Source: Candidatus Omnitrophota bacterium
Lineage (GTDB): Bacteria; Ratteibacteria; UBA8468; B48-G9; JAFGKM01
Direction: 5' to 3'
Assembly: GCA_023819375.1 (NCBI GenBank)
Contig: JAMWDI010000001.1
Location: 62,001-126,000, forward strand
Length of the DNA: 64,000 bases
The notes under the pieces were generated by a model that saw only the letters and a list, made by a program, of their open reading frames with translations, ran no database searches and had not been told where the DNA came from. A program made the translations under genes and the position numbers. Within the stretch, counting starts at the first letter, position 1. Each line of letters opens with the position of its first letter. Below, one piece after another: positions 1-64,000 of this stretch.

Positions 1-2235
<2,235 letters not shown>

Positions 2236-2276
2236 TGTTTCTTATTTCATTTTACCATAAAAATAAGAAATTTTAT

Positions 2277-3170
2277 ATGGAAAAAAATTCAAAAAAATGT
2301 AAAATTAAAACTAATATGGAAAATTTAGTTAGTCTTTATGAAAAAATATGTGAAATTAAAAATACAGTAAAATTTGAAGAAGGTGAATTTGAAATAACTT
2401 ATTTATTCAATATCAAAAGAAAAATTGCTGAAATCCTTTCTAAACCTTCCTGCTCTTCTTTTTTGATTATTTTACCTGGAGCAGGTTTTAACGAAAAAAC
2501 TAAAAATTATTTATTTAAAAAAATGAAATTTTTTTTAAAAAATAATATTGGGCTCTGTATTTTTCTTTTAGATGGAAATCCTTTGTTTAAAAATGACAAT
2601 GAATTTTTTTATTTTATAAGAGAAAAAATTGCTGAAATTAGAGGAATTATCAATTATATTGATAAAACATTGAAAGTTAAAAATATTTCTATACTTGGAA
2701 TAAGTTTTGGTGGAATTTTGGGTTTTATTATTTCAGCAATAGAAAAAAAAATTAATAAATGTATTTTTTTAACCACTGGAGCAAATTTGGAATTTTTGAC
2801 ATGGCGTAGTCTTTTGAGATTTTATATTAAAAAAGATTGCAAAAGAAAAGTTTGCAGAAAAATGCACAAAATTTATAAAAAATTCTTATCTAATAACCTA
2901 TATAACGAAATAAAAAATCTTCCAAGAAAATGTTTTCTTTACGACCCCTTAACTTATCTTGAAAGATTGAAAAATAAAAAAATACTTATGATTAATGGAT
3001 TATTTGATCTAATTGTTCCTTTTTATTGTGCCCTTGAGGTTAAAAAAAGATTAAAAAACATAAAAATTATTTGGTATCCTGGAACACATTTTACTTTGAG
3101 ATTTTTCTTGCCATTCATGAAAAAAAGAATTCTGAAGTTTCTAAAAAATGAAAGCGAGATTAGGAATTGA
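2277..3170 (+). CDS. alpha/beta-hydrolase fold protein
   Basis: About 297 residues with the alpha/beta-hydrolase signature: an early ILPGAGFNEKT oxyanion-region strand, the nucleophile elbow GISFGG (Gly-x-Ser-x-Gly), an acid in NGLFDLIVP, and a histidine in YPGTHFTLRF near the C-terminus. These make up a full catalytic triad. Substrate unknown; an esterase or thioesterase is possible, and the adjacent acpS (23-base overlap) hints at acyl chemistry. I chose ATG 2277; the reading frame is open back to 2235 and another ATG lies at 2316, and none has a good ribosome-binding site. It is extremely rich in Lys, Phe and Ile. Confidence 0.75.
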   Translation: MEKNSKKCKIKTNMENLVSLYEKICEIKNTVKFEEGEFEITYLFNIKRKIAEILSKPSCSSFLIILPGAGFNEKTKNYLFKKMKFFLKNNIGLCIFLLDGNPLFKNDNEFFYFIREKIAEIRGIINYIDKTLKVKNISILGISFGGILGFIISAIEKKINKCIFLTTGANLEFLTWRSLLRFYIKKDCKRKVCRKMHKIYKKFLSNNLYNEIKNLPRKCFLYDPLTYLERLKNKKILMINGLFDLIVPFYCALEVKKRLKNIKIIWYPGTHFTLRFFLPFMKKRILKFLKNESEIRN

Positions 3171-3489
3171 TATACTTGAAATTGAAAGATTTCGAAAATC
3201 CTGCGAAAAATATGGAATAAGATTTTTAAAAAAGATTTTCTCTACCAAAGAAATAGAAAATATGAAAGATGATTATTTAAAATTTAGTATTGCTTTTTCT
3301 TTTAAAGAATCTATATGGAAAGCACTACCAGACGAAATACAAAAAAATTACAGTTTTAAAAAATTGAAAATATTATTTAAAGAGGAAAAACCTATTTTAC
3401 TCACAAAAATAAAAAATTACAAAATTTTAATGTCTTACTCACAAACTGGAAAATATATTTTAACAATTGTTTTACTTCTCAGGAATTGA
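3148..3489 (+). CDS. acpS: Holo-[acyl-carrier-protein] synthase
   Basis: Transfers 4'-phosphopantetheine from CoA to the serine of acyl carrier protein. The 113-residue length fits AcpS. The Mg-binding GIDILEIERF is at residues 6-15 and the second motif FSFKESIWKALP near residue 50 carries the conserved Glu and Lys. It starts inside the end of the hydrolase gene (23-base overlap), so translation is probably coupled. Its 3' end overlaps the convergent ackA by 18 bases. An ACP gene lies 1.2 kb away on the other strand, a plausible substrate. Confidence 0.93.
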   Translation: MKARLGIDILEIERFRKSCEKYGIRFLKKIFSTKEIENMKDDYLKFSIAFSFKESIWKALPDEIQKNYSFKKLKILFKEEKPILLTKIKNYKILMSYSQTGKYILTIVLLLRN

Positions 3490-4668
3490 TTCCCTAACAA
3501 TTTGATAAGTATCAAAAGCAATCCTCAATTCTTCATTTGTTGGAATAACAAAAATTTTTATATTAGATTCTTCTTTACTTATTTCTCCTTCTTTTCCAAC
3601 AATTTCTTTATTTTTATCTTTATCAATAATAACCCCAAATATTTCAAGATTTTCCAAGGATTTTTCTCTCACTAATGGTACATTTTCACCAATACCCCCT
3701 GTAAAAACTATAGCATCAACTTTACCAAGAACTGCCATATAACTTCCTATATATTTTTTCAATCTATAACAAAACATATCAATTGCAAGTGTCACTTTTT
3801 CATTTTTACCATAAAGTGGGAGTAAATTTCTAAAATCATTTGAAATTTCAGAAATTCCGTAAAGTCCACTTTTTTTATTTAATATTTCACTTATTTCCGA
3901 CGGTTTTAAATTTAATCCCTCAAGGCAGTAAAGGATAACTCCAGGATCTATATCACCACTTCTGGTTCCCATTATAAGTCCTTCAAGTGGGGTTAGACCC
4001 ATACTCGTATCATAAGATTTCCCATTTTTGACTGCTGTAATACTACATCCATTACCGAGATGACACGTAATAACATTTATATCATATTTACCTTTTCCCA
4101 TTATTTCTGCTGTTCTCCTTGCTACATACCTATGAGAAGTCCCATGAAAACCGTACTTTCTAATTTTATATTTTTCATAAAAACTGTAAGGAATTGCATA
4201 AAGATACGATATTTTAGGCATTGTAGTATGAAAAGCAGTATCAAAAGATGCAACTTGAACAGTATGAGGGAATAATTTCATACAGCCTTTAATTCCTGCA
4301 AGATTATGTGGATTATGAAGTGGAGCAAGAAAAGAATGTTGCTCAATTTCTTTTATGACTTCTTCTTCAATTTTAATGCTTCCAGTAAATCTTTCCCCTC
4401 CATGAACAACCCTGTGTCCAATTCCTTTAATCTCCTCTATATTTTTTATTTCATTTTCAAGCAAAGTATTAGCAATCAATTCAATACCTTGTTCATGATT
4501 ATTTATCTTCATTTCCTTTACAATATTTACTTTGCCAAAATATTTAAAAATTGAAATTTCTTCTCCAATTTTTTCAACGCTGCCATAGGAAATTAAATTT
4601 TCTTCTGGCATTTCAAATAACTTAAATTTTATTGAAGAACTTCCACAATTGATCACTAATATTTTCAT
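3472..4668 (-). CDS. ackA: Acetate kinase
   Basis: Interconverts acetyl phosphate plus ADP with acetate plus ATP; with Pta it gives substrate-level ATP in fermentation. 398 residues, the usual length. ASKHA-fold motifs are clear: VINCGSSSIKF at the N-terminus, GHRVVHGGERFTG, FDTAFHTTMP with catalytic-region residues, GFHGTSHRYVARR, and FTGGIGENVPLVRE near the C-terminus. The start overlaps the acp stop by 4 bases. It is the last gene of the dtd-to-ackA run and is separated from pta by acp and a GlmU-like gene, an uncommon arrangement for the pair. Confidence 0.97.
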   Translation of the reverse strand: MKILVINCGSSSIKFKLFEMPEENLISYGSVEKIGEEISIFKYFGKVNIVKEMKINNHEQGIELIANTLLENEIKNIEEIKGIGHRVVHGGERFTGSIKIEEEVIKEIEQHSFLAPLHNPHNLAGIKGCMKLFPHTVQVASFDTAFHTTMPKISYLYAIPYSFYEKYKIRKYGFHGTSHRYVARRTAEIMGKGKYDINVITCHLGNGCSITAVKNGKSYDTSMGLTPLEGLIMGTRSGDIDPGVILYCLEGLNLKPSEISEILNKKSGLYGISEISNDFRNLLPLYGKNEKVTLAIDMFCYRLKKYIGSYMAVLGKVDAIVFTGGIGENVPLVREKSLENLEIFGVIIDKDKNKEIVGKEGEISKEESNIKIFVIPTNEELRIAFDTYQIVRESIPEK

Positions 4669-4913
4669 TTCTTTGCAAGATATTCCTTTATAAATTCAAC
4701 TGCCTTTCCAACTGTTTTTACTTCAAGTGCTTTTTCTTCATCCATCTCTATACCAAATTCCTCTTCAAAAGCAGCAATCAATTCTAAACCTTGAACACTT
4801 TCAGCGCCTAAATCTTCAACAAATCTATCCTCTGGAGTAATTTTATCTTTATCTACACCAAGAACTTCTGAAACAACTTTTTTTACCCTTTCAAGAATTT
4901 CAAGATCATTCAT
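4665..4913 (-). CDS. acpP: Acyl carrier protein
   Basis: 82 residues, the size and charge of an ACP carrying growing acyl chains on phosphopantetheine. The attachment site reads LGAESVQGLEL instead of the textbook GADSLD: the serine (about residue 40) is kept, the preceding Asp is Glu and the following Leu-Asp is Val-Gln. Helix II (ELIAAFEEEFGIEMDEEKA) is typical. It overlaps ackA downstream and the GlmU-like gene upstream (8 bases). No fabF or other fatty-acid genes adjoin, so it may be the housekeeping ACP or a dedicated carrier; AcpS at 3148 can serve either. Confidence 0.9.
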   Translation of the reverse strand: MNDLEILERVKKVVSEVLGVDKDKITPEDRFVEDLGAESVQGLELIAAFEEEFGIEMDEEKALEVKTVGKAVEFIKEYLAKK

Positions 4914-6183
4914 TTTTCCCTCCTTTTATTTTTTTTCTACTTTTTTCAATATAGGTTTTCCTTTCATTTTCAGTAATTTCATATACTTTTCTGATTACTT
5001 CCTCTTCTTCTTTAGAAAGAATTCTGTCTCTTCTCTCCATGGCTATTTTTGCAGTGTTTAAAGAATATTCAAGTCCATACCCTTTCATAAATTTTCCTCC
5101 AACAAACCAAACAAAAGAAGGGAAATATTTAGGCAATATATTTTCTGAAGTAATATTACACATAAGACCTACGATAGTCCCTGTATTAAACAATGTTCCA
5201 ATACTTGTTTTTGTATGATCACCAATAAAAGAACCTACTTTTAATTCACCTGTATCTATAGGTTTACCATTTAAGTAGACACTTACATTGGAATAGTCAT
5301 TTTTCAAATCACTATTAGTCGTTAAAGCCCCCAAATTAACAAATTCTCCTATATAACTGTGCCCAATAAATCCATCGTGATACTTATTTGAATAGGAATG
5401 AAAAATGCTTTCTTCTACTTCTCCTCCTATCCTACAAACAGGACCAAAACTGTTACCTTCTCTTATTTTTGCTCCTGGCATAATTTGTGTTTTTTCTCCA
5501 ATATATGCTGGTCCTATAATTACAGAAAATGGGAAAATTTTAACACTCTTTTCTATATAAATAGGTCCATTTGTCACATCAAGCACTACAAAAGGATATA
5601 TTTCGCTATTTTCTCCAACATAAACTTTTTCCTCTGGGCCATAAATTACTGCCTTATCAGAAACTTTCCCTAATATTCCTGATTTTTTATTTTTTTCAAA
5701 CTCATATTTTATTATTTCAGAATTAAAATGTATTAAATTCCATGGATATTTAATAAGAGTCAAATCTGTCTCTTTGGATTTCAAATTTTTCAATAAATTT
5801 CTCACGAATTCATCTATATTACCATTCCAATATTTGTTTAAAGTTTCTTTCTTTATAATACCATAAACAACATCACCATCTTTTAAGTAAATTATTTCTT
5901 CAGAAAAATCAAACTCTATATTTTTATTAACTAACCACCTTCCATTAATAAGTAAGACATCATCTTTCAAAAATTCTTCACTATTTACTTTAAAACTAAA
6001 TTTACTTTTACATAATTCTTTTAAATAATCTCTTACCCATAAAAAAATTTCTTTTTCCGGTAAAATTGAAACAATTTTGTCAAGAAGAGAACTAAACCCG
6101 CATCTCAATTCAAAAACTGGTCTTATGTAAGAAAGAGGTGTCAAATTTTTCCAATTATCATCTTCATAAATAAGTATATTCAT
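4906..6183 (-). CDS. GlmU-like sugar nucleotidyltransferase/acyltransferase (alternative GlmU family)
   Basis: 425 residues resembling the alternative bacterial GlmU-like family seen in Bacteroidetes and other phyla, proposed to make UDP-GlcNAc. The N-terminal half (MNILIYEDDNWKNLTPLSYI, then RPVFELRCG) is a divergent nucleotidyltransferase without the classical GxGTRM loop. From about residue 190 there is a left-handed beta-helix of hexapeptide repeats (VYVGENSEIYPFVVLD, IGPAYIGEKTQIMPGAKI, GEFVNLGALTTNSDL). In the same run NagB (glucosamine-6-P interconversion) and Pta (acetyl-CoA/acetyl-P) supply related substrates. Exact substrate is inferred. Confidence 0.82.
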   Translation of the reverse strand: MNILIYEDDNWKNLTPLSYIRPVFELRCGFSSLLDKIVSILPEKEIFLWVRDYLKELCKSKFSFKVNSEEFLKDDVLLINGRWLVNKNIEFDFSEEIIYLKDGDVVYGIIKKETLNKYWNGNIDEFVRNLLKNLKSKETDLTLIKYPWNLIHFNSEIIKYEFEKNKKSGILGKVSDKAVIYGPEEKVYVGENSEIYPFVVLDVTNGPIYIEKSVKIFPFSVIIGPAYIGEKTQIMPGAKIREGNSFGPVCRIGGEVEESIFHSYSNKYHDGFIGHSYIGEFVNLGALTTNSDLKNDYSNVSVYLNGKPIDTGELKVGSFIGDHTKTSIGTLFNTGTIVGLMCNITSENILPKYFPSFVWFVGGKFMKGYGLEYSLNTAKIAMERRDRILSKEEEEVIRKVYEITENERKTYIEKSRKKIKGGKNE

Positions 6184-6196
6184 ACTATCCTCCTTT

Positions 6197-7171
6197 TTAA
6201 GTCATTAAACAAGTAATAACAGTCGTAATAACTATATCTCTAACTTTTGCCCCTCTTGAAAGATCACTCACTGGTTTTGCAAAACCCTGTAAAATTGGTC
6301 CATAGGCTTCAGCATTTGCAAGATATTGTGTTATTTTATATCCAATATTACCTGCATTTAAATCAGGGAAAATTAAAACATTTGCCTTACCAGCAACAGA
6401 TGAATATTCTTTTACTTTTCTCCTCGCAACTTCTTCATTTATAGCAGAATCTACTTGAAATTCTCCGTCTATATCAAATTCTTTATATTTTTCTTTTGCT
6501 ATTTTTACTGCTTTCTGAACTTTTTCTACCATAGGATGTGAAGCAGAGCCTTTTGTAGAGAAAGATAAAAAAGCAATTTTAGGATTTTCATTCATTAACT
6601 TTTTATAATTCATTCCTGTTGTAATACCAATCTCTGCCAGTTGATTTTCGTCTGGACATATATTCACTGCACAATCTGCAAAAAAATAGATCTTACCATT
6701 GGGTAAAACCATTATAAAAAAACTTGAAGGAGTTTTTATTCCCTCAGAAAAACCTACAGTTAATGCTGCTGCTTGAATTACATTGGCTGTTGTATTAATT
6801 GCTCCACCAACCATTACATCACACTTCCCAGTATCAACCATAAGCCCACCAAAAATAAGAGGTTTTTTGACAAGTTTTTCTGCAACATTTTTATTTACGT
6901 TTTTTCTCTTTTCACAATATTTTTCAATAAACTCTCCTAAATATTCAGAATTTTCTGGATCAATAATTTCCATATCTCCAATATTATCAATTCCAATTTT
7001 TTCTCCTATATTTAAAATTTTGTCTTTTTTTCCAAGAAGAATAGGACTTGCAATTTTCTCTCTTAAAATTTCTGAAGATGCCATCAAAATTCTTTCATCT
7101 TCTCCTTCTGGGAAAACAACTTTTTTATTTAAACTTTTAACTTTTTCTATAAATTCCTCTATCTTTTTCAT
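6197..7171 (-). CDS. pta: Phosphate acetyltransferase
   Basis: Converts acetyl-CoA and phosphate to acetyl phosphate, partner of AckA. 324 residues, the short single-domain form. Diagnostic stretches are KKVVFPEGEDERIL (residues 16-29), VGGAINTTANVIQAAALTVG, FADCAVNICPDENQLAEIG and the C-terminal FPDLNAGNIGYKITQYL followed by PILQGFAKPVSDLSRGA. The short form lacks the N-terminal regulatory domains of the E. coli enzyme. It lies between nagB (13 bases upstream) and the GlmU-like gene (13 bases downstream). A phosphotransbutyrylase is less likely given ackA in the same run. Confidence 0.95.
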   Translation of the reverse strand: MKKIEEFIEKVKSLNKKVVFPEGEDERILMASSEILREKIASPILLGKKDKILNIGEKIGIDNIGDMEIIDPENSEYLGEFIEKYCEKRKNVNKNVAEKLVKKPLIFGGLMVDTGKCDVMVGGAINTTANVIQAAALTVGFSEGIKTPSSFFIMVLPNGKIYFFADCAVNICPDENQLAEIGITTGMNYKKLMNENPKIAFLSFSTKGSASHPMVEKVQKAVKIAKEKYKEFDIDGEFQVDSAINEEVARRKVKEYSSVAGKANVLIFPDLNAGNIGYKITQYLANAEAYGPILQGFAKPVSDLSRGAKVRDIVITTVITCLMT

Positions 7172-7184
7172 TTTTTAATCCTTT

Positions 7185-7979
7185 TTAGAAGAGTTTAAGA
7201 TTAATTTTTTTCTCTGCTTCATGTGCAAATATATAATATTCTTTTCTTCTTAATTGACTCGCCGCTTCTTCATCAAGAATAACAGTTACTTTTGGATGTA
7301 ATTGCAAAGCAGATGCGGTTATCTGAGAAGTCACAGGCCCTTCAATTGCTTTTGCTACAACTTCTGCTTTTTTAACTCCATTTGCAAGCAAAATTATTTC
7401 TTTTGCTTCAAGAATAGTCCCAACTCCCATAGTTAAAGCAAATCTCGGAACATCTTCTATTTTTTCAAAAAATCTTGAATTATCTCTTATTGTTTGCTCA
7501 TCAAGAGCTACAAGTCGTGTCCTGGAACTTAAAGATGAACCCGGCTCATTAAATCCTATATGTCCATCTCCTCCAATTCCAAGAATTTGAAGATCTATAC
7601 CACCTGCTTTTTTTATCATTTCTTCATATTCTCTGCAATATTCTTCTATTTTGTCCAGAGGGATTTTTCCATCTGGAACATGTGTATTTTCTTTTTTTAT
7701 GTTAATTTCATTAAAAAGATTTACATCCATAAAATATCTATAACTCTGCGGATGATCTCCAGAAAGTCCATAATATTCATCAAGATTAAAAGTAATAACT
7801 TGTGAAAAATCAAGATTTTCTTCTTTATGCATTCTTATAAGTTCTTTATAAAGACCTATAGGAGTACTGCCTGTAGCAAGACCCAAGACACAATTTGGCT
7901 TTTTAATAACCAATTCCTTCACCATCTTTGCACCTTCTTTACTCATTTCCTCATAATTTTTAACAATTATAACTCTCAT
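7185..7979 (-). CDS. nagB: Glucosamine-6-phosphate deaminase
   Basis: Interconverts glucosamine-6-phosphate with fructose-6-phosphate plus ammonia. 264 residues, normal length. The substrate loop LGLATGSTPIGLYKEL is near residue 34, FNLDEYYGL near 65, and ILGIGGDGHIGFNEPGSSL near 132 carries the catalytic Asp/His. It overlaps rpsA by 4 bases. With no nagA or transport gene near, and a GlmU-like gene two positions on, it may feed amino-sugar (cell envelope) synthesis as much as catabolism. Confidence 0.95.
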   Translation of the reverse strand: MRVIIVKNYEEMSKEGAKMVKELVIKKPNCVLGLATGSTPIGLYKELIRMHKEENLDFSQVITFNLDEYYGLSGDHPQSYRYFMDVNLFNEINIKKENTHVPDGKIPLDKIEEYCREYEEMIKKAGGIDLQILGIGGDGHIGFNEPGSSLSSRTRLVALDEQTIRDNSRFFEKIEDVPRFALTMGVGTILEAKEIILLANGVKKAEVVAKAIEGPVTSQITASALQLHPKVTVILDEEAASQLRRKEYYIFAHEAEKKINLKLF

Positions 7980-9313
7980 TTTTCCCCTCCTTTATGTGTT
8001 TTAAATTTATTTTCTATCTGTTTCATTCCAAGAGAAATTTTTCTATTTTCAGGATCAACTTCAAGAATCATCACATCTACTTTTTGTCCTTTTCTCAATA
8101 CTTCTGAAGGATGTTTTATAGGATTGTTAGAAATATTAGAAATATGTAGCAAACCATCTATCCCTTTTTCAAGTTCTACAAATGCTCCAAAATCAGTAAT
8201 ATGACAAACTCTTCCAGTCACTATACTCCCAACAGGATATTTTTTTATAATTTCAGGCCATGGATTAGGTTCTAGTTGTTTCAAACTAAAAGAAATTTTT
8301 TGTTCATCTTTTTTAATATCAATAACTTTAACTTTTACTGTATCTCCTGTTGCTAAAATTTCAGATGGATGCTTAATTCTTCCTGTCCAAGACAATTCTG
8401 ATATATGTAATAACCCTTCAACCCCTTCTTCAAGTTTTATAAAAGCGCCATAATCAGTAATATTAACAACCTTTCCTTCAACAATAGAACCTACAGGATA
8501 TTTTTCTTCAATTCTGTCCCAAGGATTTGGTGTTTTTTGTTTTAAACCAAATGAAACGACTTGCTTTTCCATATCCACATCAAGAACAACTACTTCAATT
8601 TTTTCTCCTACAGTCAAAATTTGAGAAGGATGACTTATTCTTCCCCAACTCATATCATTAATATGCAAAAGTCCAATTATTCCATATTCAATTTCAATAA
8701 AAGCCCCATAATCCACAATATTTTTAACTATGCCAGAGACAAGTTGATTTTTAGATAAATTTTTTAAATATTCAATTTTCTGTCTTTCCTTTTCTTCCTC
8801 AAGATATTTTTTTCTTGAAACAACAATATTTTTTCTTAGACTATCAAGTTTCAAAATTTTAAAGAATGATTTTAATCCAATATACTCATTTGGATTTTTT
8901 ATGGGAACAATATCTGTTTGAGACGATGGTAAGAAAGCAGTAACACCTATATCAACTCTATATCCACCCTTAACCCTCTTAAAAATAACTCCTTCTATCG
9001 GTAAATCACTCTTATATTTTTCTTCTATTTTTTCCCAGTTAAGTAAAATATCCGCTTTTTCCTTTGAAAGAGGAATAAAACCATTTGAATCAGGTTCTAA
9101 AGAATCAATCACAACAAAAACTTCTTCTCCTATTTGTAAATTATCTTTTTTCCCTTTAAATTCATCTCTTGGAGTTATGCCTTCCGATTTAAAACCTATA
9201 TCAATCACAACTTCTTCATTCATAATATTTATAATCTTTCCCTTTACAAGAGAGCCAGGTTTAAAACTTGCTATTTTTTCTTCAAGTAATTTATTAACCT
9301 GCTCTTTAACCAT
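7976..9313 (-). CDS. rpsA: 30S ribosomal protein S1 (five S1 domains)
   Basis: RNA-binding protein that helps mRNAs dock on the small subunit. 445 residues with about five S1/OB repeats, near residues 17-84, 100-165, 186-255, 272-341 and 358-428. The last three share the clear pattern GxVxxIxDYGAFIxLExGxxGLLHIS. E. coli S1 has six, so this is a shorter version with the more degenerate domains first. It begins one base after ispH; ispH-rpsA adjacency (fused in some Clostridia) is an old conserved arrangement, here as separate genes. In this AT-rich genome, where several starts lack a clear Shine-Dalgarno, S1 could be important. Confidence 0.93.
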   Translation of the reverse strand: MVKEQVNKLLEEKIASFKPGSLVKGKIINIMNEEVVIDIGFKSEGITPRDEFKGKKDNLQIGEEVFVVIDSLEPDSNGFIPLSKEKADILLNWEKIEEKYKSDLPIEGVIFKRVKGGYRVDIGVTAFLPSSQTDIVPIKNPNEYIGLKSFFKILKLDSLRKNIVVSRKKYLEEEKERQKIEYLKNLSKNQLVSGIVKNIVDYGAFIEIEYGIIGLLHINDMSWGRISHPSQILTVGEKIEVVVLDVDMEKQVVSFGLKQKTPNPWDRIEEKYPVGSIVEGKVVNITDYGAFIKLEEGVEGLLHISELSWTGRIKHPSEILATGDTVKVKVIDIKKDEQKISFSLKQLEPNPWPEIIKKYPVGSIVTGRVCHITDFGAFVELEKGIDGLLHISNISNNPIKHPSEVLRKGQKVDVMILEVDPENRKISLGMKQIENKFKTHKGGEK

Positions 9314-9314
9314 T

Positions 9315-10175
9315 TTACTTTACCTCCTCATATTTCTTTTTTCTAAAATACTCAATTACATCATTTATAAAAAAATTAGGTGTTGAAGTTCCTGAAACAA
9401 TACCTATATTTTTAAATTTATTTAAATTAATTTTACATAAATCTAAAAAATTTTCAACATAAAATGTGTTTGAACAAAATTTTCTACATGTCTCATAAAG
9501 TTTCCTTGTATTTGAACTCTCCTTGCTCCCTAAAACAAAAACAGCATCAACTCTTTTTGCTATTTCCATAGATTCTTTTTCTCTTTCTTCTGTTACCTTA
9601 CAAATTGTATTAATAACCAATATTTCTTTTACATCAATTTTTTTAACAATATCTTTTACAACTTGAAGATAATCATTAAAATTTAAAGTAGTCTGTCCAA
9701 TTACTACAACTTTTTTTAATCTTTTACTTTTGATTTTCTCAAAATCAACTTTATCTTCCAAAACATCTATTTTTTCCCCACAACTTTTAATACCAAGAAC
9801 TTCAGGATGTGTTTTATTACCTATAATTATAATATGATATCCTCTTTTAATAAAATTTTCAACATAATGATGAATTTTTTTTACAAAAGGACAGGTCATA
9901 TCAAAAATTTTTTTATTATTTTTTTTTAGTTCTTCCAATTCTTTTTTAGGAAGTCCATGGGATCTAACAAGAAAATAATCTCCTTTAACATCTTTCACTG
10001 AAGAACATATTATTAATCCTTTCTTTTTTAATCTTTCAATTACAAGTGGATTATGGACTATATCACCAATTGTATATAACTGAGGAATTTCTTCAAGCAA
10101 TTTCTCTGCTGTTTCAACTGCTCTTTTTACTCCAAAACAAAAACCGATATTTTTTGCAATAAACATTCTTTTCAT
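9315..10175 (-). CDS. ispH: 4-hydroxy-3-methylbut-2-enyl diphosphate reductase
   Basis: Last enzyme of the MEP isoprenoid pathway; a [4Fe-4S] enzyme making IPP and DMAPP. 286 residues, usual size. The three cluster cysteines are visible in IGFCFGVKRAVE (Cys13), FDMTCPFVKKIH (about 96) and VINTICKVTEERE (about 192). Other motifs are VHNPLVIERL, RSHGLPKKE, IIGNKTHPEVLG and the C-terminal GTSTPNFFINDVI. It overlaps plsC by 4 bases. The plsC-ispH-rpsA order matches that of many Firmicutes, where cmk usually precedes; cmk is absent here. Confidence 0.97.
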   Translation of the reverse strand: MKRMFIAKNIGFCFGVKRAVETAEKLLEEIPQLYTIGDIVHNPLVIERLKKKGLIICSSVKDVKGDYFLVRSHGLPKKELEELKKNNKKIFDMTCPFVKKIHHYVENFIKRGYHIIIIGNKTHPEVLGIKSCGEKIDVLEDKVDFEKIKSKRLKKVVVIGQTTLNFNDYLQVVKDIVKKIDVKEILVINTICKVTEEREKESMEIAKRVDAVFVLGSKESSNTRKLYETCRKFCSNTFYVENFLDLCKINLNKFKNIGIVSGTSTPNFFINDVIEYFRKKKYEEVK

Positions 10176-10759
10176 TTTAATTTTTTTATTTCCTCCATCA
10201 CTTTTTTAGCAACTTCTTTATAATCTTGTTCAATAAAATAAAGAGGTTTACCAATTATTACCTTAATTTTCCCTAATCTTATAAATTTTCTATCCACAGG
10301 TAAAATTTTATCTGTTCCAATCAACCTAACAGGAATAATTGGAACTCTGCTTTTTATGGCAAGAAAACCAATACCAGGTTTTCCTTCTTTTATCAATCCA
10401 TTTTTACTTCTTGTTCCTTCAGGAAAAATCACAATCCCCTGCCCTTTTTTTAATATTTCAAGCCCTTTTCTTAAAGTCAGAGAAATAGAGCCTTCTCTTT
10501 CAATAGGAATTGCACCAAGTAATTTAATTAACAAAGAAAAGCCTTTTATTTTAAATAATGAACTTTTAGCAAAATAATAAAGTTTTCGTGGACAAACATA
10601 ACCAATTGTTGGAGGATCAAGATAACTTAAATGATTTGAAGCGACAATAAATCCACCTTTTTTGGGAAAGTTTTCTTTTCCTTTAACTTCAATTAAAAAA
10701 AATAAATTATAAACAAAAAAACCTATAAACTTGGCAAACAAATAGACAAAATTTTTCAT
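10172..10759 (-). CDS. plsC: 1-acyl-sn-glycerol-3-phosphate acyltransferase
   Basis: Adds the second acyl chain in phosphatidic-acid synthesis at the inner membrane. 195 residues. The acyltransferase box NHLSYLDPP (HX4D) lies near residue 43 and the FPEGTRSK box near 114; the segment EREGSISLTLRKGLEILKKG between them is typical. An N-terminal hydrophobic stretch (FVYLFAKFIGFFVYNLFFLI) anchors it to the membrane. It starts 4 bases inside the preceding TPR gene. Confidence 0.93.
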   Translation of the reverse strand: MKNFVYLFAKFIGFFVYNLFFLIEVKGKENFPKKGGFIVASNHLSYLDPPTIGYVCPRKLYYFAKSSLFKIKGFSLLIKLLGAIPIEREGSISLTLRKGLEILKKGQGIVIFPEGTRSKNGLIKEGKPGIGFLAIKSRVPIIPVRLIGTDKILPVDRKFIRLGKIKVIIGKPLYFIEQDYKEVAKKVMEEIKKLK

Positions 10760-11118
10760 TTTTTAAAAAAACTATTTATTTCTTCAAATTTTTTATTTTT
10801 TCTAAGATTTTCAAGTTCAGGATCTTTCTTTATATATTTTTTATCCTCAAAGCCTAAAACAATTGCAATTTTTAAATTTTTCAAAGAATTTTCAATATCT
10901 CCTAACATAGAGTAATCACAGGCAAGATTATAATATGACACTGCGTCAAAATTCATCAATTGTGTAATTTTTTTATCCAATTCTAAAACTTTCTTATAAT
11001 TTTTAAAATGTAAAAATATTCTGGATAATTGAAAAAGTGCTTCTACAAAATTAGAATTTATTTTTATTAACTTTTCATATAACTTTTTTTCTTCAAGAAT
11101 TCTTCTTTCCTTTGACAT
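10756..11118 (-). CDS. Small TPR-repeat protein
   Basis: 120 residues starting at ATG 11118 (MSKERRILEEKK); the frame stays open to a TTG at 11145, but that would overlap the end of the upstream 56-residue gene. It has about three tetratricopeptide-like helical pairs (VEALFQLSRIFLHFKNYKKV, AVSYYNLACDYSMLGDIENS, then LKNLKIAIVLGFEDKKYIKK, which is the TPR-end pattern DPELENLR). TPRs mediate protein contacts; the partner is unknown. No signal peptide. It overlaps plsC by 4 bases. Confidence 0.72.
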   Translation of the reverse strand: MSKERRILEEKKLYEKLIKINSNFVEALFQLSRIFLHFKNYKKVLELDKKITQLMNFDAVSYYNLACDYSMLGDIENSLKNLKIAIVLGFEDKKYIKKDPELENLRKNKKFEEINSFFKK

Positions 11119-11125
11119 TTTTGTA

Positions 11126-11296
11126 TTAAAAGAAATAAGCCACAAGTATCACAAAGAAAAGAAAAAAGAAAAGAATCATTTTTATTTTATATCTTTTACC
11201 AACAGGCAATCGCTTTGTGAAAATATATCCTATAAATGAATATACACTAAGCCCTGCTAAAAATCCTATCAAAATAGCAAATATTTTTATTTTCAT
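11126..11296 (-). CDS. Predicted 56-residue membrane protein, two TM helices
   Basis: The complement from ATG 11296 encodes a 56-residue protein: an N-terminal TM segment (IFAILIGFLAGLSVYSFIGY), a short basic loop containing KRLPVGKRYKIK, and a second TM (MILFFLFFFVILVAYFF). It starts 4 bases inside the end of the preceding gene and ends 8 bases before the TPR gene, exactly filling an otherwise unexplained 170-base gap in a packed operon. I do not recognise the family. Function unknown. Confidence 0.68.
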   Translation of the reverse strand: MKIKIFAILIGFLAGLSVYSFIGYIFTKRLPVGKRYKIKMILFFFLFFVILVAYFF

Positions 11297-11553
11297 TTTT
11301 CAATAATATCATCAAGTAATGTAATTGCAACTATTTTAGATTTCAAAACTTTAACCATTTTCCTGTTTGGCACTATTCCATCCTTTTTCACCATCATTAA
11401 ATATTCTTGTTTGCTCAAAGATGTTTCTGAGATATCAAAAGCATCTACATCTTCTAAACAAATATAAAGTTCGTCTTCACTTACAAATTTACCTATATAA
11501 ATCCAACTTGAGCAAGTATCAACAACTATTTTTTTGTTTTTAAAAGACTTCAT
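11293..11553 (-). CDS. Conserved small protein of unknown function (86 aa)
   Basis: Predicted all-beta small protein, no membrane segment or signal. The pattern IVVDTCSSWIYIGKF, CLEDVDAFDISETSLSKQEY, DGIVPNRKMVKVL, IVAITLLDDIIE looks like a conserved soluble family found beside dtd or translation genes in uncultured bacteria, possibly SH3/Sm-like, but I cannot name a function. It follows dtd by 3 bases and overlaps the 56-residue membrane protein by 4 bases. Confidence 0.6.
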   Translation of the reverse strand: MKSFKNKKIVVDTCSSWIYIGKFVSEDELYICLEDVDAFDISETSLSKQEYLMMVKKDGIVPNRKMVKVLKSKIVAITLLDDIIEK

Positions 11554-11556
11554 AAT

Positions 11557-11994
11557 TTATTTTTCTAAAATTAACGTACATGGACCATCATTCACAATTT
11601 CAACCAACATTTTCGCCCCAAATTTTCCTTCTACTATTTTGATATTACTTTTTTTCATTTTTTCAACAAATTTTTCAAAAAATAATCTTGCTATTTTGGG
11701 TTCTTCAGCATTTGTAAAATCAGGCCTATTCCCTTTTAAACAATCACCATATAGAGTAAATTGAGGGACTATCATAATTTCACCCTTTATTTCAACTACA
11801 GAATAATTCATTTTTCCGTTTTCATCTTCAAATATCCTTAAGGAAAGAATTTTTTTTACAAAATAATCTATTTTATCTTCGGTATCATTCTTTTTTATAC
11901 CAACAAAAACAACCAAACCTTTTCCAATTTCACCTTTAAATATTTCATTAATGTATAATCTTGCTTTTTTTACTCTTTGAATCAATACTTTCAT
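11557..11994 (-). CDS. dtd: D-aminoacyl-tRNA deacylase
   Basis: Removes D-amino acids (and glycine mischarged on tRNA-Ala) from tRNA, a proofreading step. 145 residues, standard. It begins MKVLIQRVKKARLYI as in the family, and carries the active-site motif PQFTLYGD (canonical SQFTLYGD) near residue 78 and the cross-subunit NDGPCTL motif near the C-terminus (Gly-Pro kept; the following Val or Met is Cys). First gene of the run that ends at ackA; divergent from dapF with 63 bases between. Confidence 0.95.
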   Translation of the reverse strand: MKVLIQRVKKARLYINEIFKGEIGKGLVVFVGIKKNDTEDKIDYFVKKILSLRIFEDENGKMNYSVVEIKGEIMIVPQFTLYGDCLKGNRPDFTNAEEPKIARLFFEKFVEKMKKSNIKIVEGKFGAKMLVEIVNDGPCTLILEK

Positions 11995-12020
11995 TTTTTA
12001 ATTTTATAATATATAATAAT

Positions 12021-12049
12021 TTGACCGATTTATCAAATAAAAATATAAT
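12021..12049 (+). promoter_or_regulatory. dapF promoter, probably giving a leaderless mRNA
   Basis: TTGACC at 12021-12026, a 17-base spacer, and a perfect TATAAT at 12044-12049. Only 8 bases separate the -10 box from the dapF ATG at 12058, so a normal start site would fall on or within a base or two of the ATG. No Shine-Dalgarno is present. The two facts together suggest leaderless translation. Confidence 0.7.
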
Positions 12050-12057
12050 TTAAAACT

Positions 12058-12855
12058 ATGGAATTTTTTAAAATCGTTGGTTCTGGGAATGATTTTATAA
12101 TTATAGACAATAGAGAAAATAAAATAAAAAACAGGAAAAACTTGGCATTAAAACTTTGTGATAGAAAATTTGGTATAGGTGCAGATGGGTTACTTTTTTT
12201 AGAAAAATCAACTATAGCAGATTTTAAAATGAGAATTTTTAATCCTGATGGAAGTGAAGCAGAAATGTGTGGAAATGGATTGAGATGCATTTTAAGATAT
12301 ATCTATGAAAAAAATCTTTCCAGAAAAAAGAAATTAATTATTGAAACAAAAGCAGGAGTCCTTGACGGAGAAATTAAAGGGAGGAAAATAAAAGTAAGAA
12401 TTAAAGTGATTGAAAAACCAAAGTTGAATATAGAAATTTCAATAAATGGAGAAAAAATAACTGGGAATTTTATAAATACTGGAGTTCCTCATACAGTTAT
12501 TTTTGTAGATAATGTTGAGAGAATAGACTTAAATGAACTTGGGCCCAAAATAAGATTTAACAAAATTTTTAGTCCAGAAGGAACAAATGTTGACTGGGTT
12601 GAAATTTCAAATAATAGATCTTCTATAAAGATAAGGACTTATGAAAGAGGAGTTGAAGGAGAAACATTATCTTGTGGAACAGGAGCGGTTGCCTCAGCCT
12701 TAATATCTTCATTGTTATTTAAAATATCATCACCAATTAATGTAATCACAAAAAGCAAAGAAGTTCTAAAAGTATATTTTGATAAAAATTTTGAAAATGT
12801 TTATTTAGAAGGAGACACTTTCTTCGCTTTTAAAGGATTTTGGATTGAAAGATGA
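12058..12855 (+). CDS. dapF: Diaminopimelate epimerase
   Basis: Epimerises LL- to meso-diaminopimelate for lysine and peptidoglycan. 265 residues. The two catalytic cysteines are in EMCGNGLRC (about residue 70) and ETLSCGTGAVAS (about 205); GSGNDFIIID at the N-terminus and FNPDGSEAEMCG are family hallmarks. It is followed by comEC, whose TTG start lies 11 bases inside. Presence of DapF supports a DAP-type peptidoglycan wall. Confidence 0.97.
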   Translation: MEFFKIVGSGNDFIIIDNRENKIKNRKNLALKLCDRKFGIGADGLLFLEKSTIADFKMRIFNPDGSEAEMCGNGLRCILRYIYEKNLSRKKKLIIETKAGVLDGEIKGRKIKVRIKVIEKPKLNIEISINGEKITGNFINTGVPHTVIFVDNVERIDLNELGPKIRFNKIFSPEGTNVDWVEISNNRSSIKIRTYERGVEGETLSCGTGAVASALISSLLFKISSPINVITKSKEVLKVYFDKNFENVYLEGDTFFAFKGFWIER

Positions 12856-14860
12856 AGTTTTAATTCTTTTATCCCTGGTTCTGGGAATTCTTTCAAAAGA
12901 ATTTCCCTTTTTAATTTTTATTTTTTTAATAATAAATGCTTTTCTGTTATTAAAAAATAAAAAATACTTCCTTTTATTCACAATTTTTTATTTTTCTGGT
13001 TGGTTTTTAGCGACAATTCATTATAAAAAAAATATAAACAATATTGATTTTTCCAAAATCAACTGCTTGCAAGGAGAAGTAATATCCTTTAAAGAAAACA
13101 AATTTGAAAGAAGATTGGTAGTTAAACTCAAAAATCCAAAAACTTATGTAATTGTAAGAACAAAAATAAAAAAGAAATTTCTTCAAGGTGAAAATATAAA
13201 ATTAGAAAAACCAAAAATTAAAGCAATTCTAAACCCCAGAAATCCTTTTGAGTTTAATTATAAAAAATTCCTTGAACGACAAGGTATATTTTTCCAGATA
13301 GAAAGTGAAAATATTAAGGTTGTTAAATCTAAAAATTTAAGATTATTTTTTTCCAATTTGAGAAATAAAATAGAAAGAAAAATTGAAGAAAATTCAAAAT
13401 TCCATCCTGGAGTTTGTGAAATTATAAAACTTTTAATTATAGGAAGTGACGATCCAGCAGATTTTATTAAAGAATTGGGAATTAAATCTGGAATATATCA
13501 TTTATTTGTTATTTCTGGTCTTCATATTGGTTTTCTAATTATCCTTTTAAAATTGATTTTTATCCCATTTCAGAAAATAAATAATGTCAAACCTAAACTT
13601 TTCCCTTCTTTAACTTTAATTATTTTGTGGTTTTACAATTCTTTATGTGGTTTTAGAATTCCTGTAACAAGAGCAGTTTTAATGGTTTCTTTTCATTTAA
13701 TTTCTGAAATTCTTGAAAGAGAGATTGGTTTGATAAAATCATTCTTTTTTTCTTGTTTTTTACTTCTTTTTTTAAATCCTTTCTATATTTATTCTACCTC
13801 ATTTTTACTATCTTATCTGGCAACTGCTGGAATATTGTTGATTCCTCAAATTTTTAACTTCAATTTTAAGAAAAACTATATAATTAATTTGTTTATAATA
13901 TCTCTTTCCGCTCAAATTTCAGTTCTCCCAATTATTTTTTATAATTTTGGATATTTCTATCCTTTGGGTTTTATAAATAACTTAATTTTCACTCCTTTGG
14001 TTGGTTTTATAACTGCTCTTTCTTTTATTTCTCTCTTTTTTACCCCATTTTTCATAATTTTGAATTATATAACTTTTATATTTCTAAAGTGTCTTATTTT
14101 CATTTCAAAATTTTCACCACAAATTAATATTTATTTTCCATTAACACACATATTTTTTTACTACACTATACTTTCATTATTATTTTCTAAAATTCCTAAA
14201 AAACCCAAATTTTATCTTTTCCTAATATTTTTAACCATATTTTCTGCAACAGAATTTACTTTTAAAGATACCAAATCTGAAATTATCTTCTTCTCTTTTA
14301 GAAACCCTGTAGTTCTAATTAAAGAGAAAAATAAGAGTTTATTGATATTAAAAGGAGAAATACAAAATCCAGATAGGATAAAACAAATATTACACAAAAT
14401 TTCAAAACATAAAAAATTCAAAATAAAAAAAATTATTGTTCCGACTGAGCAAGATTTTATAAAAAATCCTTGGATTTCTCAATTGGGCGAGGAAATTTAT
14501 ATAATAGAAAATATGAAAAAATTACCAAAAAAATTGTTCCCTGAAAATGAAAAAATAAATTTGGAAATACGGGAAGACAGAAATATTTTAATTACAAAGA
14601 AAAAATTTAAAATTTTGATTGTTTTGAATGAAATTTCTAACTCCCCTTTAAAAGAAAAATACTATCTTATTTACATTCCAAAAATATATAAAAATATTGG
14701 AATTTTTGAAAAAACAAAACCTTTATTTTATGTTTTTTATCAAAAAACAAGAAAATTTGAAAAATTGAAAAGTTTATGTCAAAATTATTATCTTGAAAAA
14801 TCTGCTATAATTTTAAATTTGGAAACAGGAATATTAAAATATTTTAACCAAAATGATTAA
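12845..14860 (+). CDS. comEC: ComEC/Rec2-family DNA uptake channel protein
   Basis: 671-residue polytopic membrane protein. There are two N-terminal TM segments, a soluble OB-like region (LQGEVISFKENKFERRLVVK, about residues 75-150), then the Competence domain from about residue 190 with the signature GIYHLFVISGLHIGFLI and about eight TM segments. The C-terminal region (from about 470) is in the place of the metallo-beta-lactamase domain, but no HxHxDH metal motif is seen, so that domain looks degenerate. Start is TTG 12845 (the ATG at 12852 is out of frame). In naturally competent bacteria this protein forms the inner-membrane DNA channel; no other com genes are in the window. Confidence 0.88.
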   Translation: MKDEVLILLSLVLGILSKEFPFLIFIFLIINAFLLLKNKKYFLLFTIFYFSGWFLATIHYKKNINNIDFSKINCLQGEVISFKENKFERRLVVKLKNPKTYVIVRTKIKKKFLQGENIKLEKPKIKAILNPRNPFEFNYKKFLERQGIFFQIESENIKVVKSKNLRLFFSNLRNKIERKIEENSKFHPGVCEIIKLLIIGSDDPADFIKELGIKSGIYHLFVISGLHIGFLIILLKLIFIPFQKINNVKPKLFPSLTLIILWFYNSLCGFRIPVTRAVLMVSFHLISEILEREIGLIKSFFFSCFLLLFLNPFYIYSTSFLLSYLATAGILLIPQIFNFNFKKNYIINLFIISLSAQISVLPIIFYNFGYFYPLGFINNLIFTPLVGFITALSFISLFFTPFFIILNYITFIFLKCLIFISKFSPQINIYFPLTHIFFYYTILSLLFSKIPKKPKFYLFLIFLTIFSATEFTFKDTKSEIIFFSFRNPVVLIKEKNKSLLILKGEIQNPDRIKQILHKISKHKKFKIKKIIVPTEQDFIKNPWISQLGEEIYIIENMKKLPKKLFPENEKINLEIREDRNILITKKKFKILIVLNEISNSPLKEKYYLIYIPKIYKNIGIFEKTKPLFYVFYQKTRKFEKLKSLCQNYYLEKSAIILNLETGILKYFNQND

Positions 14861-15191
14861 AAATGACATTGAAAAAATAAAAAGATGTGAAGAAGAAAGT
14901 GAAAAAATTATTCAAGATGCCCAAAAAAGGGTTAAGGATTTAATTAACTCTATTGATTTTGAAATAAGAAATTTTAAAGAGGAACAAAAGGAAAAAATAA
15001 AAAAAGAAATTGAAGAATACAAAATTTTAAGAGAAAAAGAAAAAGAAGAAAAAATAAAATTTTTAGAAAAGGAAAAAGAAGAAGAAAAGAAAAAAATAAA
15101 AGAAAAGGAAAGAGAAATTGATGAGATTGCTCAAAAAATTTGGAAAATAATTTTGAATGAATTATATAGCAACGACTCTATCTTTTCCTAA
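14853..15191 (+). CDS. Coiled-coil protein, V/A-type ATPase stalk subunit (G/H)-like
   Basis: 112 residues, nearly all Lys/Glu/Ile heptads. The opening (IEKIKRCEEESEKIIQDAQKRV) matches the peripheral-stalk subunit AhaH/NtpF of V/A-type ATPases, which has the same length and starts the same way. No other V-ATPase gene is in the window, so the assignment rests only on composition and N-terminal pattern; a generic coiled-coil is possible. It overlaps comEC by 8 bases and the convergent GGDEF gene by 30 bases. Confidence 0.5.
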   Translation: MIKNDIEKIKRCEEESEKIIQDAQKRVKDLINSIDFEIRNFKEEQKEKIKKEIEEYKILREKEKEEKIKFLEKEKEEEKKKIKEKEREIDEIAQKIWKIILNELYSNDSIFS

Positions 15192-16358
15192 CTCTTTTGC
15201 TTTATAAAGTGCCATATCTGCTTTTCTAATCAATTCTGTGGTTGTACTCCCATCCTCTGGAAAAGTTGCAACTCCAAAACTTATTGTAAGATCTCCATTT
15301 GGTTGATTTTCTTCTTTAGGAAATTTGAAATCTTTTATAGTTTGTCTTAATTTTTCACATATTTTTACTGCATTTTCTTTTGTTGTCTCTGGAAATAAAA
15401 TAATAAATTCCTCTCCCCCATATCTTGCAACAACATCTGAACCCTTAACATTTTTTTTTAATATTTCTGCTATTGTTTTTAACACAAAATCACCAGCAGG
15501 GTGACCATTGGTATCATTATAAAATTTAAAAAAATCAACATCACACATAGCAACTGATAAAGGTTTATTGTTCAGTTGACATTTTGTTAAAATCTCAGGA
15601 AATAATTTTTCAAAATGTCTTCTATTATATATTTGGGTTAAACTATCTGTTATAGAAAGCAATTTAGTTTTTTCAAACAAATCAGCATTTTCAAGCATTA
15701 AAGAAATAGGTGTTGAAACCATTCTAATTATATTTAAGTCTCTTAATGTAAATTTCCTCTCTTTATCAGAAAAAATACCTAAAGCACCTACAACTTCCCT
15801 TTTTTGAAACAGTCCTGTTATAATAAAAGAAGTGAATCCTTGTTTTGCAATATCTTCATATATTGGAAATGAAAAAACGTTATTTACAAGAATTGGTCTT
15901 CCTTTGGTAACAAGTTCTTCTATTAAATTGGTTGGAATATTCAAATTTTTCCCTTTAATATTTAATTTATATCTATCGCCAAATAAAAACAACACAACAG
16001 TTTCTTCTGTAAAAAGTTTTTTTATTGCTTCAAGAATTCTATCAATAACCTCATCAAGAGTAATTTCTTTTCCAAAAGTCTCAATAATATCAACAAGTGT
16101 TGTTGAAAAAGTAGATTCAAGTTTATAATCAGATATTGTCAAGTTTAATTTTTCGTTTTCTCTGGTAAGACGAGAAAGTTTCTCGTAAATATCAAAGTTG
16201 AAAATAATATCTATAATAATGATACTCGAAAGAATAAGATTAATTGAAATAAAGTAAAACTCTGGAAGAAAAGTTTTTCCTTTTAGGTAAAAAAAATTTA
16301 TTGCAATGAGAAAGAGAACTACAAAGAGAAAAATTAAATTTCTTATAATTCTTATCAT
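15162..16358 (-). CDS. Membrane diguanylate cyclase (2 TM, GAF-like, GGDEF)
   Basis: 398 residues. Two TM segments lie at about 7-23 and 35-53, a short coiled linker and a GAF-like sensor follow at about 85-225, and a GGDEF domain sits at about 235-398 with an intact active site RYGGEEFIILFP. The residues five before GGEEF are KGSD rather than RxxD, so product inhibition through the I-site may be weak or lost. It makes c-di-GMP from two GTP. Unusually it is the last gene of the thrS-infC-rpmI-rplT translation operon, overlapping rplT by 4 bases; no PilZ receptor is visible nearby. Confidence 0.93.
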   Translation of the reverse strand: MIRIIRNLIFLFVVLFLIAINFFYLKGKTFLPEFYFISINLILSSIIIIDIIFNFDIYEKLSRLTRENEKLNLTISDYKLESTFSTTLVDIIETFGKEITLDEVIDRILEAIKKLFTEETVVLFLFGDRYKLNIKGKNLNIPTNLIEELVTKGRPILVNNVFSFPIYEDIAKQGFTSFIITGLFQKREVVGALGIFSDKERKFTLRDLNIIRMVSTPISLMLENADLFEKTKLLSITDSLTQIYNRRHFEKLFPEILTKCQLNNKPLSVAMCDVDFFKFYNDTNGHPAGDFVLKTIAEILKKNVKGSDVVARYGGEEFIILFPETTKENAVKICEKLRQTIKDFKFPKEENQPNGDLTISFGVATFPEDGSTTTELIRKADMALYKAKELGKDRVVAI

Positions 16359-16717
16359 CCTATACCTATTTTCTTCTTTACCTCACATACCAATTCTGTA
16401 AATCTTTCAGGATGGTTGAAAGCAATTTCGGCAAGTGTTTTTCTATTAAGATTTAATCCAATTTTTTTAATTCCTGCTATAAATTTACTATAAGAAATTC
16501 CATTCATTTTACATGCAGCAGAAATTCTGTTTATCCATAATCTTCTAAAATCTCTTTTCTTTTTTCTTCTGTGCATAAATGCATATGTTAAACCCTTTTC
16601 AGAAAATTCTTTTGCTCTTTTAAAAAGTTTAGATCTCCCTTGTCTATATCCTTTTGCTCGTTTTAAAACTTTTTTCCTTCTTTTTCTTGATGCTGGAGCA
16701 TTTTTTGTTCTTGGCAT
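16355..16717 (-). CDS. rplT: 50S ribosomal protein L20
   Basis: 120 residues, typical, opening MPRTKNAPASRKRRKKVLKR and containing GYRQGRSKLFKRAKE and RDFRRLWINRISAACKMNGI. L20 binds 23S rRNA early in assembly and often represses its own operon. It sits in the classic infC-rpmI-rplT order, 14 bases after rpmI. The 3' end overlaps the diguanylate cyclase start. Confidence 0.98.
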   Translation of the reverse strand: MPRTKNAPASRKRRKKVLKRAKGYRQGRSKLFKRAKEFSEKGLTYAFMHRRKKKRDFRRLWINRISAACKMNGISYSKFIAGIKKIGLNLNRKTLAEIAFNHPERFTELVCEVKKKIGIG

Positions 16718-16731
16718 TTTTATCTCCTTTG

Positions 16732-16947
16732 TTAAGCATATGGTAACAATCTTTTAATCACCTTTATATCACCTTTATTTTTAAGAACCTGCGCTCTTTT
16801 TATTCTTCTTTTCCTTTTTGAACTTTTTTTTGACAACAAATGGCTTCCCCCAGCCCCATAATGCATAACCTTTCCAGTTCCTGTAATTTTAAATCTTTTT
16901 GCTACTGATTTTTTAGTTTTCAATTTTTTCGTTTTGAGTTTTCCCAT
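16732..16947 (-). CDS. rpmI: 50S ribosomal protein L35
   Basis: 71 residues from ATG 16947, which has GGAG eight bases upstream. The longer open frame (to 16986) only overlaps infC and should be ignored. The sequence [20 protein letters not shown], then [16 protein letters not shown] and [15 protein letters not shown], is diagnostic. The start lies 35 bases inside the 3' end of infC, so translation may be coupled. Confidence 0.96.
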
Positions 16948-17479
16948 TTTTTTCTCCTTTAACATCAATTGGAAAAAAGGTAACACTTAACCTTTGCCCT
17001 TCTAATTTAGGCATTCTATCAACTTTCCCAACTGATGAAAGTTCTTTTATTAATCTCTCCATTAATGAATACCCTCTTTCAGTATGCAAAATTTCTCTAC
17101 CTTTAAAAAATATACTTACCTTAACTCTATGTCCTTCCTTTAAAAAATTTTCAATATGCTGTTTTTTAAACTTATAATCATGTTCACTTGTCTCTGGTGT
17201 AAATCTAATCTCTTTTGTTTGAGTTAATCGCTGCTTTTTCTTTATTTCTTTTTCTTTTTTCTTTTGTTCATATAAAAATCGCTTAAAATCTAAAATTCTA
17301 CAAACTGGAATATCTGTATTAGGCACTATTTCAACTAAATCTAAATTTTTCTCTTTCGCAATTTCAAGAGCATTTTTTATATCTAAAATACCCAACTGCT
17401 TTCCATCTTCATCTATAACCCTAACCTTTGGACTTTTAATTTGATAATTAATTCTGTATTTTCTTTCTTCCTTTCCGAT
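16913..17479 (-). CDS. infC: Translation initiation factor IF-3 (apparent AUC start)
   Basis: Prevents premature subunit joining and checks the initiator codon. The first in-frame ATG (17395) would cut off the conserved N-terminal [19 protein letters not shown] segment. Reading upstream, that segment is present in frame and leads to an ATC codon at 17477-17479, six bases after a GGGAG ribosome-binding site. No ATG, GTG or TTG fits. From ATC the protein is 188 residues, N-domain about 1-90, C-domain about 100-185 ([20 protein letters not shown]). A near-cognate start (AUU in E. coli) is the known basis of IF-3 autoregulation. Confidence 0.93.
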
Positions 17480-17505
17480 GAAATACTCCCTTTTAAAAAA
17501 TTATA

Positions 17506-19215
17506 TCACATCTTATTTTCTATTTCAAAATTTAATTTTTTCTCAATTTCTTCTAAAGTAAAAAACCCAAGCATTCCTTTTGTATGTTTTCTTAAAGAAA
17601 GTTTATTTTCCTTAATTTCTTTTTCCCCAACAATCACCATATATGGAACTTTATCTTCTTCTGCGTCTCTAATTTTTTTATTTATTTTTTCACTCCTCAA
17701 ATCAATCCCTACCCTAAATTTTGTTTCAAACTTCTTTTTCAGATCTTGACAAAAATCATTATATTTGTCTGTTAAAGGTAAAATTCTTATTTGTTCTGGA
17801 GCAAGCCATAAAGGGAAATTGCCTTTATAATGCTCTATTAAAATTCCAAAAAATCTTTCAAGAGAGCCAAGAATTGCCCTGTGAATCATAATAGGTGTTT
17901 TAAATTGCCCATCCTTATCAATATATTTTATATCAAATTTTTCGGGAATATTGAAATCAATCTGAATTGTCGAACATTGCCATTCTCTTTCAAGACAATC
18001 TTTAATTTTGATATCAATTTTGGGTCCATAAAAAACGCCTTCTCCTGGATCTATTTCATAATTAATATTTTTAATTTTTAACGCGTTTTCAAGTGCTTTT
18101 GTTGCTTTTTCCCAATTTTCAATAGTTCCTACAAAATTTTCAGGTCTTGTGGATAGAAATACTCTATACTCTGTAAAACCAAAACTTTTCAGGAAAAAGT
18201 AAACAAGATCTATAATTTTACAAATTTCTTCTTCAAGTTGCTCTAATGTACAAAAGATATGTGCATCATCCTGTGTAAAACCTCTTACTCTTAATATTCC
18301 GTGTAAAACACCAGGCTTTTCATACCGATATACCGTTCCAAGTTCTGCCCATCTTATCGGTAATTCTTTATAACTTCTCAGTTTACTGGTATAGATTTGA
18401 ATATGAAATGGACAGTTCATGGGTTTTAATTGATACGCTCTGTTTTCATCCATTTCCATTTTAGGAAACATATATTCACTGTAAAAAGATAAGTGTCCAG
18501 ATTTCTCCCAAAGAGAAATATCTGCAATGTGTGGAGTATAAACAATCTCATATCCATTTTTTAAGTGAATATCTTTCCAAAAATCTTCAATAATTTTCCT
18601 TATAATTGCACCTTTAGGATGCCAAAAAACAAGCCCTGGGCCATATTCTGGATGAATACTAAATAAGTCAAGTTTTTTCCCCAGAATTCTATGATCTCTT
18701 TCTTTTGCTTCTTCAATGAATCTGAGATAATTTCTGAGTTCTTCTTCTGTTTCAAAAGAAATACCATAAATTCTTTGCATACTTTCTCTTTTTTCATCAC
18801 CTTTCCAATAAGAAGAAGATACAGAAAGAAGTTTAAAAAACTTCACCTCTCCTGTGAAATTCAAATGAGGGCCTTCACATAGATCAATAAATTCTCCTTG
18901 TTTATAAAAGGAAACAATGTCACCTTTAATATCATTAAGTATTTCAAGTTTGAACGGTTCATTTTTTAAAATTTCTTTTGCTTCTTCTTTAGACATTTCA
19001 ATTCTTTCAATTTTATAATTTTCCCTTATTATTCTTTTCATCTCTTCCTCAATCATCTCTAATTCTTCTGGAGTAAATGGTTCTTTTCTATAAAAATCAT
19101 AATAAAAACCCTTGTCAATGGCAGGGCCTATCCCAAGTTTAACATCAGGAAAAAGACGTTTCACTGCCTGTGCCATTATATGGGAACTTGTATGCCAATA
19201 TTTTTTGTAATCCAT
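17506..19215 (-). CDS. thrS: Threonyl-tRNA synthetase without TGS domain
   Basis: 569 residues against about 640 in E. coli. It opens directly with the N2 editing domain (YWHTSSHIMAQAVKRLFPD, the HxxxH editing site), continues with GFYYDF, and then the class II catalytic core: LKPMNCPFHIQIY (zinc Cys about residue 264), RYEKPGVLHGILRVRGFTQDD, HRAILGSLERF. The C-terminal anticodon domain is intact. The roughly 65-residue N-terminal TGS domain is missing, and tRNA-Asp 23 bases upstream leaves no room for it, so this is not a misplaced start. Editing and aminoacylation parts look complete. Confidence 0.96.
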   Translation of the reverse strand: MDYKKYWHTSSHIMAQAVKRLFPDVKLGIGPAIDKGFYYDFYRKEPFTPEELEMIEEEMKRIIRENYKIERIEMSKEEAKEILKNEPFKLEILNDIKGDIVSFYKQGEFIDLCEGPHLNFTGEVKFFKLLSVSSSYWKGDEKRESMQRIYGISFETEEELRNYLRFIEEAKERDHRILGKKLDLFSIHPEYGPGLVFWHPKGAIIRKIIEDFWKDIHLKNGYEIVYTPHIADISLWEKSGHLSFYSEYMFPKMEMDENRAYQLKPMNCPFHIQIYTSKLRSYKELPIRWAELGTVYRYEKPGVLHGILRVRGFTQDDAHIFCTLEQLEEEICKIIDLVYFFLKSFGFTEYRVFLSTRPENFVGTIENWEKATKALENALKIKNINYEIDPGEGVFYGPKIDIKIKDCLEREWQCSTIQIDFNIPEKFDIKYIDKDGQFKTPIMIHRAILGSLERFFGILIEHYKGNFPLWLAPEQIRILPLTDKYNDFCQDLKKKFETKFRVGIDLRSEKINKKIRDAEEDKVPYMVIVGEKEIKENKLSLRKHTKGMLGFFTLEEIEKKLNFEIENKM

Positions 19216-19238
19216 TTTTTAAAATCCTAAAAACAAAA

Positions 19239-19312
19239 CGGGGCCGACGGGATTCGAACCCGCGACCTCCAGATCGACAGTCTGGCATTCTAGACCGCTG
19301 AACTACGGCCCC
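19239..19312 (-). tRNA. tRNA-Asp (GTC anticodon)
   Basis: 74 bases read on the minus strand: acceptor GGGGCCG pairs with CGGCCCC, discriminator G, anticodon arm CCAGA-CTGTCGA-TCTGG with anticodon GTC (complement of 19276-19278), and T-loop GGTTCGAATCC. CCA is not encoded. It is a GC-rich island in AT-rich surroundings. It lies 23 bases before thrS with its own promoter, so thrS and the ribosomal genes may be read through from it. Confidence 0.97.
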
Positions 19313-19322
19313 TATTTATATT

Positions 19323-19352
19323 ATTTTAACTTCTTTTGTTTATTTATGTCAA
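19323..19352 (-). promoter_or_regulatory. Promoter of tRNA-Asp (and possibly thrS operon)
   Basis: On the minus strand, perfect TTGACA (complement of 19347-19352), 18-base spacer, TAAAAT (complement of 19323-19328), then 10 bases to the tRNA 5' end at 19312. The -35 box overlaps the earliest possible start of the divergent SfsA gene (ATG 19346), which favours a later SfsA start. Confidence 0.72.
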
Positions 19353-19363
19353 TTTTTAACTTT

Positions 19364-20482
19364 ATGATAAAATTTTCTAAAAATACAAAAATGAAAGAAG
19401 CACTTTTCATAGAGAGAATTAATAAATTTACTGTAAAATGTGAAATTAACAATCATATTATTAAAGCCTATTTACCAAATTCTGGAAGACTGTGGGAATT
19501 ACTGTTACCAAAAAGGAAATTATATCTTAAAGAAAAAAATGGAAATTTAAATTATAAAGTTTTTGGTGTTGAAAGAAATGGATATTTTATATGCCTTGAC
19601 ACACATTATACAAATACTCTGGTGAAACAATTTTTAAAAAAAAATATTATTAAAGATCTAACTGGTTATAAAATAAAAAAAGAGGAATTTAAAATTGAAA
19701 ATACAAAGATAGATTTTTTAATAGAAAAAGAAAATAAAATAGTCCCCCTTGAAGTCAAATCTTGCACTCTTTTCGAAAACAATATTGCAATGTTTCCAGA
19801 TGCTATTACACAAAGAGCCAAGAAACATCTTGAAATTCTTGAAAAAAATAATGGCATCATACTTTTTATCGTTTATTATCCTGAAGCAAAATATTTTTTG
19901 CCGGAATTTCATATAGATCCTTTATTTTCAAAAAAACTTTATGAATTAAGAAATAAAATTCTTATAAAAGCAATATCTGTAAAATGGATTGGAGATGAAA
20001 AATTTGAATTTGTTAAAGAGATTGAAATCCCTTGGCACATATATGAAAAAGAAGGAAAGGATAAAGGAAATTATTTAATTTTAGGTAAATTAAACAATGA
20101 TATCTATTTAAAAATAGGTTATCTTGAAAATTTATTTTTTAAAAAAGGATATTATATTTACGTTGGCTCTGCCATGAACTCTTTAACTGCGAGAATAAAG
20201 AGACATTTGAAGATAAACAAAATTAAAAAATGGCATATTGATTATTTTATACCTTATCTCAATGATTTGAAATCAATATCTATAAGATCTTCAGAAAATC
20301 TTGAATGTTTAGTATCAAATGAACTTGAAAAAATTTCTAATGGAATTATAAAGAATTTTGGTTCTACAGATTGTAAATGTAAAAGCCATCTTTATTTTTT
20401 TGAAAATAACCCTCTTTGTAATGAAAAATTTATAAATATTTTATTGAAATTTAGAATAGGCAGGTTAAATAAATTTTTTTAA
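19364..20482 (+). CDS. sfsA: SfsA-like nuclease fused to DUF123 GIY-YIG domain
   Basis: About 372 residues. Residues 1 to about 220 are SfsA (AYLPNSGRLWELL, FLIEKENKIVPLEVKSCTL with the PD-(D/E)xK-like ExK, FPDAITQRAKKHLEIL). From about 245 the protein is a DUF123/GIY-YIG-like domain: FFKKGYYIYVGSAMNSLTAR, RHL, KKWHIDYFIPYL, ECLVSNEL and FGSTDCKCKSHLYFF. Both halves are putative DNA/RNA nucleases, normally separate genes. Starts at 19346, 19364 and 19391 are possible; 19364 best fits the family N-terminus and avoids the tRNA promoter. No clear ribosome-binding site. Function in the cell is not established. Confidence 0.88.
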   Translation: MIKFSKNTKMKEALFIERINKFTVKCEINNHIIKAYLPNSGRLWELLLPKRKLYLKEKNGNLNYKVFGVERNGYFICLDTHYTNTLVKQFLKKNIIKDLTGYKIKKEEFKIENTKIDFLIEKENKIVPLEVKSCTLFENNIAMFPDAITQRAKKHLEILEKNNGIILFIVYYPEAKYFLPEFHIDPLFSKKLYELRNKILIKAISVKWIGDEKFEFVKEIEIPWHIYEKEGKDKGNYLILGKLNNDIYLKIGYLENLFFKKGYYIYVGSAMNSLTARIKRHLKINKIKKWHIDYFIPYLNDLKSISIRSSENLECLVSNELEKISNGIIKNFGSTDCKCKSHLYFFENNPLCNEKFINILLKFRIGRLNKFF

Positions 20483-20499
20483 AAATAATATAATTTTAC

Positions 20500-20552
20500 T
20501 TGACAAAAGTTTTTTAAAAAGTATAATGAATATATGAACATATGAGTATATA
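20500..20552 (+). promoter_or_regulatory. Promoter and candidate ArsR operator of the redox-permease operon
   Basis: Perfect TTGACA (20500-20505), 16-base spacer, perfect TATAAT (20522-20527). Just downstream, 20531-20552 is an imperfect palindrome centred on CATATG with TATAT/ATATA arms (16 of 22 positions symmetrical), containing ATATGAAC, the half-site style of SmtB/ArsR operators. Position over the transcription start fits repression relieved by a metal or metalloid. Confidence 0.75.
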
Positions 20553-20561
20553 AGAAAATAA

Positions 20562-20927
20562 ATGGAAAAGTATGTTGAATATTTAAAAGCGATTGGAGAA
20601 CCCACAAGATTGAGAATAGTAAAATTATTGTTAAAAGCGAAAGTTCCTCTTTGTGTATGTGAAATTATGGATTGCATAAAAGCAAATCAAACAAACGTAT
20701 CAAAACATTTAAAAGTATTAAAATATTCTAAACTTATCAAGGAAAGAAAAGAAGGGAAATTTGTTATGTACTCAATCATAAAACCGAAAAATGATTTTCT
20801 AAAACATTTATTTGAGACACTTGAAAAAATTCCTGATAAATTTTTTGAATCAGATATGAAATGTTTAAATGAAAGATCATTGATTATCAGGAAAAGATGG
20901 AAAATGTGTAATAATAAAAAATGTTGA
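20562..20927 (+). CDS. ArsR/SmtB-family metal-responsive repressor
   Basis: 121 residues with a winged helix-turn-helix: AIGEPTRLRIVKLLL, then LCVCEIMDCIKANQTNVSKH (recognition helix) and the wing EGKFVMYSII. The CVC motif in the helix before the HTH corresponds to the alpha3 Cys-Val-Cys inducer site of ArsR/CadC-type sensors; more Cys lie at the C-terminus (MCNNKKC). Likely senses a thiophilic metal or metalloid such as As(III). First gene of the operon, overlapping the permease by 7 bases. Confidence 0.93.
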   Translation: MEKYVEYLKAIGEPTRLRIVKLLLKAKVPLCVCEIMDCIKANQTNVSKHLKVLKYSKLIKERKEGKFVMYSIIKPKNDFLKHLFETLEKIPDKFFESDMKCLNERSLIIRKRWKMCNNKKC

Positions 20928-21967
20928 AAGAAATTATACTTGGTGGCTTTTTAGCACTAAAAGATTACATTGCAACCCATATTTTAACCTGCCTTGTGCC
21001 TGCTTTCTTACTTGCTGGAGGGATGATAAGTTTTATAAATAAAGAAATAATAATAAATTATCTTGGAACAAAAGTTCATAAATTAAAATCCTTTACTCTT
21101 GCAGGATTTGCAAGTTTTCTTGTTGCTGTTTGCTCCTGTACAGTTATACCTATCTCAAGTGGCCTTTATTATACAGGTGCAGGAATTGGGCCTGCTTTTA
21201 TTATTTTATGGGTTGCTCCTTCTTCTAATATTTTATCTTTGATTTATACAGGAAATATTATAGGAGGCAAAATTGTTCTTGCAAGAGTTATAAGTGCTTT
21301 ATTAATGGCTTTTGTTGTTGGAAGTATTATGAGTTATGTTTTTAGAAAAGAAAAAATGGAAGAAGTTAAAATTGAGAGAGAAATAAATGAAAAAGTAATT
21401 GAAAGAAAATACTTAATTCTTTTAATTTTAATACTTATTTCTCTTCTTGGCCCAAATTATATTATTCAGAAAGGCCCTTATTGGAAGAAAGTTATTGTAT
21501 GGTTTTTCTTTACATTTATAATATGTGTTTATTCTTACAAAAAAATTGAAAAAGAAAAAATAAAAAGTTGGATTAGAGAGACATTATTTTTTGTAAGAAT
21601 GATTTTTCCACTTTTACTTATTGGTGTTTTTATTGTAGGAATTATAGGGAAAATTTTACCTGAAAACTGGATAGAGAAATTTCTTGGTGGAAATAGTTTA
21701 AAAAGTAGTTTTTTTGCAACTTTAATAGGAGCAACAACATATTTTGCAACATTAACAGAAGCGCCTTTTGTTGATACATTAATGAAACTTGGTATGGGTA
21801 AAGGACCTGCATTGGCTCTACTTTTAACAGGCCCTGGTTTAAGTTTGCCAAACTGGATTGCAATTTCAAGAGTATTTGGTATCAAAAAAGCGGTTGTTTA
21901 TGTTTTAACTATTATATTCTGTGGAACAATAGTAGGATGGTTTTTTGGAAACTTTATTTTGAAATAA
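20921..21967 (+). CDS. CSC-motif permease, ArsP/SO_0444 type (PF03773 family)
   Basis: 348 residues, about 8-10 TM helices in two repeats, inner membrane. The first repeat carries VAVCSCTVIPISSGL (CSC motif) near residue 68, the second TYFATLTEAPFVDTL. Family members export organoarsenicals, selenite-linked products, Cu or Zn; the exact substrate here is unknown. A short basic loop separates the repeats with no CxxC. It directly follows arsR and precedes a thioredoxin-like gene by 12 bases. One of three such permeases in the window. Confidence 0.88.
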   Translation: MLKEIILGGFLALKDYIATHILTCLVPAFLLAGGMISFINKEIIINYLGTKVHKLKSFTLAGFASFLVAVCSCTVIPISSGLYYTGAGIGPAFIILWVAPSSNILSLIYTGNIIGGKIVLARVISALLMAFVVGSIMSYVFRKEKMEEVKIEREINEKVIERKYLILLILILISLLGPNYIIQKGPYWKKVIVWFFFTFIICVYSYKKIEKEKIKSWIRETLFFVRMIFPLLLIGVFIVGIIGKILPENWIEKFLGGNSLKSSFFATLIGATTYFATLTEAPFVDTLMKLGMGKGPALALLLTGPGLSLPNWIAISRVFGIKKAVVYVLTIIFCGTIVGWFFGNFILK

Positions 21968-21979
21968 AAGGAGGTGCAT

Positions 21980-22213
21980 ATGGAAATTTTAATAGTTGGT
22001 GCAGGATGTCCTAAATGTCAGGCAGTTGAAAAAGTTGTAAAAGAGGTTGTTGAAGAGTTAAAAATTTCTGCAAATGTTTCTCATCTTTATGATGTAAGAG
22101 AATTTCCTAAATATAAAGTTACAATTACTCCTGCAATAGTTATAGATGGAAAAGTTGTAATGGCAGGAAGAGTTCCGTCAAAAGAAGAAGTTAAAGAATT
22201 GTTAAAAAAATAA
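21980..22213 (+). CDS. Small thioredoxin-fold protein (CPKC)
   Basis: 77 residues from ATG 21980, placed 5 bases after the strong site AAAGGAGG; an upstream in-frame GTG at 21974 overlaps that site and is rejected. Opening MEILIVGAGCPKCQAVEKVV has the redox CxxC; ITPAIVIDGKVVMAGRVPS is the cis-Pro region and end of the fold. This small cytoplasmic thioredoxin family (redox-active disulfide protein 2) commonly sits beside ArsP-type permeases and CcdA. Likely passes electrons to or from an operon partner. Confidence 0.9.
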   Translation: MEILIVGAGCPKCQAVEKVVKEVVEELKISANVSHLYDVREFPKYKVTITPAIVIDGKVVMAGRVPSKEEVKELLKK

Positions 22214-22227
22214 AAAGGGAGGCCCGA

Positions 22228-22581
22228 ATGAAACCAAGATTTATAATGTGTATATGTACAGGTCAATGTCCTGGATTTAAAAGTTTAGATTTATGGGCTT
22301 TAATTAATTATGTAAGGAATGAACTTGATGTTGAGTATGCAATAGTTCACCCACAATTGTGTGTTGATGATGGAGATAGATTTTTTAAAGATTACATTAA
22401 ACCAGATGTTAAATATATCATTGGAGCATGTGACCCAAAAATGCAGAGGAAAATGTTTAAAGATGCTTTTTTAGAAAGTGGTGGTGATTATGATAAACAG
22501 GTTATTTCTCTTGATTTAAGAAATATATCAACAGAAGAAGCAATGAAAAAAGTAAAAGAGGTTGTTGAAAGTTTAAAATAA
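22228..22581 (+). CDS. HdrA N-terminal-like stand-alone cysteine protein
   Basis: 117 residues resembling the N-terminal domain of heterodisulfide reductase subunit A without the flavin part. Features are FIMCICTGQCPG with CxCx3C (Cys 8, 10, 14), HPQLCVDDGDRFF where HdrA has the C-S-D-P-G-Q segment, and IIGACDPKMQRKMFKDAF where HdrA has ACSPRMHEPTF. It may bind an Fe-S cluster or do thiol chemistry together with the two downstream ferredoxins. A stand-alone version is unusual. Shine-Dalgarno GGGAGG precedes the ATG. Confidence 0.7.
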   Translation: MKPRFIMCICTGQCPGFKSLDLWALINYVRNELDVEYAIVHPQLCVDDGDRFFKDYIKPDVKYIIGACDPKMQRKMFKDAFLESGGDYDKQVISLDLRNISTEEAMKKVKEVVESLK

Positions 22582-22590
22582 GGAGGTAAG

Positions 22591-22887
22591 ATGAATAGAG
22601 ATAGAAGTACATATACAGGACTACCAAGAAAAGAGATTGATTGGTTTCCAAAAATTGACTATGAAAAATGTAATCCAGAAGAATGTAATTATCATTGTGT
22701 AAATTTCTGTCCATTTGGTGTCTTTTCAAAAGATGCAAATGGGAAAGTTAAAGTTTCTCAACCTTATGAATGTAATGTTGGGGATGAATCATGTAAATTT
22801 CAGTGTCCACTTGGTGCAATAAAATTTCCTACGAGAGAGGAATTAAAAATGATGTTAAGAAAGTTAAGAGAAAAATATCAAAAATAG
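22591..22887 (+). CDS. Ferredoxin-like protein with altered cysteine spacing
   Basis: 98 residues. The first cluster motif is stretched: KCNPEECNYHCVNFCPFGVF (C-x4-C-x3-C-x3-CP, against Cx2Cx2Cx3CP in the sister gene). The second is ECNVGDESCKFQCPLGAI (C-x6-C-x3-CP). It shares the frame I-x-WFPKIDYEKC and a C-terminal FPTREELKMMLRKLREK helix with the next gene, so the two are tandem duplicates that have diverged. Could hold one or two [4Fe-4S] clusters; the altered spacing may tune or remove one. Confidence 0.82.
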   Translation: MNRDRSTYTGLPRKEIDWFPKIDYEKCNPEECNYHCVNFCPFGVFSKDANGKVKVSQPYECNVGDESCKFQCPLGAIKFPTREELKMMLRKLREKYQK

Positions 22888-22896
22888 GGGGCAAAT

Positions 22897-23163
22897 ATGT
22901 TTAAGGAGATTCCAAGAGAGAAAATACCATGGTTTCCAAAGATTGATTATGAAAAATGTATTGGTTGTAAAGAATGTTATAATTTCTGTAAAAATGGCGT
23001 TTATCAATGGAATGAAGAAAAAAATATTCCTATTGTTAAAAACCCATATAATTGTGTTGTCGGATGTTCTGCATGTGCAAATATTTGTAATGGAAATGCA
23101 ATAGATTTTCCAACAAAAAAAGAATTAATGGAGGCAATTGCAAAGTTAAAAGAAAATAAATAA
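22897..23163 (+). CDS. Ferredoxin (two 4Fe-4S-type motifs)
   Basis: 88 residues. First motif KCIGCKECYNFCKNGVY (Cx2Cx2Cx3C), second NCVVGCSACANICNGNAI. The usual Pro after the last Cys of each motif is Lys or Asn. N-terminal IPWFPKIDYEKC and C-terminal FPTKKELMEAIAKLKENK mirror the preceding gene. Cytoplasmic electron carrier; a likely electron source for CcdA through the thioredoxin-like protein, which is inference from operon context. Confidence 0.87.
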   Translation: MFKEIPREKIPWFPKIDYEKCIGCKECYNFCKNGVYQWNEEKNIPIVKNPYNCVVGCSACANICNGNAIDFPTKKELMEAIAKLKENK

Positions 23164-23165
23164 AA

Positions 23166-23861
23166 ATGGAAAAGATCGGTTACTGGGGTAGTTTTGGACT
23201 TGGGATTATAACAAGTTTAACACCTTGTTCACTTGCTTTACTTGTTGCCGCTTTATCTTTTATTATTGCTGAAGAAGAAAATTTTAAGGAAGGGCTTTAT
23301 ATTGGGATTTCTTTCACTATTGGAATGTCATTAGTTTTTTTTATTTTTGGTTTGTTTATTTCTAAAATAGGTCAATTTACAAGAATCTCTCATGTTTTTT
23401 ACATAATCGCGGGGATTCTTTTGTTAATTTTTGGTATATATCAATTTGGAATGTTTAAAAGAAAATCTCAATCTATAAATATTGTCCAAAGAATTGGTTT
23501 TTCAATTTTATATTCTGGAAAATCTAAAATAATTTCTTCATTTTTACTAGGAATTCTTTTTTCTCTTGGTTGGGCTCCATGTGCTACTTCTTTAATTATG
23601 CCTGTTGCAATTCTTGTTATGAGTCAGGAAATAAGTGTTTTAAAAGGTGGCTTTTTACTTTTTCTTTTTGGGTTTGGGCATGGATTTCCTGTTTTAATAC
23701 TTTCCGTATTATCCGAACAGATTCGTTCAAGAACAATAAAAAAATTTACAAAATCTGGAATATATATCTCAAAAATTTTTGGAGGGATTTTGATACTTAT
23801 TGGTTTAATTTTTATAATATATGGTCCTAAAATAAATATTTTACTGGAGAAGAAAAAATGA
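23166..23861 (+). CDS. CcdA/DsbD-type transmembrane thiol-electron transporter
   Basis: 231 residues, six TM helices. The two redox cysteines are in SLTPCSLALLVAAL (TM1) and LGWAPCATSLIMP (TM4), the CcdA/DsbD-beta hallmark. It moves reducing equivalents from cytoplasmic thioredoxin to an extracytoplasmic thiol protein. Here a thioredoxin-like protein is encoded upstream and an exported redoxin downstream (4-base overlap), so donor and acceptor are both plausibly in the operon. Confidence 0.92.
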   Translation: MEKIGYWGSFGLGIITSLTPCSLALLVAALSFIIAEEENFKEGLYIGISFTIGMSLVFFIFGLFISKIGQFTRISHVFYIIAGILLLIFGIYQFGMFKRKSQSINIVQRIGFSILYSGKSKIISSFLLGILFSLGWAPCATSLIMPVAILVMSQEISVLKGGFLLFLFGFGHGFPVLILSVLSEQIRSRTIKKFTKSGIYISKIFGGILILIGLIFIIYGPKINILLEKKK

Positions 23862-24376
23862 AAAGTATATTAATTTTTTTAATCTTTGCTTCTTTTATTT
23901 TTGCAAATCCAAATAAAGCACCTGATTTTACATTAAAAGACCCATATAATAACGAATTTTCGTTATCAATGTTTAAAGGAAAAACTATTATTCTAAATTT
24001 CTTTAAAATATATTGTGGTGGGAAAATAGCACCTGAAACAGAAAAATTAATTAATGAATTAAATAAAATATGTAAAGAGTTTTGTAAAGGGAAATTTTGT
24101 AAAGATGGTGATTTAACAATTATAAGCATTACCGTTGCAAGTTGTCCAACTACTGATTTAAAGGAATGGGTTGAAAAAAAAGGGATAAAATGGTTTATTG
24201 GAAATGATTTGGATGATTATAATCTTGATATAATTAAAAGTTATGCTTCACATTTAAAATATTTGAAAGATCCTTGTTTAATTTTTATAAATAAAAATAG
24301 TGAAATTGTGTATAAATCAAATTATATAAGTGCAGAAGAAATTAAAAAGAAATTAAAAGAATTAAAATTAAAATGA
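23858..24376 (+). CDS. Exported redoxin (AhpC/TlpA-like) with lost CxxC and a Cys-rich insert
   Basis: 172 residues. A signal peptide (SILIFLIFASFIFA) is followed by the redoxin start NKAPDFTLKDPYNNEFSLSM. The active-site region reads FFKIYCGGKIAPE: one Cys and no CxxC. Shortly after is an unusual segment NKICKEFCKGKFCKDG with three more Cys, then VASCPTTDLKEW and DPCLIF. The many periplasmic Cys make it a likely CcdA client or a metal/metalloid-handling redoxin. Overlaps the next small gene by 4 bases. Confidence 0.78.
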   Translation: MKSILIFLIFASFIFANPNKAPDFTLKDPYNNEFSLSMFKGKTIILNFFKIYCGGKIAPETEKLINELNKICKEFCKGKFCKDGDLTIISITVASCPTTDLKEWVEKKGIKWFIGNDLDDYNLDIIKSYASHLKYLKDPCLIFINKNSEIVYKSNYISAEEIKKKLKELKLK

Positions 24377-24558
24377 AAAAGAAAGAAGTTATTGAATTTG
24401 AAGAAAAAGACATAATTGAAATTTCAAAGATTGTTATAGATGAAGATAAAGAAACTGCTTTAAAATATTTGAAAAAAATTTATGAAATTTTAAAGAAAAG
24501 AGAAAAATCACACTGTAAAACAAGTTATGCATGGAATAACAAAGAAATTAAAAAATGA
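24373..24558 (+). CDS. Small unknown protein (61 aa)
   Basis: 61 residues, highly charged, predicted helical (IIEISKIVIDEDKETALKYL) with one Cys and one Trp near the C-terminus (HCKTSYAWNN). No recognised family. It is joined by 4-base overlaps to both neighbours, which strongly suggests it is translated. Conceivably a small partner of the Fe-S protein that follows. Confidence 0.6.
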   Translation: MKKKEVIEFEEKDIIEISKIVIDEDKETALKYLKKIYEILKKREKSHCKTSYAWNNKEIKK

Positions 24559-25091
24559 ATATTACAATTGAAAGAATTATGCCATGCCTTGCAGACCCTG
24601 AAAAAATAAGATTTGTTGCAAAGATTGATGAAGATATAAGTGAATATTTACCTTACCTAAATGCAATTATACCAAAGGCAATATACAATCATACGGGAAA
24701 ATCACTAACAATTACGATGGGTGAAAGAATAATTACAATTTATCCAAATAAAATTTCTGCAGGAAAAATAAATGATGAAAAAGATGCAAATGAAATAATA
24801 AAATGGATAAAAGAAAAAATAGATTATTGTAAAGAAAATAAGGAGAAAATAAAACCAGATTACAAAAGAAAGGATAAACTTGAAGTCCTGCATGTATATA
24901 AACTCCTTCCTCAAAAAAATTGTAAGAAATGTGGAGAAAATAGTTGTCTTGCTTTTTCAATAAAACTCATTAATGAAGAAAAAAATATAATTGATTGTAA
25001 AGAAATTTTTCTACCTGAATATGATGAGAAAAGAAAATTATTATTTGATATGTTAAAAGCATCTGGTTATAATGTTCCTTCATTTTATTAA
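24555..25091 (+). CDS. Fe-S binding protein with CxxCGxxxC (PF04060-like) domain
   Basis: 178 residues. The N-terminal about 95 residues are unassigned (ERIMPCLADPEKIRFVAKID). The C-terminal part has NCKKCGENSCLAFSIKL followed by IIDCKEIF, the four-Cys [4Fe-4S] pattern also seen in the corrinoid/CODH gamma subunit and RnfB. Last gene of the arsR operon; the convergent ZIP gene begins 2 bases on. Likely an electron-transfer or cluster-bearing partner of the ferredoxins. Confidence 0.8.
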   Translation: MNITIERIMPCLADPEKIRFVAKIDEDISEYLPYLNAIIPKAIYNHTGKSLTITMGERIITIYPNKISAGKINDEKDANEIIKWIKEKIDYCKENKEKIKPDYKRKDKLEVLHVYKLLPQKNCKKCGENSCLAFSIKLINEEKNIIDCKEIFLPEYDEKRKLLFDMLKASGYNVPSFY

Positions 25092-25092
25092 T

Positions 25093-25899
25093 TTAAAAAG
25101 CAATATCAAAAATCATCATCAAAATAAAACCAAAAATAAAAGAAATTGTTGATAAGTCTGTATTCCCACTTTTTTGTGTTTCAGGAATAACTTCTTCTAC
25201 TACTACATAAACCATAGCACCTGCTGAAAAAGATAAAGCATAAGGCAAAATTTTAGAAGAAATAGAAACAATTAAAGCCCCTAAAAATGCAAAAATTGGC
25301 TCTACAAAACCAGATAACTGTCCAATAAAAAAACTTTTAAATTTGCTCATTCCTGAGGCTAAAAGAGGTAAACTTATAGCAAGACCTTCTGGAAGATTTT
25401 GGATACCTATCCCAAACGCAAGAGAGGATGCATTTAAAAAGGAATTAAAGTTCTCATCATATTTTAAAGATCCGAAAGAAACACCAACTGAAAGCCCCTC
25501 TGGAATATTATGTAGAATTATTGCAAAGATAAGTAAAAAATATATTGGAAGTTCTTTTTTTATTCCCTCTTTCTCATATATTTCAAAATTTAAATGCAAA
25601 TGAGGAATAATTTTGTCAAGTAAAAGTAAGAATAAACTTCCAAATAAAAAACCAAATGTTACAGGGAACCATGTAGGAACTGATAAATTTTTTGAATATT
25701 CAATTGAAGGAAGTATTAAAGAAAAAAAACTGGCAGAAAGCATAACTCCACCAGCAAAACCAAGCATAGAATCAAAAAGTTTTCTGTTTTCTTTTTTATT
25801 TAAAAAAACTATTGAAGAACCTATCAAAGTCATAAACCAAGTAAAAAGACCAAATAAAAATGCCTGCAAAATTGGATTAAAAGTAAAAAGTTTTACCAT
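25093..25899 (-). CDS. ZIP-family metal transporter
   Basis: 268 residues, eight TM helices. TM4 has the metal site LHNIPEGLSVGVSFG (HNxPEG) and TM5 GIGIQNLPEGLAISLPL, where the usual His is replaced by Gln. A His-rich variable loop is present (KIIPHLHLNFE). Imports Zn, Fe or Mn. It forms a minus-strand unit with the ferritin-like gene 4 bases upstream, suggesting iron or zinc homeostasis. No transporter of this type is elsewhere in the window. Confidence 0.9.
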   Translation of the reverse strand: MVKLFTFNPILQAFLFGLFTWFMTLIGSSIVFLNKKENRKLFDSMLGFAGGVMLSASFFSLILPSIEYSKNLSVPTWFPVTFGFLFGSLFLLLLDKIIPHLHLNFEIYEKEGIKKELPIYFLLIFAIILHNIPEGLSVGVSFGSLKYDENFNSFLNASSLAFGIGIQNLPEGLAISLPLLASGMSKFKSFFIGQLSGFVEPIFAFLGALIVSISSKILPYALSFSAGAMVYVVVEEVIPETQKSGNTDLSTISFIFGFILMMIFDIAF

Positions 25900-25903
25900 T
25901 ATT

Positions 25904-26389
25904 TTATAAATTCATCCAATTCCATATCTTACTTTCTTCTTTTTGAAACCAATCACCTGTTTCAGAAAGATAAGAATAAACATTAACAATTGCTTCAAGA
26001 TGCTGTTTCTCTTGATTCATTAGAAATTCATAAAGTTTTTTCTCTTGTTCATTTTTCGCAGAGTTATAAAATTTTTCATAAAGTGAATAGCTCTTTTTTT
26101 CCAATTCAAGTGCTACTTTATAACCATTCAATTGTGTTTCTATTTTTGATTTTTCTTTTATATCAGAAAAAAATTTTTTCATTTCATCCTCAATTTTAAT
26201 CTCATACCTAATTTGATATTTTCCCAAGATCAAAAATTCTTCTATTGCTTCAAGATGTTCAATTTCCTGTTTTGAAAGCATATATAGAAGTTTCTTTGTA
26301 AGAAAATTGTCTGCCTTTAATGCAAGTTCAATATAAAAATTTGCTCCTTCCTTTTCAATTTCTTTAGCATAATTAATCATATTTTCCAT
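25904..26389 (-). CDS. Ferritin-like diiron protein (rubrerythrin superfamily, no rubredoxin domain)
   Basis: 161 residues from ATG 26389, preceded by AGGAGG; the open frame to 26413 is upstream of that site. Two ExxH-type carboxylate repeats, EIEKEGANFY/KQEIEHLEAIEEF and ALELEKKSYSLY/NQEKQHLEAIVNVY, form the four-helix diiron site. No rubredoxin CxxC pair. Likely peroxide scavenging or iron binding. It lies between a ZIP transporter and an unknown gene. Confidence 0.85.
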   Translation of the reverse strand: MENMINYAKEIEKEGANFYIELALKADNFLTKKLLYMLSKQEIEHLEAIEEFLILGKYQIRYEIKIEDEMKKFFSDIKEKSKIETQLNGYKVALELEKKSYSLYEKFYNSAKNEQEKKLYEFLMNQEKQHLEAIVNVYSYLSETGDWFQKEESKIWNWMNL

Positions 26390-26402
26390 AAAACACCTCC
26401 TA

Positions 26403-26726
26403 TTAAATTTCACTTATACTTGTATCTGGACCATCTTCTACTTTTATAAACAATCTTAAACCTTTCTCTATAACATTTATCCTTTCTATATCAAAATTAT
26501 CAGGTAAAATTCTTATGTGGGCTATATTATCCCTTGGTATAAGTATAATTCTTTTTTCACTATCTATATCCACTGGCTTTACTTGACCTTTAATAACTAC
26601 AATCCCTTTACCTTCAATCATTATCCAGTTCTCAGTAAATTTTAATACCTTTCCAACAAAAACCCATAATTTTTGTTCCTGGAAATACTTTTTAAATCTT
26701 ATTTTCACAATTTTCCCTTCAATCAT
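26403..26726 (-). CDS. Unknown small beta-rich protein (107 aa)
   Basis: Predicted mostly beta strands (KLWVFVGKVLKFTENWIMIE, VKPVDIDSEKRIILIPRDNI, then AHIRIL), no TM or signal. The alternating short strands and the ending RDNIAHIRILPDNFD resemble Sm/SH3-like small domains, but I cannot assign a family. It precedes the ferritin-like gene with a strong GAGAGGAGG site, and a decayed arsC copy lies 28 bases upstream. Confidence 0.6.
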   Translation of the reverse strand: MIEGKIVKIRFKKYFQEQKLWVFVGKVLKFTENWIMIEGKGIVVIKGQVKPVDIDSEKRIILIPRDNIAHIRILPDNFDIERINVIEKGLRLFIKVEDGPDTSISEI

Positions 26727-26754
26727 TCCTCCTCTCTTTGTTTACAAAAAATAT

Positions 26755-26985
26755 CTATTTTTCTCTCAAAATATCTCTTACTTTTCTAAAATCTTCTAAA
26801 TTATTATTTTCAACCGGATTAGAAATTTTCCACTATATTATTTTTCTTTACTTTTTCCTGGTAAAATAGGGCAAAACTCCCTTTTTATCCCATTTTACAA
26901 ACAATTATAACATAATTAAATTCTTTATTCCAAAATTTACTGGCTGATATAATTTCTCTGATTTCATTTACTTCCTTATTCTCTA
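26755..26985 (-). pseudogene. Decayed 3' half of a low-molecular-weight arsC-like gene
   Basis: The minus strand aligns along its length with the 3' half of the intact arsC at 28357-28764. Retained pieces include EFNYVIIVC (intact EFDYVIFVC), CPILPGK (intact CPVFQGK), WKISNPV in a shifted frame, and EDFRKVRDILREK (intact EEFRKVRDILKEK). In between are an in-frame TAA, at least one frameshift and then the TAG at 26755. The catalytic CX5R 5' end is absent. No open frame remains, so it is a relic. Confidence 0.8.
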
Positions 26986-27191
26986 CTCTTTTATACAGTC
27001 ATGTAAACCACCTTATTCATTTTTAGTTTAAGAAGCAAAATTTGACAAAATAAAAAAAAATATAGTAGTATGAAATTGTAGAAAGGAGATTATTTGGCAA
27101 AATATAAAAAAAACTCATCTTTGTATTTTAAAATTAGTAATGTAACTAAAAAATTAAATATCACATACTTCCTTTTCACTGGGAGTTATAA
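26986..27191 (+). other. Intergenic region upstream of the second permease, with a candidate 34-codon leader ORF
   Basis: No recognisable protein family. TTGACA lies at 27042-27047; the best -10 match (TAGTAT, 27066-27071) gives an 18-base spacer. AAAGGAG at about 27082 precedes a TTG at 27094 that opens 34 codons, ending at 27198 and overlapping the permease start at 27192. It could be a leader peptide or the stub of a lost regulator; evidence is weak. The permease itself has GGGAG seven bases before its ATG. Confidence 0.35.
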
Positions 27192-28322
27192 ATGCTAAAT
27201 TGGACTTTCCACACCTGGATTGGAACAATTTTTACTTTTGCTTTTGGATTTTTTCTTATTGGTAGAAGATTAAGGAATAAAATAAAATGGTTAAACAGTT
27301 TATTTACAAAATTAGAAAGTTGGTTTAACTCTGTTTTCAGTGATAAAAGGAAAAAAATTTTCATTATCATTCTTATCCTCGTCAGTGCAGGTATTTTTAT
27401 AAGATGTTATATTTGTGAATCAAATAAAACACTTTTTGAAAAAAATTATATGAATTTGGTCTATTTTCACCTTTTCTTTCGCTATTTTATAAGAACATTT
27501 CCTATGATAGTTGCTGGTGCAATGCTTGGTGGTATAATTGAAAAATATTTCGGTTATGGGAAACGCAAATTACCTTCCAGTATGTTAGGAGCAGGATTTG
27601 TGGCTTCTGTAATTCCTATTTGTTCGTGCTCTGTTATTCCAATAGCACATTCTCTTTTGCTTACAAAAAAAATGCCTCTCAGAACGGTAATAACTTTTTT
27701 AATTGTAGCGCCTGTTTTAAATCCTTATGTTATTTTTTTAGGAACTTCAATCATCGGCTGGAAATATACATTCTTTAGAATTGTTAGTATTTTTTTATTA
27801 GGAATGACAACAGGAATTCTTATGGAAAAATTTATAGGGATTAAAGAACAAGGGCCACTTGGAATAAAATATTATTCCTGCCAAGGGTGTTCAAAATTCA
27901 AAAAAGAAATTCATAACAATCCTAATCCTTCTGCACTTCTTTCAACGTATAACATACTTTCAGAACTCTTAGTTTATGTGATAATAGGAATTGCTATAGG
28001 TTCTGCAGTTGCCAAATATTTACCTCCTAAAGTTGTTGGAAATTATCTTTCCTCAAATACACTTGGTTTATTCCTTGCTACAATTGTTGGTATACCTCTT
28101 TTCATCTGTTCTGGAGAAGAAATATTGATTCTTAAGCCCCTTTTACATTTTGGTTTACCATTGGGACACGCCATTACTTTTACTATAGCAGGAAATGGAA
28201 TATGTTTTGCCAGTATACCTATTTTATTACCTTGTTTTGGAAAAAAAGCAACCATTTTTATTTTATCTTCTTTTTTTATTGGTTCATTTTTGATAGGACT
28301 TTTAATAAATATATTACTTTAG
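27192..28322 (+). CDS. CSC-motif permease with central CxxC loop (PF03773 family)
   Basis: 376 residues. An N-terminal TM plus basic segment are followed by two permease repeats. Repeat 1 has VIPICSCSVIPIAHSLLL (CSC), repeat 2 has IPLFICSGEEILILKPLL. The central loop contains YYSCQGCSKFKKEI, a CxxC that could bind metal, absent from the first permease. Substrate unknown; a metalloid or soft-metal exporter by family. It stands alone on the plus strand between a dead arsC copy upstream and the intact arsC convergent downstream. Confidence 0.85.
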   Translation: MLNWTFHTWIGTIFTFAFGFFLIGRRLRNKIKWLNSLFTKLESWFNSVFSDKRKKIFIIILILVSAGIFIRCYICESNKTLFEKNYMNLVYFHLFFRYFIRTFPMIVAGAMLGGIIEKYFGYGKRKLPSSMLGAGFVASVIPICSCSVIPIAHSLLLTKKMPLRTVITFLIVAPVLNPYVIFLGTSIIGWKYTFFRIVSIFLLGMTTGILMEKFIGIKEQGPLGIKYYSCQGCSKFKKEIHNNPNPSALLSTYNILSELLVYVIIGIAIGSAVAKYLPPKVVGNYLSSNTLGLFLATIVGIPLFICSGEEILILKPLLHFGLPLGHAITFTIAGNGICFASIPILLPCFGKKATIFILSSFFIGSFLIGLLINILL

Positions 28323-28356
28323 AGTTTTAAGAAGATAGAACTTAAAAGAATACAAA

Positions 28357-28764
28357 TTAATCAAATTCATTTTTTACAATTCCCTCAATTTTTTCTTTTA
28401 ATATATCCCTAACCTTTCTAAACTCTTCTATATTGCCCCTTTTGGTAGGATTTGGAATTTTCCAATACAAAGTTTTTTTCGCTTTTCCTTGAAAAACAGG
28501 ACATACCCCATCTTCATCTCCACTACATACAAATATAACATAGTCAAATTCTTCATTTAAAAATTCATTAACTGATTTACTTCTCTGATTTGATATGTCT
28601 ATTCCAATTTCTTTCATAACATATATTGCTAAAGGATGAACTGATTGTGGATGTGAACCAGCACTGAAGGCAATAAATTTATCTTTATAAAAATGATTAA
28701 TTATTCCTTCAGCCATTTGACTCCTTGCAGAATTTTCTTTACACAAAAACAATATTTTCTTCAT
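28357..28764 (-). CDS. arsC: Thioredoxin-type arsenate reductase
   Basis: 135 residues of the LMW-phosphatase fold. P-loop LCKENSARSQMAEG (CX5R, Cys8) and the two shuttle cysteines in FVCSGDEDGVCPVF (Cys80, Cys88) match the three-Cys mechanism of S. aureus/B. subtilis ArsC, reducing arsenate with thioredoxin. Position as last gene of the pst-phoU run makes sense, since arsenate enters through phosphate transporters. It overlaps phoU by 4 bases. A dead paralogue lies at 26755. Confidence 0.93.
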   Translation of the reverse strand: MKKILFLCKENSARSQMAEGIINHFYKDKFIAFSAGSHPQSVHPLAIYVMKEIGIDISNQRSKSVNEFLNEEFDYVIFVCSGDEDGVCPVFQGKAKKTLYWKIPNPTKRGNIEEFRKVRDILKEKIEGIVKNEFD

Positions 28765-29417
28765 CCTTCTTCAAAATGGTGTTTAATTATTTTCCCTTCT
28801 ATCATAAATATTACATCTTCACATATATTTGTTGATAGATCTGCTATCCTTTCTAAATTTTGGGCAATTCTTATTAAATGCAACGCTCTTTCAATTACAC
28901 TATAATCCTCAACCATATAGGTAATCAATTCTCTTGTTATCTGGTTCCTTAAGCTATCTACAATATCGTCCCTTTTACAAACATCTTTTGCAAGATCAAT
29001 TTTTTCTTCTATAAAAGAACTGATGCTATCTTTAATCATCTTTGTAGATTCTTCAGCCATTCTCGGTATATCAATTAATGGTTTCACATCCGGTCTTTTA
29101 ATTAAAAACAATGAACTTTCACAAATATTGACAGCGTGATCGCCTATTCTTTCTAAATCATTATTTATTTTAAGTACCATTAAAACTACTCTTAAATTTC
29201 TTGCTTTTGGTTCGTATTGAGCAATTATTTCTATACATAATTCATCAATTTCAATTTCAAACCTGTTTGCGATTGGTTCCAATTTTTCAATAACTTCTTT
29301 CAATATTTCTTCTTTTTTCTCAATCAATCCTTTTATACTTTTGTCAATCATTTCTTCAACCAAAAGACCGAATTCAATTATTTTTTGCTTCAATATCTTT
29401 ATTTTTTCTTCAATCAT
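28761..29417 (-). CDS. phoU: Phosphate-specific transport accessory protein PhoU
   Basis: 218 residues, two tandem three-helix PhoU repeats (about 10-95 and 115-205). Metal-site patterns are visible as LRVVLMVLKINNDLERIGDH in repeat 1 and ALHLIRIAQNLERIADLST in repeat 2 (consensus E/DRxxD/H). PhoU relays PstB state to PhoR to shut off the Pho response. It follows pstB by 14 bases. Confidence 0.95.
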   Translation of the reverse strand: MIEEKIKILKQKIIEFGLLVEEMIDKSIKGLIEKKEEILKEVIEKLEPIANRFEIEIDELCIEIIAQYEPKARNLRVVLMVLKINNDLERIGDHAVNICESSLFLIKRPDVKPLIDIPRMAEESTKMIKDSISSFIEEKIDLAKDVCKRDDIVDSLRNQITRELITYMVEDYSVIERALHLIRIAQNLERIADLSTNICEDVIFMIEGKIIKHHFEEG

Positions 29418-29431
29418 AATTTTTCTCCTTT

Positions 29432-30190
29432 TTAACCAAATTTACCACTCAAGTATTCTTCCGTTTTGGGGTTTTCAGGAGCAGTAAATATTTTTTCACT
29501 TTTACCATATTCAATCAATTCTCCAAGATATAAAAAGGCAACATAATCAGCAATTCTTGATGCCTGAGAGATGTTATGCGTAACAATAATTATAGTAACA
29601 TTATCCTTCAACTTTTCAAGTAAATTTTCTATTTCAACAGTTGATTTTGGATCGAGTGAAGAAGTTGGTTCATCAAGTAAAATAATCTCAGGATTCAAGG
29701 CAAGAGATCTTGCTATGCATAATCTCTGCTGCTGACCACCCGAAAGTTGTGTTCCTTTTAAATAGAGTTTATCTTTAACTTCTTCCCAAAGAGCAACCTT
29801 TTTAAGACAATCTTCCACTATTTTATCTTTTTCTTCTCTTTTAAGTTTAATCCCATTTATTATATATCCTGCTAAAACATTTTCATAGATTGATAAATGA
29901 GGAAAAGGATTTGGTTTTTGAAAAACCATCCCTATTTTCCTTCTTAAAAAAACAGGATTCATCTCAAAAATACTTTTATCATTTAAAAAGATATCGCCTT
30001 TATGAAATGCCTCTTTATTTAATTCATGCATTCTATTTATGCATCTTATTAATGTTGTTTTACCACAGCCAGATGGTCCCATAATTGCAGTTATTTTTTT
30101 TTCAAATATTTCAAGGTTTATATTTTTTAAAACTAACAAATTTCCGTAACCTGCTGAAAAATTTTCAAATTTTAAAATTTTACTTTCCAT
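29432..30190 (-). CDS. pstB: Phosphate ABC transporter ATP-binding protein
   Basis: 252 residues. Walker A GPSGCGKTTLIRC (about 36-48), Q-loop FQKPNPFP typical of PstB, signature LSGGQQQRL, Walker B ILLDEPTSSLD, H-loop VTHNISQASRI. Energises phosphate uptake through PstCA. Overlaps the pstA end by 19 bases. Confidence 0.98.
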   Translation of the reverse strand: MESKILKFENFSAGYGNLLVLKNINLEIFEKKITAIMGPSGCGKTTLIRCINRMHELNKEAFHKGDIFLNDKSIFEMNPVFLRRKIGMVFQKPNPFPHLSIYENVLAGYIINGIKLKREEKDKIVEDCLKKVALWEEVKDKLYLKGTQLSGGQQQRLCIARSLALNPEIILLDEPTSSLDPKSTVEIENLLEKLKDNVTIIIVTHNISQASRIADYVAFLYLGELIEYGKSEKIFTAPENPKTEEYLSGKFG

Positions 30191-31002
30191 TTTTTAAGTC
30201 CAACTTTACTTATGGAATTCAAAATTAAAATTAAAATAATTAAAACAAAAGCACATCCCCACGCTTGCCTGTGCCAATCTTCGTAAGGACTCATTGTATA
30301 GGTAAAAATTAAAAGAGACAAAGAACTCACAGGTTTACAAATATTAAAATTTAAAAATGAATTACCAAAAGCAGTAAATAATAAAGGCGCTGTTTCTCCT
30401 GAAATTCTTCCTAAACCAACTAAAACACCAGAAAGTATGCCGTTTATTGAAATTGGAAGTATTACTTTAAAGATAGTTCTTGGATATGAACTCCCAAGTG
30501 ATAAAGATGTTTCAATCATTGAAAAAGGGACCATCTCAAATGTTTCTTTCGTTGCTTTTGCGATAATTGGAAGAAAAATCAATGATAAAGCAACTGAACC
30601 AGCAATTGCAGAGAAATGTCCCATTTTTTTAACTATCCATAAGTATGCAATAATACCAATTACAATTGAAGGTATACTTTGCAAGACATCAATTAATATA
30701 TTACAAATTTTTCCTATTTTCTTTTCCTTAAATTCATAAAGAAACATACCAAAAAAAATACCAATTGGAATAGAAATTAAAGAAGCAAAAAATAAAAGTA
30801 AAAAAGTGCCTGCTATTGCATTTAAAATCCCTCCTCCTATTTCTCCAGGGGGTTTAGGTAAAGAAAAGAAAAATTTGAGATTTATTGAAGAAAGCCCATT
30901 TTTCAAAATTATATAAAAAATAAAAAATAAAGGAGTAAGCGTTAAAAAAGATAAAAAAATAACCAAAAATTTAAAAATTCTATCTTTAAAAATTTTCATC
31001 AT
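30172..31002 (-). CDS. pstA: Phosphate ABC transporter permease PstA
   Basis: 276 residues, six TM helices. The EAA loop region around KATKETFEMVPFSMIETSLS and LGSSYPRTIFKVILPISING is typical, as is RISGETAPLLFTAFGNSF. Forms the inner-membrane channel with PstC. Overlaps pstC by 4 bases. Confidence 0.97.
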   Translation of the reverse strand: MMKIFKDRIFKFLVIFLSFLTLTPLFFIFYIILKNGLSSINLKFFFSLPKPPGEIGGGILNAIAGTFLLLFFASLISIPIGIFFGMFLYEFKEKKIGKICNILIDVLQSIPSIVIGIIAYLWIVKKMGHFSAIAGSVALSLIFLPIIAKATKETFEMVPFSMIETSLSLGSSYPRTIFKVILPISINGILSGVLVGLGRISGETAPLLFTAFGNSFLNFNICKPVSSLSLLIFTYTMSPYEDWHRQAWGCAFVLIILILILNSISKVGLKKWKVKF

Positions 31003-31859
31003 ACTACCTTTTTGATTATATTATTTGCAATTAAATTTAAAATGAACGTTATAACAAAAAGAATCAGAGCCAGTTCAATAAGTGCAGAAATATGTATTTT
31101 AGTAATTGCTTCTAAAAATTCATTGGCTATTACCGATGCTATGGTATTTCCAGGTAAAAAAATAGACCGAGGAATAGTGTTTACATTGCCTATTACCATT
31201 GTTACTGCCATTGTTTCGCCAATCGCTCTACCAAAAGAGAGTAAAAATCCAGCAATGATGCCACTTTTAGCATAGGGTAAGATAATCTTTTTTATTACTT
31301 CATAATGTGTTGCTCCAAAAGAAAATGCCGCCTCTTTTAAATCAGTAGGGATAAGTTTTATAACTTCTTTTCCTACAGATATAGTATAAGGGATAATCAT
31401 AATTGAAAGAACAAGTGAAGCAGTAAAAACGCTTACACCTGTTGGAGGTAATGAAAATTTTATTTGCAAATTTCTTACAATTGGTGCAAGATAAAAAAGT
31501 CCCCACAATCCAAAAACAACAGAGGGAATAACTGCAAGAATTTCTATAAATGTTTCAAAAATTTTAGAAAAAATAGTATCTTTATAATATTCACCAATAA
31601 ATAAAGAGACTGATAAAGAAAAAGGTATAGATATTATCAGAGAAATTATTGATGTTAGGAGAGTTCCAACGATAAATGGAAAAGCGCCAAAATTTTCAAA
31701 AACAGGATCCCACGTTTTATTTATTAAAAAAGAAAAACCAAATTTTTTAATAGATATTGATGAGTTAATAAACAAAGTGATAAAAATAGAAAGGAGGAGT
31801 CCTATTATTAGAACTCCTCCTATTGCAATTATTCTTTTATAAATTTTTTCAAAACTCAT
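30999..31859 (-). CDS. pstC: Phosphate ABC transporter permease PstC
   Basis: 286 residues, six TM helices with the PstC marks FINKTWDPVFENFGAFP-type segment, PLPF-like region IISIPFSLSVSLFIGEYY, EAA loop KEVIKLIPTDLKEAAFSFGA, and GRAIGETMAVTMVIGN. Pairs with PstA. Overlaps pstS by 4 bases. Confidence 0.97.
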   Translation of the reverse strand: MSFEKIYKRIIAIGGVLIIGLLLSIFITLFINSSISIKKFGFSFLINKTWDPVFENFGAFPFIVGTLLTSIISLIISIPFSLSVSLFIGEYYKDTIFSKIFETFIEILAVIPSVVFGLWGLFYLAPIVRNLQIKFSLPPTGVSVFTASLVLSIMIIPYTISVGKEVIKLIPTDLKEAAFSFGATHYEVIKKIILPYAKSGIIAGFLLSFGRAIGETMAVTMVIGNVNTIPRSIFLPGNTIASVIANEFLEAITKIHISALIELALILFVITFILNLIANNIIKKVV

Positions 31860-32893
31860 TGAATTAAAATTTTACCATTAAAATGAAGTTTTTTCAACAA
31901 ATTTTCTGCATTTTCAACTGCAGATTTTCCAAGTGGTGCATAGTGAAGAGGTCTTGCAAACTTTTGTCCTTCATGTATCATCCACCATAAAAGATTAGCA
32001 AGATCTTTTGCTTTCTCATAAGTCATTCTTTCATTTGCTTTACCCAAATTTTTATAAACCAATATATATGTAAAAGCAGATATTGGATAACCTTTTTTAT
32101 TTTCAGTGTCTGTTATAGTTATTCTCATGTCTTTGGGTAGTTTTACATTTGATGCCTCCGTTATTGATTCAACAGATGGCTTAATGAAATTGCCTGCCTT
32201 ATTTTTTACCAAGCCAAATAGTAAGTTATTCTGTAAAGCATATGTAAGTTCTACATAACCTATCGCTCCTGGAGTTTGTTTCACAAGACCACTCACTCCC
32301 TCATTACCCTTTCCTCCAAGACCTACTGGCCAGTTTACACTTGTGCCACTGCCAACCTTTTCTTTCCACTCTTTACTTACTTTTGATAGATAATCTGTAA
32401 AAATAAAAGTTGTTCCGCTTCCATCAGATCTTCTTATCACTGTAATATTCATATCTGGTAAATTTTTATCTTGATTCACCTTTTTTATTTTTTCATCATT
32501 CCATTTTGTTATTCTGCCAAGGAAAATATCTGCAATTATTTCTGGAGTAAACTTAATTTCAGGAATATCTAAATTGTATGTTAAAACAACTGCTCCTAAA
32601 CAAATAGGTATATGCAAAATCTCGTCATCAAATTCTTTCAATTGTTCATCCGTCAAAATAGCATCACTTCCAGCAAAGTCAATTGTTTTTGCTTTCAATT
32701 GCCTTATTCCTCCACCAGAACCAATTGATTGATAATTAACTTTTACTTTATAAGTTTTATAATACTCGTCAAACATTTTTGAATATAATGGGTAAGGAAA
32801 ACTTGCACCTGCTCCTGTTAATTCAGTTTGACTATAGAGTTTTGCAATGTTTAGTAAGATTATGTTTAAACATAATAAAATTTTTTTAAACAT
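31856..32893 (-). CDS. pstS: Phosphate-binding protein PstS
   Basis: 345 residues. A signal peptide (ILLCLNIILLNIAKLYS) precedes TELTGAGASFPYPLYSKMF, the mature start. Phosphate-binding motifs: NYQSIGSGGGIRQ, FAGSDAILTDEQ, VIRRSDGSGTTFIFTDYL. Periplasmic; there is no lipobox Cys, so it is likely soluble, as in didermic bacteria. It follows the porin by 12 bases with a GGGGG site. Confidence 0.97.
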   Translation of the reverse strand: MFKKILLCLNIILLNIAKLYSQTELTGAGASFPYPLYSKMFDEYYKTYKVKVNYQSIGSGGGIRQLKAKTIDFAGSDAILTDEQLKEFDDEILHIPICLGAVVLTYNLDIPEIKFTPEIIADIFLGRITKWNDEKIKKVNQDKNLPDMNITVIRRSDGSGTTFIFTDYLSKVSKEWKEKVGSGTSVNWPVGLGGKGNEGVSGLVKQTPGAIGYVELTYALQNNLLFGLVKNKAGNFIKPSVESITEASNVKLPKDMRITITDTENKKGYPISAFTYILVYKNLGKANERMTYEKAKDLANLLWWMIHEGQKFARPLHYAPLGKSAVENAENLLKKLHFNGKILIQ

Positions 32894-32905
32894 TTTACCC
32901 CCTTT

Positions 32906-34105
32906 TCAAAATTTTATTAAATAATCTAATTGAACTGTGTTTCTTCTATCACTTCTCGGACTTAATGGTTTACCTATAAAATAAGTCAATCCCATAGAAG
33001 AATACTTACTTATTTGATAACTAAAACTTATTTTATGTCCTTTTAAAGATGTCCCTCCGCCATTTATATCAGAATCACTTAAAATGGCAAGTGTAGCATC
33101 ATTTTCTATCAATCTATAATTATACTCAAGATACCAGTCATTTTTATCTTTCAATTTTCCTATTGAAAACCCTATCATCCATGCATTATCATTATTGGGT
33201 ACCTGTGAAAAAATATTTTTTACATATTCACCATATATTCTAAATGGTTTGTTAATTACATTAAAAGGTGTTATTTCAATCAGAAAATCTAATGGTCTGT
33301 ATTCATAAAGATAGATATAATCAGGAGTACCGGAATCACTATTTCCCTTTGGACTATATTTTGGACTAACATCAGATTTCTTCTTACCTACAAGATTATC
33401 TGTTATATAAATTCCACCAGCAATTTTAAAATTCTTATCTTTAAATTTACTATCATAACCAACTTGAAAACCATATATAACAGGATCATTTGTATTACTT
33501 TTAAATTCGTCAAGGAAAAAATATCCAAGGTTTAAAAAGAACCCTTCCTTAGAATTGAATGTTAAAGCAATTCCTTCTGGATTTATATCTGAATCCCAAA
33601 TTACATCGGAACAGTAAAAAGGATTTTCAATTTTACCTGCTAATATGTTGAAATTATTAATTTTATGTTTTACATATGCTCTATCTATCCAGATTGCTTT
33701 TTGAGAAAAGGAGTCCTCCAAAGTTTGATTTGTGGATGTTTGTTCTCCAACTCCACTTGCTAAACGCAAACCTACCTCAGTATTTTCCAGAATATCTGTT
33801 TTAAATCCCCACCTTGCTCTTATTCTTCCTCTACATCTGTCAGGGTCTGTTGACCCTTCTAAAATGTCATCATACTGGTATCTAACTCTTAAATCTCCTG
33901 AAAATTTTGTATTTTTCAAAAAATTATATTTTTCCTTTTCTTTCTTTTCTTCTCTTTCTCTTTCCTTTTTAATTTCCTCTTTTATTTCTTTTGCTTCTTC
34001 ATTTGTTATAACTCCCTTTTTAATCAATTTTTCAAGAAGAATATCAATCTCACCTGCAAAAGAAAATGTCAACATTAGAAGAAAAATTAGAAAAAATCTT
34101 TTCAT
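32906..34105 (-). CDS. Outer-membrane porin, probably phosphate-linked
   Basis: 399 residues. Signal peptide KRFFLIFLLMLTFSFAGE is followed by a charged helical linker (about 20-65, KEIKEEIKKEREREEKKEKE) and a beta-barrel from about 70, beginning KFSGDLRVRYQYDD and ending with the terminal aromatic LDYLIKF. This matches the putative-porin family with an N-terminal coiled-coil. Being directly ahead of pstS suggests phosphate or polyanion uptake, like OprP by role rather than by sequence. Good evidence for an outer membrane. Confidence 0.85.
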   Translation of the reverse strand: MKRFFLIFLLMLTFSFAGEIDILLEKLIKKGVITNEEAKEIKEEIKKEREREEKKEKEKYNFLKNTKFSGDLRVRYQYDDILEGSTDPDRCRGRIRARWGFKTDILENTEVGLRLASGVGEQTSTNQTLEDSFSQKAIWIDRAYVKHKINNFNILAGKIENPFYCSDVIWDSDINPEGIALTFNSKEGFFLNLGYFFLDEFKSNTNDPVIYGFQVGYDSKFKDKNFKIAGGIYITDNLVGKKKSDVSPKYSPKGNSDSGTPDYIYLYEYRPLDFLIEITPFNVINKPFRIYGEYVKNIFSQVPNNDNAWMIGFSIGKLKDKNDWYLEYNYRLIENDATLAILSDSDINGGGTSLKGHKISFSYQISKYSSMGLTYFIGKPLSPRSDRRNTVQLDYLIKF

Positions 34106-34201
34106 TTTCTAACCCCCTTTTTATCTTTTTATAAATTAATAATACAAAATAAATCACTTTACTCTCATATAACATCACCTCCTTTCTAAATTTTTTATTG
34201 T

Positions 34202-34501
34202 TTAAAACCATAAATTTCTATTCTCCTCTATTTTATATGTTAATCTTTCTGTCTTTAGAATTATTTCTCCTTTTTCATCTATAAATGGCAAAGCCTCTTC
34301 CCAATTTACCTCTTCTGGAATTTCTAAAATATAGGAAATTGTATGCCACGGGAAAATTCTAAATTTTATATCACTTATATAAATACCCTTGTTCAACATT
34401 GGATTTTTAAAATGAAATGTTTTGCATCTTAATTTGATATATCTATCATTTTCTTCTATTAATTCACCAAGAGCATAGTGATTTGTTGCTTCTTTATACA
34501 T
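34202..34501 (-). CDS. Unknown protein in the Pho cluster (99 aa)
   Basis: Beta-rich, soluble, aromatic-rich (YIKLRCKTFHFKNPMLNKGI, FRIFPWHTISYILEIPEEVN). No recognised family. It sits between the sigma factor (39 bases upstream) and the porin. The 96-base gap to the porin contains AAAGGAGGTG followed by a possible 4-codon ORF (ATG-AGA-GTA-AAG-TGA), then the porin's own GGGGG site. Function unknown; location suggests phosphate-starvation expression. Confidence 0.6.
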   Translation of the reverse strand: MYKEATNHYALGELIEENDRYIKLRCKTFHFKNPMLNKGIYISDIKFRIFPWHTISYILEIPEEVNWEEALPFIDEKGEIILKTERLTYKIEENRNLWF

Positions 34502-34540
34502 TTTTTTATTCTCACCAAAATCACTTTAAATTTTTCCATT

Positions 34541-35068
34541 TTAATAAATAGATACTTCCTCTCTGTTAAAACTCATTGAATGAATGGTTAATTTTTTGTT
34601 AATATTTTTTAATTTTCTTATGGCTCTCTGCTTAATCTGTTTTGTTTTTTCTTTTGAAATCCCTATTTCTTTGGATATTTCTTTTATTGTTTTGCCCTCA
34701 ATAAAAAATTTTTCAATAATCAATTTTTCAATTTCTAAAAGGCCTGTTAAATTTAAAACTGTAAATTTATTATCAAAATCGTGATTTAAACTATAATTTT
34801 TAAACTTGATTTGAGAAAAACCCGGCTTTCTTTTTTGTCTTTTAAAATTTTCTATTGATTGAATAATATTTTTTTTAATCCAAAAATAGGCATATTTTGA
34901 AAAAGGAACTTTCATGTTATCCTTATAGTTTTTACGTGCTTCAATTAATCCTAAACATCCTTCTTGAAAAAGGTCTTCTTTTTCAATCCCTAAATTTCCA
35001 ATCATAGTCTCGTATCTCTTAAGAATTTTTCTCACAAGTGGAAAATAATTTTCAACATTTATATCCAT
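34541..35068 (-). CDS. Small sigma-70-family factor
   Basis: 175 residues. Region 2 is clear: NYFPLVRKILKRYET, DLFQEGCLGLIEARKNY, FSKYAYFWIKKNIIQSIENF. Region 4 is a helix-turn-helix, GKTIKEISKEIGISKEKTKQ followed by IKQRAIRKLKNI. Region 3 is essentially absent, replaced by a linker of about 30 residues, so it is an alternative factor intermediate between group 3 and ECF types. No anti-sigma gene adjoins. A PhoP-type box pair lies 45-61 bases upstream of the ATG. Confidence 0.88.
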   Translation of the reverse strand: MDINVENYFPLVRKILKRYETMIGNLGIEKEDLFQEGCLGLIEARKNYKDNMKVPFSKYAYFWIKKNIIQSIENFKRQKRKPGFSQIKFKNYSLNHDFDNKFTVLNLTGLLEIEKLIIEKFFIEGKTIKEISKEIGISKEKTKQIKQRAIRKLKNINKKLTIHSMSFNREEVSIY

Positions 35069-35112
35069 TTGATTAAAAATACAGATCAGAAATTAAAAAA
35101 GAATAAAATTTA

Positions 35113-35129
35113 TGTTAAAAATCTGTTAA
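35113..35129 (-). promoter_or_regulatory. PhoP/PhoB box pair (TTAACA-N5-TTAACA)
   Basis: On the minus strand TTAACA (complement of 35124-35129), five bases GATTT, then TTAACA (complement of 35113-35118). This is exactly the direct repeat with 11-base period bound by PhoP of Bacillus. Eight bases further is TATTCT, a possible -10. It lies between the phoR stop (35134) and the sigma-factor start (35068), so it probably drives the sigma factor, porin and pst genes. Confidence 0.72.
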
Positions 35130-35133
35130 AAAT

Positions 35134-36831
35134 TTAAATGGGTAGGTATATTTTAAATTTTGTTCCTTTGTTTATTTCGCTTTCCACTTCAATCTTTCCA
35201 TTATGTAAATCTATTATTCTTTTAGTAATATAAAGTCCAAGACCTGTTCCAGTTTTTGATTTTGATCTTTTTCCAACATAAAACTTTTCAAATATAAAGG
35301 GTAATTCATCTTCTGATATACCTATTCCACTGTCAACTATTTCAATAACAGCATATTTATCTTCTTGCTTTAAATTAATAATTATTTGTCCTTGTTCTGT
35401 AAATTTGACAGCATTATCAACTATATTTGAAATACTCTGCTCTAATTTAAATTTGTCACCCTTTATTAACGGAACTTCTGTTAGATTTAAGCTAAATTCA
35501 AGTTTTTTCTCAATACATTTTTTCTCATAAAGTCTATAGATATCTAAAAGAATATCTTTAAGATTTATCCACTCAAACTCAATTTTCATAAATTCCATTT
35601 TTGATAAATTAAGAATATTTTCTACAATTTTTACCAACCTTTCTACCTGATTTTTAATTATAATTATAAATTTCCTCTTTTCCTCATCTTTTTCTTGTTC
35701 TTCTAAAGTTTCAATATACCCTTTTATAATTGTAAGTGGTGTCCTTAATTCATGAGAAATATTTGCGATAAATTCATTCCTCAAATTTTCTATTTTTTTA
35801 TATTCTGAAATATCAACAAAATATAATAAAACTCTTTGCTCATTCCTTAAAAATATTGTTTGACCCAAATAATGACTTCCTCCTGCCTCAATTTCTTGTT
35901 TTTGATTTTCTTTTAAATTAATTGTTCTATCAATAAGTTCTAATATCTGAAAATTTTCTATAATTTCCCAAAAATATTTATTTATTTTTTCACTTTTCAG
36001 AAAGTACGAAAACTTAGAGTTACACTCTATAAGTCTTCCTTCCACATCAAATATTGCAACAGGAATTTCAATTAAGTCAATTAATTTTAGCAGTTTTTTC
36101 TGATATTCAACCTCTTTGGAAATTAACAATAAATCTTCACTGATTTTGTTAAGTTCTTTAATCATATTTCCAAAACCCTTTATTTTAAAATTTATTACTT
36201 TTCCACCATAATTCCCTTTAGCAAGTTCATTAACAAAGTGTTCCACTACTGGTAAATCTTTAAGTGAAAACCATACAACAATGGAATAGAAAAATAGAAA
36301 GCCAATGTAGAAAAAAAGGAATAAGCGAATAAGTTGATCTTTAGTATTTACAAGAAAAGTTTTCAAATAAATTAATTCAAAACTTACTCTTAAAACAACT
36401 CCTTTTTCTTTCAAAAAAATAGCATAATATAACATGTTCTTTCTTATTGTAGGGCTAAATCTTAAAGAATAACCTTCTCCACTTTTTACTGCTTCTATAA
36501 ATTCAGGTCTATTTCTATGATTTGCCATAATTTCTGGTTTTTCCCTTGAATCAACAATAACTTTTCCATCTAAATTTATTAGAGTAACTCTTAAACCTGT
36601 ATATTTATCAATTTTTTCAACTTCTTTCTGCAATTTTAAAATTTCATGTTTTTCTAATTTTTCTTCAATTTCATCTTTAATTTTGAGAACAAAATTTTTT
36701 AAATTTTCTTTTAAACTTTGCATATAAAAATATTTCAGAAGATTTAAAGAAGTGAAATAGAAAATTATGAGAATGAAAGTAAATAAAAGAAAAGTCCTTC
36801 TTACAAATATATAAAATAAAGTTTTTCTCAT
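35134..36831 (-). CDS. phoR: PhoR-type sensor histidine kinase
   Basis: 565 residues. TM1 about 12-34, periplasmic sensor about 35-165, TM2 about 168-190, HAMP-like linker, PAS about 245-340, HisKA with ANISHELRTPLTIIKG (phospho-His about 355), HATPase_c with DNAVKF, DSGIGI and GTGLGLYITKRI. An extracytoplasmic sensor of this size is larger than that of E. coli PhoR and resembles Gram-positive PhoR. Phosphate as signal is inferred from the downstream pst genes and the box pair. Overlaps phoB by 4 bases. Confidence 0.92.
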   Translation of the reverse strand: MRKTLFYIFVRRTFLLFTFILIIFYFTSLNLLKYFYMQSLKENLKNFVLKIKDEIEEKLEKHEILKLQKEVEKIDKYTGLRVTLINLDGKVIVDSREKPEIMANHRNRPEFIEAVKSGEGYSLRFSPTIRKNMLYYAIFLKEKGVVLRVSFELIYLKTFLVNTKDQLIRLFLFFYIGFLFFYSIVVWFSLKDLPVVEHFVNELAKGNYGGKVINFKIKGFGNMIKELNKISEDLLLISKEVEYQKKLLKLIDLIEIPVAIFDVEGRLIECNSKFSYFLKSEKINKYFWEIIENFQILELIDRTINLKENQKQEIEAGGSHYLGQTIFLRNEQRVLLYFVDISEYKKIENLRNEFIANISHELRTPLTIIKGYIETLEEQEKDEEKRKFIIIIKNQVERLVKIVENILNLSKMEFMKIEFEWINLKDILLDIYRLYEKKCIEKKLEFSLNLTEVPLIKGDKFKLEQSISNIVDNAVKFTEQGQIIINLKQEDKYAVIEIVDSGIGISEDELPFIFEKFYVGKRSKSKTGTGLGLYITKRIIDLHNGKIEVESEINKGTKFKIYLPI

Positions 36832-37496
36832 TCTTCTATTTTATATCCAACCCCTCTGACATTAACAATAAATCTCCCTCCCTCTTTAAGTTTCTCTCTT
36901 AACCTTTTTATATGAACATCTACTGTCCTTTCTATAACTGCCTTTTCACCCTGCCATAGTTCTTCAAGAATTTTCTCTCTGCTGAATACCCATCCTTTTT
37001 TACTCAACAATATTTTCAATATGTTAAATTCAGTTGTTGTTAAATTAATTTTTTCATCTTTAACATAAACTTCATACTTATCTAAATCAACTTTTATAAT
37101 TCCACCAATATCTAAGATTTTCGATTTTACCTGGTATCTTCTTAAAACTGCCTTAACCCGTGCTACTAATTCCTTAATTGAAAATGGCTTTGTAACATAA
37201 TCATCTGCCCCAATTTCAAGACCTACTACTCTATCTATCTCTTCTCCTTTAGCAGTCAAAATAATTATAGGGATGTCTGAAAATTTATTATCACTTTTTA
37301 AAAATTTACATATTTCAATTCCGTCTATATCTGGAAGCATAAGATCAAGTATTACAAGATCTGGTTTTTCTTTTTTTATAAAATCTAAAAATTCTTTACC
37401 GGTTAAAAATCCTTTAACATTAAAATTTGTTTTTTTTAAATGTAAACTAACTAACTCAAGTATATCTTTTTCGTCTTCAATTATTGCTATTAACAT
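36828..37496 (-). CDS. phoB: PhoB/PhoP-type response regulator
   Basis: 222 residues: receiver domain with ILDLMLPDIDG (phospho-Asp about 51), KPF near 101, and an OmpR-type winged-helix C-domain with the typical ending ERTVDVHIKRLREKL and VNVRGVGYKIEE. Likely binds the TTAACA repeats downstream of phoR. Its ATG is one base from the trxB stop codon, so it may be co-transcribed with the redox genes upstream. Confidence 0.95.
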   Translation of the reverse strand: MLIAIIEDEKDILELVSLHLKKTNFNVKGFLTGKEFLDFIKKEKPDLVILDLMLPDIDGIEICKFLKSDNKFSDIPIIILTAKGEEIDRVVGLEIGADDYVTKPFSIKELVARVKAVLRRYQVKSKILDIGGIIKVDLDKYEVYVKDEKINLTTTEFNILKILLSKKGWVFSREKILEELWQGEKAVIERTVDVHIKRLREKLKEGGRFIVNVRGVGYKIEE

Positions 37497-37497
37497 T

Positions 37498-38403
37498 TCA
37501 TAAGTATTTTAAATATTCAAAAGCAGAAATTGCTGCCTTTGCGCCTTCTCCACAAGCAACTATTATTTGTTTGGCAAAAACATTGGTTACATCACCCGCA
37601 GCAAAAATTCCTGGATGCGACGTGTTATTTCTACAATCAACTATTATCTCTCCAAATCCATTCTTTTCCACAAAATCAATTATTTCTGAATTTGGAATAG
37701 AACCAATCTCAACAAAAATTCCATCAACTTTTAAATCAATTATTTCATTATCTTTTTCTATTTTTATACCTTTTACAAAAATATCCCCATAAATTTCCGT
37801 AACATGGCTATTTGTTAGTATTTTAACTTTATCAATTTTTTTTATCTTTTCAACAACAAATTTATCTCCTGTTAATTGACTTTTAATTTCTATCAAATAT
37901 ATTTTTTTTGCAATTCTGGATAACTGCAAAACAGCATCAAGACCTGCATTACCACCACCAATAACTGCAACAATCTTATCTTTAAACAAAGGAGCATCAC
38001 AAGTTGCACAATAAGTTAATCCTCTGTTTCTAAATTCTTTTTCTCCTTTAATCATAAGTTCTTTTGGTTTTCTTCCTGTTGCAATTATAACAGTCTTTGA
38101 TAAATATTCGTTTTTATTGGTTATTAATCTAAAATTTTTATTATCGCTCAGAATTTTAATTACTGGTTCGTTTTCTCTGATATCAACATTAAATTCCTTA
38201 ATATGATCTTTAAATTTTTCTACAAGTTCTGGTCCGGTTATAAACTGGTAGCCAATATAATTTTCTATATCCCAACTATAAAGTGTCTGACCTCCAATGT
38301 CTTTAGTTAAGATGATGAAATCTATTTTTTTTCTTGAAGCATATATTCCAGCGGTCAAACCAGAAGGACCACCTCCAACAATTATAAGTTCATATATTTT
38401 CAT
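37498..38403 (-). CDS. trxB: Thioredoxin-reductase-type flavoprotein
   Basis: 301 residues. FAD site GGGPSGLTAGIYAS, redox CATCDAPLF (about 137-140), second Rossmann motif GGGNAGLDAVLQL, and C-terminal FAAGDVTNVFAKQIIVACGE. Reduces thioredoxin or the glutaredoxin-like protein encoded just upstream (4-base overlap). The NADPH-specificity HRRxxxR motif is not present (segment reads IYLIEIKSQL), so the electron donor might be NADH or ferredoxin rather than NADPH. Confidence 0.92.
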   Translation of the reverse strand: MKIYELIIVGGGPSGLTAGIYASRKKIDFIILTKDIGGQTLYSWDIENYIGYQFITGPELVEKFKDHIKEFNVDIRENEPVIKILSDNKNFRLITNKNEYLSKTVIIATGRKPKELMIKGEKEFRNRGLTYCATCDAPLFKDKIVAVIGGGNAGLDAVLQLSRIAKKIYLIEIKSQLTGDKFVVEKIKKIDKVKILTNSHVTEIYGDIFVKGIKIEKDNEIIDLKVDGIFVEIGSIPNSEIIDFVEKNGFGEIIVDCRNNTSHPGIFAAGDVTNVFAKQIIVACGEGAKAAISAFEYLKYL

Positions 38404-38636
38404 ATTCCAAGAATCTCTTTTATTTTTTCTTTATCAAAGCCTATAATAATATCTCCTTCAATATCAATAACAGGAACTCCCATCTGTCCAGTTTTTTTTA
38501 TCATCTCTTCAAGTTTTTCTCTATCTTCACCAACATCATAATCAATAAAATCAATATTATTTTGTCTTAGAAATTCTTTTACCAATCTACAATATGGACA
38601 TGTTTTTGTAGAATAAACAATTACTCTTTTATTCAT
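38400..38636 (-). CDS. Glutaredoxin-like protein (CPYC, NrdH/GrxC type)
   Basis: 78 residues: STKTCPYCRLVKEFL active site at Cys13/Cys16, TGQMGVPVIDIEGDIIIGFD cis-Pro and GFD motif. Coupled to trxB by a 4-base overlap, so it is most likely reduced by that enzyme, as NrdH is, rather than by glutathione. Probable electron donor to the peroxiredoxins of this cluster. Confidence 0.92.
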   Translation of the reverse strand: MNKRVIVYSTKTCPYCRLVKEFLRQNNIDFIDYDVGEDREKLEEMIKKTGQMGVPVIDIEGDIIIGFDKEKIKEILGI

Positions 38637-39240
38637 CTTTTTCTCCTTTTTTTAACTTTTTTGCAATTGAAGTTATTCTTCTCCCCAATTCTTTTGCTAT
38701 TTTTAACTCTATTTTTGAAGGATTAATATCAGAATTTACACCAACAACTGCTGTTGCTCCATAAGGAGTCCCCCCTCTTTCTGTCTCAATCAATTCTTTA
38801 ACTATATAAGGAATCCCAACTATAATTGCTCCATGGTGCAAAAAAGTAAACATCATAGAAATTAAAGTTGTTTCCTGGCCTCCATGTATAGTTGCTGAAC
38901 ACGTAAAAAAACCAACTGGTTTATTGACCAAAATTCCTTCTGCCCATAATGTCCCTGTCTGATCGAGAAAATTTCTCAATTGTGAACACATATTACCAAA
39001 TCTTGTTGGAGAACCAACTATAAGTCCGTCTATATCTCTAAATTCATCCAGAGTAACTATTTTTATATCTTTCTGTAATTCTTTTGCTTTCTTTATCCTT
39101 TCATTTTTATTTATTATTTCCTGTGGTAAAAGTTCAGGAACTGTTCTTAGAATAGGAATTCCCTCTTCTTCTTCAATGCCATTACAAATTCCTTTTGCCA
39201 TAATAAATGTATTTCCGTACATACTATAATATAAAACCAT
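38629..39240 (-). CDS. wrbA: WrbA-type flavodoxin-like quinone reductase
   Basis: 203 residues, flavodoxin fold. LYYSMYGNTFIMAKGI (phosphate loop), GSPTRFGNMCSQLRNFLDQT, GFFTCSATIHGGQETTL, HHGAIIVGIPY are WrbA marks. Two-electron quinone reduction protects from redox-cycling stress. The ATG at 39240 gives a slightly short N-terminus and has no ribosome-binding site; a GGGGG lies upstream, so an unusual start slightly further up is possible. Overlaps the glutaredoxin gene by 8 bases. Confidence 0.9.
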   Translation of the reverse strand: MVLYYSMYGNTFIMAKGICNGIEEEEGIPILRTVPELLPQEIINKNERIKKAKELQKDIKIVTLDEFRDIDGLIVGSPTRFGNMCSQLRNFLDQTGTLWAEGILVNKPVGFFTCSATIHGGQETTLISMMFTFLHHGAIIVGIPYIVKELIETERGGTPYGATAVVGVNSDINPSKIELKIAKELGRRITSIAKKLKKGEKDE

Positions 39241-39266
39241 AATTTTTACAGCTATCTTATCCCCCT

Positions 39267-40013
39267 TTAAAACACTACTCTTTCAAATATATTTCCAATT
39301 TCTACAGTAAAATCTTTTATAGGTATACTTACTTCAACATTATTTTTCCTAAACTGAAAATTAAAATTTATTCCTTTTTCTTCTTTTATCAAGGAAAAAA
39401 TTTCAAGAATTGCTCTTAAATCATCTTCTGTTTTGAGTGAAAAAACTAACTCATAATTCTCTGCCTTTTCATTCCATTTGCAACACCTGATCTCTTCCCA
39501 GTTTTTTTCTTTAATTCTCAAAACTTTATCAATTTCATCCAATGCCTTTTGGTAATCTGGATGGTTTGTTAGTTCTTCAACTATTTCAACATATCTTATA
39601 TTATCTTCTTCATCAAGTATGAATATTGTCCTTGCAAGCAATTTTAATTCCTTAATTAACACTGCAAAATTAATACCAAAAGAATGAAATTTGTAATCTG
39701 AAAAAATATAAACATTCTTTATATCATTTAATTCACAAAATCTCTTTTGAGCAAATGGTAAATCACAACTTATTCCAATTATAACTATTCTTTCGGATAA
39801 AGAAACTGAAATTTTATTAAACTCCTTAACTTGCAAGTCACAAACAGGTGTATCCAAAGAAGGAAAAGAAGTAATAATTTTAATCTTATTTTTGAAATCA
39901 GATAATCTAACAACTTCCATGTTGTGGGATATAACTTTAAAATCTGGTGCTTTTGAACTTGGTAAAATACCAATTAAATTCAATTCTCTCCCTTTAAATT
40001 TTATCTTATTCAT
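39267..40013 (-). CDS. tpx: Thiol peroxidase (Tpx) with an extra C-terminal domain
   Basis: 248 residues against about 168 for Tpx. Residues 1-168 are Tpx: SSKAPDFKVISHNMEVV, SFPSLDTPVCDLQVKEFN (peroxidatic Cys about 58) and FAQKRFCELNDIKN (resolving Cys about 92). From about 170 a segment WEEIRCCKWNEKAENYELVF, LKTEDDLRAILEIFSLIKEE and NNVEVSIPIKDFTVEIG is added. Its strand/helix order faintly recalls pterin-carbinolamine dehydratase, without the catalytic His pair. Role of the extension unknown. Overlaps the FMN protein by 8 bases. Confidence 0.87.
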   Translation of the reverse strand: MNKIKFKGRELNLIGILPSSKAPDFKVISHNMEVVRLSDFKNKIKIITSFPSLDTPVCDLQVKEFNKISVSLSERIVIIGISCDLPFAQKRFCELNDIKNVYIFSDYKFHSFGINFAVLIKELKLLARTIFILDEEDNIRYVEIVEELTNHPDYQKALDEIDKVLRIKEKNWEEIRCCKWNEKAENYELVFSLKTEDDLRAILEIFSLIKEEKGINFNFQFRKNNVEVSIPIKDFTVEIGNIFERVVF

Positions 40014-40572
40014 CCTTCACTCCTATTTTTTTGATAATTTCTTTTAATTTTTCAAAACATTCTTTTTTCTCTTTTACTTTACCTTTTTCATCTACTCCTT
40101 TACAAATTATTTCACCAAAATAAGTTGCATTTATTGTTTTAAAGAAGTTTTTTACTATACTTTTGGCATTATCAATAAAATCATCTCTTTCAGTTGCTTC
40201 TATGCAAATGAAAATTCCTTTCTTCTCTTTAGGATTATAAGTTTTGAAAATTTTAACACCAAGCCATTGACATTGAAATCTATCTATCAGCATTTTCAAC
40301 TGAGCAGAAACAGATCCAAAAAAAATTGGGCTTGCAACAACTACTATATCTGAACTTTCTACTTCATCATAAACATTTTGCATATCGTCATTTATCTTAC
40401 ATCTACCGTCTTTTCTAATATTTTCACATTCCTGACAAGGTATAAATTTAAGGGAATTTATAAAAATCTTTTTAACTTCAAACCTTCCTTCAAAATATCT
40501 TAAAAACTCATCAAGCAAAATTTCGCTGTTTCCACCCTTTCTAGGACTTCCACATATTCCCAATATCTTCAT
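40006..40572 (-). CDS. Iron-sulfur flavoprotein-like NAD(P)H-dependent FMN reductase
   Basis: 188 residues. FMN phosphate loop GICGSPRKGGNSEIL, Cys cluster FIPCQECENIRKDGRCKI (Cx2Cx8C, compact Fe-S motif of Isf-type proteins), VVVASPIFFGSVSAQLKMLIDR. Isf proteins pass electrons from ferredoxin to O2 or peroxide in anaerobes. The start overlaps the small Cys-rich gene by 32 bases. Confidence 0.87.
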   Translation of the reverse strand: MKILGICGSPRKGGNSEILLDEFLRYFEGRFEVKKIFINSLKFIPCQECENIRKDGRCKINDDMQNVYDEVESSDIVVVASPIFFGSVSAQLKMLIDRFQCQWLGVKIFKTYNPKEKKGIFICIEATERDDFIDNAKSIVKNFFKTINATYFGEIICKGVDEKGKVKEKKECFEKLKEIIKKIGVKDE

Positions 40573-40690
40573 TTTTTTCTACCATTTTTTCACCGCAACA
40601 AACTTCCTGTTTCTCAGATTCTTTTCCACATTTCTTACAAATATATTTTTTCTTTTCTTTTTTAATTCCACAACCACAACTCTTACACAT
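40541..40690 (-). CDS. 49-residue cysteine-rich protein
   Basis: ATG 40690 follows an excellent AAAGGAGGTG site. The protein begins MCKSCGCGIKKEKKKYICKK, continues CGKESEKQEVCCGEKM and has seven Cys in the first 35 residues (CxxCxC, CxxC, CC). This looks like a small zinc-ribbon or rubredoxin/desulforedoxin-like metal protein. The tail overlaps the FMN reductase start by 32 bases. It is easily missed because of its size. No family assigned. Confidence 0.72.
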   Translation of the reverse strand: MCKSCGCGIKKEKKKYICKKCGKESEKQEVCCGEKMVEKNEDIGNMWKS

Positions 40691-40705
40691 TTTTTCACCT
40701 CCTTT

Positions 40706-41368
40706 TTATTTCAATTCTTTATAACAAAACCACCAATCAAAACATTTAAATTCACCTTTTTTTGTTCTTTCCAATCTATCTTTAACTGTTGTTATATCTT
40801 TCGCTGGTGGAATTATAACGCTTGAGCCAATTAATTCATTATTGGGCCAATCAGCAGGTGTAGCAACACCATTTTTATCACTTGTTTGTAATGCTTTTAT
40901 AGCCCTTAAAATTTCATCTATATTTCTTCCAATTTCCTGAGGATAATAAAGTATTAATCTAACCTTTCCTTCGGGATCAACAATGAAAACTGCTCTAACT
41001 GTATTTGTTCCTTTTCCTGGATGTATAAGACCTAACATTTCAGCGACCTTACCTGTATCGGCTATTATTGAAAATTCAATTTCAACATTAAGTTTCTCCT
41101 TTATCCACTCTATCCATTTTATATGTGCAAATACCTGGTCAACGCTCAAACCAATAAGTTCACAGTTTAATTCTTTAAATTTATTAAGTTTATTCTGAAA
41201 CGCAACAAATTCGGTAGTACAAACTGGTGTAAAATCTGCTGGGTGACTAAATAAAACAAACCACTTGCCTTTAAAATAATCAGGGAGATCAATTATTCCA
41301 TGTGTAGTTGCAACTCTCATTTTAGGAAGTTCTTCTCCTAACAATGGCATTCTTTTTATTTCTTCCAT
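40706..41368 (-). CDS. Peroxiredoxin, Prx6-type
   Basis: 220 residues. [18 protein letters not shown] (peroxidatic Cys about 50), then the long C-terminal arm typical of Prx6 ([19 protein letters not shown], then [11 protein letters not shown] with Cys that may act as resolving residues). Reduces peroxides. Located between the Cys-rich small protein and superoxide reductase, it would remove the peroxide that superoxide reductase makes. Confidence 0.95.
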
Positions 41369-41381
41369 TTCTTTCCCCTTT

Positions 41382-41774
41382 TTAAAAAATTAAATCAATT
41401 GAATTTTCCCACAAACCATGAATGTTGCAATAAGAAGCAACAAATATTTTCCCATTTTTCTGTGTTTTAAATTTTATCTCAACAATTGGTTCTGAATACA
41501 CCGAACTTGTATCAGGCCCATCAACAGAGGCTCCATGAGAAAGAAAATCAAATCTACCTATTTGATAAGGAAATTTGCTATCTTCAGGTAAAAAATAAAC
41601 TTCAATCCAAGATATATGATGAGCAGTTGTATTTGGATGAGGTATTTCTTTACCAACAGAAACTTCAATTTTTACTATCCCTTTTTCCTTATCTTTTTCA
41701 ATTATTTCTATTACAGGAACATGTTTTTCTTTTTTCCAATCAGCGCTTTGATATAAATCTTTAACCATTTCCAC
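41382..41774 (-). CDS. sor: Superoxide reductase (class II, neelaredoxin type)
   Basis: 130 residues. The Fe(His)4(Cys) site is complete: EKHVPVIEI with the gating Glu-Lys and first His, [15 protein letters not shown] (two to three His), and [12 protein letters not shown] (Cys and last His). No desulforedoxin domain, hence the one-iron class. Reduces superoxide to peroxide without making O2, using rubredoxin (encoded at 45299) as donor. Confidence 0.95.
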
Positions 41775-41780
41775 TCCTTT

Positions 41781-42284
41781 TTAAAATTTAACAAATTTTT
41801 CACTTGATATATTACAAATCGGACAAGTAGAAGGTGGTTTCCCTACATGTGTATAACCACAAATTGGACATATATAAATTTCATCCAATTCTATATCTTT
41901 TTTCTCTTTAACTTTTTCTAATGCTTGCTTGTATAATTCTTTATGTATCTTTTCTGCTTCAAGTGCATAATGTATTGATTTATGTGCTTTTTCTTCCTTC
42001 TGTAAATTTACTACAGCATCAAAAGCAGGATACATTTCTTCAACCTCATAAGTTTCACCTTCTATCCCTGCTTGTAAATTTTTTTCTGTATTTCCAATAT
42101 ATTCTAAAACTTTTGCATGATTTGTTGCATGAACCTGTTCTGCATAAGATATCGCTTTAAAAAGGCGGGCTACATTTTTAAAACCTTCTTTTTCTGCAAT
42201 TTCAGAGAAAGCAAGATATTTCATATGAGCCATACTCTCACCACAAAAAGCATCTCCCATTACTTTTTCACTCATTTTTTTCAT
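41781..42284 (-). CDS. rbr: Rubrerythrin
   Basis: 167 residues: diiron four-helix part with AFCGESMAHMKYLAFSEIAE, AISYAEQVHATNHAKVLEYI and EKAHKSIHYALEAEKIH, then a C-terminal rubredoxin-like domain YICPICGYTHVG/TCPICNISSEKFV. An NADH-peroxidase component in anaerobes. First Met in the frame is followed two codons later by another (MKKMSEKVMG); both are possible starts. Confidence 0.95.
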   Translation of the reverse strand: MKKMSEKVMGDAFCGESMAHMKYLAFSEIAEKEGFKNVARLFKAISYAEQVHATNHAKVLEYIGNTEKNLQAGIEGETYEVEEMYPAFDAVVNLQKEEKAHKSIHYALEAEKIHKELYKQALEKVKEKKDIELDEIYICPICGYTHVGKPPSTCPICNISSEKFVKF

Positions 42285-42308
42285 AGTTGACTCCTTTTTA
42301 AAAAATAT

Positions 42309-42788
42309 TCAACTTATATCTTCAAGAATATTTATTAAATCATCTTCATGTTCAATTTCATCTTTCAAAATCTCAAGAACCATATAATAAGAAATTGGAT
42401 CTTTATCTTTCAAGTATTCTGATAGACCTTGATACACTTCAATTGCACACTGCTCTCCTTTAATATTTTGTTTTAAAATTGGAATCACATCAGGATCAGT
42501 TGGAGCATCATAGCCACAATTTGTTAATTTATACCAGTCCTCTGGTTTTAAAACTGGTGTTCCTCCAAGTTGAATAATTCTATCTACAAGCATCTCTGCA
42601 TGTTTTAATTCTTCTCCTGCATGTTGACTTAATTCATTTGCAACTTCTTCTCTAAATTTTCCCTTAACAACTTTTGCTCCAATCCAGTATTGATAATATG
42701 CAAGCCATTCATCAGACAATGCTTTATTTAACTTTTCTATTATTTCTTCTACATTTCCTTTTACAATTTTAATTCCTTTTCTTTCCAT
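42309..42788 (-). CDS. Ferritin-like (DPSL/bacterioferritin-like) protein
   Basis: 159 residues. Ferroxidase-type carboxylates in LNKALSDEWLAYYQYWIG, QHAGEELKHAEMLVDRI, NIKGEQCAIEVYQGL and ILKDEIEHEDDLIN. The pattern with LGGTPVLKPEDWYKLTN matches ferritin-like DPSL proteins. Stores iron or detoxifies peroxide. No heme Met position identified. Confidence 0.87.
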   Translation of the reverse strand: MERKGIKIVKGNVEEIIEKLNKALSDEWLAYYQYWIGAKVVKGKFREEVANELSQHAGEELKHAEMLVDRIIQLGGTPVLKPEDWYKLTNCGYDAPTDPDVIPILKQNIKGEQCAIEVYQGLSEYLKDKDPISYYMVLEILKDEIEHEDDLINILEDIS

Positions 42789-42801
42789 ATTCCCTCCTTT
42801 T

Positions 42802-43137
42802 TTATTTTTTTTCTTTTACCATCTTTATTGCTTCAACTAAATCTGTCAAATAAGTATAAGCAGGTCCTCCACCCATTAAAACTGATACCATTCCTGCTTC
42901 CAATATTTCCTCTTCTGTTGCACCTGCTTTAAACGCTTTTTCAACATGAATTCCTATACAATATGAACATCTTATAGTTACAGCAATACCAACAGCAATT
43001 AATTCCTTTGTTTTTAAATCAAGTTTTCCATCTTTAAGAACAGTATTCACAAATTCACCAAATTTTTTCATCTCTTCTGGATTTTTTGTTGATACTTCTC
43101 CTATTGCCTTTTTAAATCTCTCCATTAATTCTTTCAT
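42802..43137 (-). CDS. Carboxymuconolactone decarboxylase/AhpD-like protein
   Basis: 111 residues. The AhpD-like redox site CSYCIGIHVEKAFKAGATEE (CxxC plus His) is intact. Such proteins act as thiol-disulfide oxidoreductases with peroxidases. Placed between two ferritin-like genes; likely a reductant for the peroxiredoxins rather than an aromatic-degradation enzyme. Confidence 0.9.
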   Translation of the reverse strand: MKELMERFKKAIGEVSTKNPEEMKKFGEFVNTVLKDGKLDLKTKELIAVGIAVTIRCSYCIGIHVEKAFKAGATEEEILEAGMVSVLMGGGPAYTYLTDLVEAIKMVKEKK

Positions 43138-43139
43138 TT

Positions 43140-43628
43140 TTACTCTCCTCTTTTACTTAATTCTTTATCCATCATAATCAATAAATAATCTCTACCCTCT
43201 ATTTTTTTAAGTTTCTCAAGAATTTCCTGTGCTTGCTTCTCTTCTTCAATTTGTTCTGTTATAAACCATTGAAGCATAACTTCTGTAGCATAATCATTTT
43301 TTTCTTTTGCAAGTTTATAAAGATTTTCAATACTTTCTGTCACTTTTTTTTCATGTTCAAAGGTCTTTTCAAAAACGTCAACAGGGGAAGAAAAATCTGA
43401 AGGTGGTTTATCAATGCTTTCAAAAATCACTCTCTCTCCTCTATCATTTAAAAATTCATATATTCTCATTGCATGTCCAAACTCTTCTTTTGCTTGAACT
43501 TTCATCCAGTGAGCAAAACCTTCAAGCAATATTGAATCAAAATAAGAAGCCATTGAAAGATAAAGATAGGCCGAATATAGCTCTTTATTTATTTGCTCAT
43601 TCAATTTTCTATATAATTCCCTATCCAT
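43140..43628 (-). CDS. ftn: Ferritin (non-heme, FtnA type)
   Basis: 162 residues from ATG 43628, which follows GGAGGTGTGAA; the longer open frame to 43649 would ignore that site. MDRELYRKLNEQINKELYSA, SYFDSILLEGFAHWMKVQAK and EEFGHAMRIYEFLNDRG are classic. Ferroxidase residues Glu/Glu/His are kept. Iron storage in a 24-mer. Adjacent to another ferritin-like gene upstream (1 base apart). Confidence 0.95.
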   Translation of the reverse strand: MDRELYRKLNEQINKELYSAYLYLSMASYFDSILLEGFAHWMKVQAKEEFGHAMRIYEFLNDRGERVIFESIDKPPSDFSSPVDVFEKTFEHEKKVTESIENLYKLAKEKNDYATEVMLQWFITEQIEEEKQAQEILEKLKKIEGRDYLLIMMDKELSKRGE

Positions 43629-43629
43629 T

Positions 43630-44112
43630 TCACACCTCCTTTCTTTCAATCTGTTTTTTCAAGTTTGAGAGTTTAATAAAATGGCTTCTTTCCTCTTTTA
43701 TGATTTTATCCAATTCTGAATGTTGGGTTTCAGGAATCAAATCTTTTATTTCAAGATAATACATTATTGAATCAAGTTCTCTTCTAATACCAAAATTTAT
43801 TGCTTCTGTAATATCCTCTTTATAAAATTCTTTCTCAATATTTTTTGGAAAAATTAATTCTTCTGCATATGCTTTTAAGTAAGCAAAATATTCTCCTGGG
43901 TAAATTTCTGGTGGTTCATATTTTTCTATTTTTGATAAATTCTCTTCAAAAATTTTTTTATGTCTAAGTTCTTCATCAGCAAGAAAATTAAATAATTCTT
44001 TTACTTCTTTATCTTTCACATTGTTCGCAATCTTTCTGTAAAATCTTTCACCATTTTCTTCTATCTTTATTGCAAATTGATAAACTTCACTTATATTAAA
44101 AAAAATACCCAT
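43630..44112 (-). CDS. Ferritin-like diiron protein (rubrerythrin superfamily)
   Basis: 160 residues. EVYQFAIKIEENGERFYRKI, FLADEELRHKKIFEENLSKI, NFGIRRELDSIMYYLEIKDL and KIIKEERSHFIKLSNLKKQI give four Glu/His helices. No rubredoxin domain. Similar in design to the protein at 25904. Between the flavodiiron protein (11 bases upstream) and ferritin. Confidence 0.86.
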   Translation of the reverse strand: MGIFFNISEVYQFAIKIEENGERFYRKIANNVKDKEVKELFNFLADEELRHKKIFEENLSKIEKYEPPEIYPGEYFAYLKAYAEELIFPKNIEKEFYKEDITEAINFGIRRELDSIMYYLEIKDLIPETQHSELDKIIKEERSHFIKLSNLKKQIERKEV

Positions 44113-44123
44113 TTGCCCTCCTT

Positions 44124-45302
44124 TTAAATCAAATTTAATTTTTTATGTTTTTGATAAATTCTTTCTGCTAATATTTCAATTTTTTCAAAAACTTCTTTCG
44201 TTGGGTGGCCCTTAAATATGACTGGTTCTATTATTTCCACATCAAATCCTTTTATCATATCTTCAATATATTTTAACATATTAGTTCCCCATAAAAAAGA
44301 ACCTATTAAAGAAATAAATTTTGTCTTTGGTCTTAAAATTTTAAAAAGATAGAGCGTATAAAGGATATAAGGATGAGGTCCACTTAAAACAGTCGGACTC
44401 CCTAATACAATAGTTGCACTATCAACTAAATTTATTGCCAGTTCTCCCAAATCTGTTTCGGTTAAATTAAATGGTTTTACTTCAATCCCCTTATCAATTA
44501 ATATTTTTACAAAATAATCAACTGCTTTTTTTATACTACCATGCATAGAAACATAAGGAATAATTACACAATTTCTTACATTATCAGAAACCCATTCATT
44601 ATAGGCATCAATAATAACCTCAGGAATATCATGAACAGGACCATGACTCGGTGCAATGATTTCTATTTCATAGTTTTTAAGTCTTTCAAGATATTTTTTA
44701 ATATGATTCCTAAAAGGCATCATAATTTCGGCATAATATCTTTTAGCACCCAATAAGAAATCATTTTCGCTTGCCCATATTCTACTTGTTGCAAGATGAG
44801 ATCCAAATAAATCACAAGGAAATAAAACTTTATTTTTAATTTCATAAGTTAAAATTGTTTCAGGCCAGTGAACAAATGGTGTATAAATAAATTCAAGTGT
44901 TTTATCTCCAATATTCAGTTTTTCTCCATCTCTAATTGTAATAATTCTATCTTCTGGAATAAGCAATAAACTTTTTATAAATTCCTTCCCTTTTTCACTT
45001 GCAATAACTTTTGCATTCTCAAATTTTTTAAGTAATTCGGGAATTATTCCAGAATGGTCCTGTTCTGAATGGTTTGAAACAATATAATCAATTTTTTCTA
45101 TTTTAAGTTCTTCTATACCCTTAAACAATTTTTCTTCTGTTCTTGGGTCTGAAGAATCAATTAATACATTTTTTTCATCCTTCAAGAAATAAGAATTATA
45201 ACTTGTTCCTTGAGGTAAAGGAATTAATTCATCAAAAAGTCGCCTATCCCAATCATTTGTTATTATGGCATAAATATTTTTTCTGATTTCTTTAATTATC
45301 AT
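44124..45302 (-). CDS. fprA: Flavodiiron protein (FprA; O2/NO reductase)
   Basis: 392 residues. N-terminal beta-lactamase-like diiron domain ([16 protein letters not shown] with HxEx[27 protein letters not shown]), then a flavodoxin domain from about residue 250 ([37 protein letters not shown]). Reduces O2 to water and/or NO to N2O, fed by rubredoxin. Overlaps the rubredoxin gene by 4 bases, a natural pair. Confidence 0.96.
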
Positions 45303-45466
45303 TTTAAATCCTCCTTTTCAAACATATCCTTTCCTGCTCCACAAACAGGACATACCCAATCGTCGGGCAATTTTTCAAAAGGAGTGCCCGGATTTATCCC
45401 ATTTTCAGGGTCTCCTTTTTCTGGATCATATACATATCCACAAACTTTACAAACATATCTATCCAT
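45299..45466 (-). CDS. rub: Rubredoxin
   Basis: 55 residues from ATG 45466 with AAGGAGG upstream. Iron site [20 protein letters not shown] and [14 protein letters not shown] (two CxxCG). Electron donor to the flavodiiron protein, superoxide reductase and rubrerythrin. Its stop overlaps the fprA start (ATGA). The permease stop is 3 bases upstream. Confidence 0.97.
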
Positions 45467-45469
45467 TTC

Positions 45470-46699
45470 TTACCTCCTTTTTTCTATTTTATAACCTGCT
45501 TTTTCTATCAGTTCTTCTACTTTTTCATCTGGAATATTTTTAGGTACAAAAACTTTTTTCTTTTTTAAATTAACCACTACCTCTATATCTTCATTTTTAA
45601 AAACATTCTCAATAGTTCTAACACAGTGTTCACATTTCATATCAGGAACTTTAAATTCCTTCATATTATTTATTTCTCTTTGAAATTTAAAAGTTCTCAA
45701 AATTAAAAACAACAAAAGTATAGAAGCAATATTTTTTACCTCTACCGGTATAAATTTACTTTGATGGTGGTGAATAACATTAAAATTATAATTAGAGTAA
45801 ATTTTATCAATAATCAATCCGAAAATAATAGCCCACAAAATAATTGAGGATATATAAATTAAAAAATTTCTTTTACCAAATTTACCAAAAATAAAACTCA
45901 AAGTGACAGAATTTGTAGCAGGTCCCGCAAACAAAAAAACAAGACCTGCTCCTGGGGACATACCTTTTGATATCAACGAAGAAGTAATTGGAATTGAACC
46001 AGTTGCACATACATACATAGGAATACTGATTATTAACATTAAAAAATAAGAAAACAACCTGTTGCCGAAATATTTCAATATTATATTTTTAGGTATAAAA
46101 ACTGAAATAAAAGCCCCTATAACAATACCAATTAAAATCCACTTACCTGTATCTTCAATTAATTCAAAAAATCCATAGTTAATCACTGTTTTTATTTTTT
46201 TAATTAACGATAATTTTTTAATCTCCTTATTGCAATTTTTACAAACTATTTTTTCTGAATAATGTTTCTTACTTTTATCAAAAATATTCACAATACTTCC
46301 TGCAAAAATTCCTGAAAAAAAAGAAGAGACAGGACGTATTATTGCAAAAACAGGACCCAAAAGTGAATAAGTTGCAAAAATTGAATCAATACCAGTTGTA
46401 GGAGTTGAAATTAAGAATGAAATTGTTGCTCCTTTACTTGCTCCCTCTCTATCCAGATGATTTGCAACAGGAATAACTCCGCAGGAACACAAAGGGAGTG
46501 GAATACCAATAATTGCAGATTTTAAAACTGAACTTAAAGATGGTAATGACAAATAATTATAAATTTTTTCTTTTGGTATAATAATTTTCAAAATTCCAGA
46601 AATTAAAAAACCAAAAAGTAAATAAGGGCTCATTTCATTTAAAAGTCGCCAAAACTCAAAAAATAAATTTTTGATCATTTTTTTGTTTTCAAAAGACAT
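45470..46699 (-). CDS. CSC-motif permease fused to a heavy-metal-associated (HMA) domain
   Basis: 409 residues from ATG 46699 (a TTG at 46708 is also open). SO_0444-type Cu/Zn-efflux permease: IPLPLCSCGVIPVANHL (CSC) in repeat 1, CATGSIPITSSLI in repeat 2, a central loop IVCKNCNKEI (CxxC) and a His-rich loop FNVIHHHQSKF. The C-terminal 65 residues form an HMA domain with FKVPDMKCEHCVRTIENVF (CxxC) that can deliver metal to the channel. Starts inside the fur-type gene by 25 bases, so it is under that regulator. Confidence 0.87.
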   Translation of the reverse strand: MSFENKKMIKNLFFEFWRLLNEMSPYLLFGFLISGILKIIIPKEKIYNYLSLPSLSSVLKSAIIGIPLPLCSCGVIPVANHLDREGASKGATISFLISTPTTGIDSIFATYSLLGPVFAIIRPVSSFFSGIFAGSIVNIFDKSKKHYSEKIVCKNCNKEIKKLSLIKKIKTVINYGFFELIEDTGKWILIGIVIGAFISVFIPKNIILKYFGNRLFSYFLMLIISIPMYVCATGSIPITSSLISKGMSPGAGLVFLFAGPATNSVTLSFIFGKFGKRNFLIYISSIILWAIIFGLIIDKIYSNYNFNVIHHHQSKFIPVEVKNIASILLLFLILRTFKFQREINNMKEFKVPDMKCEHCVRTIENVFKNEDIEVVVNLKKKKVFVPKNIPDEKVEELIEKAGYKIEKRR

Positions 46700-47094
46700 T
46701 CTTTGCAAGTTCCAATTAAATATATATGATGTTCTTCTACTTTATGCCCATTCACTTCTTTACATTTTATAATTGAACACATCTTAAAAATGTCATAGAT
46801 TTTTTCACATTTTTTACATTTAAAATGTATGTGTGGTTTTTCAATAAAATCAAATTTAATTTGGTTTTCTTCAATTAAAATCTCTGAAAGTAATTTTTTT
46901 TGACAAAAAAGTTTTAAAGTATTGTAAACCGTTGTAATTGAAAGTGTTGGAATCTTTTTTACTAAATGTTTAAATATTTCATCAACAGAAGGGTGAGTTT
47001 TATTCTCAATAAAATATTTAAAAACCTCAACTCTTTGGAAAGATGGTTTTATACCTTTCTCTTTGAATAACTTTAAAATTTCTTCTTTTTTCAT
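46675..47094 (-). CDS. Fur-family regulator (PerR/Zur type)
   Basis: 139 residues. Winged helix KPSFQRVEVFKYFIENKTHP and THPSVDEIFKHLVKK with LSITTVYNTLKLF; structural zinc CxxC pairs KCKKCEKIYD and GTCKECLLK; regulatory site residues HIHFKC and EEHHIYLIG. PerR is favoured because of the stress genes that follow; Zur or Fur cannot be excluded, since a metal permease is the next gene. First gene of the long minus-strand run. Confidence 0.92.
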   Translation of the reverse strand: MKKEEILKLFKEKGIKPSFQRVEVFKYFIENKTHPSVDEIFKHLVKKIPTLSITTVYNTLKLFCQKKLLSEILIEENQIKFDFIEKPHIHFKCKKCEKIYDIFKMCSIIKCKEVNGHKVEEHHIYLIGTCKECLLKTKK

Positions 47095-47131
47095 ATTGTT
47101 TTAATTTTGTACTAATTACAATTTTAAAATA

Positions 47132-47159
47132 ATTTTATCTTTTTAAAAATTTTTGTCAA
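47132..47159 (-). promoter_or_regulatory. Promoter of the Fur-family regulator and stress run
   Basis: On the minus strand TTGACA (complement of 47154-47159), 16-base spacer, TAAAAT (complement of 47132-47137). Between -10 and the ATG at 47094 lies an AT-rich segment with TTAAAATTGTAATTA, a loose match to a PerR-type 7-1-7 dyad; the operator call is weak. This is the only strong promoter seen ahead of the genes running to trxB. Confidence 0.65.
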
Positions 47160-47176
47160 GTTAAATTTATAAAACC

Positions 47177-47977
47177 TTATTTTTCAAGGACTTCATTCAT
47201 ACTACCTGTTCTATATCCTTCAAGGTCAACTGTTATATATTTATAACCAAGCCTCTTAAATTTTTCTATAATCTTCTTTCTATATTTAATCAACTTACTA
47301 ATCTGATTCCTATCAACTTCAATTCTCGCCAATTCATTATAATCTCTTACTCTTACAATTTTAAATCCCAATGAATATAAAAATCTCTCCCCTTTTTCAA
47401 TTCTTTTCAACTTTTCCTCTACTATTTTTTCTCCATATGGTATTCTTGAAGCAAGGCAAGCCATTTGTGGTTTATTCCATGTTGGTAAATTTAACTTTTT
47501 TGAAATTTCTCTTATTTCCCTTTTTCCTATACCACAATCTTTAAAGGGAGAAATAACATTATAAATCTTTTTGGCCTTCTCCCCAGGTCTATAATCTTTT
47601 TCATCATCTTTATTTGTTCCATCAACAATAAATTTAAAATTATATTTCTTTTTTACTTCTTCAATTTTGCTGAATAATTCTTTTTTGCACCAAAAACATC
47701 TGTCAGGTGGGTTGTTGATAAAATTTCTATTTTTAAATTCCTCTGTTTTTAACTCAATTAATTTAACACCAAGTTTTTTACAGAAATCTTTTGCAAATTT
47801 CCTCTCTTCTTCTGGATAAACTGGAGAAATACCACAAACTGCAATTACATTATCTTTACCAAGAGTATCAACAGAAATTTTTAACAAAAGAGAACTATCA
47901 ACACCTCCAGAATATGCAACAATAATTTTTTCTAATCTTTTTATATATTCTTTTAACTTTTTAATTTTATCTACCAT
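47177..47977 (-). CDS. larE: LarE-type ATP-dependent sacrificial sulfur transferase
   Basis: 266 residues. PP-loop IVAYSGGVDSSLLLKIS (about 18-34), PDRCFWCKKELFSKIEE, VDGTNKDDEKDYRPG, and KPQMACLASRIPYGEKI containing the sulfur-donor-type Cys. LarE donates sulfur to the nickel-pincer cofactor of lactate racemase-like enzymes. No larA, larB or larC is in the window, so it may serve another thiolation. Last gene of the rrf2 operon, directly after nfu (shares one base). Confidence 0.9.
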   Translation of the reverse strand: MVDKIKKLKEYIKRLEKIIVAYSGGVDSSLLLKISVDTLGKDNVIAVCGISPVYPEEERKFAKDFCKKLGVKLIELKTEEFKNRNFINNPPDRCFWCKKELFSKIEEVKKKYNFKFIVDGTNKDDEKDYRPGEKAKKIYNVISPFKDCGIGKREIREISKKLNLPTWNKPQMACLASRIPYGEKIVEEKLKRIEKGERFLYSLGFKIVRVRDYNELARIEVDRNQISKLIKYRKKIIEKFKRLGYKYITVDLEGYRTGSMNEVLEK

Positions 47978-48207
47978 TAATCTTCAACTTCGACAACTTC
48001 TTTTACTTCAGGAACTCTATCTTTTATAATAGCCTCTATTCTCATCTTCAAAGTTATTTGAGAAAAAGGACACCCTCTACAAGCACCTGTTAATTTCACT
48101 TTAACAATTCCATCTTTTGCTTCAACTATTTCACAATCGCCACCTTCTGCTTGCAAAAAACCTCTTACATCTTCAATTGCTTTTTCAACCTTTTCTTTTA
48201 AATCCAT
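47977..48207 (-). CDS. nfu: NifU C-terminal-like Fe-S carrier (Nfu)
   Basis: 76 residues: VEKAIEDVRGFLQAEGGDCE and KLTGACRGCPFSQITLKMRI with the cluster CxxC. Carries [4Fe-4S] clusters to apo-targets such as NadA and ferredoxins. SD of AGGAGG type upstream. Separated from iscU by the pseudopilin gene. Confidence 0.95.
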   Translation of the reverse strand: MDLKEKVEKAIEDVRGFLQAEGGDCEIVEAKDGIVKVKLTGACRGCPFSQITLKMRIEAIIKDRVPEVKEVVEVED

Positions 48208-48226
48208 TTGGCCTCCTTTTATTCTA

Positions 48227-48961
48227 TTATTCTATGTCTTTCCCTAAAATTCCATTTTTTGTTAAATTTATATCTGGATATCCATCATTTGCTGGTAAAA
48301 TTTCTTTTGCTTTTCTAAATTCAACATGACCATCAACAAATAAATAATTTCTACTTCCTTCCCAACTCCACCATCCATTATTCCCACCTGTGTGATTATC
48401 AAGCCATTCTGCAATTATTATTTTTTTGGTAGGATATGCAACCTGTGAAATTTTTTGACCTACTGTAGGAAAAATTTTATTTTTATCATATGTATAACTT
48501 TTGTCATCCATCTGGTTAATCTGTTCTGGAGAGTGATAAAAACTCATTGAATATCCATATGAAGTAGATTCCCATTTAGTTGGTGCAGTTTTATCAGAAG
48601 GACAGTGAAAAATATCTTTTGGTCTTGAAAATCTCTTTTTAATTTTGTCATAAGAATATGGATTTATATTTACAAAATAAGGGCCTATAAGAATTCTCCA
48701 TCCACGTCCCATCCATAGCCAGTAACCTTCAGGAAATGGATCTTGATATGCAGGGAAAAAACCTTCATAATCATCCGTATACATTGAAAACGCAATATAT
48801 ATCTGTTTTAAATTATTCATACATACTGCCTGTCTTGCCCTTTCTCTTGCTTTACTTAACGCAGGCAAAATTAAACTTGATAAAATTGATACTATCATAA
48901 CTACTACTAATAATTCAATTAAAACAAAACCATTACTTTTTATTTTTCTTTCTATAGTCAT
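48227..48961 (-). CDS. Type II secretion/type IV pseudopilin with H-X9-DG type end
   Basis: 244 residues. N-terminal prepilin signal and helix: GFVLIELLVVVMIVSILSSL, preceded by basic residues (MTIERKIKSN). Body with MNNLKQIYIAFSMYTDDYEG, WIMG-type Trp-rich segment and the terminal NYLFVDGHVEFRKA are typical of the solitary pseudopilin-like families expanded in Planctomycetes, Lentisphaerae and Omnitrophota. No secretion genes nearby. It starts 29 bases inside iscU and splits iscU from nfu, an odd site. Function unknown. Confidence 0.88.
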   Translation of the reverse strand: MTIERKIKSNGFVLIELLVVVMIVSILSSLILPALSKARERARQAVCMNNLKQIYIAFSMYTDDYEGFFPAYQDPFPEGYWLWMGRGWRILIGPYFVNINPYSYDKIKKRFSRPKDIFHCPSDKTAPTKWESTSYGYSMSFYHSPEQINQMDDKSYTYDKNKIFPTVGQKISQVAYPTKKIIIAEWLDNHTGGNNGWWSWEGSRNYLFVDGHVEFRKAKEILPANDGYPDINLTKNGILGKDIE

Positions 48962-49322
48962 TAATTGCTGCTTTTAATCCTTCTTCTGCAAGTAATGAGC
49001 AATGTTTTTTTATTGGTGGAAGACCTCCAAGGAATTCAACCACATCTTTATTTGATATTTTTTCTGCTTCAGACAATGTCTTTCCTTTTGCAAGTTCAGT
49101 AACAACTGAACTTGTTGCAATTGCTGCAGCGCAACCAAAAGTTTCAAATTTTATATCCTCAATTATCTCTTCTCCCTTTTCATTTTTTCTAACTTTTATA
49201 TATATCCACATTACATCACCACAAACAGGATTTCCAACTTTACCTATACCATCTGCATTTTCAATTCTTCCCATATTTCTTGGATTTCTAAAATATTCAA
49301 GTACTTTTTCTGTATAGTCCAT
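48933..49322 (-). CDS. iscU: Fe-S cluster assembly scaffold IscU/NifU
   Basis: 129 residues. Three cluster Cys: GNPVCGDVMW (Cys34), FETFGCAAAIATSS (Cys63) and PIKKHCSLLAEEGLK (Cys107); the Asp after the first Cys is kept. Receives sulfur from IscS encoded two genes upstream. Together with Rrf2, IscS and Nfu it makes a compact ISC-like system without HscA/HscB/ferredoxin. Confidence 0.96.
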   Translation of the reverse strand: MDYTEKVLEYFRNPRNMGRIENADGIGKVGNPVCGDVMWIYIKVRKNEKGEEIIEDIKFETFGCAAAIATSSVVTELAKGKTLSEAEKISNKDVVEFLGGLPPIKKHCSLLAEEGLKAAINDYRKKNKK

Positions 49323-49357
49323 TTTTTATTTCCTGCTTTGAAGTTGGAATTTTGAAA

Positions 49358-50269
49358 TTAAACATATTCAAGCATCCTCTCAAGCGATACTTTTGCTTTC
49401 TCTAAAATATCTGGTTTTAAATTTATCTCATATTTTTCTTCTTTCAAAGATAAATATAATTTTTCAATTGTTATCTTTTTCATATTTGGACATATTTTAC
49501 CAGAACCAAGCGAATAAAATTCTTTCTCAGGATTTTCTTTTTTAAGTCTATGCAATAATCCTTCTTCTGTTCCTATTATAAATATTTTTGAGTTTGACTC
49601 TTTTGCTCTTTTTAACATACCAGAAGTTGAATATATACCATCTGCAAGTTTTTGAATTTCTGGGTCACATTCAGGATGAACAATTATTTCAGCATTTGGA
49701 TATTTTTCCCTTGCTTTTTTTACCTCTTCTACAGTAAATTTTCTATGAACAAAACAATAACCATCCCAACATATTATCTCTTTTTCAGAAACTTTTTGCT
49801 TCACATACCAACACAGGTTTTTATCAGGCAAAAATATAATTTTCTTTGCAGGAACATTTCTTACAACTATATCAGCATTTGCACTTGTACAACAAACATC
49901 TGATATACTTTTAACATCTGCATTTGTATTTACATAGGAAACAATCCAGGCATCAGGATATTTTTCTTTCATCTTTAAAACATCTTGGTATTTTGCCATA
50001 TCTGCCAAAGGACATCCAGCATCTAAATCTGGAAGTAAAACTTTTTTATCAGGTGATAATATTTTTGCTGTTTCAGCCATAAATTTAACTCCACAAAATA
50101 CAATAATTTTTGCATCTTTAACTTGGCTTGCCTTTCTTGCAAGTTCAAGAGAATCACCAACAAAATCAGCCAAATCCTGAATTTCTGGAATTTGATAATT
50201 ATGGGCAAGAATTATTGCTTCTTTTTCTTTTTTTAATCTTAAAATTTCCTCAATCATTTCTTCTCCCAA
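49358..50269 (-). CDS. nadA: Quinolinate synthase
   Basis: 303 residues. [4Fe-4S] enzyme making quinolinate from iminoaspartate and DHAP in NAD synthesis. IILAHNYQIPEIQDLADFVG, FCGVKFMAETAKIL (first Cys), YVNTNADVKSISDVCCTSAN, VHPECDPEIQKLADG, GSGKICPNMKKITIEKL (last Cys). Starts 16 bases inside iscS; NifS-like genes next to nadA are common because the enzyme needs cluster supply. No nadB or nadC here. Confidence 0.97.
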   Translation of the reverse strand: MGEEMIEEILRLKKEKEAIILAHNYQIPEIQDLADFVGDSLELARKASQVKDAKIIVFCGVKFMAETAKILSPDKKVLLPDLDAGCPLADMAKYQDVLKMKEKYPDAWIVSYVNTNADVKSISDVCCTSANADIVVRNVPAKKIIFLPDKNLCWYVKQKVSEKEIICWDGYCFVHRKFTVEEVKKAREKYPNAEIIVHPECDPEIQKLADGIYSTSGMLKRAKESNSKIFIIGTEEGLLHRLKKENPEKEFYSLGSGKICPNMKKITIEKLYLSLKEEKYEINLKPDILEKAKVSLERMLEYV

Positions 50270-51423
50270 AATGGACTCATTTTTCTTAATTTTTCAACTA
50301 TCTTTGGTAATACATCAAGAACTTTATCAACATCTTCTTCTTTATTATATTTACCAAGGGAAAACCTTAAAGAACCATGCGCGATTTCAGGTGGAATTCC
50401 AATTGCAAGTAAAACATGACTTGGTTCAAGTGAACCAGATGTACATGCAGAACCACTTGAAGCATAAATTTTTTCAAAATCAAGATTTAAAAGAATACTT
50501 TCTCCTTCAACATATTTAACACACAAATTTAATGTATTATATAAGCGATTTTCAGGATGTCCATTTATAATAATTTCAGGTATATTTTCCATTATTCCTT
50601 TTTCAAGTTTATCTCTTAAATATTTCACCTTCTTTGCCTCTTCTTCCATTTCTTCTTTTGCTATCTCGCAGGCTTTTCCAAGACCTATAATACCTGGAAC
50701 ATTATAAGTCCCTCCTCTTTTTCCTTTCTCCTGTTCTCCACCGTGAATAAATGTCTCAATTTTTGTTCCTTTTTTTATATAAATTGCTCCAACTCCTTTG
50801 GGACCATAAAATTTATGTGCAGATAAAGAAATTATATCAACTCCAAGTTTTTTCACAGAAACAGGAATTTTGCCAACTGTCTGAACACAATCTGAGTGAA
50901 AATATATACCATTTTCTTTTGCTATTTTTGCTATTTCTTCAATTGGCTGGATTGTTCCTATCTCATTATTTGCATGCATTATTGTTATTAAAATTGTTTC
51001 TTTTTTAATTGATTTTCTTATAAAATCAACATCAACAACTCCATATTTATCAACTGGTGCATATGTAATTTCATATCCAATTTTACTTAAAAATTTACAG
51101 GTATTCAAAACAGCATGATGCTCTATCTGACTTGTAATTATATGATTTCCTTTATTTTTTAAAGCAAAAGATATTCCCTTTATAGCCCAGTTATCACTTT
51201 CTGTCCCTCCAGAAGTAAAGAATATTTCTTCTGGTTCTGCATCAATCAATTCTGCAACTTTCTGCCTTGCTTTTTCTATTTCTTTTTTATTTTCTCTTGC
51301 TATTTCATAAATTGAACTGGGATTTCCAAATTTTTCAAAAAAATAATCTTTCATAACTTCTAAAACCCTCGGATCCGTTGGTGTTGTCGCATTATAGTCC
51401 ATATAAATTGTTTTATTTTCCAT
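50254..51423 (-). CDS. iscS: Cysteine desulfurase (IscS/NifS)
   Basis: 389 residues, PLP enzyme. IYMDYNATTPTDPRVLEVM, TSGGTESDNWAIKG, SLSAHKFYGPKGVGAIYI (PLP Lys about 204) and the catalytic-Cys loop ASSGSACTSGSLEPSHVLLA (about 325). Short loop with SGSACTSG is the group I type that works with IscU. Provides sulfur to IscU, NadA maturation and tRNA thiolation. Confidence 0.97.
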   Translation of the reverse strand: MENKTIYMDYNATTPTDPRVLEVMKDYFFEKFGNPSSIYEIARENKKEIEKARQKVAELIDAEPEEIFFTSGGTESDNWAIKGISFALKNKGNHIITSQIEHHAVLNTCKFLSKIGYEITYAPVDKYGVVDVDFIRKSIKKETILITIMHANNEIGTIQPIEEIAKIAKENGIYFHSDCVQTVGKIPVSVKKLGVDIISLSAHKFYGPKGVGAIYIKKGTKIETFIHGGEQEKGKRGGTYNVPGIIGLGKACEIAKEEMEEEAKKVKYLRDKLEKGIMENIPEIIINGHPENRLYNTLNLCVKYVEGESILLNLDFEKIYASSGSACTSGSLEPSHVLLAIGIPPEIAHGSLRFSLGKYNKEEDVDKVLDVLPKIVEKLRKMSPFWEKK

Positions 51424-51432
51424 TTTTAAATT

Positions 51433-51837
51433 TTAAATGGTTGATATCATTGCATTCGTTGGACATCCCTTTATGCATAATTCACATGCAATACATTTTT
51501 CTGGTTCAAATTTAACTTCATATGTATTTCTATTAAGGTATAAAGCCCCTGTTGGACACAAAGCAATACAAACTGAGCAATCCGTACATCTTTCTTTTAT
51601 CATTCTTATATCACTCTCTATTAGTTGAATTTTTACTCCTTTACTTTTTAATTCTTCTACCGCATCAAAAACATTTTTTTCTTCTCCTGAAAAAGCAATT
51701 ACAAGTGTTCCTTCCTCTTCAGGAGAGACAAAGGCTTTTAAAATGTTAAATTCAAGATTGTATTTCCTCACAATAGTTGAAATTATTGGCTTATCAACTA
51801 AAACTGGCGGGAAATGCATTACAAATTTTTTTTCCAT
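51433..51837 (-). CDS. NIL-domain 4Fe-4S ferredoxin of homocysteine synthesis
   Basis: 134 residues: N-terminal NIL domain (about 1-75, HFPPVLVDKPIISTIVRKYN) and C-terminal ferredoxin with CTDCSVCIALCPTGAL and CIACELCIKGCPTNAM. Partner of the DUF39 protein encoded just upstream (1 base apart). In methanogens the homologous pair (MA1821/MA1822 type) makes homocysteine from aspartate semialdehyde and sulfide. Confidence 0.93.
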   Translation of the reverse strand: MEKKFVMHFPPVLVDKPIISTIVRKYNLEFNILKAFVSPEEEGTLVIAFSGEEKNVFDAVEELKSKGVKIQLIESDIRMIKERCTDCSVCIALCPTGALYLNRNTYEVKFEPEKCIACELCIKGCPTNAMISTI

Positions 51838-51838
51838 A

Positions 51839-53032
51839 TTATACCTCCTTCATTGGTTTAAATTTATATCCTGATTCTGGACCAGGGAAATAGAAAATTG
51901 GTTCAGTTAATAAAAATTCACCACTTTCAATCCACTTTTTTAAAATTTCTGCTATTTCTTTTGCCTTTTTATAACTTGACAGAGAACCGGTTGGAATTTC
52001 TTTTCCCATCAATTTTATCTTCCCACTTTTCAGTTGTGAGTAATTTACATAATCTAAAATATTTCCTGTTGAATTTGGATAATCATAACTGTAATCAACT
52101 ACAGGTGCATAAATCTCTTCATCAGGTATACTTACCCAATTTAATATTTCTTCATTCAAAATTGGTATTGGAATACCAACACCAACTATTAAACTCGTTC
52201 CATATCCTGTTAAACTTGCTCCTTTTAAAAATTCTACTTTCATCTGTTTTAAATCACCAATTAAAGCAAGCGTTGCTCCAGGAATAGTAGGTACTCCATT
52301 TTCCCTTCGTTTTACACCTGGATTATATTGAGTCCCCCACCAACAAACATACCCAATCCCTCCTCCAAGAAAAATCCTTGTCCCAAATCCAATAGTTTTC
52401 AAATATGGATCTTTTAAAAGTGGTGATAATTGCCCTGCTGAACAATAATTTGCATTTCCGAGATTTGGTTTTAAGACTCCCATGTAAGTATAAATTGTTT
52501 TATTTGAAAGATTGACTGCAACATTATAATTCTGATAACAATTTCTTGGATTAAAAAGTATTGCTTCATTTATATCATTTATTGTAATTTTTGTCTTTAA
52601 ATATTTTTTTGGATAACAGTCAGTGCCATATGCATAGGCAACAAGTTCAATTTCTTTTCCACTTACTAAATCTTCAATTACATGTCCACCACCATATTTA
52701 AACTCGCCTGGATATTTAGTATTCCTTGGATCATCATCTGGCAAAGCAGTCGCTCCAAGATAAACATCAACAGCAGCAAGTCCAGAATAAGCAGGGACAT
52801 TATTTAAATATACTCTTCCTCCACCCATTTTGATTTTTTCTTTTGAATGACCAAAATTTAAAAATACACCAGAAGAACACATAGGGCCAAAAGTTCCAGT
52901 TGTTACAACATCTACCTCTTTTGCGAGTTTTTTAACATTTGTAGATTTTTTTAATTCAATTATTTCATCTGCTGTTAAAACTACTACTTCTCCTCTTTTT
53001 ATTTTTTCATTTATTTCTCTTATCGTTTTCAT
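51839..53032 (-). CDS. L-aspartate semialdehyde sulfurtransferase (DUF39, homocysteine synthesis)
   Basis: 397 residues. DUF39 motifs: EVDVVTTGTFGPMCSSGVFL, MGGGRVYLNNVPAYSGLAAV, AYGTDCYPKKYLKT, NYNVAVNLSNKTIYTYMGVL, GGGIGYVCWWGTQYNPG. Several conserved Cys; one carries the sulfur. With the NIL ferredoxin it gives homocysteine directly from sulfide, bypassing O-acetylhomoserine. Spacing and co-direction with cysK (12 bases) indicate a sulfide-assimilation operon. Confidence 0.93.
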   Translation of the reverse strand: MKTIREINEKIKRGEVVVLTADEIIELKKSTNVKKLAKEVDVVTTGTFGPMCSSGVFLNFGHSKEKIKMGGGRVYLNNVPAYSGLAAVDVYLGATALPDDDPRNTKYPGEFKYGGGHVIEDLVSGKEIELVAYAYGTDCYPKKYLKTKITINDINEAILFNPRNCYQNYNVAVNLSNKTIYTYMGVLKPNLGNANYCSAGQLSPLLKDPYLKTIGFGTRIFLGGGIGYVCWWGTQYNPGVKRRENGVPTIPGATLALIGDLKQMKVEFLKGASLTGYGTSLIVGVGIPIPILNEEILNWVSIPDEEIYAPVVDYSYDYPNSTGNILDYVNYSQLKSGKIKLMGKEIPTGSLSSYKKAKEIAEILKKWIESGEFLLTEPIFYFPGPESGYKFKPMKEV

Positions 53033-53044
53033 TTTTAACTCCTT

Positions 53045-53956
53045 TTAAAAAACTGATAGATACCTTTCACCTGTGTCTGGCAAAATAACAACTATTATTT
53101 TACCACTATTTTCTTTTCTTTTCCCAATCTTTATTGCAGCAAAAGTAGCAGCACCTGATGAAATTCCACATAATATCCCTTCTTCTCTTGCTAATCTTTT
53201 TGCTGTCTCTATTGCATTCTCGTCGGATACTTTTATTATTTCATCAATTACTTTTAAATTCAATACATCTGGTATAAAACCAGCACCGATACCTTGAATT
53301 TTATGTCTTCCTGAAAACCCTCCAGATAAAACAGGAGATTTTTCTGGTTCAACAGCAACAATTTTTACATCTTTTTTCCTCTGTTTTAGCACCTCTCCTA
53401 CGCCAGTTATTGTTCCTCCAGTCCCTACCCCAGCCACAAATATATCAATTTTCCCATCTGTATCTCTCCATATTTCTTCTGCGGTTGTCTTTCTATGTAT
53501 CTCTGGATTTGCTGGATTTTTAAACTGTTGCGGCATAAACGAATTTTTATATTTTTTTAACAATTCTTCTGCTTTTTTTACTGCTCCTGTCATACCTTCA
53601 TCTGCTGGTGTTAATACAATTTCAGCACCAAACAAAGATAATAATTTCCTTCTCTCTATACTCATACTCTCTGGCATTGTTAAAATTAATTTATATCCTC
53701 TTTGTGCACATACAAAAGCAAGACCAATCCCAGTATTTCCACTTGTTGGTTCAATTATAACTGTATCTTTATTTATAAGTCCTTTTTTTTCAGCATCTTC
53801 AATCATACTTACTGCAATCCTATCTTTTACTGAACCACATGGGTTAAAAAATTCAAGTTTTGCATAAATCTCTGCGTAACATCCTTTCACAACTTTATTC
53901 AATTTTACAAGTGGAGTATTCCCAATCAATTCTGTTATATCCTTTGCAAATTTCAT
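53045..53956 (-). CDS. cysK: Cysteine synthase (O-acetylserine sulfhydrylase)
   Basis: 303 residues from ATG 53956, six bases after GGGGAG; the open frame back to 54010 lies inside rrf2. [34 protein letters not shown] (PLP Lys about 44), [44 protein letters not shown]. No cysE is seen, so the acetylserine source lies elsewhere. First enzyme gene after Rrf2. Confidence 0.96.
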
Positions 53957-53972
53957 AAATTTCTCCCCATTT

Positions 53973-54422
53973 TTAGATTTCGTAAAAGATAACTTTTTTG
54001 TCTCTTTCATTCAATTCTTTTTGCTTTTTTATTAATTCATCTAGAGTTATATTATCAAGATATTCCAAAATTTTTTCTTTTATATTACACCATAATTTTC
54101 TCGCCACACATATTTCACTTCTTTCACATATTTTGCTTTTTTCAACACATTCCGTTGGAGATATTGTGCCTTCAAGGATTTCAATTATTTCTTTAATTTT
54201 AATTTCTGATGGATCTCTCAAAAAAGCATATCCTCCCTTGCCACCTTTTGCACTTCTTAAAATTCCTGCTTTTTTCAATGTAAGCATAATATGCTCAAGA
54301 TATCTTTCTGATAAATTCTGCCTTTTTGCAATATCTTTAACAAAAATTGGTTTTCCTTTATAATAAACTCCAAGATCTATTAATGCTCTTAATCCATACC
54401 TTGTTCTTGTTGAAATTTTCAT
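53973..54422 (-). CDS. Rrf2-family Fe-S regulator (IscR/NsrR/CymR-like)
   Basis: 149 residues. Winged helix [40 protein letters not shown] and [17 protein letters not shown]; then the cluster motif [20 protein letters not shown], three Cys spaced x6 and x5. This is close to IscR/NsrR, so it probably binds an Fe-S cluster sensing iron, sulfur or NO status. Controls its own operon and, by a shared promoter element, hcp. Confidence 0.93.
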
Positions 54423-54430
54423 TTTAGTTA

Positions 54431-54488
54431 TTTATTATTTTTGTTATCATATTACTAATATTATACTTAAAATTTTAAAAAATGTCAA
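54431..54488 (-). promoter_or_regulatory. rrf2 operon promoter with candidate Rrf2 operator
   Basis: On the minus strand TTGACA (complement of 54483-54488), 17-base spacer, perfect TATAAT (complement of 54460-54465). The 32 bases 54431-54462, from the -10 box into the leader, match 56857-56888 of the hcp promoter at 28 positions (core AATATTAGTAA then GATAA). An ATTA-N9-TAAC half-dyad lies in it. Autoregulation by Rrf2 is the simplest reading. Confidence 0.75.
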
Positions 54489-54711
54489 ATTTTTTTCTTC
54501 CAATTAATTCCTTCCATTTTTTCTCGCCTATACATTCTTTTGCATATTTACACCAGTCAATACAGGATGGCATTTCTCTATAAACATAACTTTTACACTT
54601 TGGACATCTTGTTCTTACTTCATCACTAAATATTTCAACTTCATATCCACATTTTTCACATTTTTTAACTTCAACTTTTAAAAATCTTGGGTCTATTCCA
54701 GGACATTTCAT
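54475..54711 (-). CDS. Small zinc-ribbon protein, 78 aa
   Basis: Begins MKCPGIDPRFLKVEVKKCEK at ATG 54711, 4 bases inside the ferredoxin end. Zinc ribbon: KKCEKCGYEVEIFSDEVRTR, then CPKCKSYV (two CxxC); then MPSCIDWCKYAKECIGEKKW with three more Cys. Family members beside hcp genes are known but uncharacterised. Could bind zinc or a cluster. The -35 box of rrf2 overlaps its stop region. Confidence 0.72.
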   Translation of the reverse strand: MKCPGIDPRFLKVEVKKCEKCGYEVEIFSDEVRTRCPKCKSYVYREMPSCIDWCKYAKECIGEKKWKELIGRKKFDIF

Positions 54712-55532
54712 AACCAACCTTCCTCTAATATTTCTCCCTTTAAACTTATTACAACTTTTTTTATAGGAATTTTCTTACCACTTTTTTTAACCCCTTCTTC
54801 AACTATTTTCAAAAGACCACTGCAACAAGGAACTTCCATTATAGCAACTGTTATTGTATTTATATTGTTATTAGTAACTATTTGACTTATTTTTTCTATA
54901 TATCTATCAATACCTGTATCAAGTTTAGGGCAGGCAATTATAATTGTTTTCCCTTTTATAAAATCATTATGAAAATTACCATATGAATATGCGGTGCAGT
55001 CAGCAGCAAAAAGCAAATCCACCTTTTTAAAATATGGAGCAGATGGACTTACAAGATGAAGTTGTATTGGCCATTGTTTAAGTTGAGATTTAATTTCTAC
55101 ATTTGGTTTACTCTCTTCAGTTTCTTCTCTTCTATCAACAATTTTCACTCCGGGACAACATGAAACTTCAAAAATTTCTGATATGTCTATCTCAATATTT
55201 TTTTCTTTTAATACCTCAAGTGCCTGTTTTAGATATTCTGTTTCACCATGTTCTTTCAAATGTTTTAAATGAGCAATAATCGTATTTTTCCCTTTTTTTA
55301 TTATATTTTCCATTGTCTTTTTCTCATCATACTCTTCTGCTTCTTTTTCAACAATTTTTATTGCACCAACCGGACAACTACCGATACAAGCACCAAGTCC
55401 ATCACAAAATAAATCACTTATAAGTCGTGCTTTTCCATCTATAATCTGTAATGCACCTTCTGGACAATTGGGGATACACTTTCCACATCCAGTACATTTT
55501 TCCTCATCAATTTCAATAATTTTTCTTTTCAT
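54708..55532 (-). CDS. 2x[4Fe-4S] ferredoxin-domain protein of the hcp operon
   Basis: 274 residues from ATG 55532, just after GGGGGTG. N-terminal bacterial-type ferredoxin: KCTGCGKCIPNCPEGAL and FCDGLGACIGSCPVGAI. The rest (about 100-274) is an uncharacterised domain with HLVSPSAPYFKKVDLLFAAD, DCTAYSYGNFHNDF, CPKLDTGIDRYI and MEVPCCSGLLKIVEEG, having conserved Cys and His. It is regularly found next to hcp and is the likely electron donor. Confidence 0.86.
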   Translation of the reverse strand: MKRKIIEIDEEKCTGCGKCIPNCPEGALQIIDGKARLISDLFCDGLGACIGSCPVGAIKIVEKEAEEYDEKKTMENIIKKGKNTIIAHLKHLKEHGETEYLKQALEVLKEKNIEIDISEIFEVSCCPGVKIVDRREETEESKPNVEIKSQLKQWPIQLHLVSPSAPYFKKVDLLFAADCTAYSYGNFHNDFIKGKTIIIACPKLDTGIDRYIEKISQIVTNNNINTITVAIMEVPCCSGLLKIVEEGVKKSGKKIPIKKVVISLKGEILEEGWL

Positions 55533-55541
55533 AAACACCCC

Positions 55542-56846
55542 CTATTTTAAAATTTCCTTTAAATCCTTTTCTGGTTCTTCAACAAGTTTTAAATTAAATT
55601 CACTTACCAAATATTTTAAAATTTCTTCATTTATCCATGCAGGTATAATTGGACCTATTCTAATCCCTTTAATTCCAAGATATAATAAAGACCATAAAAT
55701 CGCTACTGCTTTCTGTTCCATCCACATTAAAAAATAAGAAACAGGTAAATCATTAATATCTTTAACATTAAAAAGTTCTGCCAAAGAAGAGATTATATCT
55801 ATTCCAACTATTGCATCATTACACTGGCCTATATCTATAAGTCGTGGTACCCCTTCAATATCACCAAGAGCCAAATCATTAAATCTAAATTTTCCACAAG
55901 CAAGAGTTATTACAATTGTATCCTTTGGTAATATTTCAACAAGTTTTCTAAAATATTCATTTTTATTTGTAGGACTATCACATCCTCCAATAACAAAAAC
56001 TCTTCTTATTTTACCGTTTTCTATCAGTTCCTTTATTTTTTCTTTTGAAGACAAAATTGATGATAAAGAAAAACCAGTTGTTAAAATAGTATCTCCATTT
56101 TTTTCAGGTAAATCAGGTAATGTTTTTGCTTTTTCAATGACCTCTGAAAAATCATATCCAGTTATATGTTTAACTTCTGGAAGTCCTACAATGCCTGTTG
56201 TAAAAATTCTATCTTTATATTCATCTTTTGGAATTAAAACACAATTGGAACTTCCAACAATACAAGCAGGAATTTCTGAAAATAATTTTTTCTGGTCATA
56301 CCATGCCTTTCCCAAATTTCCAATAAGATTATCATATTTTCTTATGCCTGGATATCCATGAGCAGGTAAAAGTTCTGAATGAGTATAAACATTTATTCCT
56401 TTATCTTTGGATTGTTTTAAAATTTCCTCAAGAACTTTTAAACTATGACCTGTAACTATTATACCTTTCCCTTTTCTTGTTCCTGTAAATACTTCAACTG
56501 ACTCTGGTTCTCCATATGTTTCAATATGTGCTTTTTTTAACAATTTCATTGTTTCTATATTTATTTTTCCAATATCAAGGGCAAGTTTAATAAATTTTTC
56601 AGTATCAAAATTCACATTTGTTAATGTTGAATATAAAGTTTCAACAAGAAATTTCTCAAGTTTACTGTTTCTATATCCAAGTTCAGATGCATGATAAAGA
56701 TAAGCACTTATACCTTTAAGACCAAAAATTAAATTATCCTGCAATCTTGATAATGTTGGACTTTTACCACATACACCATAATTTATACATCCTTTTCCCT
56801 GACTTGTTTGACTACACTGATAACAAAACATTTTAAAATCTGCCAT
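55542..56846 (-). CDS. hcp: Hydroxylamine reductase/hybrid-cluster protein, class III-like
   Basis: 434 residues, about 110 fewer than E. coli Hcp, matching the class III form that lacks one helical bundle. N-terminal [4Fe-4S] motif [25 protein letters not shown]; hybrid-cluster ligands recognisable in [51 protein letters not shown]. It acts on NO or hydroxylamine. Its promoter carries the Rrf2-type element, fitting NsrR-like control. Confidence 0.95.
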
Positions 56847-56856
56847 ATTTCCTCCT

Positions 56857-56912
56857 TTTATTACTTTTATTATCGTTTTACTAATATTACATTAAATTTA
56901 TTTTTTTGTCAA
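56857..56912 (-). promoter_or_regulatory. hcp promoter with shared Rrf2-type element
   Basis: Minus strand TTGACA (complement of 56907-56912), 17-base spacer, TAATAT (complement of 56884-56889). Bases 56857-56888 carry the same 32-base element as the rrf2 promoter (28 identical), at the same position relative to -10, with an ATTA-N9-TAAT dyad. AGGAGG precedes the hcp ATG. Confidence 0.75.
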
Positions 56913-56923
56913 GTGAATTTTTT

Positions 56924-57466
56924 TCAACATGTAAATAAAATTTTAAAACCAATGAGAATTAAAATTATTCCGGCAAAAAGTTCAAGTTTATTTCCAAAAA
57001 ACTTTTTAATTTTCTCTCCAATATAAAAACCAATCAAACAGACAATGAAAGTTGTAAGACCAATTATTAAAGAAGGAGTTAAAACCTGTATTTTTAAAAG
57101 AGAAAAGGTAAGGCCCACAGCATAAGCATCAAAACTTGTTGCCAAAGAGAGAAAGAATAAAACAGATAATTTTGCAATATCAATTGTTTTTTTTAATTTA
57201 CCCGATTCGTAAATTATTTTTATTCCAATTATAAATAAAATTAAAAAAGCAACAAGATGATCAAACTCAGAAATATATCTCAAAAATTTTATACCTGTTA
57301 AATATCCTAAAATTGGCATAAAAAATTGAGAAAAGCCAAATGAGAAGGATATTTTAAAACTATTAAGAATTTTCCTTTTAGCAATTAATGTTCCAGAAAT
57401 TACAGAAACAGAGAAAGCATCTATAGAAAGAGAAAGACCAATTAAAAAATTTATAAAAATGTTCAT
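56924..57466 (-). CDS. mntP: MntP-like manganese efflux pump
   Basis: 180 residues, six TM helices in two repeats. FLIGLSLSIDAFSVSVISGT and FLSLATSFDAYAVGLTFSL are the paired D-A motifs; FGFSQFFMPILGYLTG is typical. Exports Mn(II), although the first repeat has Ser-Val-Ser where MntP often has Ala-Val/Ser, so specificity is inferred. Divergent from the phosphate transporter with 41 bases between. Confidence 0.88.
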   Translation of the reverse strand: MNIFINFLIGLSLSIDAFSVSVISGTLIAKRKILNSFKISFSFGFSQFFMPILGYLTGIKFLRYISEFDHLVAFLILFIIGIKIIYESGKLKKTIDIAKLSVLFFLSLATSFDAYAVGLTFSLLKIQVLTPSLIIGLTTFIVCLIGFYIGEKIKKFFGNKLELFAGIILILIGFKILFTC

Positions 57467-57507
57467 TTGTGATAAAATATTTTAATTTAAAATTTAGGAA
57501 TTTAAAA

Positions 57508-58479
57508 ATGATTTTCATTTTTACTCTTCTTTTTTCTTTTTATATGGGTTGGTCAATGGGGGCAAATGATGCAGCAAATTGTGTTGGTGCTGATATTGGT
57601 TCTGGTGTTATGAAAGTCAGAGAAGGAATAATCATAACAATCTTTTTCTCATTTCTTGGAGCAATTTTACTTGGCTCTAACGTAATAAAAACAATAGGTA
57701 AAGGTGTTGTTCCTTTAGATATTTTACCTTATGATGTAGCAATTCTAATAAGTTTAACTGCACTATTTGGAGCAAGTACATGGGTTACAATAGCAACTTA
57801 TAAAAAAATTCCTGTTTCAACAAGTCATTCAATAGTTGGTGCAGTTGCGGGAGCAGGACTTGCTTTTTCTACACCAATTTATTGGTATAAAATAGTTCAA
57901 ATTGTAATATGTTGGATTTTAACACCAGTTGGTTCAGCAATAATTTCTTTTCTGATTTTCCCGATTATTAAATTTATTTTTAGTCTAAAACCTGTTAAAA
58001 AAATTGAAAAACAACTTGTAATTATTTTTATTTATCTTACAAGTGCTTATCTGGCTTTTTCTTGGGGGGCAAATGATGTTGCCAATGCAACAGGAGTCTT
58101 GATTGGAACAGGTAGAATTACTCCAAAACTTGCAAGTTTAATTGGAGCAATTGCTATAGCAATAGGAGTTTCAACTTGGGGATATAAAGTAATAGAAACA
58201 GTTGGTTTTAATATTATAAGATTATCACCCTTAATGACAATCGCAGCAGAAATTGGTTCTTCTTTAAATGTTCATCTTTATACACATCTTGGTATCCCAG
58301 TTTCAACCTCTCATTCAATTGTTGGTGCAATATGGGGAATAGGTTTATATCAGGGTATAAAAGCAATAAATTTGAAGATAGCAAAAGAAATTATTTTGAC
58401 ATGGGCTATAACACCTTTGTTTTCAGGTATAATATCTTATGTGGTCACAAAATTAATTTTAATTTTTATAGGAGGTTAA
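57508..58479 (+). CDS. pit: PiT-family phosphate transporter
   Basis: 323 residues from ATG 57508 (AGGA upstream; GTG at 57469 also open). Two repeats, each with the PiT signature: GWSMGANDAANCVGADIGSG and AFSWGANDVANATGVLIG; VPVSTSHSIVGAVAG and IPVSTSHSIVGAIWG. Low-affinity metal-phosphate symporter. With the DUF47 gene it forms the common pit-DUF47 pair, a second route beside the Pst system at 28761-32893. Confidence 0.96.
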   Translation: MIFIFTLLFSFYMGWSMGANDAANCVGADIGSGVMKVREGIIITIFFSFLGAILLGSNVIKTIGKGVVPLDILPYDVAILISLTALFGASTWVTIATYKKIPVSTSHSIVGAVAGAGLAFSTPIYWYKIVQIVICWILTPVGSAIISFLIFPIIKFIFSLKPVKKIEKQLVIIFIYLTSAYLAFSWGANDVANATGVLIGTGRITPKLASLIGAIAIAIGVSTWGYKVIETVGFNIIRLSPLMTIAAEIGSSLNVHLYTHLGIPVSTSHSIVGAIWGIGLYQGIKAINLKIAKEIILTWAITPLFSGIISYVVTKLILIFIGG

Positions 58480-58481
58480 AA

Positions 58482-59150
58482 ATGGAAAAAACAAGAAATA
58501 TTTTATTCTGGCTTGGACAAAAAGAGGAAAGAGAAATACTCAATGATGAACTTAAACATGTTGAAATATCTTTAAAATGTGTAGAAGAAATGAAAAATGC
58601 GGTTGAATGCTTTGTTAAAGGGAAAATAGAGGAAAAGAATACACATATAGCAAATGTAAAAAATTTTGAACATCTGGGAGATGATATAAGAAAAAAAATT
58701 ACACTTGAATTGTCAAAGGGCTTACTTTTTCCTCCGGATAGAGAAGACCTCTTAATTTTAAATGAAGGACTAAATGATATTGCTGATGGGGCAAAGGGAA
58801 TTGCAAGATTACTTGAATTTTTTGAGGAAAAAATAACAGAAGATATGGGAAATTCTTTACTTTCATTTTCTATAATTACATTGAAAGCAGGAGAAAAACT
58901 CAAAGATGCAATTGATTCATTAATAAAAAATGATATTCAGAAATTACTTGAAGATTGTGCTAATATTGAAACACTTGAAGAAGAGGGAGATGACAGAAGA
59001 CGAGAACTTATCAGAGAATTAATTAAAGAAAATTTATCTGCTCCAAAAGCAATTCTCCTTTATGAAATTATTGATACTATGGAAAATTTGACAGATAGTA
59101 TAAAAAAAGCAGGTGATTTGGTTAGAATCTTAGGTATAAAATCAAAATGA
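58482..59150 (+). CDS. DUF47 (PhoU-like) partner of PiT
   Basis: 222 residues from ATG 58482 with a strong AGGAGGT site; the open frame upstream overlaps pit and is not used. NILFWLGQKEEREILNDELK, IANVKNFEHLGDDIRKKITL (ExxxD), DDRRRELIRELIKENLSAPK, YEIIDTMENLTDSIKKAGDL. All-helical, modulates PiT activity. Overlaps the next gene by 4 bases. Confidence 0.93.
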   Translation: MEKTRNILFWLGQKEEREILNDELKHVEISLKCVEEMKNAVECFVKGKIEEKNTHIANVKNFEHLGDDIRKKITLELSKGLLFPPDREDLLILNEGLNDIADGAKGIARLLEFFEEKITEDMGNSLLSFSIITLKAGEKLKDAIDSLIKNDIQKLLEDCANIETLEEEGDDRRRELIRELIKENLSAPKAILLYEIIDTMENLTDSIKKAGDLVRILGIKSK

Positions 59151-59998
59151 ATTCTTTTAATCCAGAAAGTTATAAAAAGAAAATTTACAAAATAATTTCA
59201 AAATATAAACTAGTTCAAGAAAATGACAAAATCTTCATAGGGCTTTCCGGAGGAAAAGATAGTGGTTGTGCATGTTTTGTTTTATCTGAATATATTAGAG
59301 AAAAAAAATTGAAATGTGAGTTAGTTGCTTTTTATATTAAACTTGGAGATTTTATACCTGAGAGAGTAATTGAAACAATTAAAAAACAAACTGAAGTAGC
59401 ACAAATTCCTTTAAAAATTTATGATATTAAGGATTTTGGAATATCCTATAAAAAAATAGGAACACTTAATAGACCTATATGTAGTAGTTGTGGAACAATT
59501 AAAAGGTATCTCATGAATAAAATAGCAAGAGAAGAAGGTGCCACAAAATTATGTACAGGACATCATGGAGATGATTTTATTGTTTTTTTTATGAAAAATA
59601 TTCTTGGAAAAAATATTGAATGGATCTCAAAATTTACTCCATTACTTGAAGGAAAAGGAAAACAACTTACAAGAATAAGGCCATTATTTTTTGGCAATGG
59701 AGAAGATAATAAAAACTTCTGTGATTTTATAAATTTCCCTTATATTCAAGAAGATGTTTGTCCTCATTTTTTCCTGAAACAAAAAATTGATAAAAGAAGA
59801 GAAAAATGGTATGAAGTCATAAGAGAAATATCAAAATGGCAACCAAATTTTAGAGAATATTTTTTAGAAGGAATTATAGAAATTGCAAAAATTTTATCTT
59901 TAAATCAGAAAGAACCCTTGGAATGTAAAATATGTGGAGAACCAACGAATAAAGAAATATGCTCTTTTTGCAGGTTATTAAAATTTCATAAAGATTAA
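59147..59998 (+). CDS. TtuA/TtcA/Ncs6-type tRNA 2-thiolation enzyme
   Basis: 283 residues. PP-loop IGLSGGKDSGCACFVL, GTLNRPICSSCGTIKRYLMN (CxxC), LCTGHHGDDFIVFFMKNIL and IRPLFFG; a C-terminal zinc finger CKICGEPTNKEICSFCRLLK. Fe-S or Cys thiolase of tRNA using ATP. The central CxxC plus further Cys (EDVCPHFF) fit TtuA-type cluster ligation. Sulfur would come from IscS at 50254. Overlaps DUF47 by 4 bases though functionally unrelated. Confidence 0.9.
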   Translation: MNSFNPESYKKKIYKIISKYKLVQENDKIFIGLSGGKDSGCACFVLSEYIREKKLKCELVAFYIKLGDFIPERVIETIKKQTEVAQIPLKIYDIKDFGISYKKIGTLNRPICSSCGTIKRYLMNKIAREEGATKLCTGHHGDDFIVFFMKNILGKNIEWISKFTPLLEGKGKQLTRIRPLFFGNGEDNKNFCDFINFPYIQEDVCPHFFLKQKIDKRREKWYEVIREISKWQPNFREYFLEGIIEIAKILSLNQKEPLECKICGEPTNKEICSFCRLLKFHKD

Positions 59999-60071
59999 TT
60001 TTTGTCAAGTCTTTTGAAATTGTTGTAAATTAATGCAATATTAAAATTTTTTTATTAATTAAGTAATAAAA

Positions 60072-60080
60072 TGATATAAT
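60072..60080 (+). promoter_or_regulatory. Extended -10 promoter of the subtilase gene
   Basis: TGATATAAT: TG (60072-60073) one base before a perfect TATAAT (60075-60080). The -35 region (60052-60057, TTATTA) is poor, as expected for an extended -10 promoter. AAAGGGGG precedes the ATG at 60105. Confidence 0.6.
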
Positions 60081-60104
60081 ATTAAAGTTTAAAAAGGGGG
60101 TAAA

Positions 60105-62099
60105 ATGAAAAAAATAAAAGATTTAATTTTCTTTAGTTTCTGGATTTTTATTTTGCTTTTCCTTGGAAATTTAAATGGTTCTGATACTTGGATTCCTGTA
60201 AAAGGAAAAGATTTATTTGTTCCAGGAGAATTTATTGTACAATATCGCCCAGAAAAAACATCTTTAACTGAAATTAAAAGTTTTTTTATTTCCAAAAATT
60301 TAGAGATAAAAAAGGTAGGAGTATATGCTCCAATAGTTGTATGTAAAGGAAGAAATTTAGAAGAGGTCAAATCTAAATTACTTCCAAATCCAAATATTGT
60401 AAGTATAGAACCTAATTACATAGCATATTTACCAGAACCATGTTACTCTGGAGAACTTAAACAAAATGAAAATATTGAAATTTTAACTCAAACATCTGAT
60501 TCGCTTTTATCATATCAGTGGGGATATTATAAAATATGGGCACACTTAACAAAAGATGTCCCTTCTAATGCTCCTACCATTGCCATTTTAGATACAGGTG
60601 TCTGGTATGACCATCCTGATTTAAAAGGTAAAGTTATAAAAGGACCAGATTTTGTAAATGGAGACAATGACCCTCTTGATGACCATGGACATGGAACTCA
60701 TGTTGCAGGAATTGCTGCTGCTATATCAAATAATGGAATAGGAATTGCTGGAATTTCACCAAAAAGTAAAATTTATGCTGTAAAAGTTATAACTGCCCAA
60801 GGATGGGCAACATATGCAGATATTGTTGATGGTATTTATCATGTTTCAAATAGGTCTGATGTCAAAATTATTAATATGAGTTTCGGAGGGCCACATTCAC
60901 AGATTCTTGAAAATATGATAAATTATGCATTCAGTAAAGGAAAAATATTAGTTGCAGCAGCAGGTAATGAAAATACTTCAATTCCTTCTTATCCTGCAGG
61001 TTATGACTGTGTAATTGCTGTTGCTGCTTCCGACGAATATGATTGGAAGGCAGATTTTTCAAATTATGGCAACTGGGTTGATATTGCTGCTCCTGGTGTA
61101 GATATAATTTCAACAGTCCCTGGATATATTTATGGAATAGATTATGGAATTTGGGATGGAACTTCAATGGCTGCACCTTTTGTTTCAGGTGCCTGTGCAA
61201 GAATTCTTGCTCAATATCCAAATCTTACAAATATTCAAGTTGAACAAATATTAAAAAATAATGGAGATAATTTACCTCCGTTAAGATGGCCAGAAGGAAC
61301 CAATTTCAAACGATTAAATCTTTATAAATCTCTGAGTGGAACTTCAAGTCCAGATGCTTCTGTAAGTGCTTATATTACAGATGCAATAACAGGACTTCCT
61401 CTTGTGGGAGCAAAATTCAGTGCCTATTTAGGGAATACACTGGTTGCTTATGATTACGTACCAGTTGAAGGATATTCTTTTTTTGTTATAGAAGATTTGG
61501 TTGAAACAGGAAATTATATTTTTAAAATTACAAAACCGAAATATGCTAACTTTCAAACTCCACCTAAAAATTTATCTTATGGAAGTAATTATTTAGGAAT
61601 AATTCCTGTTCCACCTTCAACAGGAGGCTGGCAACTTGTTATATCTTGGGATATGACAGAAGAACTACCAGATTTTGATTTATACTTATGGTTGCCTTCC
61701 TCTCAACCATACATTGTTGGACCAGAATTTCCAGGAAGTACCCGTTTCTTCCCTTGGGCAAGATATAATAGAGATTCTGCTCTTGATTATATACCTGTGG
61801 AATCAATAAGTGTCAAAAAAACTCTTCAAGGTACTTATACTATTGCTGTTTACAATACAGAAGGGGGAAATAATTTTAAAATTTCTAATATGCGTGCATT
61901 TATTTATTACAATAATAGTTTGAAATATATTATTGAAGCACAAAATGGTTTTGGAAATGGCACAGAAGATTGGTGGGTTATAGGTAGTTTTTCAGGTAGT
62001 ACCTTTATACCTTTTAATTATTTTACAAATGAATGGCCAGGCCCTTATAATTTGAAACATAAATTCTCAATACAGAAAAAAGAAAAAATTATAAAATAG
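60105..62099 (+). CDS. Secreted subtilisin-family (S8) serine protease
   Basis: 664 residues. Signal peptide (LIFFSFWIFILLFLGNLNGS), inhibitor-I9-like propeptide (about 45-110, GEFIVQYRPEKTSLTEIKSF to PNIVSIEPNYIAYLP), catalytic domain about 125-405 with Asp163 (AILDTGVWYDHP), His196 (DDHGHGTHVAGIAAA) and Ser354 (WDGTSMAAPFVSG). A C-terminal about 240 residues add an Ig/peptidase-regulatory-like part (ASVSAYITDAITGLPLVGAK) and a jelly-roll-like end. Exported; no neighbours explain a specific substrate. Likely nutrient proteolysis. Confidence 0.95.
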   Translation: MKKIKDLIFFSFWIFILLFLGNLNGSDTWIPVKGKDLFVPGEFIVQYRPEKTSLTEIKSFFISKNLEIKKVGVYAPIVVCKGRNLEEVKSKLLPNPNIVSIEPNYIAYLPEPCYSGELKQNENIEILTQTSDSLLSYQWGYYKIWAHLTKDVPSNAPTIAILDTGVWYDHPDLKGKVIKGPDFVNGDNDPLDDHGHGTHVAGIAAAISNNGIGIAGISPKSKIYAVKVITAQGWATYADIVDGIYHVSNRSDVKIINMSFGGPHSQILENMINYAFSKGKILVAAAGNENTSIPSYPAGYDCVIAVAASDEYDWKADFSNYGNWVDIAAPGVDIISTVPGYIYGIDYGIWDGTSMAAPFVSGACARILAQYPNLTNIQVEQILKNNGDNLPPLRWPEGTNFKRLNLYKSLSGTSSPDASVSAYITDAITGLPLVGAKFSAYLGNTLVAYDYVPVEGYSFFVIEDLVETGNYIFKITKPKYANFQTPPKNLSYGSNYLGIIPVPPSTGGWQLVISWDMTEELPDFDLYLWLPSSQPYIVGPEFPGSTRFFPWARYNRDSALDYIPVESISVKKTLQGTYTIAVYNTEGGNNFKISNMRAFIYYNNSLKYIIEAQNGFGNGTEDWWVIGSFSGSTFIPFNYFTNEWPGPYNLKHKFSIQKKEKIIK

Positions 62100-62108
62100 T
62101 TTTGAAAT

Positions 62109-63314
62109 TTAAGAAGTTATTTTATATTTTTTCAAAACACCTATTTCTGGTAATTTCCCAACAAGTGGTTTTGCATATTCAATAAATTTTTCAGTTACCC
62201 AGTTCCCTTCTACATTTATGAACTCATCTGGCATACTCCTTGTCTCTTTTGCAACACTTTCAAGAGGAACAAGTTCATAATAAACTTTATATTTTTTCCC
62301 TTTTTCTCTTTTTATTGAAACAGAACCACTTTCATATTTTCCAACTGCATATTTCACTGCAAGTTCACCAACTTTATATGCTTCTTTTACATCAACCTCT
62401 GAATAAATTCCTGGAAAAGATCTCTGTAAATATCCAAATGTATCTGCTCTAACTCTACTTATTTTAAGTTCTCTCCTAACCAAATCAGCAAGCAAGTCAC
62501 CTAAAGCACCTGTTCCACTTAATTGAATATTTCCATGAGAATCAACTTCTTTTGTAAATTTTGCAACAATAGGTTCACCCTTTTCATCTGCAATACCTTC
62601 TGAAACAGCAACGAGACATCTTCCATATTTTTTATAAACTTCATCAACATCCTTTAAAAATTTCTCAACAATAAAGGGTCTTTCTGGAAAATAGATTAAA
62701 TGAGGAGCATCATCCTCATAAATTTTTGCCAATGCACTCGCAGCAGTTAAAAATCCTGCGTGTCTTCCCATAATAACATCTATTTTAACGCCTGGAAGTG
62801 ATTTGTTATCAAGATTATCGCCAATTATAGCCATAGCAACAAATTTTGCTGCAGAGCCATATCCTGGTGTATGGTCATTTTCCTTTAAATCATTATCAAT
62901 TGTTTTAGGAATATGAAAACATTTAAATTCATAACCAACCTTTTTTGCATTTTCATTTAAAATATAAGCAGTTTCTGCTGAATCATTTCCACCGATATAG
63001 AAAAAGTATCTTATATTATATTTCTGCATATTTTTAAAAATTTCTTCACACTCCTCTTCAGTAGGTTTTTTTCTTACACTTCCAAGAGCAGCACAAGGAG
63101 TATATGCAACCTTTCTCAAATCAGAAATCCTTTCTTTTCTTAAATCAATAATATCTCCCTGCAAAATGCCTTTTATTCCAAACAATGAACCATAAATTCC
63201 CTCTATTTCTTTATGTTTTTTTGCTTCTAAAATTGCTCCAACTAAACTCTGATTTATCACAACAGTTGGTCCTCCACTTTGTGCTATTAACATATTTCCT
63301 TTCAATTTAGCCAT
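62109..63314 (-). CDS. pfp: 6-phosphofructokinase, probably PPi-dependent
   Basis: 401 residues. SGGPTVVINQSLVGAI, GSLFGIKGILQGDIIDL, CAALGSVRKKPTEEE, IGGNDSAETAYIL, IPKTIDNDLKENDHTPGYGS, MGRHAGFLTAA. The Lys in PKTIDND (ATP-type enzymes have Gly-Thr) and an acidic Asp in GGNDS (ATP-type GGDGS) are the usual marks of PPi use. Saves one ATP per hexose in fermentation and is reversible. AGGAGG precedes the ATG. Confidence 0.93.
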   Translation of the reverse strand: MAKLKGNMLIAQSGGPTVVINQSLVGAILEAKKHKEIEGIYGSLFGIKGILQGDIIDLRKERISDLRKVAYTPCAALGSVRKKPTEEECEEIFKNMQKYNIRYFFYIGGNDSAETAYILNENAKKVGYEFKCFHIPKTIDNDLKENDHTPGYGSAAKFVAMAIIGDNLDNKSLPGVKIDVIMGRHAGFLTAASALAKIYEDDAPHLIYFPERPFIVEKFLKDVDEVYKKYGRCLVAVSEGIADEKGEPIVAKFTKEVDSHGNIQLSGTGALGDLLADLVRRELKISRVRADTFGYLQRSFPGIYSEVDVKEAYKVGELAVKYAVGKYESGSVSIKREKGKKYKVYYELVPLESVAKETRSMPDEFINVEGNWVTEKFIEYAKPLVGKLPEIGVLKKYKITS

Positions 63315-63336
63315 TAAAAACCTCCTTTTAATAAAA

Positions 63337-63366
63337 ATTATAACATAAACTGCAGAAAAATTGAAA
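63337..63366 (-). promoter_or_regulatory. pfp promoter
   Basis: Minus strand TATAAT (complement of 63337-63342), extended by TGT just upstream (TGTTATAAT), and a weak -35 TTTCAA (complement of 63361-63366) 18 bases away. The -35 lies in the first copy of the tandem repeat. Confidence 0.55.
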
Positions 63367-63400
63367 GTTTTCTTTAAAAAATTGAAAGTTTTCTTTAAAA
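63359..63400 (+). repeat. Two perfect 21-base tandem repeats between divergent promoters
   Basis: Two identical adjacent copies of a 21-base unit (AATTGAAAGTTTTCTTTAAAA is the first copy with 21 bases, here given by position: 63359-63379 and 63380-63400; core TTGAAAGTTTTC). It spans two helical turns, so a dimeric regulator could bind both. It overlaps the -35 boxes of both pfp and the rightward gene. Confidence 0.85.
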
Positions 63401-63410
63401 GAGGTATTAT
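63382..63410 (+). promoter_or_regulatory. Promoter of the right-end gene, probably leaderless
   Basis: TTGAAA at 63382-63387 in the second repeat copy, 17-base spacer, TATTAT at 63405-63410. Only 9 bases separate the -10 box from the ATG at 63420, so the transcript probably begins at or very near the start codon, as for dapF. Confidence 0.6.
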
Positions 63411-63419
63411 ATCTTTTAA

Positions 63420-64000
63420 ATGGAGGAAAGAAAATTAATAATAAGATTGAGTGAAATTTTATTATTTATAGTATTTACTACTGTTCTATTTTATGCTTTT
63501 GCTTTTTCTGAGCCTTTAAAACCATTGAAATTAATTTTAAAAGAGATGTTGCCCTCCTTAGGAATTACTCTGTTTTTTCTTTTTTTATGTTTTAGAACTA
63601 TTGAATACTATCATAATCAGATTTTAAAACAAAAAAAATTGAATGAGGAATTAAACGATTCTTTATTCAAATTAAGTTCAGATTTAAAAATTGAGAAACT
63701 GCTTCAAAATTCACTTGAAATTCTAATGAAGTTTTACGAAGGAGATATTGGAATATTATCAATAATTGGGGATGATCTAAAAAAATTTGTTTCGACAGAT
63801 GTAATTACAATAAACATTAATAATAAGTCAAATATTGAAAGGTTTGAAAAAAATAAAAATTGTGTTTATGTGACAATTTCGCCAGATAAAATTTCGGTTA
63901 AAGAAGAAAATTTAATAAAAAAATTAATTAATGAGTATGGATTACAAAGTTGTATGGGTATAATTGTTTTTCCCATTTATACAGAAAAAGTGACAAAAGC
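63420..64000 (+). CDS. Membrane signalling protein, GAF-like N-terminal part (runs off the right edge)
   Basis: 193 codons open to the edge. Starts MEERKLIIRLSEILLFIVFT with two TM segments (about 11-29 and 42-62), then a coiled linker (IEYYHNQILKQKKLNEELND) and the start of a GAF-like domain (EKLLQNSLEILMKFYEGDIG; YGLQSCMGIIVFPIY). Probably a sensor kinase or diguanylate cyclase; the output domain is outside the window. Divergent from pfp across the tandem repeat. Confidence 0.7.
   Translation, partial: MEERKLIIRLSEILLFIVFTTVLFYAFAFSEPLKPLKLILKEMLPSLGITLFFLFLCFRTIEYYHNQILKQKKLNEELNDSLFKLSSDLKIEKLLQNSLEILMKFYEGDIGILSIIGDDLKKFVSTDVITININNKSNIERFEKNKNCVYVTISPDKISVKEENLIKKLINEYGLQSCMGIIVFPIYTEKVTK

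Follow-up and report, generated by a model that had tools for sequence, protein, structure and literature searches.

A small protein that we call HdrN, modelled as the N-terminal [4Fe-4S] domain of the methanogen heterodisulfide reductase HdrA existing on its own, recurs together with a ferredoxin across Bacteria and Archaea and accompanies it in several arsenic operons, which points to an undescribed electron feed into metalloid detoxification. Its gene lies in the window analysed here, a 64,000-nucleotide stretch from an uncultured, anaerobic Candidatus Omnitrophota bacterium, among ten same-strand genes (positions 20562-25091, + strand). We read these genes as a detoxification operon, directed at arsenic or a metalloid like it, whose two ferredoxins and HdrN feed low-potential electrons into a thioredoxin/CcdA relay beside an exporter, and we put the probability of this reading at roughly one half. 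We tested the gene content, the fold of HdrN, its invariant cysteines and how regularly its gene is linked to those for ArsR, thioredoxin and arsenic functions; the cluster chemistry, the direction and order of electron flow, and the substrate are what we infer. Arsenic detoxification is usually described in terms of NADPH, thioredoxin reductase, glutathione, and ATP- or proton-driven exporters, and ferredoxin is the working electron currency of anaerobes. If our reading is correct, the ArsR-controlled ferredoxin-HdrN pair would serve as a dedicated line drawing ferredoxin electrons into metalloid resistance, and would reveal what the HdrA N-terminal domain can do without the bifurcating flavin.

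An ArsR-led operon and its surroundings

Profile searches recovered all ten genes, in the order and on the strand given in a preliminary description of this DNA, with one ArsR gene in front. The spacing reported there (4-15 bases) is corrected to gaps of 2-14 bases and overlaps of 4-7 bases. The near-consensus promoter proposed ahead of arsR holds up, since TTGACA-N16-TATAAT (20500-20527, +) matches the sigma-70-type consensus at 12 of 12 positions with a 16-base spacer; promoter-like sites in general are no more frequent here than in shuffled sequence (55 versus 52). The accompanying operator is less secure: a candidate dyad, TATATGAACATATGAGTATATA (20531-20552, +), lies just 3' of the -10 element and forms 8 of 11 pairs, only mildly above chance relative to shuffled bases (p 0.02). 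In one relative, L082, the same promoter arrangement precedes arsR, and a near-identical copy of the TATATGAACATATGAGTATATA block occupies the matching position 5' of the gene. A plasmid-borne element is ruled out by the lack of any match among 72,556 plasmids, and HdrN and two further operon proteins discussed below, p61 and the FeS protein, gave no PHROG match that would indicate phage origin.

The first gene (arsR, 20562-20927, +) encodes an ArsR/SmtB metalloregulator (HTH_5, 46.7 bits; NF033788, 80.2 bits against a cut-off of 55) with a CVC motif in helix alpha3 (C31, C33). The NF033788 match and this motif together give it the thiol metal site of an ars-operon repressor, and the two cysteines recur in 34 and 40, respectively, of 45 linked ArsRs. 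There is no exact match to the E. coli-type CxCxxC in the protein, and CVC is a motif common to Cd/Pb/Zn-sensing ArsRs. By analogy with its family, ArsR would repress the operon, and metalloid bound to the CVC cysteines would free the promoter. Next comes a PF03773 (ArsP_1) permease (20921-21967, +; 244.5 bits, cut-off 32.3) with a CSC motif (C71, C73) that is kept in 21 of 21 HdrN-linked permeases. No solved structure matched it by sequence. Substrates differ between members of PF03773; from what is known of the family, this permease may export trivalent or organic species.

Alternatively, the operon may answer persulfide or a thiophilic stress other than arsenic (Cu, Zn, Cd, Hg, Sb), with arsenic genes as mere frequent neighbours. 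The solved structures closest to the window ArsR are Lmo1102, PagR, CzrA and CadC, among NCBIfam models the permease comes closest to SaoE (organometal) and the SO_0444 Cu/Zn exporter, and a ZIP transporter gene neighbours the operon, all of which would suit such a role. However, both permease models score far below cut-off (SaoE, NF040736, reaches 105.7 bits against 325), several relatives pair HdrN directly with ACR3, ArsC or ArsM in an operon, and two further genes of arsenic character lie within about 3.7 kb of the operon end. One is a second PF03773 permease in a separate unit (27192-28322, +; 111.8 bits), and the other an ArsC-like low-molecular-weight phosphatase (LMWPc; 28357-28764, - strand) whose gene closes a pst-phoU operon and which scores 97.6 bits on arsenate reductase models, below their cut-offs of 157-174. 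We consider this alternative unlikely. Compared with ars operons containing ACR3, ArsC, ArsM or ArsP, the window operon is alike in its ArsR control and PF03773 permease, and relatives of HdrN share single operons with ACR3, ArsC or ArsM, but it differs in that none of its ten genes encodes an ACR3 or ArsB exporter or an ArsC arsenate reductase. ACR3 was not found in the whole genome either.

HdrN and its ferredoxins

HdrN (22228-22581, +; 117 aa) matches no Pfam family, and the HdrA equivalog model gives it 11.7 bits against a cut-off of 1400. Searched against solved structures, its profile returned significant matches to HdrAs only (E 3.7e-6). With the predicted model (pLDDT 95.7), the top seven fold matches are HdrA N-domains, superposed over 114 of the 117 residues at Z 11.4-13.5, and the next unrelated match has Z 8.8. 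Judged by this model, HdrN is a stand-alone copy of the HdrA N-terminal [4Fe-4S] domain, in agreement with its earlier designation as HdrA-N-like. Five cysteines (8, 10, 14, 45 and 68) stay invariant across all 81 sequences and, in the predicted model, sit where beta strands 1-3 end, along one edge of the fold.

The resemblance to the N-domain of HdrA in HdrABC (e.g. PDB 8rvy, 7bkb, 5odc) covers the whole length of HdrN and extends to cysteines 8, 10, 45 and 68, which align with HdrA cysteines, and to ferredoxin partners. HdrN differs in its setting in a metal-regulated operon and in Cys14, which has no HdrA counterpart. In HdrA, one ligand of the N-terminal cluster (Cys197) comes from a partner HdrA, and the cluster lies on the ferredoxin path (PMC9012536). 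In HdrN, the protein's own extra cysteine may complete the cluster in place of Cys197. A split HdrABC or bifurcating complex is ruled out, because HdrN ends at 117 aa and lacks the FAD-binding thioredoxin-reductase domain, and there is no HdrB or HdrC among the ten operon genes. Membership in ferredoxin:thioredoxin reductase was likewise rejected, given the lack of a Pfam match for HdrN and of PF02943 in the genome; the likeness lies in a hypothetical ferredoxin-driven reduction of thioredoxin by a small [4Fe-4S] protein, but HdrN comes from an unrelated family and has five conserved cysteines, not six.

Both ferredoxins of the preliminary description are present, but fdxA (22591-22887, +) is not an ordinary one: it has seven cysteines in an RLI/ABCE1-type pattern (Cx4Cx3Cx3C...Cx6Cx3C). 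The second, fdxB (22897-23163, +), encodes a 2x[4Fe-4S]-type ferredoxin with eight cysteines (Fer4 families over cut-off), in a pattern that is conserved across relatives. HdrN and the two ferredoxins could form a soluble Fe-S relay that corresponds to HdrA's ferredoxin branch but lacks the flavin.

Recurrence of HdrN in Bacteria and Archaea

We surveyed 80 HdrN relatives, which represent no fewer than 14 phyla of Bacteria and Archaea, comparing near with far flanks of hdrN. A ferredoxin gene adjoins hdrN in 74 of the 80 loci, and the pair spans Omnitrophota to Bathyarchaeota. Genes for ArsR (near versus far, 46:3, p 3e-6; about sevenfold enrichment), thioredoxin of the TM0996/ArsE type (31:0, p 2e-6), PF03773 permeases (22:2, p 0.004) and ACR3 (8:0, p 0.03) concentrate in the near flanks, and the linkage of CcdA (p 0.06), the FeS protein (p 0.18) and ArsM is not significant alone. 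Two HdrN clades, about 40% identical, share one association pattern. That the HdrN-ferredoxin pair keeps reappearing beside ArsR, thioredoxin and permease genes in different phyla rules out an assembly-specific curiosity and ties the set to permeases and metal response; together with the family matches, it bears out the proposal of an ArsR-controlled redox and permease operon. The composition first suggested survives only in part: the conserved core is HdrN and ferredoxin, with ArsR and the TM0996/ArsE-type thioredoxin strongly linked, whereas permease, ACR3, CcdA, redoxin and the FeS protein (with its CxxCG motif) are interchangeable accessories. Within the phylum, 8 of 35 genomes carry HdrN, a patchy presence that fits an accessory trait, and hdrN can serve as a clear marker by which to recognise ars-type operons of uncultured hot-spring and sediment anaerobes.

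A number of relatives belong to ordinary arsenic operons. For example, L095 carries Fd-HdrN-Trx-CcdA-ACR3-ArsC, L098 carries PF03773-ArsM-Usp-Trx-DGC-Fd-HdrN with no ACR3, and a further arrangement is ArsR-HdrN-Fd-Trx-ACR3. Arsenic operons with HdrN-Fd are also found at L069, L044, L053, L090 and L094, and in these, as in L095, ACR3 scores above cut-off. Relatives within ACR3/ArsC/ArsM operons strengthen the metalloid detoxification reading, toward which the preliminary description had already leaned. Elsewhere the surroundings are different: most Brockarchaeota and Thaumarchaeota loci read Mrp-DGC-HdrN-Fd with no ArsR nearby, and there are Chloroflexota loci with SufC/SufD-like and YlbF-like genes. 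Such archaeal and Chloroflexota loci, which are sometimes without ArsR, would suit a module for electron transfer or Fe-S maintenance in anaerobes generally, one that has come under a variety of regulators and has no specific part in metalloid export. Against this stand the ArsR enrichment and the presence of ArsR, permease, ACR3 or ArsM within 6 kb of hdrN in 58 of 80 loci, and we regard a general module as quite improbable.

Many HdrN loci consist of ArsR-HdrN-Fd alone. These minimal operons, with no thioredoxin, CcdA or exporter, suggest that the HdrN-Fd pair is functionally complete and could handle the toxic species itself: its Fe-S site and spare cysteine would bind and reduce an arsenical (for example pentavalent, thiolated or methylated) before export, leaving thioredoxin and CcdA for other steps. 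The alignment of the five invariant cysteines along one fold edge is consistent with such a site. Yet HdrN is a Rossmann-like domain that has a single cluster and lacks any known catalytic cofactor, the corresponding domain of HdrA is a relay, and thioredoxin is the best-linked partner after ferredoxin, which makes direct action doubtful. More broadly, and tentatively, HdrN and ferredoxin may constitute a reductase that has so far escaped description: widely shared among anaerobes, flavin-free, ferredoxin-dependent and induced by metalloids, it would reduce thioredoxin or an arsenical through a [4Fe-4S] cluster and a neighbouring redox cysteine, linking the low-potential ferredoxin pool directly to arsenic detoxification in Bacteria as well as Archaea.

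A proposed thioredoxin/CcdA relay and its accessories

The operon thioredoxin (21980-22213, +) is of the TM0996/MTH895/ArsE type, with a CPKC motif (TIGR00412, 91.5 bits, cut-off 62; E 8.5e-13 to the solved structure of MTH895), and its start is most likely the ATG at 21980, which is preceded by AGGAGG. CcdA (23166-23861, +; PF02683, 61 bits) is a CcdA/DsbD-type transmembrane electron carrier with TPC/APC cysteines, of which C21 is kept in 19 of 19 linked homologues and C139 in 14 of 19. In the metalloid detoxification reading, low-potential electrons would pass from the cell's ferredoxin pool through the Fe-S relay to this thioredoxin, which could keep cytoplasmic thiols and thiol-dependent reductases reduced, such as the ArsC-type reductase encoded nearby; from thioredoxin, electrons might also cross the membrane through CcdA to an exported redoxin. 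The strictly linear order proposed earlier, from ferredoxins through HdrN, thioredoxin and CcdA to redoxin, is made less certain by the absence of thioredoxin from about 60% of HdrN loci and of CcdA from many, and by a thioredoxin reductase in the genome (386.6 bits). With its own thioredoxin reductase, the cell has a possible donor besides the ferredoxin route, and the idea that HdrN must replace a missing enzyme is ruled out. A second TrxR-like gene lies within the window (37510-38394).

Searches of the literature for ars operons that include HdrA-like or ferredoxin genes turned up no description of this set; the closest case is a Fusibacter arsenate reducer in which ferredoxin and thioredoxin genes adjoin arsC (PMC9751042). 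ArsEFG of Shewanella is a roxarsone/nitarsone resistance system (Chen et al. 2019, cited in PMC9144182). The window operon resembles it in the TIGR00412 (MTH895/ArsE) thioredoxin and in a CcdA/DsbD-like protein of the ArsG kind, but this CcdA falls far under the ArsG cut-off (NF040495, 68.4 bits versus 200), and the models matched by operon proteins include none for ArsF. To our knowledge, neither ferredoxins nor HdrN are components of ArsEFG. SAO and TSO are organometal selenoprotein operons (cited in PMC13188914). Going by model names, they share with the window operon a PF03773-type exporter, thioredoxin-like and DsbD-like proteins, and an ArsR-type regulator; however, no operon protein scores above any Sao/Tso cut-off, and the Sao/Tso models seen include no HdrN or ferredoxin pair.

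The last three genes encode the remaining accessories. The redoxin (23858-24376, +) is an AhpC/TSA-type protein with YCGG and ASCP cysteines and a hydrophobic N-terminal leader, and is conserved in L026, L028 and L048. The 61-residue p61 (24373-24558, +), an open reading frame for which profile searches found no family, has a single weak relative in an HdrN locus (L077). The FeS protein (24555-25091, +), which may be an additional [4Fe-4S] electron carrier, joins a beta-rich N-terminal domain to a PF04060 [4Fe-4S] domain (42.6 bits) and has 10 relatives within HdrN loci, with a cysteine motif that is invariant in the alignment. Its C-terminal part is most like the 4Fe-4S domain of the corrinoid Fe-S protein, and its N-terminal domain bears only a weak TBP-like resemblance (E 0.37), on which no assignment is based.

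A free HdrA-like domain in a ten-gene operon

The full set of ten genes was found on a single strand at 20562-25091, with spacings of 2-14 bases and overlaps of 4-7 (gene calls are mechanical ORFs, and families were assigned by Pfam and NCBIfam). A perfect TTGACA-16-TATAAT promoter (20500-20527) is followed by a dyad (20531-20552), of which a near letter-for-letter copy precedes arsR in the related locus L082. Immediately upstream lies a gene for SfsA fused to a DUF123 domain (19346-20482, +). The operon ends 1 base short of a convergent ZIP metal transporter gene (25093-25899, -), which follows a rubrerythrin-like gene (25904-26413, -). The source MAG (1.73 Mb, 13 contigs, 94% complete) has kin from hot springs and sediment, and its name-identified neighbours are Candidatus Omnitrophota.

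The fourth gene encodes HdrN (117 residues, 22228-22581), which has no family assignment in Pfam. With a profile built from 63 relatives, the significant solved-structure matches were HdrA subunits only (9sfi, E 3.7e-6; 5odc; 7bkb), and in an AlphaFold2 model (pLDDT 95.7), 114 of 117 residues superpose on positions 4-139 in seven HdrA entries (Z 11.4-13.5), the next match being an unrelated protein at Z 8.8. HdrN is thus the N-terminal Fe-S domain of HdrA in free-standing form. All 81 sequences share cysteines 8, 10, 14, 45 and 68, save for one gap at 68 in an incomplete sequence; in the profile alignment 8, 10, 45 and 68 match HdrA cysteines, and 14 has no HdrA counterpart. In methanogen HdrA, the N-terminal cluster sits on the path to ferredoxin and takes one of its ligands, Cys197, from a partner HdrA (PMC9012536); in HdrN, the additional Cys 14 could stand in for that ligand. 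HdrN is not an HdrA enzyme, as the FAD domain and HdrBC are missing, nor, lacking PF02943, a ferredoxin:thioredoxin reductase.

In the Fe-S protein encoded by the last operon gene (24555-25091), the N-terminal half is a confidently modelled, unnamed beta-rich domain with an LPYLNA..YN motif and a weak resemblance to a TBP half; it may be an undescribed domain.

Genes linked to HdrN

A single scan of 84,980 genomes yielded 118 HdrN relatives, of which 80 were retained; they form two clades with about 40% mutual identity and occur in both Bacteria and Archaea, in at least 14 phyla. In 74 of 80 loci, hdrN has a ferredoxin gene beside it; several of the other six are contig ends or rearrangements. 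When near and far flanks of the same loci were compared, enrichment was found for ArsR (46:3, p 3e-6), TM0996-type thioredoxin (31:0, p 2e-6), DGC-domain protein (13:0, p 0.004), PF03773 permease (22:2, p 0.004) and ACR3 (8:0, p 0.03), and was not significant alone for CcdA (p 0.06) or the Fe-S protein (p 0.18), all p values being guides only since the counts come from related loci. The pattern is present in both clades. Many loci are minimal, with ArsR, HdrN and one or two ferredoxins; a tandem in which an RLI-type 7-Cys ferredoxin precedes an 8-Cys one is found repeatedly, in Omnitrophota, Elusimicrobiota, Caldisericota, Chloroflexota and Bathyarchaeota.

Brockarchaeota and Thaumarchaeota loci mostly encode an Mrp-type ATPase, DGC-domain protein, HdrN and ferredoxin without ArsR (L064, L072, L074, L075, L076), and may represent another use of the HdrN-ferredoxin module. 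A proline-biosynthesis-reductase-like F420_oxidored protein (PF03807) lies beside HdrN-ferredoxin in about eight loci (L025, L033, L034, L058, L073, L094, L102 and others), and in L093, L096 and L100 the end of hdrN overlaps a hydantoinase/oxoprolinase-like gene by 4 bases. The loci are MAG contigs, for which organism labels may in some cases be wrong; contig ends also hide partner genes. HdrN is identical in L033 (labelled Endomicrobia) and L035 (Omnitrophota), reflecting either recent transfer or a mislabelled bin.

Metalloid genes and a proposed electron route

Several loci join HdrN to arsenic genes. In L095, ferredoxin, HdrN, an exported thioredoxin-like protein, CcdA, ACR3 (395 bits, cut-off 283) and ArsC (165, cut-off 174) are encoded in one run, with universal-stress domains fused to the ACR3. 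L098 combines PF03773 permease, ArsM (371 bits, cut-off 263), Usp, thioredoxin, DGC, ferredoxin and HdrN; L069 combines ArsR, HdrN, ferredoxin, thioredoxin, ACR3, a thioredoxin-like protein and CcdA. ACR3 also accompanies HdrN in L044, L053, L090 and L094. Among HdrN-linked ArsRs, the first cysteine of the CVC pair is kept in 34 of 45 and the second in 40 of 45, and all 21 linked permeases have the CSC pair. The metalloid may be arsenic or another: CVC is also a signature of Cd/Pb/Zn sensors and the operon permease falls below both the SaoE and SO_0444 cut-offs.

Most likely, a trivalent metalloid bound by ArsR would derepress the operon and the permease would export it, while ferredoxins would exchange electrons with the HdrN cluster, just as in HdrA the equivalent domain exchanges them with the ferredoxin domains. 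Electrons would then enter a thiol relay of cytoplasmic TM0996-type thioredoxin, CcdA through the membrane and exported redoxin outside, an order and direction that we infer. Reduced thioredoxin might supply an ArsC-type reductase and free metalloids from thiols. For an arsenate-reducing Fusibacter, whose arsC genes adjoin ferredoxin and thioredoxin genes, supply from ferredoxin to thioredoxin to ArsC has been proposed, the first step via NADPH and thioredoxin reductase (PMC9751042). The source genome also encodes thioredoxin reductase, which would make HdrN an additional, inducible route of input.

The ten-gene operon lacks ACR3, ArsB and ArsC and so does not count as a proven ars operon. It resembles ArsEFG in having an ArsE-type thioredoxin and a CcdA, but the latter scores far under the ArsG cut-off. 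A full-text literature search, covering few subscription papers, found no description of HdrN-ferredoxin in metalloid operons; an earlier description may exist.

Phosphate genes and further permeases

At 28357-34105 (-), a putative porin, pstS, pstC, pstA, pstB, phoU and an ArsC-like low-molecular-weight phosphatase form a run that would couple phosphate uptake to a candidate arsenate reductase. The phosphatase gene, last in the pst-phoU operon, lies opposite a second PF03773 permease (27192-28322), both 2.1-3.7 kb past the end of the ten-gene operon. With further copies at 45809-46642 (-; 168 bits) and on another contig (G000:C5:31563-32396; 202 bits), the 1.7 Mb genome has four such permeases. 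A second thioredoxin-reductase-like protein (37510-38394, -) scores 293 bits, below the TrxR cut-off of 343.
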